The notes under the pieces: generated by a model
What the model saw: the letters and a program-made list of their open reading frames with translations, nothing else
Databases searched by the model: none
What the model was told of the DNA's origin: nothing
From: Rhodococcus aetherivorans
Lineage (GTDB): Bacteria; Actinomycetota; Actinomycetes; Mycobacteriales; Mycobacteriaceae
DNA length: 35,647 nucleotides
NCBI RefSeq assembly: GCF_011058165.1
Contig: NZ_JAALEG010000067.1
Location: 1-35,647 of the forward strand
Reading direction: 5' to 3'
Shown here: positions 1 to 35,647 of the stretch, one piece after another
Layout: every line of letters starts with the position of its first letter
How positions within the stretch are numbered: position 1 is the stretch's first letter
Made by a program: the position numbers and the translations under genes

Positions 1-239
1 ACATCCGTAATCCCGGTGAACGGGAGTTCGGGGTGATTCCGGGGGCGGTGCCGATCCCGTTGGCGCAGCTGCGGACCCGGCTCGGGCAGGTGCCGACCGG
101 CAAGCCGATCGTGGTGCACTGCGCCGGCGGGTGGCGTTCGAGTGTGGCCGCGTCGCTGCTGCGGGCGCAGGGCTTCGACAACGTCTCGGACCTGCTCGGC
201 GGTTACAACGCCTGGGCCGAGGCCCACGTCCCCGCCTGA
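1..239 (+). CDS. Rhodanese-like domain protein, C-terminal part (5' truncated by window edge)
   Basis: The reading frame is already open at the window start (first complete codon at base 3) and ends at TGA 237-239. The visible 78 residues are the second half of a rhodanese domain. The active-site loop reads VVHCAGGWRSS, with the Cys that carries the persulfide, followed by the usual helix and the closing segment LLGGYNAWAEA. Rhodaneses move sulfane sulfur between thiol carriers. The missing part could be a single rhodanese domain or an MBL-fold hydrolase fused to rhodanese, which is common in actinobacteria next to thioredoxin; this window cannot decide. The thioredoxin gene follows 33 bases downstream, so the two are probably co-transcribed and linked to thiol or sulfur redox chemistry. 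Confidence 0.85.
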   Translation, partial: IRNPGEREFGVIPGAVPIPLAQLRTRLGQVPTGKPIVVHCAGGWRSSVAASLLRAQGFDNVSDLLGGYNAWAEAHVPA

Positions 240-272
240 TCCCGCACCCGAGGAGAACGAAAGGAACCCCCG

Positions 273-647
273 ATGGCAACGACGAATCTCACCCTCGCGG
301 ACTTCGAGTCCACGATCACCGACAACGACATCGTCCTGGTCGACTTCTGGGCCTCGTGGTGCGGTCCGTGCCGGGCGTTCGCCCCCGTGTTCGACAAGTC
401 CTCGGCCGCGCACCCGGACGTCGTGCACGCCAAGGTCGACACCGAGGCCGAGCAGCAGCTCGCCGCCATGGCCGACATCCGCTCGATCCCCACGATCATG
501 GCGTTCCGCGAGGGCGTGCTGGTCTACGCCCAGCCCGGCGCCCTGCCGGCGGCCGCCCTCGAAGACCTCATCGGGCAGATCAAGGCCCTGAACATGGCCG
601 AGGTCCACGCCCAGGTCGCCGAACACAAGGCCGCCGCCGGCGCCTGA
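273..647 (+). CDS. Thioredoxin
   Basis: A 124-residue single-domain thioredoxin with the classical WCGPC active site (Cys30 and Cys33) on a VLVDFWASWCGPC strand-helix unit, and the cis-proline loop in RSIPTIMAF. It reduces protein disulfides in the cytoplasm; there is no signal peptide or membrane segment. The C-terminus has an Ala/His/Glu-rich tail (about residues 107-124) beyond the usual 105-110 residue core. ATG 273 follows a purine-rich GAGGAGAACGAAAGGA stretch. It sits between a rhodanese and a Cys-rich miniprotein, which suggests a redox or sulfur-stress operon. It is a paralogue type rather than obviously the housekeeping trxA, which in actinobacteria normally lies beside trxB. Confidence 0.93.
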   Translation: MATTNLTLADFESTITDNDIVLVDFWASWCGPCRAFAPVFDKSSAAHPDVVHAKVDTEAEQQLAAMADIRSIPTIMAFREGVLVYAQPGALPAAALEDLIGQIKALNMAEVHAQVAEHKAAAGA

Positions 648-684
648 CCCGCCACCCCCGTTACCCGTCCCGAGGAGGACCCCT

Positions 685-855
685 ATGTGTTACCCCGTCA
701 CCTGCCCGAACTGCGGAAAGACCGGCTGGGGCGGCTGCGGCCAGCACGTCGACGCCGTCATGCGCTCCGTGCCCGCACCCGACCGCTGCGCGTGCGGCCA
801 GGACACCGCCGCGGGGGCGCAGGCACGCACCCTCGGCGCGCTCTTCCGACGCTGA
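685..855 (+). CDS. Small Cys-rich (zinc-ribbon-like) protein, 56 aa
   Basis: A short gene found by reading the sequence directly: ATG 685, TGA 853-855, 56 residues starting MCYPVTCPNCGKTGWGGCG. It has a strong ribosome binding site (CGAGGAGGA, ending 5 bases before the ATG). Cysteines lie at 2, 7, 10, 18, 35 and 37, forming CPNCGK and CACGQ pairs that could bind zinc or iron; His21 is a further possible ligand. I recall small proteins with an N-terminal CPxCGKxxWxGCGxH pattern as common, uncharacterised genes in actinobacteria, but I could not search for them. It is the third gene of the rhodanese-thioredoxin run and is followed by a strong hairpin. A redox or metal role is inference from the cysteines and neighbours. 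Confidence 0.8.
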   Translation: MCYPVTCPNCGKTGWGGCGQHVDAVMRSVPAPDRCACGQDTAAGAQARTLGALFRR

Positions 856-901
856 CCGCACCTCGAGGAGACTGCGCCTCCACCGCACTCTCCGCCGCGG
901 C

Positions 902-935
902 AACACCCCGCCCTGCTCGAGCAGGGCGGGGTGTT
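902..935 (+). terminator. Perfect 34-bp palindrome, probable terminator
   Basis: AACACCCCGCCCTGCTC is followed directly by its exact reverse complement, giving a 17-bp-arm GC-rich hairpin. It lies 46 bases after the 56-aa gene and 89 bases before the acyltransferase gene. There is no T-tract, as is usual for actinobacterial terminators. It probably ends the rhodanese-thioredoxin transcript. Confidence 0.75.
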
Positions 936-1024
936 CGCGTAGCAGGCCGAGGGCCAATTACCCTTCCGCGGTCGGCCGACCGGTGAAAAACTCGTAAACG
1001 CCCACTCGAGAAGGGACGGCCACG

Positions 1025-2416
1025 GTGAACAGAGCGATGGGGCCGGTGGACACCATCTGGCTCAACATGGACCGACCCGAGAACCTCATGATCATCGACT
1101 CGCTGATGTTCTTCGAGGGCCCCGTCGACTGGTCGCGCGTGGTGTCCCTCGTGCAGCGACGATTCGTCGACACCTACCCGTCGTTCCGGCAGCGGCCGGT
1201 GCAACCGCGCACGCATGTCGGGTCGCCGCATTGGGAGGACGACCCGGAGTTCGACCTCGACGACCACCTGATCCGGACGACCCTGCCCCGCAGCGACGAC
1301 GCGACGCTGCAGCGGTACATCGAACGGCGGATGCCGGTGCCGTTCGATCGTCGCCGCCCGCTGTGGGAGATGCACCTCATCGACGGATACCGGCACGGAG
1401 CCGTGATCTACACCCGGCTCCACCACTGCATCGGTGACGGCATCGCCCTCAACCAGGTGATGCTCTCGATGACGGGGGAGACCCCGGACAGCGACCTCGA
1501 CGACGCCCCGACCGCCGTGCCCGAGCACCATGCCGGTCTCCTCGAGGGGGCCGCCAAGTTCGCGGGGGCCGCGGTGTCGAACACCGCCAGTGCGGCGTCC
1601 GGCGCTGCGCACATGCTGCTCGACCTGCCCAAGCTGCTCGATCCGCATGTCCTCGGCGACGCCTTCACCCAGGCCGAACGCACCGGCGAGATCGCGAACA
1701 AGCTCGTGCTCGGCCCCAAGCCGCACACTCCGCTCAGTGGCGAACCAGGAACGGCCAAACGGGCGGTATGGTGTGAGCCCTTTCCGCTCGACGACATCAA
1801 GCACATCGGTCACCGGACCGGCACCACCGTCAACGACGTGCTCATGGGAGCCGTCGCCGGGGCGCTCGCGACGTACATCCGCGAGCACGGCGGCGAGCCG
1901 CAGGACGTGCCCACGATGGTGCCGGTCAACGTTCGCCCCCTCGACAAGCCCCTGCCGAAGGAACTCGGGAATCAGTTCGCTCTGGTGCTCTTCAAGTACC
2001 CGTCGGCACTGGAGACCCCGCTCGAACGCATCGTCGAGACCCACCGGCGGATGGAGGTCATCAAGCACTCTCCCGAGGTGACGCTCACGTTCGGCCTGAT
2101 CAAGGCGATCGGACGGACCGGTCCGGAGCTGGAACGGTTCTTCGTGGACTTCTTCTCCGGCAAGGCGATCGGGGTGACCACCAATGTTCCCGGTCCCACG
2201 AGCGACCGGTACATGGCGGGGGCGAAGATCCGCGGTGTGCTCGCCTGGGTGCCGGGCGCCGGCGATCAGACCCTCGGCGTCTCGATCTTCAGCTACAGCG
2301 GCAAGGTCCGGGTGGGGTTCAAGGCGGACGCGGACCGGGTGCCCGATCCCGAGAATCTCGTCCGCGCCTTCACCGAGGAGATCGACGGGCTGCTCCGCCT
2401 CTCGCACGCCGTGTGA
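1025..2416 (+). CDS. Wax ester synthase/diacylglycerol acyltransferase (WS/DGAT)
   Basis: A 463-residue WS/DGAT family protein, the usual family length. The catalytic motif HHxxxDG is present as HHCIGDG (residues 133-139), and the C-terminal half holds the conserved TTVNDVLMGAVAGAL helix. The N-terminal MGPVDTIWLNMDRPENLMIID is also typical of the family. These enzymes transfer acyl-CoA to diacylglycerol or fatty alcohol and build storage lipid at the inner membrane; mycolic-acid actinobacteria carry many paralogues. The start is GTG 1025, preceded by AGAAGGGACGG; ATG 1037 is an alternative. The gene stands alone between the hairpin at 902-935 and the CMD-family gene. The preferred acceptor cannot be read from the sequence. 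Confidence 0.93.
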   Translation: MNRAMGPVDTIWLNMDRPENLMIIDSLMFFEGPVDWSRVVSLVQRRFVDTYPSFRQRPVQPRTHVGSPHWEDDPEFDLDDHLIRTTLPRSDDATLQRYIERRMPVPFDRRRPLWEMHLIDGYRHGAVIYTRLHHCIGDGIALNQVMLSMTGETPDSDLDDAPTAVPEHHAGLLEGAAKFAGAAVSNTASAASGAAHMLLDLPKLLDPHVLGDAFTQAERTGEIANKLVLGPKPHTPLSGEPGTAKRAVWCEPFPLDDIKHIGHRTGTTVNDVLMGAVAGALATYIREHGGEPQDVPTMVPVNVRPLDKPLPKELGNQFALVLFKYPSALETPLERIVETHRRMEVIKHSPEVTLTFGLIKAIGRTGPELERFFVDFFSGKAIGVTTNVPGPTSDRYMAGAKIRGVLAWVPGAGDQTLGVSIFSYSGKVRVGFKADADRVPDPENLVRAFTEEIDGLLRLSHAV

Positions 2417-2476
2417 CGGCGACGTGAATCCGCCGATTCGGTGTCCGTTCCGGGTGAGGATGTCTACGGTCGGCTC

Positions 2477-2845
2477 ATGAGCGAGCACGGGCACTACCAG
2501 GAAGTCCTGAACGCACTGAATCCGCAGCACCGGGCGCTGCGCGCGGCGATTCCCGAGGTGTATCAGGGTTTCAATGCCCTCAGCAAGGCCGCCTTCGCCC
2601 CCGGGGCCCTGGATACCAGGACCAAGGAACTGATCGCGCTCGCGATCGGCGTCGTCGACGAATGCGACGGCTGCATCGCCTCCCATGCGCGCAGCGCCGT
2701 CCGGGCCGGGGCGAGCAGGCAGGAGGCCGCCGAGGCGATCGGGGTCGCATTTCTGATGCAGGGCGGCCCGGCGACGATCTACGGGTCGCGGGCTTACACC
2801 GCGTTCTGCGAATTCGCCGACGCGGAGGAACAGCGGGACCGGTGA
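2477..2845 (+). CDS. Carboxymuconolactone decarboxylase/AhpD-like family protein
   Basis: A 122-residue protein starting MSEHGHYQEVLNALNPQHR. The AhpD-type redox signature is present: Glu62, Cys63-x-x-Cys66 and His70 (ECDGCIASH), followed by a helix in RAGASRQEAAEAIGVAFLMQGGPA. This combination marks AhpD-like disulfide reductases of the CMD fold rather than true gamma-carboxymuconolactone decarboxylases, which lack the CxxC. It probably acts in peroxide or thiol metabolism as a small helical oligomer. I chose ATG 2477; an in-frame GTG at 2441 would add 12 unlikely residues. No clear Shine-Dalgarno precedes the ATG (a GGTGAGGA lies 16 bases upstream), so the start is less certain than the function. 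Confidence 0.88.
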   Translation: MSEHGHYQEVLNALNPQHRALRAAIPEVYQGFNALSKAAFAPGALDTRTKELIALAIGVVDECDGCIASHARSAVRAGASRQEAAEAIGVAFLMQGGPATIYGSRAYTAFCEFADAEEQRDR

Positions 2846-2856
2846 CGGTCCGGTGG

Positions 2857-2927
2857 AGGGGATGACGGGAATCGAACCCGCGTAGCCAGTTTGGAAGACT
2901 GGGGCTCTACCATTGAGCTACATCCCC
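2857..2927 (-). tRNA. tRNA-Gly (anticodon TCC)
   Basis: On the minus strand the acceptor stem GGGGATG pairs with CATCCCC. The D-arm is GCTC-AATGGTA-GAGC. The anticodon arm is CCAGT-CTTCCAA-ACTGG with anticodon TCC, and the T-arm contains GGTTCGATTCC. It is 71 bases long with discriminator base T, and CCA is not encoded. It is divergent from tRNA-Pro at 3066. Confidence 0.96.
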
Positions 2928-3065
2928 ATGCATGCGATCGACCCGGGATCGCCGGGTCTGCCGCGTGCAGGAACAGACTGTACCGAACCTCGCTTTGGAT
3001 TTCATAATCGGGGGGCCGTAGGATTCTCCCTCGGGTCCCCGGAAGGTTCCGGGTGCCGGTGTTGA

Positions 3066-3139
3066 CGGGATGTGGCGCAGCTTGGTAGCGCATCCGCTTT
3101 GGGAGCGGAGGGTCGCAGGTTCAAATCCTGTCATCCCGA
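3066..3139 (+). tRNA. tRNA-Pro (anticodon TGG)
   Basis: The acceptor stem CGGGATG pairs with CATCCCG. The D-arm contains GCGC-AGCTTGGTA-GCGC. The anticodon loop TTTGGGA (3098-3104) gives anticodon TGG at 3100-3102, and the T-arm holds GGTTCAAATCC. Discriminator A is at 3139, and a genomic CCA follows at 3140-3142. It lies immediately upstream of the tig gene. Confidence 0.96.
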
Positions 3140-3221
3140 CCAGGAAGAACCGGGTGGACGACCGAGCACCCGGTGACAGCTTGATCGAACGACCAACGAG
3201 CACGACAGAAGGAGCATGTCC

Positions 3222-4598
3222 GTGAAGAGCACCGTCGAGCAGCTCAGCCCGACGCGAGTCCGTATCAACGTTGAGGTGCCCTTCGAGGAGCTCCAGCCTG
3301 ATTTCGACCGCGCGTTCAAGGCCCTCGCCAGCCAGATCCGCCTTCCCGGCTTCCGGCCCGGCAAGGCCCCGCGCAAGCTGCTCGAGGCCCGCGTCGGACG
3401 TGGCGCCGTGCTCGAGCAGGTCGTCAACGACGCCATCCCGGCCCGCTACAGCGAGGCCGTGACCGCCAACGAGGTCAAGGTCATCGGCCAGCCCGAGGTC
3501 GACATCACCAAGCTCGAGGACAACGTCGAGCTCGTCTTCACCGCCGAGGTCGACGTCCGGCCGGAGATCACCCTCCCCGACTTCTCCGCCATCGCGGTCA
3601 CCGTCGATCCCGTCGAGGTCACCGACGAGGCGGTCGAGGAGCAGCTGCTGTCGCTGCGTCAGCGCTTCGGCACCCTCACCGGTGTCGAGCGGCCGGTGCA
3701 GGACGGCGACTTCGTGTCCATCGACCTGTCCGCCACCGTCGGCGGCGAGGAGGTCCCCGAGGCCTCCACCACCGGTCTGTCCCACGAGGTCGGTTCGGGC
3801 CAGCTCATCGACGGCCTCGACGAGGCGCTCGTCGGCCTGTCCGCGGGCGAGTCGAAGGAGTTCACCACCACGCTCGTCGCCGGTGAGCACGCCGGCGAGG
3901 AGGCCGTGGTAACCGTCACGGTGAACAGCGTCAAGGAGCGCGAGCTGCCCGCCGAGGACGACGAATTCGCGCAGCTCGCGAGCGAGTTCGACACCCTCGA
4001 GGAGCTCAAGTCCGACCTGCGCGAGCGGGTCTCCCGCGTCAAGAAGGTCGAGCAGGCCGGTCAGATCCGCGACAAGGTTCTCGACGCCCTGCTCGAGGCC
4101 GTGGAGGTGCCGCTGCCCGAGGCCGTCGTCCAGGCCGAGATCGACGGCGCCCTGCACGATGCCATCCACGCGCTCGACCACGACGAGACCAAGCTCAACC
4201 AGCTCCTCGAGGAGCAGGGCTCGAGCCGCGAGGAATTCGACAACGACACCCGCGAGTCGGCCGAGCGCGCCGTGAAGGTGCAGCTGCTGCTCGACGCGAT
4301 CGCCGAGGCCGAGGGCACCACCGTCGAGCAGGAGGAGCTCACCGAGCGCATCTTCTTCCAGGCGCAGCGCTACGGCATCCCGCCGGAGCAGTTCATCCAG
4401 CAGATCGGCCAGGCGAACCAGCTCGGCGCCGTCTACGCGGACGTCCGGCGCGGCAAGGCCCTCGGCAACGTCGTGGACCGGGCCACGGTCACCGACACCA
4501 GTGGCGCCACGATCGACACCTCCGAGCTGTTCGGCACGAAGGGCGACGCCGAGTCCGAGGACGCCCAGGCTCCGGCCGGCGAGGGTGACTCCGAGTAG
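3222..4598 (+). CDS. tig: Trigger factor (ribosome-associated chaperone/prolyl isomerase)
   Basis: A 458-residue trigger factor. The ribosome-binding signature GFRPGKAP is at residues 43-50 of the N-terminal domain. A central FKBP-like prolyl-isomerase domain follows at roughly 160-245 ([10 protein letters not shown] to AGESKEF), then the long helical C-terminal substrate cradle and an acidic tail rich in Glu, Asp and Ala. It binds nascent chains at the ribosome exit. GTG 3222 ([20 protein letters not shown]) matches the mycobacterial N-terminus and has AGAAGGAG at an ideal 7-base spacing. The ATG at 3216 is only one base from that ribosome binding site. It heads the classical tig-clpP1-clpP2-clpX order, but a strong hairpin separates it from clpP1. 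Confidence 0.97.
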
Positions 4599-4670
4599 TA
4601 GAGCGAGACCCGTTGCCGCGCCGCGCGATTGCATGTGCGACCTCGCAACGGTTCTGCGCAGGGAACGCAG

Positions 4671-4696
4671 AGCGGAAATTTCCGCTTTGAGCGAAG
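4671..4696 (+). promoter_or_regulatory. Candidate ClgR-type operator upstream of clpP1
   Basis: The sequence CGC-TTTGA-GCG-AAG (4683-4696) fits most of the CGCYNANRGCGWWS core described for ClgR, the activator of clp genes in actinobacteria; the central A is T here. It overlaps the 3' half of a 16-bp palindrome AGCGGAAATTTCCGCT (4671-4686). It lies about 85-100 bases before clpP1. The site partly overlaps the base of the following hairpin, so the match could be coincidental. Assignment is from memory of the consensus and not tested. Confidence 0.35.
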
Positions 4697-4733
4697 TGGG
4701 GCGGCACCGGGCATCCGGTGCCGCCCCACTTCG
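4692..4733 (+). terminator. Strong hairpin between tig and clpP1
   Basis: A 19-bp perfect stem (CGAAGTGGGGCGGCACCGG, 4692-4710) pairs with 4715-4733 across a GCAT loop and is followed by TTACTGT. It most likely terminates tig transcription. Alternatively it forms part of the clpP1 leader if transcription starts upstream. Confidence 0.8.
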
Positions 4734-4779
4734 TTACTGTCAGTGTCAGCAATCCACGATTGACGAGAAGGCAGGTACC

Positions 4780-5406
4780 GTGACTCCTCAGAATCCGGCG
4801 ACATCCATCGGTCCCACGATGACCTCGGCCACCGCTGGGCTCAACCTCAGCGACTCGGTCTACGAGCGGCTGCTGCGCGAGCGGATCATCTTCCTCGGTA
4901 CCCAGGTCGACGACGACATCGCGAACAAGCTCTGCGCGCAGATCCTGCTGCTGTCCGCGGAGGACCCGACGCGCGACATCTCCCTCTACATCAACTCCCC
5001 GGGTGGATCCGTCACCGCCGGCATGGCGATCTACGACACCATGAAGTTCGTCGAGTGCGACGTGGCGACCTTCGCGATGGGCCTGGCCGCCTCCATGGGG
5101 CAGTTCCTGCTCTCGGCCGGCACGCGGGGCAAGCGGTACGCCCTGCCGCACGCGCGGATCATGATGCACCAGCCGTCCGCCGGTATCGGCGGCACGGCCA
5201 GCGACATCGCGATCATGGCGGAACAGTTCGCGCACACCAAGCGGGAGATGGCGGAACTGATCGCCGAGCACACCGGCCAGACCGTCGAGCAGATCACGAA
5301 GGACTCGGACCGCGACCGCTGGTTCACCGCCAAGGAAGCACTCGAGTACGGCTTCGTCGACCATGTCGTCTCGCGGGCGCAGCAGGCCGGCGGCACCGGC
5401 AACTAG
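4780..5406 (+). CDS. clpP1: ATP-dependent Clp protease proteolytic subunit 1
   Basis: A 208-residue ClpP serine peptidase. The catalytic triad is Ser105 (GLAASMGQ), His130 (IMMHQP) and Asp179 (SDRDRW). The substrate-binding strand reads [21 protein letters not shown]. ClpP1 and ClpP2 rings associate in actinobacteria to form the active tetradecamer, which is fed by ClpX or ClpC1. The start is GTG 4780 after AAGGCAGG; ATG 4819 is an in-frame alternative that would give 195 residues, with a propeptide-like N-terminus in either case. clpP2 begins 49 bases downstream, so the two form an operon. Confidence 0.96.
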
Positions 5407-5455
5407 TTCCGAGCCCTCCGATCCGCTCTACGCCCCACGAATTCCTGGAGAAGCG

Positions 5456-6118
5456 ATGACCAACCTGTTCGATCCGCGCCAGCTCGGCGGCCAAGCTCCG
5501 GCTTCCCCCGCGAGCCGCTACATCCTGCCCTCGTTCATCGAGCACTCGAGCTACGGGGTCAAGGAGTCCAACCCGTACAACAAGCTGTTCGAGGAACGCA
5601 TCATCTTCCTCGGCGTGCAAGTGGACGACGCCTCGGCCAACGACGTCATGGCGCAGCTGCTGGTGCTCGAGTCGCTGGACCCGGACCGCGACATCACGAT
5701 GTACATCAACTCGCCCGGCGGCTCGTTCACGTCGCTGATGGCGATCTACGACACCATGCAGTACGTGCGTGCCGACATCACGACCGTGTGCCTCGGCCAG
5801 GCCGCCTCGGCCGCGGCGGTGCTGCTCGCCGCCGGTACCCCCGGCAAGCGGCTCGCCCTGCCCAATGCGCGCGTGCTCATCCACCAGCCCGCCACCGGCG
5901 GCATCCAGGGCCAGGTGTCCGACCTCGAGATCCAGGCCGCGGAGATCGAGCGCATGCGCCGCCTGATGGAGACGACCCTGGCCAAGCACACCGGCAAGGA
6001 CCCCGAGCAGATCCGCAAGGACACCGACCGCGACAAGATCCTCACCGCCGCGGAGGCCGTCGACTACGGTCTGATCGACAACGTGCTCGAGTACCGCAAG
6101 CTCTCGGCTCAGAAGTAA
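5456..6118 (+). CDS. clpP2: ATP-dependent Clp protease proteolytic subunit 2
   Basis: A 220-residue second ClpP paralogue, diverged from ClpP1 as in mycobacteria. The triad is Ser118 (GQAASAAAV), His143 (VLIHQP) and Asp193 (TDRDKI). The longer N-terminus (about 35 residues before the conserved [16 protein letters not shown]) is typical of ClpP2 and includes the processed propeptide. ATG 5456 has CTGGAGAAG upstream. It is co-transcribed with clpP1, and the ClpX ATPase follows after a 228-base gap that holds a GC-rich inverted repeat. Confidence 0.96.
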
Positions 6119-6124
6119 CCGCCT

Positions 6125-6169
6125 CGGCCCGGCCCGGAGCGCGCCTCGCGCGCCTTCGCGGCCGGGCCG
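6125..6169 (+). terminator. GC-rich inverted repeat between clpP2 and clpX
   Basis: CGGCCCGGCC (6125-6134) is the exact reverse complement of GGCCGGGCCG (6160-6169), with a loop that itself contains GCGCGC alternations. It lies 7 bases after the clpP2 stop. It probably ends or attenuates the clpP1P2 transcript, so that clpX, 178 bases further on, can have its own promoter; I could not identify that promoter. Confidence 0.6.
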
Positions 6170-6346
6170 GTGTGCTCGAGCGGCATTACCGCCGCCCCGC
6201 ACAAAATATGGCCCGAATCGCCCGGAACCGGTCGACCGCCGTCGCAGTCTCCGGGTACGGTCGTTCCAAGGGCCCGCTCCCCGGACCGGCGCTGTCGGCG
6301 GTCGCGGGATCGGTTGCACGCTTACGAGGAAGTAGGGACCTGACAG

Positions 6347-7624
6347 ATGGCACGTATCGGTGACGGGGGCGACCTGTTGAAATGCTCTTTCTGCGGAAAG
6401 AGCCAGAAGCAGGTCAAGAAGCTCATTGCGGGCCCAGGGGTCTACATCTGCGACGAGTGCATCGACCTGTGCAACGAGATCATCGAGGAAGAACTGGCCG
6501 AGTCCAACGAGGTCAAGCTCGACGAGTTGCCCAAGCCGGCCGAGATCCGCGAGTTCCTCGACAACTACGTCATCGGGCAGGACTCCGCGAAGCGGACCCT
6601 GGCGGTGGCGGTCTACAACCACTACAAGCGGATCCAGGCGGGGGAGAAGGCCCGCGACACCCGGGGTGAGTCGGTCGAGCTGGCCAAGTCGAACATCCTG
6701 CTGCTCGGGCCCACCGGCTGCGGGAAGACGTACCTGGCGCAGACGCTGGCGAAGATGCTGAACGTGCCGTTCGCGATCGCCGACGCCACCGCCCTGACCG
6801 AGGCCGGCTACGTCGGTGAGGACGTCGAGAACATCCTCCTCAAGCTCATCCAGGCGGCCGACTACGACGTCAAGCGCGCCGAGACCGGGATCATCTACAT
6901 CGACGAGGTCGACAAGATCGCCCGCAAGAGCGAGAACCCGTCGATCACCCGCGACGTGTCCGGTGAGGGCGTCCAGCAGGCGCTGCTGAAGATCCTCGAG
7001 GGCACCCAGGCGTCGGTGCCGCCGCAGGGCGGACGCAAGCATCCGCACCAGGAATTCATCCAGATCGACACCACCAACGTGCTGTTCATCGTCGCCGGTG
7101 CGTTCGCCGGGCTCGAGAGGATCGTCTCGGACCGGGTCGGCAAGCGCGGAATCGGCTTCGGCGCCGAGGTGAAGTCCAAGGCCGAGATCGACACCACCGA
7201 CCACTTCGCCGAGGTCATGCCCGAGGATCTGATCAAGTTCGGTCTCATTCCCGAGTTCATCGGCCGCCTGCCGGTCGTCGCCTCGGTGACGAACCTGGAC
7301 AAGGATTCGCTGGTGCAGATCCTGTCGGAGCCGAAGAACGCGCTCGTCAAGCAGTACGTCCGGCTCTTCGAGATGGACGGGGTGGAGCTGGAGTTCACCC
7401 AGGACGGGCTGGAAGCTGTCGCCGATCAGGCGATCCTGCGTGGTACCGGTGCCCGCGGCCTGCGCGCCATCATGGAAGAGGTCCTGCTGCCGGTGATGTA
7501 CGACATCCCGAGCCGCGACGACGTCGCCAAGGTGGTCGTCACCGCCGAAACCGTCAACGACAACGTGCTGCCGACGATCGTGCCGCGCAAACCCGAACGG
7601 GAGCGTCGCGACAAGACCGCCTGA
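6347..7624 (+). CDS. clpX: ATP-dependent Clp protease ATP-binding subunit ClpX
   Basis: A 425-residue AAA+ unfoldase. The N-terminal C4 zinc domain has Cys13, Cys16, Cys35 and Cys38 (CSFCGKS and CDECIDLC). Walker A is GPTGCGKT (121-128) and Walker B is IIYIDEVDK (182-190). The arginine-finger and sensor regions follow, with the ClpP-docking IGF tripeptide in KRGIGFGAE. It unfolds tagged proteins and feeds them to ClpP1P2. ATG 6347 follows AGGAAGTAGGGA. It is full length, with no oddities, and is followed by a clear terminator. Confidence 0.97.
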
Positions 7625-7637
7625 TCCGACCGCGTGA

Positions 7638-7665
7638 AAGGCCCCGGCATCCGTGCCGGGGCCTT
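7638..7665 (+). terminator. Terminator of clpX
   Basis: A 12-bp perfect stem, AAGGCCCCGGCA (7638-7649) with TGCCGGGGCCTT (7654-7665), around a TCCG tetraloop, 13 bases after the clpX stop. It is a typical actinobacterial intrinsic terminator without a long T-tract. Confidence 0.85.
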
Positions 7666-7696
7666 CGCCGTAGGTGGGGTGCTTCCGCCGGAGCCT

Positions 7697-7764
7697 GCGA
7701 CGCCGCGGTGGCCGCGACGCCACAGTGCCCGCGACGCCACAGTGGCCGCGACGCCGCAGTGGCC
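7697..7764. repeat. Four tandem 17-bp imperfect repeats
   Basis: Consecutive 17-base units start at 7697, 7714, 7731 and 7748 with consensus GCGACGCCRCRGTGSCC; neighbouring units differ at only a few positions. The array is non-coding, lies between the clpX terminator and a long hairpin, and its last unit runs into the left arm of that hairpin. Spacers are absent, so it is not a CRISPR array. Confidence 0.85.
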
Positions 7765-7813
7765 GAATGTCACATCACGTCACTCGAAGCGACGTGATGT
7801 GACATTCGGCCAC
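7759..7813. terminator. Long hairpin (23-bp arms) between convergent genes
   Basis: The left arm 7759-7781 (GTGGCCGAATGTCACATCAC...) is the exact reverse complement of 7791-7813, with a 9-base spacer. It lies 11 bases after the stop of the minus-strand transporter gene and downstream of clpX. It is most simply a terminator for the transporter transcript, though it is much longer than that job requires. A similarly built hairpin lies at 18508-18560. Confidence 0.75.
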
Positions 7814-7824
7814 GTAAGCGGAGG

Positions 7825-9168
7825 TCAGATGCGGTTGCCGAGTTCGCGCAGCGGGGTGCGGAAGGTTTCCTTCGCCGACAGGGCGGACACGGCGCACACC
7901 AGGCAGGCGCCGGACGTCAGGAGGGCGACGGGCAGCCAGTTCGTCGGATCGCCGCCCATGAGCGCGGTGCCGATGGCGGGGGCGAAGCCGGCGATGGCGA
8001 AGCCGAGCTGGGTGCCGATCGCCATGCCGGAGTAGCGGACCTTGGTGTTGAACATCTCGGCGTAGAACGCCGGCCAGATCGCGTTGGGCGCGGCGTAGAG
8101 CAGGCCCATCAGGGCGATGCCGGCGGCGAAGATCAGCGCGACGTTGCCCGTGGAGATGGCCTGGAAGTACACGAAGATGAACACCGCCGAGCCGAGGACG
8201 CCGGTGACGAAGACGGGCTTACGGCCGACGCGATCCGACAAGGCGGCGAGGGCGGGCTGGCTGAACAAGGCGACGGCGTTGGCGGCGATCGCGACCCCCA
8301 GCATCGTCGACTTGGCGATGCCCACCTCGGCGCTGGTCGCGAACGCCAGGCCGAACACGGAGAAGATGGTGCTCACCACGGCGACGAAGGCGCAGAAGAT
8401 CACCCGGGTCAGGTTGGCCGGATGGGTGCGCAGCAGGTCGGCGACCGGCAGCTTGGCGACCTCGTGGGACTTCTTGGTCTCCGCGAACTCCTCGGGCTCC
8501 TCGAGCTTGAGCCGCATGACGTACGCGGCGGCCAGCACGAACAGGCTGCCCCAGAACGGTACGCGCCAGCCCCAGCTGTAGAGGATGTCGTCGGGCATGG
8601 CCGCGACGGGCAGGAACACCAGGCTGGCGAGGATGAAGCCGGCCTGGGTGCCGTTGAGCGTCCAGCTCGCGAAGAATGCTCGACGGTTCTGCGGGGCGTG
8701 CTCGAGAGTCAGCGAGCTGGCGCCGGACTGCTCGCCGGCGGCGGAGATGCCCTGGAAGATTCGCATCAACACGAGCAGCGCGGGAGCGAGTACGCCGATC
8801 GACTCGGCGCTGGGGATCAGGCCGATGCCGAAGGTGGCGACGCCCATGAGGATGAGCGTGAACAGCATGACGTTCTTGCGTCCGACCCGGTCACCGAAGT
8901 GGCCGAGCACCACGGCGCCGAGCGGCCGCGCGACGTAGGCGACACCGAAGGTCGACAGGGACAGCAGCGCCGCGTGGCCGCTGTCGGGGAAGAACACGGT
9001 CGGGAAGATCAGGGCGGCGGCGGATGCGTAGATGTAGAAGTCGTAGTACTCGAGCATGCTGCCGAGGAAGGCCGACGACGCTGCGCGCTTGACCTTGGTG
9101 GTGTCGTGCGGGCGGGTTTCGGTCGTCATACCGGAATTCTCCGGCGTGTCGAGGGTGTGCGCGGTCAT
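7825..9168 (-). CDS. MFS transporter, metabolite:H+ symporter type; probable shikimate/quinate uptake
   Basis: A 447-residue, 12-segment MFS permease. The metabolite:H+ symporter branch is indicated by SAFLGSMLEYYDFYIYASAAALIFPTVFF at the N-terminus, the GHFGDRVGRKNVML loop between segments 2 and 3, and the repeated DRVGRKPVF in the second half. Members carry shikimate, alpha-ketoglutarate, proline or betaine with protons. Shikimate, quinate or a related hydroaromatic is inferred from the TetR regulator and the quinate/shikimate-type dehydrogenase next door. I chose ATG 9168 because ACAGGAGACGCG sits just before it; the frame extends to 9291, but that part overlaps the two palindromic operators. 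It probably forms one regulatory unit with the dehydrogenase gene at 10088. Confidence 0.88.
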   Translation of the reverse strand: MTAHTLDTPENSGMTTETRPHDTTKVKRAASSAFLGSMLEYYDFYIYASAAALIFPTVFFPDSGHAALLSLSTFGVAYVARPLGAVVLGHFGDRVGRKNVMLFTLILMGVATFGIGLIPSAESIGVLAPALLVLMRIFQGISAAGEQSGASSLTLEHAPQNRRAFFASWTLNGTQAGFILASLVFLPVAAMPDDILYSWGWRVPFWGSLFVLAAAYVMRLKLEEPEEFAETKKSHEVAKLPVADLLRTHPANLTRVIFCAFVAVVSTIFSVFGLAFATSAEVGIAKSTMLGVAIAANAVALFSQPALAALSDRVGRKPVFVTGVLGSAVFIFVYFQAISTGNVALIFAAGIALMGLLYAAPNAIWPAFYAEMFNTKVRYSGMAIGTQLGFAIAGFAPAIGTALMGGDPTNWLPVALLTSGACLVCAVSALSAKETFRTPLRELGNRI

Positions 9169-9207
9169 CGCGTCTCCTGTGCGGAAAAGGGGAGGGGATG
9201 TTCGAGA

Positions 9208-9225
9208 TACGAACCCAGGTTCGTA
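9208..9225. promoter_or_regulatory. Palindrome TACGAACC-CA-GGTTCGTA upstream of transporter
   Basis: A perfect 8+2+8 palindrome lies 40 bases before the transporter start. Its half-site (TACGAAC) resembles that of the second palindrome at 9273-9292 (TATGAAC) and the right half of the site at 10045-10064 (GTTCGTA). It is probably an additional regulator site in the transporter leader, perhaps for the neighbouring TetR protein, although the half-sites are two bases closer together here. Confidence 0.5.
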
Positions 9226-9272
9226 CTGCGTTGTCTCGAATGTAGGCGCCATCACACGGTGAACGCAAGATG

Positions 9273-9292
9273 TATGAACTAGATAGTTCATA
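9273..9292. promoter_or_regulatory. Probable TetR operator of the transporter gene
   Basis: A perfect palindrome of 9-bp arms around GA: TATGAACTA and TAGTTCATA. It lies about 105 bases upstream of the transporter start. Its right half matches the half-site at 10055-10064 in 8 of 10 positions, supporting a shared regulator, most likely the TetR protein encoded at 9335-9985. Confidence 0.65.
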
Positions 9293-9334
9293 AAATTTCG
9301 GAACGCGTCCCCGTGCGCATTCCCCCGAGGTCCC

Positions 9335-9985
9335 TCAGTCGGGCAGGGTCGTCAGGAACGCGACGAGGAGGTCGCCCAGCATCCTCCGATGCCTGGTCCG
9401 CAGCTCGTCCGCGGCGAGGTTCTGGTCGAACAGGGCCTGCCAGGTGTACCGGTTGGCGGTGCGGAAGACGCAGAAACTGCTGATCACCAGGTGGACGTCG
9501 AGGGCGTCGACGTCGTCGCGGAAGAGGCCGTCGGCCCGGCCGCGTTCGAGGATGCCGGTGAGCACGTCGACGGCGGGGGCACCCAGGCCGGCGAGATGGG
9601 GAGACTGCCGGATGTGCTCGCCCCGGAGCATGTTCTCGTTGGCGACGATGCGGATGAAGTCGGGATGCTGGTCGTGGTGGTCGAACGTGGCCTCGGCCAG
9701 CACGCGGATGGCGTCGACGGGGCCGAGGTCTTCGAGGTCCAGCTCGCGCTCCTGGGCGCGGATCGTCCCGTAGGAACTCTCGAGGACGGCCCGGTAGAGG
9801 CCCTCCTTGTCGCCGAAGTAGTAATAGATCATCCGCTTGGTGGTCTGCGTGCGCTCGGCGATCTCGTCGACCCGGGCTCCTGACAGTCCCTTGTCCGCGA
9901 ACTCCGCGGTGGCCACCTCGAGGATGTTCTCCCTGGTGAGGTCGCTGTTGCGGCGTCGTCGGCCGGTCGTCTGCTCGGGTGCCAT
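9335..9985 (-). CDS. TetR family transcriptional regulator (shikimate/quinate locus)
   Basis: A 216-residue TetR regulator. The N-terminal helix-turn-helix spans roughly residues 35-62 (ARVDEIAERTQTTKRMIYYYFGDKEGLY), after a basic RRRR extension. The helical C-terminal half is the ligand and dimer domain. ATG 9985 is at the beginning of the only open frame. The gene lies between the MHS transporter (same strand, downstream) and the dehydrogenase (divergent). Palindromic sites of a common type lie in front of both, so a local repressor responding to shikimate, quinate or a product is the simplest reading. The effector is inferred only from the neighbours. Confidence 0.88.
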   Translation of the reverse strand: MAPEQTTGRRRRNSDLTRENILEVATAEFADKGLSGARVDEIAERTQTTKRMIYYYFGDKEGLYRAVLESSYGTIRAQERELDLEDLGPVDAIRVLAEATFDHHDQHPDFIRIVANENMLRGEHIRQSPHLAGLGAPAVDVLTGILERGRADGLFRDDVDALDVHLVISSFCVFRTANRYTWQALFDQNLAADELRTRHRRMLGDLLVAFLTTLPD

Positions 9986-10044
9986 GGCGCCACCCTATCG
10001 ACCGGGGTCTTGTCTCCGTGCCGCCCGTGGCCGTACGCTATGGC

Positions 10045-10064
10045 TTGTAACTCACTAGTTCGTA
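10045..10064. promoter_or_regulatory. Probable TetR operator in the tetR-dehydrogenase divergent promoter
   Basis: TTGTAACTCA-CTAGTTCGTA is an imperfect 20-bp palindrome with the same half-site spacing as the perfect site at 9273-9292. The right half is well conserved and the left half weakly. It is placed 24 bases before the dehydrogenase start and 60 bases before the regulator start, so both autoregulation and control of the dehydrogenase are possible. Confidence 0.55.
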
Positions 10065-10087
10065 CATTGTGACGTGAAAGGCCCGCC

Positions 10088-10960
10088 ATGACCGACTCGA
10101 TTCTCTGCGGCCTCATCGGAACCGGCATCGGTGCCTCGCTGACACCCCCGATGCACGAGGAGGAGGGCGCGCGGCAGGGTCTGCGCTACGTCTACAAGAT
10201 CATCGACCTCGACGAGCTGGGCCTCTCGGTCGCCGACCTGCCGCGGCTGCTGCGCACCGCGCGCGAGCTGGGCTTCCGGGGCCTGAACATCACCCATCCC
10301 TGCAAGCAGGCCGTCCTCGACCATCTCGACGACCTGTCGCCCGAGGCGAGCCGCCTCGGCGCCGTCAACACCGTGCTGTTCGACGGCGGGCGCGCGATCG
10401 GTCACAACACCGACTGGTCGGGCTTCGGCCGCAACTTCGACCGCGGACTCCCCGGCGTCGCGCTCGACGCGGTCGTCCAGCTCGGAGCCGGTGGGGCCGG
10501 GGCGGCGGTCGCGTACGCCGCGCTCACCCGCGGGGTGCGCGCGTTCACCGTCGTCGATCCCGACCTCGCGCGCGCCACCGCGCTGCGCGACACGCTCACC
10601 GTGCTGTTCCCGGACGTTGCCGTCTCGTCCGCGACGCCGGCCGAGCTGCCGCGGCTGCTGGCCGCCGCGGACGGCCTGATCCACGCGACGCCCGTCGGCA
10701 TGGCCGCACATCCCGGAACGGCCTTCGACCCGGCACTGCTGCGCCCCGACCTGTGGGTCGCCGAGGTCGTCTACCGGCCCATCGAGACCGAACTCGTCCT
10801 GCGTGCCCGCGCACTCGGCGCCCCGACCCTCACCGGCGCGGGCATGGCCGTCTTCCAGGCCGTCGACGCATTCCGCATCTTCACCGGGGTGGAGCCCGAC
10901 GCCGACCGCATGCTTGCCCACATGACGGCCCTGATCGAGGCGGAGCGGGTGCCGGCCTGA
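10088..10960 (+). CDS. Shikimate/quinate dehydrogenase (AroE/QsuD-like)
   Basis: A 290-residue shikimate dehydrogenase family protein. The substrate lobe has SLTPPMHE near residue 17, catalytic Lys73 in NITHPCKQ and Asp109 in NTDWSGF. The Rossmann lobe has GAGGAG (133-138), and the C-terminus ends with AVDAFRIFTGVEPDADRM. The sequence pattern is closer to Corynebacterium glutamicum quinate/shikimate dehydrogenase than to biosynthetic AroE, which in actinobacteria usually lies with mltG or aroC. It oxidises shikimate to 3-dehydroshikimate and/or quinate to 3-dehydroquinate, probably with NAD. The neighbouring MHS transporter and TetR regulator support a catabolic role. No dehydroquinase or dehydroshikimate dehydratase gene lies in this window. 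Confidence 0.87.
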   Translation: MTDSILCGLIGTGIGASLTPPMHEEEGARQGLRYVYKIIDLDELGLSVADLPRLLRTARELGFRGLNITHPCKQAVLDHLDDLSPEASRLGAVNTVLFDGGRAIGHNTDWSGFGRNFDRGLPGVALDAVVQLGAGGAGAAVAYAALTRGVRAFTVVDPDLARATALRDTLTVLFPDVAVSSATPAELPRLLAAADGLIHATPVGMAAHPGTAFDPALLRPDLWVAEVVYRPIETELVLRARALGAPTLTGAGMAVFQAVDAFRIFTGVEPDADRMLAHMTALIEAERVPA

Positions 10961-10987
10961 TCTGTCCGTGGGGACGACGGCGCCGCC

Positions 10988-11656
10988 TCACCGCGGTCGG
11001 GACGACGGCGCCGAATCACCGCCCGGCACGCGCAACATCGCGCAGGCGAGCTCGACGATCTCCGACTCGAAGGTGGACAGGTCGGTCGCGTCCCCGGCCT
11101 CGTGGGCGCGCTCCCACGAGGCGAACGAGCCGATGACGAAGCGCACCGTCAGCCCCACGCGCCGACGGGCGTCGGCTTCGGGGAGGTCGAGACACTGCGC
11201 TATCGTCTCCAGGAGGGAGGCGAGGACGGTGAGCGACTCGTCGGACGGGTAGTAGTCGGCCTGGACGGCCCCCGGCTGGGGGACCGCCAGGAACACCAGG
11301 GGGGCGGTGGCGAGCCACTGCTCGTTGAAGCGAGCCCAGTAGCTGGGCCTTCCGCGGGCGATCTCGGTGACGAGCGGATGGACGTAGGCATAGACGAGCC
11401 GTTCGAGTGCCGGGGAGCCGTCGAGGTGGGCTGCGTCCGTCAGTGCCGCCCGCTGGGCGTTGACGTGCGGCGCGTGCCGGCTCCAGACCGCGTCGAGCAG
11501 TCCGTGCCACGAGCCGAAGTGATAGGCGATCGCCGAATTGTTGCGCTGACCGGCGGCTGTGACCACCTCGCGCGCCGAGACGCCGTGGATGCCGCGACGG
11601 GCGACGAGTTCCTCCGCGGCATCCAGCAGAGCGAGACGACCTGTTGACACTGCCAT
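10988..11656 (-). CDS. TetR family transcriptional regulator (lipase-linked)
   Basis: A 222-residue TetR regulator. The helix-turn-helix (about residues 24-52) reads HGVSAREVVTAAGQRNNSAIAYHFGS, a form common in TetR proteins that control lipid or acyl metabolism. ATG 11656 lies 62 bases from the divergent lipase start, with a clear inverted repeat between them, so it probably controls the lipase and itself. The 3' end lies in a duplicated 24-28 base segment (10971-11022), and the stop codon falls inside the outer copy. The ligand is unknown. Confidence 0.87.
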   Translation of the reverse strand: MAVSTGRLALLDAAEELVARRGIHGVSAREVVTAAGQRNNSAIAYHFGSWHGLLDAVWSRHAPHVNAQRAALTDAAHLDGSPALERLVYAYVHPLVTEIARGRPSYWARFNEQWLATAPLVFLAVPQPGAVQADYYPSDESLTVLASLLETIAQCLDLPEADARRRVGLTVRFVIGSFASWERAHEAGDATDLSTFESEIVELACAMLRVPGGDSAPSSRPR

Positions 11657-11669
11657 GCGTCCACTGTAC

Positions 11670-11706
11670 TAAGAAGTTCGACTTTCCAATTAATAAGAAC
11701 TTCTTA
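11670..11706. promoter_or_regulatory. TetR operator between tetR and lipase
   Basis: TAAGAAGTTC (11670-11679) and its exact reverse complement GAACTTCTTA (11697-11706) are separated by 17 bases. The right arm contains AAGAACTTCTT, itself a palindrome around one base. The repeat lies in the 62-base gap between the divergent regulator and lipase, 12 bases before the lipase start, and is the obvious binding site for the TetR protein. Confidence 0.65.
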
Positions 11707-11718
11707 ACGGAGGATTCC

Positions 11719-12897
11719 ATGGGTCATCTCTCCTCCCGGAGCGTCCTCGTGGCGCTCGCGGTCACCTCGGTGCTGGCCGCCACGGCCTGCGCGGATTCCG
11801 AACCGGCCCCCGCTGCCGAGCGTTCCCCCGGCTCGCTGATCAGCACCCGGCCGCTGACGAGCGCGGCGGCGCTGCCCAGCGCGGCGCGCACGGAACTGAT
11901 CACCTACCTCTCGGAGGACGCCACGGGACGCCCGATCCTCGTGTCGGGCACCGTCGCGATCCCGCGCGGCGACGCCCCCGGCGGAGGATGGCCGGTGATC
12001 AGCTGGGCGCACGGCACGACGGGTGTCGGAGATGCCTGCGCGCCCTCGGCCGACACGGTCGGCGGACCCGCCCACAGCTACCTCTCGCGGACCACCGCGA
12101 TGCTCGATCGGTGGGTCGCCGACGGCTACGCCGTGGTCCAGACCGACTACGAGGGCCTCGGAACGCCGGGCGGACATCCCTACATGAACGGCGACAGCGC
12201 CGCGAACACGGTCGTCGACATCGTGCGTGCCGCACGCGAGGCCGAGCCCGGCATCGGAAACCGGTGGACGGTGATGGGGCACAGCCAGGGCGGGCATGCG
12301 GCCCTGTTCACCGCCGCCCAGGGCGCGGAGCGCGCTCCCGAACTGGAACTGCAGGGCGCGGTCGCGTTCGCGCCGGGAAGCCGGACGAGCGAGACCGCCG
12401 CCTACTTCGCAACCGGGGGCCCGGGGATCGCGCAGGCCCTGACCTTCCTGCCCGTCCTGTTGCTCGGCGCCGAGGCCGCTGACCCCGAGGTGTCCGCCGA
12501 CGCGATGCTCACGGACGCGTCCCGTCCGCTGCTCGCGGCGGCGCGCACCGGGTGCATGGACGACGTGCGCAAGGTGGCCGCGACCGTTCCCGTGGACCAG
12601 GTGTTCGCGCCCGGTGCGGACGTCGGGCGCCTGACCGAGTACTTTGCCACGCAGGAACTCGAGCAGCTCGCCCTCTCGGTGCCGACCCTCGTCGTGCAGG
12701 GCACCGCGGACGTGCTCGTGGCCCGGCAGGTCACCGACGAGGTGACGAAGACCCTGTGCGGCAACGGTTCCCCCCTTGCCTACCGGGTCTACGACGGTGC
12801 CGACCACCGCGGCGTGCTCGAGGCCTCCCACGACGACGTGCGGGCCTTCGTCGACGGGGTCAGCTCGGGCGACGCGCCCGAACAGGACTGCAGCTGA
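11719..12897 (+). CDS. Secreted lipase (LIP family alpha/beta hydrolase), probable lipoprotein
   Basis: A 392-residue exported serine hydrolase. The N-terminal signal (MGHLSSRSVLVALAVTSVLA) ends in ATAC with Cys24 as a possible lipidated residue, though the lipobox is weak (Ala at -3). The mature part resembles the secretory lipase (LIP) family: WAHGTTGVGDACAPS, the nucleophile elbow GHSQG with Ser189, a likely acid residue in VQGTADVLV and a His in DGADHRGVL. It should hydrolyse extracellular esters or triglycerides, releasing fatty acids. ATG 11719 follows ACGGAGG. It is divergent from a TetR regulator with a shared operator. The first in-frame ATG-like start at 11644 lies inside the regulator gene and is unlikely. 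Confidence 0.88.
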   Translation: MGHLSSRSVLVALAVTSVLAATACADSEPAPAAERSPGSLISTRPLTSAAALPSAARTELITYLSEDATGRPILVSGTVAIPRGDAPGGGWPVISWAHGTTGVGDACAPSADTVGGPAHSYLSRTTAMLDRWVADGYAVVQTDYEGLGTPGGHPYMNGDSAANTVVDIVRAAREAEPGIGNRWTVMGHSQGGHAALFTAAQGAERAPELELQGAVAFAPGSRTSETAAYFATGGPGIAQALTFLPVLLLGAEAADPEVSADAMLTDASRPLLAAARTGCMDDVRKVAATVPVDQVFAPGADVGRLTEYFATQELEQLALSVPTLVVQGTADVLVARQVTDEVTKTLCGNGSPLAYRVYDGADHRGVLEASHDDVRAFVDGVSSGDAPEQDCS

Positions 12898-12916
12898 GCC
12901 GTTCCCGGGCCCCGGG

Positions 12917-13728
12917 TCATACGACGGATCCGGTGTAGACGTTCATCGAGTCGCCGCGGAGGAAACCCACCAGGGTGAGGCCGGACTCCGCGGCGAGATC
13001 GACCGCCAGCGACGAGGGGGCCGACACCGCTCCGAGCGCCGGGACGCCGGCCATCACGGCCTTCTGCACCAGCTCGAAGGAGGCCCGCCCGCTGACGACG
13101 AGGACGGTGTCCGGCAACGGGACCCGGTTCTCGGTCAGTGCCCAGCCGAGTACCTTGTCGACCGCGTTGTGCCGGCCCACGTCCTCCCGCAACGCCAGCA
13201 GGGTGCCGTCGGGGGTGAACAGCGCTGCGGCGTGCAAGCCCCCCGTGCTCTGGAAAACCTTCTGCCGCTGCCGCATTCGTGGTGGCATCGAGGCCAGCGC
13301 GCGGGCGGAGACCACGAAGCCGTCGGTCAGCGGGAACCGGGTGCGCCCGCGGATCCGGTCGAGGGACTCCTTCCCGCACACCCCGCACGCGGAGCTGGTG
13401 AGGAAGTTGCGGGCGCCCGCACCGTCGGGAACGGAGATCCCCGGCGCGAGGTGGACGTCGAGCACGTTGTAGGTGTTGGCGCCGCTGTCGTCGACGCCGT
13501 CGCAGTAGCGCACCACGGAGACGTCCTCGCGGCCGCCGACGATCCCCTCGGCGAGCAGGAATCCGTGGGCGAGTTCCACGTCGTGGCCCGGGGTGCGCAT
13601 CGTGACCGTCAGGGCGCGGCCGTTGAGGCGGATCTCCAGCGGTTCCTCCACCGCGAGGCTGTCCGGTCGGCGTGCCTGCCCGTCCGCGGTGATCCGCAGG
13701 ACGGGCCGGCGCGCGGTGACCCGCCCCA

Positions 13729-13729
<1 letters not shown>
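12917..13729 (-). CDS. fdhD: Formate dehydrogenase accessory sulfurtransferase FdhD
   Basis: A 270-residue FdhD protein. The sulfur-carrying CxxC is Cys115-Cys118 ([11 protein letters not shown]). Other conserved segments are [35 protein letters not shown] and [13 protein letters not shown]. FdhD passes sulfur from a cysteine desulfurase to the molybdenum cofactor of formate dehydrogenase-type enzymes. ATG 13729 overlaps the stop of the upstream molybdoenzyme gene by one base (TGATG), so translation is coupled and the neighbour is its evident client. Confidence 0.95.
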
Positions 13730-16038
<2,309 letters not shown>

Positions 16039-16140
16039 GTGTCCATCCTCACCCGCGAGCGATGCGCATACCAGTTCGAACGCTACCGGTCGCCCCCGAG
16101 CGAGCGCTCGGCGGTGGGCAGTGCCGGGGGCGAGCCGCCG

Positions 16141-16190
16141 TTACACGAAGTTCACCGGCGGCTCCCACGCAGATTACACACTGGGTTCAC
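16141..16190. promoter_or_regulatory. Repeated TTACAC...TTCAC elements upstream of amt
   Basis: TTACAC-N4-TTCAC (16141-16155) recurs as TTACAC-N6-TTCAC (16174-16190). Both lie 88-137 bases before the ammonium transporter start. Nitrogen-regulated amt promoters in this group carry GlnR boxes with GTnAC and GAAAC half-sites. These elements resemble the GTnAC half only partly, so a GlnR assignment is tentative. Confidence 0.3.
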
Positions 16191-16277
16191 TCTCAGATGA
16201 CGGTGATTAACAACATAAGACAGTCACCGCGACACGTACGAGGGGCGATCCCTCGGGACTGAACAAGGTGGACACCT

Positions 16278-17630
16278 ATGGAAGAGGCAATCGCTGCCGC
16301 CGACACCGCCTGGATTCTCGCGGCCTTCACGGCGGTCTCGCTGATGGTTCCCGGGCTGGCGCTGTTCTACGGCGGCATGGTGAGCGTCCGCAGCACGCTC
16401 AACATGATCATGATGACGTTCGCGGGCTTCGCGCTCGTCGGAGTTCTGTGGGTCCTGTTCGGCTACTCGGCGGTGCTCGGAAACTCGCTCGGCGGTGCCG
16501 GACTGCTCGGCAACCCCCTCGAGTATCTCGGGCTCGGCCAGCTGCTCGAGGCGCCGGCCGAACCGGGACTCCCGCCGGCGCTGATAGCCGGATTCCAGCT
16601 CTTGTTCGCGGGCATCACGGTCGCCCTCGTGTGCGGCGCCCTTGCCGACCGCATGAAGTTCTCGGCCTGGATGGTGTTCGCCGGGCTGTGGGCTGTGCTG
16701 GTGTACTTCCCCGTCGCGCACTGGGTCTTCGCGTTCGATTCCGAGGACGGGTCCGTCGTCGGCGGCTGGATCGCCAACACCCTCGGTGCGGTCGACTTCG
16801 CCGGCGGCACCGCCGTGCACATCAACGCCGGCATCGCGGCCCTCGCGGTCATCATCGTCCTGGGCAAGCGGCGCTCGTTCCTGAATCCGCCCCGCCCGCA
16901 CAGCCTTCCGCTGACCGTTCTCGGTGCCGGCATCCTGTTCTTCGGCTGGTTCGGGTTCAACGGCGGTTCCGCGCTCGCCGCGGACAACAACGCCTCGGTC
17001 GTCGTGCTCAACACCATCGCCGCGTCGTGCGCCGGCATCTGTGGCTGGCTGATCGTCGAGAAGCTGCGGGAGGGTCACGCCACGACCCTCGGCGCCGCGT
17101 CCGGCCTCATCGCCGCGCTCGTCGCGATCACCCCGGCCTGCGGTGCCGTCTCGCCGCTCGGCGCACTGGTCGTCGGTGCCCTGGCCGGTGCGCTGTGCTG
17201 CTTCGCGATCTCGCTGAAGTTCCGCCTGGGCTACGACGACGCTCTCGACGTCGTCGGCATCCACCTCGTCGGCGGTGTTCTCGGCACGCTGCTCATCGGT
17301 TTACTGGCGGTGCCGGAGGCTCCCAGCGGCGCGGCCGGGCTGTTCTACGGCGGCGGAATCGGCCTGCTCGGCACCCAGACCGTCGCGGTGCTCGCGGTGC
17401 TGGCCTACTCCTTCGTCGTCACCTGGATCATCGCCAAGGGTCTCGACCTGGTGATGGGCCTGCGCGTCGATCCGGAGGCCGAGTACGAGGGTCTCGACGT
17501 CGTCGTGCACGGCGAGACCGCCTACGTGCTCGACGCGGTGGGCTTCACCGGCACGTCCCGTACGGAGGCGGCGTCGGTCGCGGAGGCGGCGACGGCACTC
17601 ACGTCCAAGGCGGCAGCCGAGAAGCTCTGA
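16278..17630 (+). CDS. amt: Ammonium transporter
   Basis: A 450-residue Amt protein with about 11 membrane segments and no signal peptide. The family signatures are present: MVPGLALFYGGMV in the first segments, DFAGGTAVHINAG with pore His181, and VVGIHLVGG with the second pore His329. It moves ammonium/ammonia inward at the membrane. ATG 16278 follows AAGGTGGAC. No glnK or glnD follows, unlike the usual amt-glnK-glnD group, and a terminator comes directly after it. Its place next to the glutamine-synthetase-like and glutamate-synthase-like genes fits a nitrogen-acquisition neighbourhood. Confidence 0.95.
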   Translation: MEEAIAAADTAWILAAFTAVSLMVPGLALFYGGMVSVRSTLNMIMMTFAGFALVGVLWVLFGYSAVLGNSLGGAGLLGNPLEYLGLGQLLEAPAEPGLPPALIAGFQLLFAGITVALVCGALADRMKFSAWMVFAGLWAVLVYFPVAHWVFAFDSEDGSVVGGWIANTLGAVDFAGGTAVHINAGIAALAVIIVLGKRRSFLNPPRPHSLPLTVLGAGILFFGWFGFNGGSALAADNNASVVVLNTIAASCAGICGWLIVEKLREGHATTLGAASGLIAALVAITPACGAVSPLGALVVGALAGALCCFAISLKFRLGYDDALDVVGIHLVGGVLGTLLIGLLAVPEAPSGAAGLFYGGGIGLLGTQTVAVLAVLAYSFVVTWIIAKGLDLVMGLRVDPEAEYEGLDVVVHGETAYVLDAVGFTGTSRTEAASVAEAATALTSKAAAEKL

Positions 17631-17649
17631 CCGAGGACCGACAACGGGT

Positions 17650-17675
17650 GAGGCCCCCGCTACGGCGGGGGCCTC
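17650..17675 (+). terminator. Terminator of amt
   Basis: An 11-bp perfect stem, GAGGCCCCCGC (17650-17660) with GCGGGGGCCTC (17665-17675), around a TACG loop, 19 bases after the amt stop. Confidence 0.85.
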
Positions 17676-17774
17676 GTTCGTCGTCGAGCGGGAGATTCTC
17701 GCGACGAGGGGGCGGTTACCGCTGCCTGCACCCGCGATGCACCGCGGCGGTGTCCCTCTCGACGCGGAAACCCC

Positions 17775-17796
17775 CCCGCTCGTGGTGGAGAGCGGG
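17775..17796 (-). terminator. Short hairpin after the XRE-cupin gene
   Basis: CCCGCTC (17775-17781) pairs with GAGCGGG (17790-17796). On the minus strand it begins two bases after the regulator stop codon. It is short and could end the minus-strand transcript; support is modest. Confidence 0.45.
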
Positions 17797-17797
17797 A

Positions 17798-18445
17798 TCA
17801 GTCCTGGTGTTTGTCCGGGTACGCGGTGACCGCGAGGAACCGGATGGGCAGGGTGACGAGCTCGTTCGGCCCGTGGATGCCCTCGCCGTCGAGCAGCAGG
17901 GCGTCGCCGGGTTGGAGCCGGTACTCGGATTCGCCGTGCCCGTAGACCATCTCGCCCTCGAGCATGTAGAGCAGCTCGGTCCCCGGATGCTGGAACAGCG
18001 GGAAGACCTCGCTCGCGTCGGTGAGCGTCACCAGCACGGGCTCGAGCCGCTTGTGCTGGCCCCGCAGCGTGCCGAGCAACTCGTAGTGGTGTCCGACGCG
18101 GGTGCCGCGGCCGACGATCTCCGCGCCCTGGCCGGCCTTGACGAACACCGCCTCGCGCTGCGCGTCGGCGCCGCGGAACAGCGACGTCACCGGTACGTCG
18201 AGACCTGCGGCCAGGCGGGCGAGGGTCGAGAGGCTGCACGACGTCTGGGCGTTCTCGATCTTCGACAGCATCGCCTTGGAGATGCCCACCTTCGCGGCCA
18301 TGTCGCCCACGGAGAGCCCGCTGGCGATCCGCAACTTGCGGACCTCCTGTGCGATGGCGCGTTCCAGGTCCACCCCGGTCGGGGTGTCCCGCGGGACCTC
18401 CCGGCCCGGCGCGTCGTGCAGTACGGGGCGCTCGGGGCTGCTCAT
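17798..18445 (-). CDS. XRE family regulator with C-terminal cupin domain
   Basis: A 215-residue regulator. The lambda-repressor-like helix-turn-helix covers roughly residues 30-88 (VRKLRIASGLSVGDMAAKVGISKAMLSKIE). A single-stranded cupin domain spans roughly 135-207 (HPGTELLYMLEGEMVYG, LQPGDALLLDGEGIHGPNEL). Such XRE-cupin proteins often control amine or amino-acid catabolism, for example the PuuR group. It is the last gene of the minus-strand block after the FMN glutamate-synthase gene and is the only DNA-binding protein in the methylamine region, so it is the leading candidate regulator for the motif shared by the amine operons. ATG 18445 has TGAGGA just upstream. Confidence 0.9.
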   Translation of the reverse strand: MSSPERPVLHDAPGREVPRDTPTGVDLERAIAQEVRKLRIASGLSVGDMAAKVGISKAMLSKIENAQTSCSLSTLARLAAGLDVPVTSLFRGADAQREAVFVKAGQGAEIVGRGTRVGHHYELLGTLRGQHKRLEPVLVTLTDASEVFPLFQHPGTELLYMLEGEMVYGHGESEYRLQPGDALLLDGEGIHGPNELVTLPIRFLAVTAYPDKHQD

Positions 18446-18450
18446 GTCCT

Positions 18451-18477
18451 CACTGTACGTGCTGTTTCCCGACAGTG
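18451..18477. promoter_or_regulatory. Inverted repeat in front of the XRE-cupin gene
   Basis: CACTGT (18451-18456) and ACAGTG (18472-18477) flank 15 bases containing CTGTTTCCC. It begins 6 bases before the start codon of the regulator, overlapping the expected promoter/leader. The CTGTTTC string also occurs in the amine-operon motifs, so autoregulation is possible. Confidence 0.35.
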
Positions 18478-18507
18478 GACGATCGTGCGAGGGGCAGGCA
18501 CACGGAA

Positions 18508-18560
18508 CGAGCGAATGTGCCTTACCGTCGGACAGGCCGACAGTAAGGCACATTCGCTCG
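18508..18560. terminator. Long hairpin (24-bp arms) after the FMN glutamate-synthase gene
   Basis: The left arm 18508-18531 (CGAGCGAATGTGCCTTAC...) is complementary to 18537-18560 with one mismatch (18526 against 18542) and a 5-base spacer. On the minus strand it lies 19 bases after the stop of the gene at 18580 and before the XRE gene. It probably terminates or strongly attenuates the four-gene transcript before the regulator. It resembles the hairpin at 7759-7813 in length and in a CGAATGT block at the same depth. Confidence 0.75.
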
Positions 18561-18579
18561 GTGGAAGGCGGGCAGCGGC

Positions 18580-19905
18580 TCAGAAGCCCTGGCCGGGCAC
18601 CCAGTTGGTGCCGGCCAGTGGCACCCGCGCCATGGCGGCCGACTCGATGGTCAGGGCCACGAGGTCCTGCGGCTCGAGGTTGCGCAGGTGCGACTTGCCG
18701 CAGGCGCGTGCGATGGTCTGGGCCTCCATGGTGAGCACGCGCAGGTAGTTCGCGAGGCGGCGGCCGCCCTCGACCGGATCGAACCGGGCCTGCAGGTCCG
18801 GATCCTGCGTGGTGATGCCGGCGGGGTCCTTGCCGTCCTGGAAGTCGTCGTAGAACCCGGCGGCCGAGCCGAGCTTCTCGTACTCCGCCTGGTACCGGGG
18901 GTTGTTGTCGCCCAACGCGATCAGCGCCGCGGTGCCGATGGCGACGGCGTCCGCGCCGAGGGCCATGGCCTTGGCGACGTCGGCGCCGGACCGGATGCCG
19001 CCGGAGACGACGAGCTGCACGCCACCGGGGGTGCGGTGCATTCCCATCTCCTGCAGCGCCTGCACGGCCTGGGGGATCGCGGCGAGGGTGGGAATGCCGA
19101 CGTGCTCGATGAACACGTCCTGCGTGGCGGCCGTGCCACCCTGCATGCCGTCGACCACGACGACGTCGGCACCGGCCTTCACGGCGAGCTTGACGTCGTA
19201 GTAGGTGCGGGTTGCGCCGACCTTGACGTAGATCGGCTTCTCCCACCCGGTGATCTCGCGCAGTTCGATGATCTTGACGGCGAGGTCGTCCGGGCCGGTC
19301 CAGTCGGGGTGCCGGCACGCGCTGCGCTGGTCGATACCGACGGGCAGGGTGCGCATTCCGGCGACGCGCTCGGTGATCTTCTGCCCGAGCAGCATGCCGC
19401 CGCCGCCGGGCTTGGCGCCCTGGCCGAGGACGACCTCGATCGCGTCGGCCTTGCGCAGGTCGTCGGGGTTCATCCCGTAGCGCGACGGCAGGTACTGGTA
19501 GACGAGGTGCTTGGACTGACCGCGTTCCTCCGGCGTCATGCCGCCGTCGCCGGTGGTGGTGGACGTGCCGACCTCGCTGGCGCCGCGCCCGAGAGCCTCC
19601 TTCGCCCGCCCGGACAGCGCCCCGAAGCTCATGCCGGCGATGGTGACCGGGATGTCGAGGTGCAGCGGGTACTTCGCGTGCCGGTCGCCGAGGACCACGT
19701 CGGTCTCGCACTTCTCGCGGTAACCCTCGAGCGGGTACCGCGACATCGACGCGCCGAGGAACAGCAGGTCGTCGAAGTGCGGAAGCTTGCGCTTGGCGCC
19801 CCATCCGCGGATGTCGTAGATGCCGGTCTCGGCGGCACGCTGGATCTCGTGGATGACGTTGCGGTCGAAGGTGGCCGACTCACGAAGTCCGGGCTGGAAG
19901 GTCAT
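18580..19905 (-). CDS. FMN-binding glutamate synthase-like subunit (GlxD/MgsC type)
   Basis: A 441-residue stand-alone FMN domain of glutamate synthase. It shows AGMSFGALSGRAKEALGRGA, TGDGGM, the FMN and substrate segments GQGAKPGGGGML, DGMQGGTAAT and SGGIRSGADVAKAMALGADAVAIGTA. In GlxBCD/MgsABC systems this subunit joins a class II amidotransferase and a GXGXG subunit, both encoded directly upstream. Those complexes make glutamate derivatives, in MgsABC N-methylglutamate from methylamine units. ATG 19905 follows CCAGGAGACTCCC. The usual glutamate-synthase 3Fe-4S cysteine cluster is not obvious in this version. Confidence 0.9.
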   Translation of the reverse strand: MTFQPGLRESATFDRNVIHEIQRAAETGIYDIRGWGAKRKLPHFDDLLFLGASMSRYPLEGYREKCETDVVLGDRHAKYPLHLDIPVTIAGMSFGALSGRAKEALGRGASEVGTSTTTGDGGMTPEERGQSKHLVYQYLPSRYGMNPDDLRKADAIEVVLGQGAKPGGGGMLLGQKITERVAGMRTLPVGIDQRSACRHPDWTGPDDLAVKIIELREITGWEKPIYVKVGATRTYYDVKLAVKAGADVVVVDGMQGGTAATQDVFIEHVGIPTLAAIPQAVQALQEMGMHRTPGGVQLVVSGGIRSGADVAKAMALGADAVAIGTAALIALGDNNPRYQAEYEKLGSAAGFYDDFQDGKDPAGITTQDPDLQARFDPVEGGRRLANYLRVLTMEAQTIARACGKSHLRNLEPQDLVALTIESAAMARVPLAGTNWVPGQGF

Positions 19906-19939
19906 GGGAGTCTCCTGGGATGCGGTGCGGGCGGTGCGA

Positions 19940-20668
19940 TCAGTACGCCGAGGCGTTGTCGACGTGGAAGTGGTAGAGCCCGCGGGCGGAGCCGTAGCGG
20001 GTGAACTCGGCGGGGTCGGCGTCGAAGCCGGCCGCCCGGAGGAGTTCGCGCAGTTCCTCGAGGTGCTCGGGCCGCATCTCCTTCTTGACGCAGTCCGCAC
20101 CGAGGGAGGCGACGGTGCCGCGGACGTAGATGCGCGCCTCGTACAACGAATCTCCGAGGGCCTCGCCGGCGTCGCCGAGGACGACGAGCCGTCCGGCCTG
20201 TCCCATGAAGGCGCTCATGTGGCCGATGCTGCCGCCGACGACGATGTCGACGCCCTTCATGGAGATGCCGCAGCGGGCGGCGGCATTGCCCTCGATCACC
20301 AGCAGCCCGCCGTGGGCCGTGGCGCCGGCGGACTGGGAGGCGTTCCCGGTGACGCGCACGGTGCCCGACATCATGTTCTCGGCGACCCCGACCCCGGCGT
20401 TGCCCGCGACGGTGACGGTCGCATGCTTGTTCATCCCGGCGGCGTAGTAGCCGACGTGGCCTTCGATGCGCACGTCGATCGGCCGGTCGAGCCCGCACGC
20501 GAGGGCGTGCTTGCCCTGGGGATTGGTCACGGTCACCGCGGCCGGGGCCTCGGTGGCCTGCAGTGCGGCGTTCAGTTCGCGCGTGGTGGTGACGTCCAGG
20601 TCGTACGTCGCCGTGGCGGGGAGCGTGTCGGTGGGCAGTGTGTCGGTGCGCAGCGTCTCGGTGGTCAT
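19940..20668 (-). CDS. GXGXG-domain glutamate synthase-like subunit (GlxC/MgsB type)
   Basis: A 242-residue protein made of the right-handed beta-helix (GXGXG) domain that ends normal glutamate synthases. The repeats are visible from about residue 68 to 190: GHVGYYAAGMNKHATVTVAG, GNAGVGVAENMMSG, GNAAARCGISMKG and GDAGEALGDSLYEA. In the complex it scaffolds the amidotransferase and FMN domains. I chose ATG 20668 because CCGGAGAC precedes it; an in-frame ATG at 20725 would overlap the previous gene and has no ribosome binding site. The N-terminus is Thr-rich (TETLRTDTLPTDTLPATAT), which is unusual. Confidence 0.88.
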   Translation of the reverse strand: MTTETLRTDTLPTDTLPATATYDLDVTTTRELNAALQATEAPAAVTVTNPQGKHALACGLDRPIDVRIEGHVGYYAAGMNKHATVTVAGNAGVGVAENMMSGTVRVTGNASQSAGATAHGGLLVIEGNAAARCGISMKGVDIVVGGSIGHMSAFMGQAGRLVVLGDAGEALGDSLYEARIYVRGTVASLGADCVKKEMRPEHLEELRELLRAAGFDADPAEFTRYGSARGLYHFHVDNASAY

Positions 20669-20712
20669 GGGCGTCTCCGGCGTCGAAGAGATGGGGGAAG
20701 CGTCGGTGCTGG

Positions 20713-21600
20713 TCAGCGGTGCCATACGTAGACCCGCTCCGGCTCGGGCTCGAAGATGTGAGCGTCCGCGATGCCGGGCAGGCCGGCGAGGGCCCGGAAC
20801 TCGGAGGCCATCGCGACGTACGCGTCGGTCTCGGCGACGATCGCCGGCTTGCAGGCGATCGGGTCGCGTACGACGGCGAACGAGTCGGACGTCGACACGA
20901 GGAGGGTGTAGAACCCGTCGAAGCGCTCCCCGAGCAGACGCAGGGCCTTCTCCAGGTCGGCGCCCTCGGCGAGGTGCTTGGCGACGAACCGTGCCCCGAC
21001 CTCGGTGTCGTTCTCGCTGTCGAATGCCACACCCTCGGCCTCGAGTTCGCGCTTGACCGACAGGTGGTTGGAGAACGAGCCGTTGTGCACCAGGCACTGG
21101 TCCGGGCCGACGGCGAACGGGTGCGAGCCGGCGGCGGTGACGGCCGATTCGGTGGCCATGCGGGTGTGGCCGACGCCCTGCCAGCCGGAGGCGGCCGGGA
21201 TCCCGAAGCGCTCGGCCAGCGCCACCGGATCGCCCATGCCCTTGAGGACGGTCACGTCGTCGCCGAAGCCGATGATCGTTGCACCGGGGTCGACGGCGCG
21301 GACGGTGTCGGCGAGCAACTGGGCCGGGACCGGCGCGTGGAGCACGGTGGTGGGGGCCAGGTCGATCGCGGTCACGGTCACGCCGAGTGCGGCACCGGCG
21401 GTGGCGGCGACGTCCGGGGCGGCGCCGAGCAGGGACACCGACGCGTGGCCGGCGGGGGAGAAGGTGGGGTCGCCGTAGAGGGCGACTCCGGCCGAATCCG
21501 GTCCCCGGTCGACCATCTGGCCGAGCATGCCGGTCAGCAGGCCACCCAGCCGGGGGGCGAGGGAGGCGTCACGCAGGTGAAGCCCGACGATTCCGCACAT
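20713..21600 (-). CDS. Class II glutamine amidotransferase subunit (GlxB/MgsA type)
   Basis: A 295-residue N-terminal-nucleophile amidotransferase. After Met removal, Cys2 (MCGIVGLHLRD) is the catalytic nucleophile. GVGHTRMATES, HPFAVG and LVHNGSFSNH form the glutamine pocket, and DSENDTEVGARF follows. It corresponds to the glutaminase domain of glutamate synthase. In MgsA-type complexes it may act on gamma-glutamylmethylamide rather than glutamine. ATG 21600 follows AAAGGAGAGACGACCC. It begins 56 bases after the GlnT/GmaS-like gene, with a compact hairpin in the gap, and is followed by the GXGXG and FMN subunits. Confidence 0.9.
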   Translation of the reverse strand: MCGIVGLHLRDASLAPRLGGLLTGMLGQMVDRGPDSAGVALYGDPTFSPAGHASVSLLGAAPDVAATAGAALGVTVTAIDLAPTTVLHAPVPAQLLADTVRAVDPGATIIGFGDDVTVLKGMGDPVALAERFGIPAASGWQGVGHTRMATESAVTAAGSHPFAVGPDQCLVHNGSFSNHLSVKRELEAEGVAFDSENDTEVGARFVAKHLAEGADLEKALRLLGERFDGFYTLLVSTSDSFAVVRDPIACKPAIVAETDAYVAMASEFRALAGLPGIADAHIFEPEPERVYVWHR

Positions 21601-21637
21601 GGGTCGTCTCTCCTTTACAGGTCGTCGTTCGCGGTGG

Positions 21638-21656
21638 CCCGTTCGGACCGAACGGG
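21638..21656 (-). other. Compact inverted repeat between glnT-like and amidotransferase genes
   Basis: CCCGTTCGG (21638-21646) and CCGAACGGG (21648-21656) are exact complements around a single base, immediately after the ligase stop codon. It may be an mRNA stability or partial-termination element that sets subunit ratios, or a protein binding site. Confidence 0.6.
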
Positions 21657-23033
21657 TCAGAAGGCGGTCAGGTAGCTGTCGATCTCCCACGAGGTCACGG
21701 TGTTGTGCCAGTGGAAGAACTCCTCCCGCTTGAGGGAGGCGAAGTACTCGGCGACGCCCGGGCCGGCGGCGTCGAGGGCGCCGGTGACGACGGGGTCGGC
21801 GGTGAGCGCGTCCATCGCGTGCAGCAGGGTCATCGGCAGCGTCTCCGAGTTCGGGGTGCCGCCGGGTGCGCCGGGATCGAGCTTGCGGTCGATGCCGTCG
21901 AGGCCCGCCGCGACGGTCGCGGCGGCAGCGAGGTACGGGTTGGCGGAGCCGTCCCCGCCGCGCAGCTCGACGCGGTTGCCGTCCGGAACGCGGAGGTAGT
22001 GGGTGCGGTCGTTGCCGCCGTAGGTGGCGTGCCGCGGCGACCACGTCGCGCCGGAGCTGGTCGCGGTGGCGCCGGTCCGCTTGTAGGAGTTGACGGTCGG
22101 GGCGATCACGCCCTGCAGGGCGCAGGCATGGTCGAGGATGCCGGCGATGAACGCGTAGGCGGTCTCGGACAGGCCGAGACCGCGGGGGTCCTCGGCGTCG
22201 GGGAAGGCGGAGCCGTCCTCCCGCCACAGCGACAGGTGCATGTGCATGCCCGAGCCGGTGCGGTCGGCGAACGGCTTGGGCATGAAGGTCGCGGTCATGC
22301 CGCGCTGCTCGGCGAGCACCGAGATCAGGTAGCGCAGGGTGACGACGCGGTCGGCGGTGGTCATCGCGTCGGCGTACTGGAAGTTCTGCTCGAACTGCCC
22401 GTTGCCGTCCTCGTGGTCGTTGGCGTAGTTGCCCCAGCCGAGGGAGTTCATCGCCGCGGAGATCGAGGTCAGGTGCTCGTACATGCGGGTGACGTCACGG
22501 GCGTCGTAGCAGGGCTGCCGGGAGGTGTCGAGCACGTCGGCGGTGCGCAGCGTCCCGTCCTCGTCGCGCTGGACGAGGAAGTACTCGATCTCGGCGCCGA
22601 CCTTGACGGACAGGCCCCGTTCGGCCGCCTTGCCGAGAACCTCCTTCAGGATCACCCGCGGGGCGTAGGGCCAGGGCTTGCCCTCGACGTGGGGATCGCA
22701 GTGCACCAGCGCAAGGCCCGGGCGCACGAACGGGATCGGCGTGAAGGAGGTGGGATCCGGGATGGCGACGAGGTCGGGATCCTTGGGGACCTGACCCATG
22801 GCTCCGGCGGCGTAGCCCGCGAAGCCGACCCCGTCGGACTGCAGCTCGTCGACCGCCTCGACCGGGACGAGCTTGGCGCAGGGCTTGCCGGCGAGGTTGG
22901 TGAACACCGCGAGGATGAAGCGGGTGTCGGTGGCGCGGGCGAGTGCGGCGAGATCGGCGGAGCCGGCGGCATCGGCGGGGGCGTCCGTGGAGGGCAGACG
23001 CATCACGGGGAGGTCGGTGGCTTCGAGCGTCAT
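21657..23033 (-). CDS. Glutamine synthetase-like ligase, GlnT/gamma-glutamylmethylamide synthetase type
   Basis: A 458-residue member of the type III/GlnT glutamine synthetase group. It shows GVGFAGYA, CDPHVEGKPWPYAPR, VGAEIEYFLVQRD, YANDHEDGNGQFEQNFQYADA, FMPKPFADRTGSGMHMHLSLW, VNSYKR and LELRGGDGSANPYL-type segments (VELRGGDGSANPYL here). The pattern follows that of known gamma-glutamylmethylamide synthetases (GmaS), which join methylamine to glutamate with ATP, more than that of housekeeping GlnA. True ammonia-using GlnT or other gamma-glutamylamide synthetases cannot be excluded. ATG 23033 follows CAGGAGTCCCC. It heads the operon of the three glutamate-synthase-like subunits and is divergent from the N-demethylase operon. 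A shared promoter motif lies 37-63 bases upstream. Confidence 0.88.
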   Translation of the reverse strand: MTLEATDLPVMRLPSTDAPADAAGSADLAALARATDTRFILAVFTNLAGKPCAKLVPVEAVDELQSDGVGFAGYAAGAMGQVPKDPDLVAIPDPTSFTPIPFVRPGLALVHCDPHVEGKPWPYAPRVILKEVLGKAAERGLSVKVGAEIEYFLVQRDEDGTLRTADVLDTSRQPCYDARDVTRMYEHLTSISAAMNSLGWGNYANDHEDGNGQFEQNFQYADAMTTADRVVTLRYLISVLAEQRGMTATFMPKPFADRTGSGMHMHLSLWREDGSAFPDAEDPRGLGLSETAYAFIAGILDHACALQGVIAPTVNSYKRTGATATSSGATWSPRHATYGGNDRTHYLRVPDGNRVELRGGDGSANPYLAAAATVAAGLDGIDRKLDPGAPGGTPNSETLPMTLLHAMDALTADPVVTGALDAAGPGVAEYFASLKREEFFHWHNTVTSWEIDSYLTAF

Positions 23034-23069
23034 GGGGACTCCTGGGGTTCGGCTGCGAAGTTTCATAAG

Positions 23070-23096
23070 GTGAATCGCTGTCGAATGCAATGAAAC
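23070..23096 (-). promoter_or_regulatory. Shared operator motif, glnT-like operon copy
   Basis: On the minus strand: GTTTCAT, then 13 bases (TGCATTCGACAGC), then GATTCAC. It lies 37 bases before the ligase start. Its first half, 13-base gap and CAT at spacer positions 3-5 match the copies at 23241 and 33857. A further GTTTCAT on the plus strand at 23060-23066 makes an inverted pair with this one. Confidence 0.6.
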
Positions 23097-23210
23097 ATAG
23101 CATGCATGACGGGCGTGTTACGCCGCCGTGAGTTTGTGGTGACGGTCCGGCTCGGCCCGCGCCGCTCGGGGGAGAAACGAATGTTCCTGACGCTGAGAGG
23201 ATTCGGTTAC

Positions 23211-23224
23211 ACGCGTTAACGCGT
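23211..23224. promoter_or_regulatory. 14-bp palindrome ACGCGTTAACGCGT
   Basis: A perfect palindrome lies 16 bases upstream of the plus-strand shared motif and 110 bases before the cupin start. It is of a type often bound by LacI or GntR-like dimers. Its regulator is unknown. Confidence 0.45.
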
Positions 23225-23240
23225 CGGCAACCGTCGGTGC

Positions 23241-23267
23241 GTTTCATCTCATTACTGTCTGTTTCAC
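23241..23267 (+). promoter_or_regulatory. Shared operator motif, N-demethylase operon copy
   Basis: GTTTCAT, then 13 bases (CTCATTACTGTCT), then GTTTCAC: a direct repeat of period 20, two helical turns. It lies 67 bases before the cupin start and matches the copies in front of the glnT-like gene and the FAD amine oxidase. Confidence 0.65.
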
Positions 23268-23334
23268 GTCAGCGATCGACGTTCCGTCCTCCCGCCCACG
23301 GCCGGTGCAGCCGGCCTCGTTCCTAGGAGCACTC

Positions 23335-23712
23335 ATGGCAGAAACCACCACGGTTCCCGCATTCCGCGTCACCGCCGACTTCTGGAAGACCCTGCCCCAG
23401 ATGTCCACCGAGGAATTCCCGGGCACCGAGGGCTTCATCGACGACGTCTATCCCAACCCCGAGGGGTCGGAGATGGCCGCGGGCTACTTCAAGCTCGCGC
23501 ACACCGACGCCCCGCTGGACTATCTGTACGAGTACGACGAGATGAAGGTCGTCCTCGAAGGGGAGTTCCGCCTGGAGAACCTGGATACCGGCCAGGTGGA
23601 GATCGCCCGCGCCAAGGACGCGATCTTCTTCCCCAAGGGCTCGCGGATCCGCTTCACCACCCCCCACGGCGCCCTGGCGTTCTACGTCGGCCAGCGCACG
23701 TTCGCACCGTAA
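23335..23712 (+). CDS. Cupin protein, EutQ-like, first gene of the N-demethylase operon
   Basis: A 125-residue single cupin-domain protein (EutQ-like cupin pattern): YEYDEMKVVLEGEFRLENLDTG, then AKDAIFFPKGSRIRFTTPHGALAFYVGQRTF. Only part of the usual two-His/Glu metal set is visible (Asp/Glu in EYDEMK, His in TPHGA), so it could bind a metal weakly or bind a small ligand. ATG 23335 follows TAGGAGC. It leads the six-gene operon, starting 10 bases before the first DmmA-like gene. It may help handle the substrate or product; its exact role is unknown. Confidence 0.85.
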   Translation: MAETTTVPAFRVTADFWKTLPQMSTEEFPGTEGFIDDVYPNPEGSEMAAGYFKLAHTDAPLDYLYEYDEMKVVLEGEFRLENLDTGQVEIARAKDAIFFPKGSRIRFTTPHGALAFYVGQRTFAP

Positions 23713-23722
23713 GGATCCGGCC

Positions 23723-24235
23723 ATGAGCGTCTGTATGGAGACCACCAGCGTGCCGCGCTGGGACGAGGAGCGGACCGTGGCCGACGGCGGCAGGACGGTC
23801 ACCGTCCTGTCGTTCGGCGACGCCGCCACCGACCACGCCCGCCGCCTGGTGACCTCCTTCGAAGGCCGGCGAGTGAGCTGGCTACGGGCGCCCGCCACCT
23901 GGGGCGACGCGGCCGCGGAGGTGCTGCAGCGCCAGCTCTCCGCGGCCCGCGTCGGCTGGCGGCTCGTGCTGGTGGGCGACGAGGCCGCCGTCCTCGCCGC
24001 CCGGGCCGTGGCCGTCGCCGCGGGGGCGCTCGACGACGAGATCCTGCCCGAGGTGCTGACCACGGACACGCGCACGGTGTACTGCGCCCACTGCCGACAC
24101 ACCCACGACGCCACCGCCGCGATCGGGCAGACCAGCACGTGCCCCGCGTGTTCGGCGGAACTCGTCGTGTACCACCACGTTTCGCGCCACCACGGCGCAT
24201 ATCTCGGCTACCAGCTCGACGCGGAGGAAAGCTGA
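23723..24235 (+). CDS. DmmA-like zinc-ribbon subunit 1 (dimethylamine monooxygenase-associated)
   Basis: A 170-residue protein. The N-terminal half has a nucleotide-binding-like alpha/beta pattern (RRVSWLRAPATW, WRLVLVGDEAAV). The C-terminal half has a four-cysteine ribbon, Cys121-x2-Cys124 and Cys140-x2-Cys143, ending in the family signature YHHVSRHHGAYLGY. This arrangement is that of the DmmA-like family found with dimethylamine monooxygenase. In that complex the small subunit accompanies the heme and reductase subunits. ATG 23723 follows AAGGAT. Its stop overlaps the reductase start (TGATG), showing tight translational coupling. Confidence 0.82.
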   Translation: MSVCMETTSVPRWDEERTVADGGRTVTVLSFGDAATDHARRLVTSFEGRRVSWLRAPATWGDAAAEVLQRQLSAARVGWRLVLVGDEAAVLAARAVAVAAGALDDEILPEVLTTDTRTVYCAHCRHTHDATAAIGQTSTCPACSAELVVYHHVSRHHGAYLGYQLDAEES

Positions 24236-25230
24236 TGACCCTCGTATCCGATGCCGGAGCGGCCGTCCGGCGCAGCGACGCGACCCTCGCCCTCACCGTC
24301 GCCGAGGTGGCCACCGTCGCCACCGGAGTGCGGCACGTGCGGTTCGTCGACCCCACCGGTGCGCCGCTGCCGTCGTTCACCCCGGGCAGCCACGTCGTGC
24401 TCTCCTGCGGCGCCCACGACGACGGCCGGCCCCGCCGCAACTCCTACTCCCTGACCGGTCCGGAGCTCGAACCGCAGAGCTACTCGATCTCCGTGCGGCT
24501 CGACGAGACCGGCCGGGGCGGCTCCCGCTGGATCCACGCCCTCGAGGTCGGGGACGTCGTGGAGGTCAGCAGGCCCCGAAGTGCCTTCGCGCCGATCCTC
24601 ACCGCGCGTCACCACATGCTCGTGGCCGGCGGTATCGGCGTCACACCCATCCTCTCGCACGCCCGCGCCGCCGCTCAGTGGGGCCGCTCCTTCGAGGTCC
24701 ATTACACCTTCCGCGAGGGCGACGGCCCGCACCTCGGCGAGTTGCGCGAACTGTGCGGAGACCGCCTGCACACCTACCACACCCCCGAGGAGTTCTGGGC
24801 CGCACTCGGCCCGGCCCTGCTCGATCAGCCGCTCGGCACCCACCTGTACGTATGCGGGCCCTCCGGTCTCATCGACGAACTCACCCGTCGCGCCCGCGGC
24901 GCGGGCTGGCCGGACGCCCGCATCCACTACGAGCACTTCGGTGTCGGCGACCTCGAGCCCGGAACCACGTTCACCGCGCATCTGCGCCGCGCCGGGGTCG
25001 ACATCGCCGTGAAGTCCGGCGTGAGCCTGCTCGAAGCGCTCGAGGCGCGCGGGGTACCGGTGCCCAACCTGTGCCGGCAGGGGGTGTGCGGCGAGTGCCG
25101 GATCCCGGTGGCGGACGGCGCGATCGAGCACCGCGACCTGTACCTGACCGACGCGGAGAAGCACGCCGGCGACTGCATGATGCCGTGCGTCTCCCGCGCC
25201 GGCGGCGAGCGATTGGAGCTGGACCTGTGA
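24235..25230 (+). CDS. PDR/VanB-type FMN and 2Fe-2S oxidoreductase (electron donor subunit)
   Basis: A 331-residue reductase with three modules. The flavin domain has RNSYSL (68-73). The NAD(P)H domain has AGGIGVTPIL (131-140) and YVCGPSGLI. The C-terminal plant-type ferredoxin has Cys280-x4-Cys285-x2-Cys288-x29-Cys318. It passes electrons one at a time from NAD(P)H through FMN to the 2Fe-2S centre. In heme-dependent N-demethylases (secondary amine monooxygenase) such a subunit reduces the heme subunit. ATG 24235 overlaps the DmmA-like stop, and the next gene starts inside its own stop codon. There is only one reductase for two heme subunits. Confidence 0.93.
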   Translation: MTLVSDAGAAVRRSDATLALTVAEVATVATGVRHVRFVDPTGAPLPSFTPGSHVVLSCGAHDDGRPRRNSYSLTGPELEPQSYSISVRLDETGRGGSRWIHALEVGDVVEVSRPRSAFAPILTARHHMLVAGGIGVTPILSHARAAAQWGRSFEVHYTFREGDGPHLGELRELCGDRLHTYHTPEEFWAALGPALLDQPLGTHLYVCGPSGLIDELTRRARGAGWPDARIHYEHFGVGDLEPGTTFTAHLRRAGVDIAVKSGVSLLEALEARGVPVPNLCRQGVCGECRIPVADGAIEHRDLYLTDAEKHAGDCMMPCVSRAGGERLELDL

Positions 25231-26234
25231 CTGCCGCAACCGAATTCGAGGTGCTCCCGGAACGCGTCGCGCGGTTCCCGTTCCCCTTCCCGCGGGACAC
25301 CTACCGGTACAGCACCAACGTCGAGCCGGCCGGGACCCGCGCGGACACGGCGGCCGGCGGCTGGGGTGAGCACCCGGTCGACATGGACGGCTTCCTTCTC
25401 GACGAACTCGCCGAACGACGGCGCGTGCTCGACGCCGACCCGAGCCGCTTCCAGGCGCTCGGGCACATGGAGGTCGCGCAGTGGGACGCGATGCTCACCC
25501 TCATGAAGATGCTGGCCGAGGCATACCCTCAGACGTTCGCGCTCGACCGTGACGGCACCGTCCGGCGGTGGAGCAACCGCGCCCTCGACCTCGAGCAGGC
25601 GTTCGTCTACGGGCAGTCCGCCACCCTGCCCGAGCCGCCGCTGCTGTACATCGGCCGGCAGATCCAGGAGGACGTCGTGCTGCTCGATCAGCGCGACGGC
25701 GCCCTGTGGGGTGACGCGGGCCTGGTGACGTTCGCCGCGGACTGGTCGCTGCGCTTCGACGTCGGGATGAGCTTCCTGCAGATCCACGGTCCCGTGCCCC
25801 GCATCCACACCGAAGGGGTGATCACCCGCGCCCAGTCCTTCCTCATGGGACTGCACGCCGGGCAACGGTATCGGCGCACCAACTGGACCCTCACCGTGGA
25901 CCGCCGGCTCGACACGGCCACCGAGACGTATCCCGAATGGGGACGCGATCGGCGCCTGCTCGCCGAGGGCCCACTCGACGACGTCGGCCGTCGCCTGCAC
26001 CTGCGGGTCGAGGTGCAGCACCTGATCCGGCTCGGCGCGTCCGGCGCGATCATGTTCCTCATCCGCACCTACCTGCTGCCCTTCGAGGAGATCGCGCTGG
26101 TGCCGGAATGGGCCGACCGGCTCTACCGGGTGCTCGAGGAACTGCCCGAGGACATGGCCGACTACAAGGGCATCACGCGCACCCGCGAACCCGGTCTGAA
26201 GTGGTTGCGCGAGTTCGGAGGTGTGCGGCCGTGA
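25227..26234 (+). CDS. DUF3445 heme-dependent oxidative N-demethylase subunit 1
   Basis: A 335-residue DUF3445 protein, the heme-binding PAS-like catalytic subunit of oxidative N-demethylases such as dimethylamine monooxygenase. Segments shared with the paralogue at 26731 include FPFPRDTYRYSTNVEPA, WSLRFDVGMSFLQIHGPVP, RRTNWTLTVDRRLDT, VEVQHLIRLGASGAIMFLIRTYL and YKGITRTREPGLKWLRE. The expected reaction is removal of a methyl group as formaldehyde with O2 and electrons from the reductase. GTG 25227 overlaps the reductase stop (GTGA), with GGAG at good spacing. The exact heme ligand cannot be named from this sequence alone. Confidence 0.9.
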   Translation: MTAATEFEVLPERVARFPFPFPRDTYRYSTNVEPAGTRADTAAGGWGEHPVDMDGFLLDELAERRRVLDADPSRFQALGHMEVAQWDAMLTLMKMLAEAYPQTFALDRDGTVRRWSNRALDLEQAFVYGQSATLPEPPLLYIGRQIQEDVVLLDQRDGALWGDAGLVTFAADWSLRFDVGMSFLQIHGPVPRIHTEGVITRAQSFLMGLHAGQRYRRTNWTLTVDRRLDTATETYPEWGRDRRLLAEGPLDDVGRRLHLRVEVQHLIRLGASGAIMFLIRTYLLPFEEIALVPEWADRLYRVLEELPEDMADYKGITRTREPGLKWLREFGGVRP

Positions 26235-26707
26235 AGAACTCGGGATTCGTCACCGGTGCGGTGCCCCCGATCGATCCGGGCGGGCGCATCCACCTGCTGT
26301 TCAGCCTCGGCGACTGCGCCGACGCGCGGGCCGCGGTGACGGCCTGGGCGGCGCAGGCACTCGCCCTCGGCCGCGTCGCGACCACGGTGCCGAACGCGAG
26401 CGCGGACGAGGTGTCGCGGCTCGTGCGTGAGGCCCGCGCCGGCGCCCGCGTGCTGATCGCCGGCCCGCGGCGTGAGGCGATGGCCGCGACGGCTGCGGCG
26501 CGTACCGCCGGCGTGCTGCCGTGCGAGATGACCACCTACGTCACCGCCGCCGACGGAGTGTCGCTGTTCTGCCCGCACTGCGCCACCACCCAGTCCGTCG
26601 ACGCCGCTCCCGGGGCGGTCGTCGCCTGCGGTTCGTGCGGCCTGGACCTCGAGATCCGTCCTCATCTGTCGGGACATCACGGCACCTATCTCGGCGCCGT
26701 GGCCTGA
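26231..26707 (+). CDS. DmmA-like zinc-ribbon subunit 2
   Basis: A 158-residue second DmmA-like protein with the same plan as that at 23723: an alpha/beta N-terminal half (RVLIAGPRREAM) and a four-cysteine ribbon, Cys114-x2-Cys117 and Cys133-x2-Cys136, ending HLSGHHGTYLGAVA. Overall similarity to copy 1 is modest outside the ribbon, so the duplication is old. GTG 26231 overlaps the stop of the first heme subunit (GTGA), with GGAGG upstream. It is placed between the two DUF3445 genes, making a second DmmA-heme pair. Confidence 0.8.
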   Translation: MKNSGFVTGAVPPIDPGGRIHLLFSLGDCADARAAVTAWAAQALALGRVATTVPNASADEVSRLVREARAGARVLIAGPRREAMAATAAARTAGVLPCEMTTYVTAADGVSLFCPHCATTQSVDAAPGAVVACGSCGLDLEIRPHLSGHHGTYLGAVA

Positions 26708-26730
26708 CCCGCCATCGGAAAGGAACCTTC

Positions 26731-27738
26731 GTGACCACTTCCGTCGTCAGCGACCTGTCCTGCCTGCCGTGGCCTTTCCCCGAGGGCGACAGGACGTTCC
26801 GTTACGCCGTGAACGTCGAACCGGCGCCGCGCCGCACCGAGACCGCCGCCGGGGCCTGGGGCGAGCGCATCGTCGACCTGGGCAAGAGCCACGACGAGTA
26901 CGTCGAGATGATGCGGTTGCGTCGCTCGATCGTCGAGGCCGACCCCGGGCGCGTGCAGATGCTGCCGCACATGACGCCGGCGTGCTGGGACCTGATGCTC
27001 TACTACATGCGCGACATGGCGGCCTCGTTTCCCGACGTCATGCATCTCGACGTCGAGAACGGCGGATACCGCTGGCGCAACGACCTTCTCGGAATCGATC
27101 AATGGTTCGTGCCGGGGGATTCGGGCACCCTGCCGGAGCATCCGCTGGTGTTCATCGGGTGTCAGCTGCCCGACGACGTGCTGCTGGTGACCGAGCGCGA
27201 CGGGCACCTGTGGTTCGACGCGGCGCTGGTCACGTCGTCCGCCGACTGGTCCGTCAAGTTCGACATCGGCATGAGCCTGCACGAGATCCACCGGCCCGTT
27301 CCCGGCCTGACCCCGAACGGGGTGACCGACCGCGCCGAGCAGTTCATGCGGCGCCTCACCACCGAGCGGCCGTACCGGCGGGTGAACTGGACCTTCTCCG
27401 CGGTCGGTTCGCGGCGCCGGGACACCAGCCTCGAGACGATGCCCGAGTGGATGGACGACATGCCGCGGCTGATCGCCGAACGCGACTGGGGCCGCATCCA
27501 GTTGCGCATCGAACTCGAGCACCTGATCCGCCTGCCGATGACGGGGGCGCTGGTGTTCAACATCCGCACCTACATGGCACCGCTCGAGGAGATCGCGCAG
27601 GTCCCGGCGTGGGCCGAGCAACTCGCCGACATCGTCGAGGAACTGCCCGCCGAGATCGCCGCGTACAAGGGCATCGACTCCTACCGCATGCCGGCGATGG
27701 CCTGGCTGCGCGAGCGGACGCGCGCCCGGGCCGCGTAG
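26731..27738 (+). CDS. DUF3445 heme-dependent oxidative N-demethylase subunit 2
   Basis: A 335-residue paralogue of the heme subunit at 25227, of identical length. It keeps FPEGDRTFRYAVNVEPA, WSVKFDIGMSLHEIHRPVP, RRVNWTFSAV, IELEHLIRLPMTGALVFNIRTYM and YKGIDSYRMPAMAWLRE. The differences are spread along the chain, so it is a diverged copy rather than a recent duplicate. It may form a hetero-complex with copy 1 or act on a different methylated amine. GTG 26731 follows AAAGGAACC. It is the last gene of the operon; I see no clear terminator before the next gene at 27809. Confidence 0.9.
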   Translation: MTTSVVSDLSCLPWPFPEGDRTFRYAVNVEPAPRRTETAAGAWGERIVDLGKSHDEYVEMMRLRRSIVEADPGRVQMLPHMTPACWDLMLYYMRDMAASFPDVMHLDVENGGYRWRNDLLGIDQWFVPGDSGTLPEHPLVFIGCQLPDDVLLVTERDGHLWFDAALVTSSADWSVKFDIGMSLHEIHRPVPGLTPNGVTDRAEQFMRRLTTERPYRRVNWTFSAVGSRRRDTSLETMPEWMDDMPRLIAERDWGRIQLRIELEHLIRLPMTGALVFNIRTYMAPLEEIAQVPAWAEQLADIVEELPAEIAAYKGIDSYRMPAMAWLRERTRARAA

Positions 27739-27808
27739 TGGCGCACCGGATTCACCGGCGGCCGGTACGGTGACGGAGGGAGGGTCTCCGGCGAGGGGAG
27801 AAGCGAGC

Positions 27809-28969
27809 GTGCGAGCGTGGAGCGGACCGGTCGACGGCGGCATCGCCGTCCTGGGTGCGGGCCTGAGCGGACTGTCGCTGGCGGCCCATCTCGCCGCCGT
27901 CCCGGCGCGACCCGGCCCGGTGGTGCTCGTCGACGACGGCGCCCGCGACATCCGTGACGCCGGCTGGGCGTTCTGGTCCCGCCGGTCCGGGCTGCTCGAC
28001 GCGGCCGTCTCCGCGCGGTTCGCCCGGATCCGGGTCCATGCGGGCGGACGGGCCCGCACGCTCGGCCTCGGCCGGTACCGGTACGGCGTCGTCCGCGGAG
28101 CCGACCTGGCGTCGGTGGTCGGCGAGGTTACGGACCGAGTCGACGACATCGGGCTCCGCACCGGCCGGGTGACGCAGGTGCACGACGGGGCCCGCCCGCG
28201 TGTCGCCCTGTCCGACGGCACGGAGCTGCACCCCGAGTGGGTCTTCGACGGCCGGGGCCCCGACGCCGACGACCGCGGGACGAGCCCCGATGCGTGGCTG
28301 GACTTCCGCGGGTGGCGGATCCGCACCGAAGCTCCCCTGTTCGATCCCGACGTCCCCACCCTGTTCGACTTCCGCACCGATCAGCGCCGGGCGGCGTCCT
28401 TCGTGTACGTGCTGCCCACCGATACCCGGCACGCCCTCGTCGAGCACACGAGTTTCGCGCACCCCGACGGCGGGCCCGTCGGCACCGCCGCTCACGACGA
28501 GGCGCTCCGGGAGTACCTGGCGGCCGTGCTCGGCGCGGACGAGGACACCTACGTCGTGGAGGCGGACGAGTCCGCGCGGCTGCCGTTGGCGTCGCGGCCG
28601 CCCGCGCGGCGCAGCGGCAACATCGTGCGCATCGGCGCCGCGGGCGGAATGCTCAAGGGCAGCAGCGGATATGCGTACCAGCGGATCCAGTGCGACAGTG
28701 CGGCGATCGCGCAGTCGCTCGCCCGGCACGGGCATCCCTTCGACGTGCGGCCTGCTCCGTCCCGGTTCGCCCGGTACGACCAGGGGCTGCTGCGGGCCGT
28801 CGTCGAGCGGCCCGCGGTGCTCGAGCGCGCCTTCGCGGGGCTGTTCGACCGGTCCTCCGCGGAGCCGATCCTGCGGTTCCTCGACGAGGAGTCGACGTGG
28901 CGCGACGAGGCGGCGCTGTTCGCGTCGCTGCCCGCAGCCCCGCTGCTCAGGGCGATGGCCGGCCGCTGA
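27809..28969 (+). CDS. Lycopene cyclase family protein (CrtL type)
   Basis: A 386-residue flavoprotein. The N-terminal dinucleotide fold has VLGAGLSGLSLAAHL. The WAFWSRR, VFDGRGPDADDRG, DFRTDQ, FVYVLPTDTRHALVEHTSF and AAGGMLKGSSGYAYQRIQ segments are those of actinobacterial lycopene beta-cyclases. It would close the ends of lycopene to beta-ionone rings in carotenoid synthesis at the membrane. GTG 27809 follows GAGGGGAGAAG; GTG 27770 would add 13 residues without a good ribosome binding site. It follows the N-demethylase operon by 70 bases on the same strand, but no functional link is evident. No other carotenoid gene lies in the window. Confidence 0.87.
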   Translation: MRAWSGPVDGGIAVLGAGLSGLSLAAHLAAVPARPGPVVLVDDGARDIRDAGWAFWSRRSGLLDAAVSARFARIRVHAGGRARTLGLGRYRYGVVRGADLASVVGEVTDRVDDIGLRTGRVTQVHDGARPRVALSDGTELHPEWVFDGRGPDADDRGTSPDAWLDFRGWRIRTEAPLFDPDVPTLFDFRTDQRRAASFVYVLPTDTRHALVEHTSFAHPDGGPVGTAAHDEALREYLAAVLGADEDTYVVEADESARLPLASRPPARRSGNIVRIGAAGGMLKGSSGYAYQRIQCDSAAIAQSLARHGHPFDVRPAPSRFARYDQGLLRAVVERPAVLERAFAGLFDRSSAEPILRFLDEESTWRDEAALFASLPAAPLLRAMAGR

Positions 28970-29068
28970 CCGTGCCCGGGTGGTACCGCGCGACCGGCCG
29001 CGGGCGACCCGGTCGGGCCCGGCTCGTTCGATCGGCGAGGTACCGCGCTTCGCCCTAGGGTTGGGCGC

Positions 29069-29956
29069 GTGTCGGACTCGGTGGGCGCAGCGCTGCTGGC
29101 GATCGCCGCGGCCTTGTGCATCGCGGTGGGTACGGTCGTGCGTCAACGCACGGCGGCCGGTGTGCCGGACGACGCCGTGGGCACGCTGGGCCCGATCACC
29201 GCTCTCGTCCGCAACCCCGTGTGGTGGCTGGGCACCGTCGCCGGCGTCGGGGGATACGCCTTCCAGGCCGCGGCGCTCGGCCGGGGCTCTCTGCTGCTCG
29301 TGCAGCCGCTGCTGGTGCTGTCACTCCTGTTCGCGCTGCCACTGGGTGCCCGCCTCGCCGATCGCAGCGTCGGCCGGAGTGAGTGGCTGTGGGCGGCGGC
29401 GCTCACGGGGTCGGTCGCCGTGCTCGTGGTGCTGGGGAATCCCCGGCCGGGACTCGCCCGGGCCGAGCCGCTGCACTGGGTGCTCACCTGTCTCGTCGGT
29501 GCCCCGCTGGTGGCGGCCGGTCTGATCGCCGCCCGGCGGGTGCGCGGCGCGCGCAAGGCGCTGCTGCTCGGCGCCGTGGGCGGCGCCCTGTTCGGGGTCT
29601 CGGCCGTACTGACCAAGGGAGTGGTCGACATCGCGTCCCGCGGTGTGCTGCCGCTCGCCACCGCTCCCGAACTGTGGGCGCTCCTGCTCCTCGCCGCGGG
29701 GGCGGTGACGGTTCAGCAGGCGGCGTTCCAGGCCGGTGATCTGCGGGCGTCGTTGCCCGCCACCACCGTCCTGGAACCGGTCGTGGCGTCGCTGCTCGGA
29801 TTCGTGGTCCTGGGGGAATACCTCGACGCGGACCGCGCCATGAGTGTGGTTCTGGTCACCGCGGCGGCGGTGATGGTGGCCGCGACGGTCGCCCTCGCGC
29901 GGGGCGACGCGGCCGCGTCGTCCCCCGACCAGGCGGTATGTCCTCCGGGGGAATAG
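29069..29956 (+). CDS. DMT-superfamily (EamA-like) membrane protein
   Basis: A 295-residue integral membrane protein with about nine to ten hydrophobic segments and internal duplication, as in drug/metabolite transporters. The second half ends with TTVLEPVVASLLGFVVLGEYL, the typical EamA motif. It belongs to the DMT proteins of unknown substrate common in mycobacteria and Rhodococcus. The start is GTG 29069; no strong ribosome binding site is visible. It stands alone, 99 bases after the lycopene cyclase gene, and a 224-base leader region of whiB3 follows. Confidence 0.8.
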   Translation: MSDSVGAALLAIAAALCIAVGTVVRQRTAAGVPDDAVGTLGPITALVRNPVWWLGTVAGVGGYAFQAAALGRGSLLLVQPLLVLSLLFALPLGARLADRSVGRSEWLWAAALTGSVAVLVVLGNPRPGLARAEPLHWVLTCLVGAPLVAAGLIAARRVRGARKALLLGAVGGALFGVSAVLTKGVVDIASRGVLPLATAPELWALLLLAAGAVTVQQAAFQAGDLRASLPATTVLEPVVASLLGFVVLGEYLDADRAMSVVLVTAAAVMVAATVALARGDAAASSPDQAVCPPGE

Positions 29957-30141
29957 CCCGGCCGGCGGCGCCGCCCACGGTCTCGCGAACCTTCGACAAA
30001 TCTCGCTCTTTGTTGGCATGAATTTCGGTGGCGCGGGGTACTCCCCGGTCCATGAGATCGACGAACCGAGAATCGGCCCTTCGGGGCGGTCCCGGCGCGT
30101 GGATCGAAGTGAGCGAAAGGTCGCAGACTTTCGTCCGGTCC

Positions 30142-30160
30142 GCTCGCACTGCGTGCGAGC
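30142..30160 (+). other. Hairpin in the whiB3 leader
   Basis: GCTCGCAC (30142-30149) and GTGCGAGC (30153-30160) form a perfect 8-bp stem around TGC, ten bases upstream of the AAGGAG ribosome binding site. It could influence translation or be an attenuator. There is no further riboswitch-like structure that I can name in the 29957-30180 gap. Confidence 0.5.
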
Positions 30161-30180
30161 CTGCTGTCAAGGAGAGCCCC

Positions 30181-30474
30181 GTGCCATTGTCACCTCACCC
30201 GCTCCGGCCGACCGTCGATGTCTGGAACTGGCAGATGCAGGGCTTGTGCCGCGGCGTCGACTCGTCGGTGTTCTTCTCGCCCGACGGCGAACGGGGCCGA
30301 GCGCGGTACCAGCGAGAGTCGAAGGCCAAGGAGATGTGCCATCGGTGCCCGGTCATCGAGCAGTGCCGCGAGCACGCGCTCACCATGGGCGAACCCTACG
30401 GAGTGTGGGGCGGGATGTCGGTCTCCGAGCGGGAGAAGTACGTGCAGTCCCGGAGACGGAAGATCGCGAGCTGA
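30181..30474 (+). CDS. whiB3: WhiB-family iron-sulfur transcription factor, WhiB3-like
   Basis: A 97-residue WhiB protein. Four cluster-binding cysteines are at 23, 53, 56 and 62 (GLCRG, MCHRCPVIEQC). The GVWGG beta-turn is at 74-78 and is followed by a basic tail (QSRRRKIAS). The stretch DVWNWQMQGLCRGVDSSVFF and DGERGRAR match mycobacterial WhiB3, which senses redox and NO through its 4Fe-4S cluster and binds the primary sigma factor. The start is GTG 30181 after AAGGAG; the open frame reaches further upstream but without family similarity. It is convergent with the stress phosphatase, sharing a bidirectional terminator. Confidence 0.88.
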   Translation: MPLSPHPLRPTVDVWNWQMQGLCRGVDSSVFFSPDGERGRARYQRESKAKEMCHRCPVIEQCREHALTMGEPYGVWGGMSVSEREKYVQSRRRKIAS

Positions 30475-30486
30475 GCCGGATTTCGA

Positions 30487-30513
30487 CCGGCACCGACCCC
30501 CGGTCGGTGCCGG
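30487..30513. terminator. Bidirectional terminator between whiB3 and the PP2C gene
   Basis: CCGGCACCGAC (30487-30497) pairs with GTCGGTGCCGG (30503-30513) across 5 bases. It lies 12 bases after the whiB3 stop and 2 bases beyond the stop codon of the opposing gene. Confidence 0.8.
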
Positions 30514-30515
30514 GT

Positions 30516-32528
30516 TCACGTCTCCGGATCCCCTGACGGCTCCGGGATGTCGCCGCCGCCGGGGTCGGCCCGGCCGTGGAGTCCGACCAGGCTGAGCACG
30601 TGGTGGGCGGTGCTGCCGGGTGGCGCCACCAACGTGACGGTGGAGTGCTGCTTGGCCGCGCGGTCGCGGGCCGTCGAGAGCAAGGAGACCCCGGCGGAGC
30701 CGAGGTTGGTGACCTCGCTCAGATCCACTGTCACCGACAGCGTTCCGCTGTGGGATACGGCGTCGAGGCACCCCTTGAGGATGGGCGCGGTGTCGATGTC
30801 GATGTCCCCCCGCACCGCGAGACGACCGGGTTCGGTTTCGGCGACGGCGAATTCGGGCGAGACCTCGGGACGGCCGACGATCGCGCCTTCCGTGAACTCG
30901 GTGACGACGCGGGCGCTGCGGGTGAGCCGGAACGTGACCGTCGCGGTCGTGCCCGTGTCGTCGCTGTCGACGACGAGGTCGTCGGCGAAGATCCGGACCA
31001 TCGTGAGCCCGCGGCCGCGGCTGGTCGGTAACCGATGTGGCTCCGGGGTTTTCGCGGGGGTCTTCCAGCGGCCCCGGTCCCGCACGCGGACCCGGAGGCA
31101 GCCGTCGCCGTCGAGCGTCCCGTCGATGTCGACCGGGGCATGCCCGGCGTCGCCGCCGGAATAGGCGTGCTCGACGACGTTGGACACGAGTTCGGAGACC
31201 GCGTGCTCGACGGCCACAGTTCCGGCATGGTCGGCACCGATGCGCACGAGCCATCGCCGCAACGACGTCCGTGCCGACCTCGGTGCCTCCCGGTCGGCGT
31301 GGAGCCGAAGCTGCAGGGGATCCGGCATGGCCGTGCGCTGAGCGGCCACGATGGTCACGTCGTCGCTGTATCCGGTTTCCCGGAGCAGGAATTCGAGGAT
31401 CTCCGCGCACACCCGATCCACCGTCCGGGCGCGCGTGTCCGGGATCGGGAACGACCGGCCGGCCACGCTCAGGGCCGCCCGCTCCGCGAGTTCGGCGGTG
31501 CTCGCCGGCGGGGGCCGGCCGGGGCGCTCGATCAGTCCGTCGGTGTAGAGCAGCACGACGTCGCCGGCGGCGAGGGCGTCGGTGGCGACGGGGAACGTCG
31601 AGCCGGTACCGATCGGCGTTCCGCCCGAGGGTGGGAGGTATCGGACCGCCCCGGCCGGGCTCGCCACCAGCGGCGGGGGATGCCCGCTCGTGCAGTAGCG
31701 GACCCGGCCGGTGGCGGTGTCGAGGACGACGACACAGACCGTCGCGGTGCGGGCGCCGGGGACGTGCGCCGAGAAGGCGTCGAGGGTGGACAGGGCGGCG
31801 GCAACGTCCGCGCCCGCGAGGATCTGCTGGCGCAGCACCGCGCGGAGCTGCCCCATCACGGCGGCGGCCTCGACGCCGTGCCCGACGACGTCCCCGGTGA
31901 TGAGCACGAGTTCGCCGTTCGCAAGGGCCAACGCGTCGAACCAGTCGCCGCCGGCGGCCGTGTCCTCGGCGGCGACCAGGTAGGCGGCCGCCACCTCGGC
32001 CCCCGGCACGACCGGGACGGACGGCGCCAGCAACGCCTGCTGCATCACCGTCACCGCGTCGCGGGCCTGCTCGTACTTCTCCGACATCAGCTGGGCCCGT
32101 GCCTCGGCGCCGCGCCGGGCCAGGACACTGTCGGTCACGTCGGAGGCGAAGAAGAGCAGCCCGGCGACGCCGCGGTCGGGGTCGCGACGGGGGGCGATGG
32201 TGAAGTCGAAGTAGCGCTCCCGGACCACGCCGCTACCGTCGGTATCGATCTGCAGGCGCCACTCCTTGGCGGTCTCGGCGACGCCGGTCGCCGCCACCCG
32301 GTCGAGCAGCTCGAAGAACTGCTGGCCCTCGAGTTCCGGTACGACCTCGCGCACCGGCCGGCCGAGGAGGTCGTCGCGCCCCAGCAGCGCCCGGTAGGCG
32401 GCGTTGGTCGCGACGTACACGTGATCGGGTCCCTGCCACGCGCCGAGGGCGAACGGCAGTGCTTCGAACACGCGGAGAACCGTGTCCGGCTCTCCCGTGG
32501 CCGAGAACAGGTCCTCGCCTTCCGGCAT
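30516..32528 (-). CDS. PAS-PP2C phosphatase-kinase-STAS stress regulator (Rv1364c-like)
   Basis: A 670-residue regulator with four modules. A PAS domain is at about 15-135 (HVYVATNAAYRALLGRDDLLG). A SpoIIE/RsbU-type PP2C phosphatase is at 175-397 (GGDWFDA 193-199, GDVVGHG 212-218, YTDG 328-331, YSDD 387-390). An RsbW-type histidine-kinase-like ATPase is at about 405-535 (ELVSNVVEH 446-454, GRGLTMV 505-511). A STAS anti-anti-sigma domain is at about 560-655, with the likely phosphorylated Ser611 in NLGSAGV. This is the domain order of M. tuberculosis Rv1364c, a one-protein partner-switching module for the SigF-type stress response. There is no membrane segment, so signals are sensed in the cytoplasm. 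ATG 32528 follows GGAGAAGG. Confidence 0.93.
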   Translation of the reverse strand: MPEGEDLFSATGEPDTVLRVFEALPFALGAWQGPDHVYVATNAAYRALLGRDDLLGRPVREVVPELEGQQFFELLDRVAATGVAETAKEWRLQIDTDGSGVVRERYFDFTIAPRRDPDRGVAGLLFFASDVTDSVLARRGAEARAQLMSEKYEQARDAVTVMQQALLAPSVPVVPGAEVAAAYLVAAEDTAAGGDWFDALALANGELVLITGDVVGHGVEAAAVMGQLRAVLRQQILAGADVAAALSTLDAFSAHVPGARTATVCVVVLDTATGRVRYCTSGHPPPLVASPAGAVRYLPPSGGTPIGTGSTFPVATDALAAGDVVLLYTDGLIERPGRPPPASTAELAERAALSVAGRSFPIPDTRARTVDRVCAEILEFLLRETGYSDDVTIVAAQRTAMPDPLQLRLHADREAPRSARTSLRRWLVRIGADHAGTVAVEHAVSELVSNVVEHAYSGGDAGHAPVDIDGTLDGDGCLRVRVRDRGRWKTPAKTPEPHRLPTSRGRGLTMVRIFADDLVVDSDDTGTTATVTFRLTRSARVVTEFTEGAIVGRPEVSPEFAVAETEPGRLAVRGDIDIDTAPILKGCLDAVSHSGTLSVTVDLSEVTNLGSAGVSLLSTARDRAAKQHSTVTLVAPPGSTAHHVLSLVGLHGRADPGGGDIPEPSGDPET

Positions 32529-32625
32529 GCCGTGTACCTTCTCCGGTTTCCGCGGTGAAGCGTCACCTTCAGTTCTATACCCCTCCGGGGCTTCGGTACA
32601 GCGGCGTGCCGGCCGGCCCGGTTCG

Positions 32626-33816
32626 TCAGCGCATCTCTCCGGCCCCGACGTACGGATTGAGGCTGGCGAGCGGTTTGCCCTCGGCGAAACGGGAGTAGCG
32701 GAAGTCGGCGCCGTCGACGGCGGCGTCGCTGCTGATGCCGTCGAGCAGGAGGTCGGCGGCGAGGCGGCCCACGGCCGGGGAGATCTTGTAGCCGTGGCCG
32801 CTGAAGCCCACGAGCAGGAACAGCCCCGGGGCGGGGGACGGCCCGATGACCGGGTTGTAGTCGGGGGTGGTGTCGTAGCACCCCGCGTACGACGAGGCGA
32901 GCCGCGGATCGGGCATGGCCGGCAGCAGCCGGTCCAGCTTCGCGATGGCGGTTTCCACGAACGGGTCGTCGGCGCGATTGACGTAGTCGTCCGGGTCGGC
33001 CCACTCCGGGGTGGAGTGGTCGCTGTTGCCCACCAGCAGGTCCCCGTTGGGCTCGCGCCGGATGTACTGCAGGTTCACCAGGTCGGAGAAGGTGGGGATG
33101 TCCGGGGTGGGTTCGCCCTGGTCGACCAGCAGGAGTTGTTCCCGCTGGGCCCGGATCGGGATGTCCACCCCGGCGGTCGCGCCGAGCGCCGGCGACCACA
33201 CGCCGGTCGCGAGCACGACGGTGCCCGCGTGGATCTCGGAGCCGTCCGCGAGCCGCACACCGTAGACCTCGCCGCCGTCGCGCTGCAGGAGCGAGGTGAC
33301 GGTGGTGCTCTGACGCACTCGCACGCCGAGGGCACGGGCGCGGGTGCCGTAGGCCATTCCGGTCATGTAGGCGTCGCCGTGGCCGCCGAGTGGTTCGTAC
33401 GCGAAGGCCGCGAAGGGATCGAGGGCGATTCCGGGCAGCAGTCGGCGGACCTCGTCGGCGTCGATCGTCTCGACGGGCACACCGAGGGAGCGGTGCATCT
33501 CGACGTTGGCGGCGAGCGGGGCGGTGTTGTCGGGCCCGACGCCGACGACGTATCCGGTCTGCCGGAAGCCGATGTCGGTGCCGAAGATCTGCTCGGCCTC
33601 GGAGAAGACCTGCACGCCGTGCCAGGCCATCGCCGCCAGCGACGGAACGCCGTAGTGGCAGCGGACGATGCCGCTCGACTTGCCGGTCATGCCGGAACAC
33701 AGAGTTCCGCGTTCCAGGACGAGAACGTCGGTTTCGCCGCGCTCGGCGAGGCACCAGGCCGCAGCCAGGCCCTCGAGTCCGCCGCCGACGATGACGATGT
33801 TCGCGGTTTCGGTCAT
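32626..33816 (-). CDS. FAD-dependent amine oxidase (DAO family, sarcosine oxidase beta-like)
   Basis: A 396-residue DAO-family flavoprotein. The N-terminal FAD fold is IVIVGGGLEGLAAAWCLAERG. GKSSGIVRCHYG marks the sarcosine-oxidase-beta-like branch. GGHGDAYMTG, VLATGVWSP and the C-terminal DYNPVIGPS, GLFLLVGFSGHGYKISPAVG are also present. Such enzymes oxidise N-methylated or secondary amino acids. Its leader carries the same motif as the glnT-like and N-demethylase operons, so it may be the missing step that oxidises N-methylglutamate or sarcosine-like intermediates. That is inference. ATG 33816 follows GTGAGGAAGCACG. No alpha, gamma or delta sarcosine-oxidase subunits are adjacent, so it would work as a single-subunit enzyme. 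Confidence 0.88.
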   Translation of the reverse strand: MTETANIVIVGGGLEGLAAAWCLAERGETDVLVLERGTLCSGMTGKSSGIVRCHYGVPSLAAMAWHGVQVFSEAEQIFGTDIGFRQTGYVVGVGPDNTAPLAANVEMHRSLGVPVETIDADEVRRLLPGIALDPFAAFAYEPLGGHGDAYMTGMAYGTRARALGVRVRQSTTVTSLLQRDGGEVYGVRLADGSEIHAGTVVLATGVWSPALGATAGVDIPIRAQREQLLLVDQGEPTPDIPTFSDLVNLQYIRREPNGDLLVGNSDHSTPEWADPDDYVNRADDPFVETAIAKLDRLLPAMPDPRLASSYAGCYDTTPDYNPVIGPSPAPGLFLLVGFSGHGYKISPAVGRLAADLLLDGISSDAAVDGADFRYSRFAEGKPLASLNPYVGAGEMR

Positions 33817-33847
33817 CGTGCTTCCTCACAACTCGCAACAGGGGTGG

Positions 33848-33877
33848 TTTCGTGCTGAGAAACAGTGTTGCACGAAA
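33848..33877. promoter_or_regulatory. Inverted repeat TTTCGTGC...GCACGAAA upstream of the amine oxidase
   Basis: An exact 8-bp inverted repeat (33848-33855 and 33870-33877) with a 14-base spacer, overlapping the shared motif at 33857-33883. It may mark a dimer site or be an incidental feature of the motif. Confidence 0.45.
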
Positions 33878-33883
33878 TGAAAC
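33857..33883 (-). promoter_or_regulatory. Shared operator motif, amine oxidase copy
   Basis: On the minus strand: GTTTCAT, 13 bases (TTCGTGCAACACT), then GTTTCTC, a direct repeat of period 20. It lies 40 bases before the amine oxidase start, nearly the same distance as in the glnT-like gene (37). It matches the copies at 23070 and 23241 in both half-sites, spacing and the C-R-T at spacer positions 3-5. Confidence 0.65.
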
Positions 33884-33966
33884 AGTTGTGCCCGCCCCCA
33901 TGTGACAACGACGTAAAACCTGCTGGGCGGCAACGTTCCATCGTTGACGCCGGTAGCCTCGTCCGC

Positions 33967-34581
33967 ATGACCCCCGCCGTCCGCCCGGTCACCAGACGGG
34001 ACATACCGGTCTTCGCCCGCACCCTCGCCGATGCGTTCTTCGACGATCCGGTGATGATGTGGATGTGGCCCGACGACGAGCGCCGGCGCCGAGGTCTGCC
34101 ACGCATGTTCGCCGCGGAGGCGCGCCACCACCTGCTGGCGCACGGCGGACTCGAGATCGCCGAGGGTCCGGACGGTGCCACCGGGGGTGCGACCATGTGG
34201 GCGCCACCGGGCCGATGGGAGGTCACCGGCTGGCGGTCGGTCCTGGTCACCGCGGGAATGATTCACGCGCTCGGCGGCCGCGCCCGCGTCGGCGCCGAGG
34301 TCAACGGCGCGCTCGAGGATGCGCATCCGGCCGAGCCGCACTGGTACCTCTCCGCCATCGGGACCGGAAACGCCACGCGTGGAGGGGGATTCGGGAAGGC
34401 GCTGTTGCGGTCCCGGCTGGACCGCTGTGACGCCGAAGGCGTGCCCGCCTATCTCGAATCGAGCAAGGAGAAGAACATCTCCTACTACGAGCGGTTCGGC
34501 TTCCGGGTCACCGGCGAGATCGCCGTCCCGAACGGCGGCCCCACCCTGTGGAAGATGTGGCGCGCGCCCGTGACGCGGTGA
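33967..34581 (+). CDS. GNAT family N-acetyltransferase
   Basis: A 204-residue GNAT protein. The acetyl-CoA loop is ATRGGGFGKALLRSRL (motif A). It is preceded by a beta-strand HWYLSAIGT and followed by the closing motif SYYERFGFRVTGEIAVP. The N-terminal half (FARTLADAFFDDPVMMWMWPD) is typical of a group of actinobacterial GNATs of unknown substrate. ATG 33967 has no clear ribosome binding site, so translation may be leaderless or nearly so. It is divergent from the FAD amine oxidase gene, with 150 bases between. Confidence 0.87.
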   Translation: MTPAVRPVTRRDIPVFARTLADAFFDDPVMMWMWPDDERRRRGLPRMFAAEARHHLLAHGGLEIAEGPDGATGGATMWAPPGRWEVTGWRSVLVTAGMIHALGGRARVGAEVNGALEDAHPAEPHWYLSAIGTGNATRGGGFGKALLRSRLDRCDAEGVPAYLESSKEKNISYYERFGFRVTGEIAVPNGGPTLWKMWRAPVTR

Positions 34582-34608
34582 CTCGGCGCGCGTCCCGCCG
34601 AGCTGTTG

Positions 34609-34632
34609 ATATGCAAGCAATCGCTTGCATAT
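34609..34632. promoter_or_regulatory. Strong palindrome ATATGCAAGC-AATC-GCTTGCATAT, probable MarR-type operator
   Basis: Perfect 10-bp arms around 4 bases, AT-rich at the ends and unlike the GC-rich surroundings. This type of site is commonly bound by MarR-family dimers. A MarR-type reading frame begins only about 900 bases further on (35509), with other short genes in between. It lies 11 bases before the short frame at 34644. Confidence 0.65.
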
Positions 34633-34643
34633 ACTCGTCGCTC

Positions 34644-34721
34644 GTGGGAGATCTCTCGACGGTCACCGCCGGGCCCGACGGCGCGCGCAGCGCCCTGGGC
34701 CGGTTCGGGACTTCCGGATGA
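34644..34721 (+). pseudogene. 25-codon frame resembling the N-terminus of a flavin reductase family protein
   Basis: From GTG 34644 the frame reads MGDLSTVTAGPDGARSALGRFGTSG and stops at TGA 34719-34721, which overlaps the next start. The ALGRF segment recalls the start of flavin reductase-like proteins (ALGRFATGVTVV pattern). If so, the rest has been lost. It may equally be a translated leader coupled to the MORN gene, or chance. Confidence 0.35.
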
Positions 34722-34849
34722 GCACGCCGGCCGAGAGTCCGAACGCCGTGGACGGTCACGGCCGCAAGACCGGCGAGTGGACCTACTACGACACCGACGG
34801 GAGCATCAGGAAGACGACCACCCACCGGCCGAGGCCGCCGCGCGGGTGA
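34718..34849 (+). CDS. MORN-repeat miniprotein, 43 aa
   Basis: A 43-residue protein MSTPAESPNAVDGHGRKTG... with one clear MORN-type repeat (GRKTGEWTYYDTDGSIRKTT). The repeat is like those of the YwqK-type toxin-immunity or antitoxin proteins, which carry several copies. The ATG overlaps the stop of the preceding short frame (ATGA). With one repeat it could be a remnant of a longer protein or a genuine small protein; the function is unknown. The TIGR03083-type gene starts 19 bases downstream. Confidence 0.6.
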   Translation: MSTPAESPNAVDGHGRKTGEWTYYDTDGSIRKTTTHRPRPPRG

Positions 34850-34868
34850 CCGAACGAGGGGGAGTGCG

Positions 34869-35495
34869 GTGACATCGACCTTCGACCGGGATCGAGCCCT
34901 GCTGATACGGCTGTGGCGCTCGTGGGCCGAACGGGCACGGGAATTGAGCGACGAGCAGTGGACGGCCCCGACCCGGCTGCCGGGCTGGACCGTTCGGGAC
35001 CTCTACGTCCACGTCACACCGGACGCCCTGATCGCCTTGCTCGCCGACCCCGCGTCCGACGGCACGGCGAAGGTCACCAGCGCCGCGGAGATGCTCCGCG
35101 TCTTCAACGCCGACCCGGTCGCCGCCGAACCGATGCACCGACGGATCGCCGAGATGGTTCGCCGCGCCGCCACCGACGTCGGCCGGGAGACGCTCGTCGA
35201 GCGATTCGCCGTCGAACTGCCGCAGGCGTTCGATCGCCTGACCGGCCTCGGCCGTGAGACCGTCGTCCCACATCCTCTGCTGGGCTCGGTGACGCTCGGC
35301 GCGCTCCTCGACCTGGCCATCCTCGAAACGACCGTTCACCTGCTCGACGTCGTCGACACGGTCGGCGGACCGCCGCCCGAACCGGAGGCACTCGAACGCA
35401 CCCGCAACGTGCTCGCCGCCGTCCCGGATGCGCGGGCCTTCATCGAGGCGGCATCGGGCCGGTCGGGCGCGCGGATACTGCCGGTGATGCGATGA
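34869..35495 (+). CDS. TIGR03083/maleylpyruvate isomerase N-terminal domain protein (DinB-like)
   Basis: A 208-residue DinB-fold protein of the mycothiol-dependent maleylpyruvate isomerase N-terminal group. It shows LPGWTVRDLYVHVTPDALI with His48, and ILETTVHLLDV with Glu153, His157 and Asp160, the usual metal-binding set. Proteins of this group are metal-dependent and often use mycothiol as cofactor, but most have no known substrate. GTG 34869 follows GGGGAG. It is followed after 13 bases by the truncated MarR frame. Confidence 0.83.
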   Translation: MTSTFDRDRALLIRLWRSWAERARELSDEQWTAPTRLPGWTVRDLYVHVTPDALIALLADPASDGTAKVTSAAEMLRVFNADPVAAEPMHRRIAEMVRRAATDVGRETLVERFAVELPQAFDRLTGLGRETVVPHPLLGSVTLGALLDLAILETTVHLLDVVDTVGGPPPEPEALERTRNVLAAVPDARAFIEAASGRSGARILPVMR

Positions 35496-35508
35496 GGCAA
35501 CCGCGCAT

Positions 35509-35647
35509 GTGACGCGGCACGGCTCCCGCGATCTCGTCCGCGTGCTCGGACTGCAGAGCAGCAACGTCAGCGCGACGGTGCGCAGCCTGGTCCAGCTGGG
35601 ACTGGTGGCCCGCACGTCCAACCCCCGCGACGGACGGTCCCACCCCC
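35509..35647 (+). pseudogene. MarR-family winged helix, N-terminally truncated and cut by the window edge
   Basis: From GTG 35509 the frame reads VTRHGSRDLVRVLGLQSSNVS, then ATVRSLVQLGLVARTSNPRDGRSHP, up to the last base. This is the recognition helix and wing of a MarR protein. The dimerisation helix of about 45 residues that should come first is absent: the frame is closed by TGA at 35485-35487, and the upstream DNA codes for another protein. It is either a decayed regulator or a short variant; the C-terminus lies outside the window. Confidence 0.6.

Follow-up and report, generated by a model that had tools for sequence, protein, structure and literature searches.

Methylated amines are a widespread source of nitrogen and carbon and belong to the diet of soil bacteria. 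Full-text searches of one open-access library returned no description of how their breakdown is controlled in Gram-positive bacteria, and three of the closest described systems are as follows.

(i) The described pathway regulators that we found are TmaR (AraC type) and TmoR (GntR type) of Ruegeria pomeroyi, which belong to families other than the one considered below and act on tmm, tdm, dmm, and gmaS-mgs. TmaR activates most of its targets, and the system has been described in Alpha- and Gammaproteobacteria (PMC13390433).

(ii) The XRE-cupins of Pseudomonas are described as local repressors that bind beside their own genes, the motifs of three of them being palindromic; PauR governs gamma-glutamylation genes, and its homologue PuuR governs putrescine use (PMC7901475).

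(iii) The GlnR regulon of actinomycetes includes amt1, glnT, mgs-like, and oxidoreductase genes, which need GlnR in Mycobacterium smegmatis (PMC10704036, PMC4222082).

The locus described here lies in a 35,647-nt stretch of Rhodococcus aetherivorans DNA (contig NZ_JAALEG010000067.1, hereafter the window), in which one motif precedes several methylated-amine operons. This motif is, with good probability, the operator of an XRE-cupin repressor that controls its own gene as well as methylated-amine catabolism and acts on top of activation by GlnR; the binding, repression, effector, and action of GlnR in this organism are predicted from architecture, conservation, and co-occurrence. The kind of regulator is already known: like PauR, PsdR, ErfA, and Escherichia coli PuuR, it joins an HTH to a cupin domain and has a palindromic, dimer-sized site by its own gene and neighboring targets, but it differs from these four in its tandem palindromes, its methylated-amine targets, its actinobacterial host, and an adjoining GlnR-like box. 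It would share its pathway with TmaR and TmoR and genes with the GlnR regulon, but its motif lacks the GlnR spacing. For the operator, its four-part form, and the regulon, the full-text searches of that library found no report.

Methylated-amine genes of the window

Judged by homology, the window holds the gmaS-mgs-dmm pathway set together, i.e., a type III glutamine synthetase (GS) with MgsABC-like and Dmm-like genes.

16278..17630 (+): Amt, ammonium transporter, beside the regulator
17798..18445 (-): XRE-cupin regulator (HTH_3 + Cupin_2, 215 aa), the proposed repressor
18580..19905 (-): MgsC-like protein, FMN glutamate-synthase domain (N-methylglutamate synthase), role by homology
19940..20668 (-): MgsB-like GXGXG protein, 62% to a GXGXG-domain gene, role by homology
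20713..21600 (-): MgsA-like class II glutamine amidotransferase, role by homology
21657..23033 (-): GlnT, type III glutamine synthetase (TIGR03105, 619.8 bits versus a cut-off of 469.6)
23335..23712 (+): small cupin, EutQ-like, at the head of the dmm operon
23735-24235 (+): DmmA-C-like gene, opening a dimethylamine-monooxygenase-like stretch (23735..27738)
24235-25230 (+): reductase of the dmm operon
25227-26234 (+): DUF3445/HODM-like gene
26231-26707 (+): second DmmA-C-like gene
26731-27738 (+): second HODM-like gene
32626..33816 (-): DAO, FAD-dependent amine oxidase, sarcosine-oxidase-beta-like

The best PDB relatives of GlnT are 7cql (type III glutamate--ammonia ligase) and 9qur (glutamate--methylamine ligase). 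One reductase is seen in the dmm operon of the window (24235-27738), and many Gordonia operons give two reductase matches.

Architecture of the proposed operator

A preliminary description of the window had reported three exact copies of GTTTCAT-N13-GWTTCWC, at 23070-23096 (-), 23241-23267 (+), and 33857-33883 (-), with C, A/G, and T at spacer bases 3 to 5 in each; a pattern search recovers all three copies, spacer bases included. The gaps given from motif to ATG also stand for the cupin gene (67 bases; ATG at 23335) and for DAO (40 bases), that for glnT (start at 23033) being 36 bases rather than 37. The direct repeat of period 20 that had been described corresponds to half-sites A and C of a larger element, but it overlooks two inverted half-sites, B and D: spacer bases 4 and 5 are the first bases of B, and a further half-site, RYGAAAC, lies at +31..+37 of the GS and DAO sites. 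In full, the GS and DAO operators form a 37-bp array of four 7-bp half-sites that are 10 bp apart and alternate in orientation (consensus, GTTTCAY N3 RTNNRAC N3 GWTTCAC N3 RTGAAAC), and extension of the sites resolves this array into a pair of 17-bp inverted repeats that stand in tandem at a distance of 20 bp.

23060..23096 (-): GS operator (glnT/gmaS-mgsABC operon), four half-sites, GTTTCAT TGC ATTCGAC AGC GATTCAC CTT ATGAAAC; 26 bases from its end to the ATG (23033)
23241..23277 (+): cupin-dmm operator, with half-sites GTTTCAT (A) and GTTTCAC (C) intact but ATTACTG (B) and AGCGATC (D) degenerate
33847..33883 (-): DAO operator (FAD amine oxidase), four half-sites, GTTTCAT TTC GTGCAAC ACT GTTTCTC AGC ACGAAAC; 30 bases from its end to the ATG (33816)

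The four-part form also emerges from a matrix trained solely on half-sites A and C of cupin promoters: run over 29 GS/DAO sites at offsets from -14 to +46, it has a positive mean score only at +1 and +21 in the forward and +11 and +31 in the reverse orientation, 27 of these sites having first been found with a matrix that held all four half-sites. Half-site D ends in GAAAC in 16/16 sites that were found without using D (before GS, the DAO-GS operon, and DAO); it is changed at amt sites (GGCGGAC, GGCGAAC, and GGCAAAC) and at most Gordonia GS sites (AGTGGAC). The cupin promoter of Rhodococcus retains A and C, whereas its B and D are poor, and many Rhodococcus loci keep AGCGATC or AGCGATT there as the fourth half-site (23271-23277 in the window), replacing RTGAAAC. 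Upstream of the cupin operator lies a block, GGTTACACGCGTTAACG (23205-23222), that is without canonical GlnR spacing and is well conserved in most of eight aligned Rhodococcus sequences.

Specificity of the motif

Random placement across the genome would speak against a regulon; the exact pattern occurs three times in the 6.43-Mb genome, each time in the window, and a reversed control pattern does not occur at all. With up to two mismatches, there are 4 matches in the window versus 0.10 expected, the fourth (33847-33873, plus strand, two mismatches) being the DAO site read in reverse, because that site is palindromic. Only the strict pattern is specific, since the same tolerance yields 17 matches in the whole genome versus 3 for the control. 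Across 298 genomes of the order, a scan with the strict pattern returns 9 places in 7 genomes (with no control match among the matches listed): the three of the window, one before the cupin gene of a genome of the same genus, and five others, each the single match of its genome, whose fetched stretches contain none of the query genes, so that the exact pattern is a poor probe outside the genus.

A 37-position, sequence-only model, built from 30 sites and giving rough E-values, reaches further. In the strain's own genome it retrieves (E ≤ 10) the GS and DAO sites only, both of which were training sites. In the 298 genomes of the order (E ≤ 0.3) it finds 19 distinct places, at least 3 of them training sites (two in the window and one in genome G172): 15 lie before GS, DAO (that of the window), amt, and an alcohol dehydrogenase account for one each, and the remaining place, which is unrelated, adjoins an integrase-like gene. 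Each of 20 chosen relatives has a model match at E ≤ 1, several of the sites coming from the training set and three match places (G345:C38, G326:C1, and G328:C66) having been left out of inspection. Locus L200, from a genome without the XRE-cupin, shows a long palindrome that resembles the array, beside a gene judged by eye to be integrase-like. The alcohol dehydrogenase with an array upstream (L206, in one genome of the same family) resembles the mycothiol-dependent formaldehyde enzyme. On a Streptomyces plasmid (L239), a gene annotated as S-(hydroxymethyl)mycothiol dehydrogenase lies beside DAO and mgs genes.

Conservation among relatives

A genome search with the small cupin yields 68 named loci, 37 of which carry an exact GTTTC-N15-GTTTC pair within 420 bp upstream of the cupin match (38 sites). 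Upstream of GS, an array score of at least 15 is reached in 26 of 32 loci versus 10 of 1443 background windows, with a matrix whose training genomes overlap in part with those tested; among the 32 are 13 mycobacterial loci whose GS sites were absent from training, and 12 of these pass. Conservation before orthologues, which the preliminary description had made a test of its proposal, is thereby borne out. Six GS regions fall below 15: three loci (L122, L160, and L161) have DAO as the first gene and an array before DAO, in two (L126 and L154) the aligned start overran a listed array, and L145 scores 12.6. Loci of this test also hold arrays before DAO, cupin, and XRE-cupin genes, and some relatives have them before DAO, amt, or cupin-dmm (amt is operator bearing in four: L038, L040, L042, and L043). 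In an alignment of eight species, the GS array and the cupin boxes stand out as conserved islands.

The genes behind the operator vary. In Rhodococcus and Nocardioides loci, the cupin mostly heads dmm-like genes; in Mycolicibacterium (L030, L034, and L035), it heads an aminomethyltransferase-type gene and a flavin monooxygenase, which we take to be a trimethylamine N-oxide (TMAO) demethylase and a trimethylamine (TMA) monooxygenase, i.e., a tdm-tmm-like operon. In Sinorhizobium, relatives of both of these genes (58% each in the aligned parts) adjoin dmm-like genes. In R. opacus-type loci, the GS operon begins with DAO, and in many loci of Gordonia and Mycolicibacterium DAO has MgsC on one side and the XRE-cupin on the other; because DAO lies within the GS/XRE-cupin cluster in these relatives, it is understandable that the distant DAO of the window shares the operator. 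Where DAO stands alone, the site is present in 7 of the 9 loci listed and absent in 2.

Taken as a regulon, as had been proposed, the genes that share the motif have strong computational support from orthologue conservation, the absence of the motif elsewhere in its own genome, and co-occurrence. The spacing of the GTTTC-N15-GTTTC pair does resemble that of -35 and -10 elements, as it would if the repeats were the core promoter of an alternative sigma factor (or else chance AT-rich stretches), but this sits poorly with the palindromic four-part symmetry, the variable distance to start codons, and the presence of the repeats before orthologues in many gene orders. We give such readings hardly any probability and reject them on the three exact genome matches and the 26/32 GS loci versus 10/1443 windows.

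The XRE-cupin and its own site

The XRE-cupin at 17798 had been named as a candidate regulator, a proposal to which co-occurrence and a putative operator before its own gene now give strong computational support. Its two domains score above their cut-offs (HTH_3, 42.6 bits versus 23; Cupin_2, 29.5 bits versus 27.2); Pfam gives only HTH_3, HTH_26, and Cupin_2 in its frame, with no AraC- or GntR-type domain, and it scores 35.5 bits, below the cut-off of 211, for the NCBIfam PuuR equivalog NF007408. Its structure relatives include a controller protein, 3clc. We take 3clc to be the restriction-modification controller C.Esp1396I, whose XRE-type dimers sit in tandem on about 35 bp; unlike C.Esp1396I, the XRE-cupin has a cupin domain, and its function differs.

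18464..18480 (-): 17-bp inverted repeat GTCCACTGTCGGGAAAC, 19-35 bases before the XRE-cupin start codon, a likely autoregulatory operator

An inverted repeat built from the same half-sites also precedes the gene in relatives; in R. opacus, R. jostii, R. koreensis, and Gordonia jinhuaensis, it is perfect or nearly so. A 17-bp repeat scoring at least 10 precedes the XRE-cupin in 15 of 29 chosen loci (versus 32 of 1560 background windows) and is absent at that score from the other 14. Between mgsC and the XRE-cupin gene, a 51-bp near-perfect inverted repeat (18509-18559) forms a terminator-like boundary.

Orthologues of the XRE-cupin with at least 62% identity occur in 47 of 50 genomes (the strain's own plus 49 of those behind the 68 cupin loci). 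The three that lack it are Pseudoclavibacter and Conexibacter, which have no site before the cupin, and R. wratislaviensis (G307, L027), in which a cupin-type motif is present but neither XRE-cupin nor MgsC was found; Conexibacter has MgsC, and within its cupin locus no site exceeds 9 bits. In the sample of 298 genomes of the order, the XRE-cupin is present in 28, the array in 18, and the two together in 17 (Fisher p = 1.8e-19): the array occurs in 17/28 genomes with the XRE-cupin versus 1/270 without it, and at E ≤ 0.3 with strict filters it is absent from 11 of the 28. Because all 27 MgsC-bearing genomes of this sample also hold the XRE-cupin, co-occurrence marks an association with the pathway rather than the binder, and linkage in one operon contributes to it. 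The inverted repeat before the XRE-cupin's own gene suggests the binder more sharply than co-occurrence does.

Might another transcription factor read the array, the XRE-cupin being a mere member of the regulon? An operator before the XRE-cupin gene shows membership only, and R. wratislaviensis has the motif without the protein, in keeping with this idea. Against it, the XRE-cupin remains a neighbor of these genes in loci of many different gene orders, it recurs beside glnT/mgs/dmm genes on three plasmids of Alphaproteobacteria and close to glnT and sox genes in Acidithiobacillus, and its recognition region, ISKAM(L/M)SKIEN(A/S)Q(T/A)SCSL, hardly varies over 34 rows (four of which are second retrievals of one gene), as expected if all XRE-cupins read one half-site. 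We regard another binder as improbable and retain the XRE-cupin as the presumed reader. A plasmid of Candidatus Mycobacterium methanotrophicum (L238) also carries an orthologue, with 76% identity in the aligned part and transposases around it.

GlnR-like boxes

Separate boxes that resemble GlnR sites lie upstream of two of the operators.

23117..23143 (-): GlnR-like box of GS, GTCAC-n6-CTCAC-n6-GTAAC, ending 20 bp upstream of the GS operator
33902..33917 (-): weaker GlnR-like box upstream of DAO, TTTAC-n6-GTCAC

In the alignment of eight species, the first appears as GTTAC-n6-GTGAG-n6-GTGAC, which nearly fits GTnAC-n6-GTnAC, one published GlnR consensus (PMC10704036): the outer GTTAC and GTGAC fit, and the middle GTGAG is one base off. 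It is the single match in the window versus 0.01 expected, with a pattern written after the alignment had been seen. A related pattern, likewise devised after the alignment, occurs within 150 bp upstream of 11 of 25 GS/DAO arrays versus 0.042 expected per stretch, and in 6 of 12 arrays checked a stricter triple box stops exactly 20 bases short of the array. The DAO-type box, with 2 matches in the window versus 0.96 expected, is not significant alone; a similar block lies upstream of DAO in four relatives.

Since a GlnR-like box stands apart from the GS operator and beside it, GlnR is probably a second regulatory layer at the GS promoter. One study counts msmeg_6259-6264 of M. smegmatis, comprising amt1, glnT, and 6261-6264, among the genes that depend on GlnR under nitrogen starvation (PMC4222082); we matched these genes to those of the window by name and order alone. 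The same likeness of names and order would also fit a motif that is itself a variant box of GlnR or of another global nitrogen regulator, as would the resemblance of GTTTC to the complement of the GlnR b-site, GaAAc (PMC10704036). The confinement of the motif to amine genes in its own genome and the near-fitting box that stands apart, 20 bp away, make such a variant scarcely credible. We reject it, in agreement with the earlier view that the motif is no normal GlnR box: its half-sites are 10 bp apart and alternate, versus the 11-bp direct repeats of GlnR.

Proposed mechanism

Under the operator reading, one XRE-cupin dimer would read one 17-bp inverted repeat, GTYTMNY N3 RNKARAC; at GS and DAO, where two such repeats lie in tandem 20 bp apart, two dimers could therefore sit side by side on one helix face. 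With the operator only 26-30 bases before the ATG at GS and DAO, bound protein should block transcription, and the XRE-cupin would also repress its own gene. A methylated-amine catabolite, probably sensed in the cupin domain, would release the repressor. Under nitrogen shortage, GlnR would open the GS promoter, which the XRE-cupin would keep closed as long as no methylated amine is present, so that full expression would need both low nitrogen and substrate.

An XRE-cupin that acts at these sites chiefly as an activator, or whose ligand decides between repression and activation, is unlikely, if a little less so than another binder. The cupin-promoter motif, 67 bases before the ATG, is far enough away for an upstream position, and TmaR, the TMA master regulator of Ruegeria, is mainly an activator (PMC13390433). 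The array at GS and DAO, by contrast, with its distance of 26-30 bases from the start codon and GlnR-like boxes upstream, has the arrangement expected of a blocking site, and the XRE-cupins studied in Pseudomonas are repressors (PMC7901475). Repression thus remains our preferred reading.

Occurrence beyond Actinobacteria

A plasmid search with the XRE-cupin (E ≤ 1e-30) returns 254 records, mainly from rhizobia; identity is under 60% in 252, and it ranges from 46.7 to 54.0% among the 38 of these that were listed. Six non-actinobacterial loci were opened. Four of them (S. meliloti, Rhizobium SL42, Phyllobacterium, and A. caldus) contain glnT, mgs, dmm, or sarcosine-oxidase genes in the vicinity; the Aminobacter locus has none of these nearby, and the Kovacikia locus is without annotation and contains an MgsA-like stretch at 43%. 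Array-like sites occur at the divergent purU/XRE promoter of A. caldus (22.6 versus a highest score of 18.3 among 60 Markov sequences) and before the gene of the cyanobacterium Kovacikia (23.7 versus a Markov maximum of 20.5). The stretches read from the rhizobial and Aminobacter loci (L240, L241, L243, and L245) hold no clear array (6.7-12.4), nor does that from Streptomyces (L239; top score, 6.3), whose fetched stretch excludes the GS promoter. For an operator system beyond Actinobacteria, these sites are suggestive only.

Implications

It is nearly as likely as not that, both within Actinobacteria and outside them, an ancient XRE-cupin repressor with a tandem-palindrome operator governs the catabolism of TMA, dimethylamine (DMA), and methylamine, together with formaldehyde disposal in certain strains. 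It would then take the place of the AraC/GntR system of marine Proteobacteria, and a GlnR box fixed 20 bp away would turn it into a nitrogen gate with two inputs. With a defined operator and a named regulator, the regulon would become readable from actinobacterial genomes, and the array and GlnR-like box together suggest how substrate sensing may join the global nitrogen signal. The operator thus offers an answer, open to test, to how these bacteria would switch on their methylated-amine diet.
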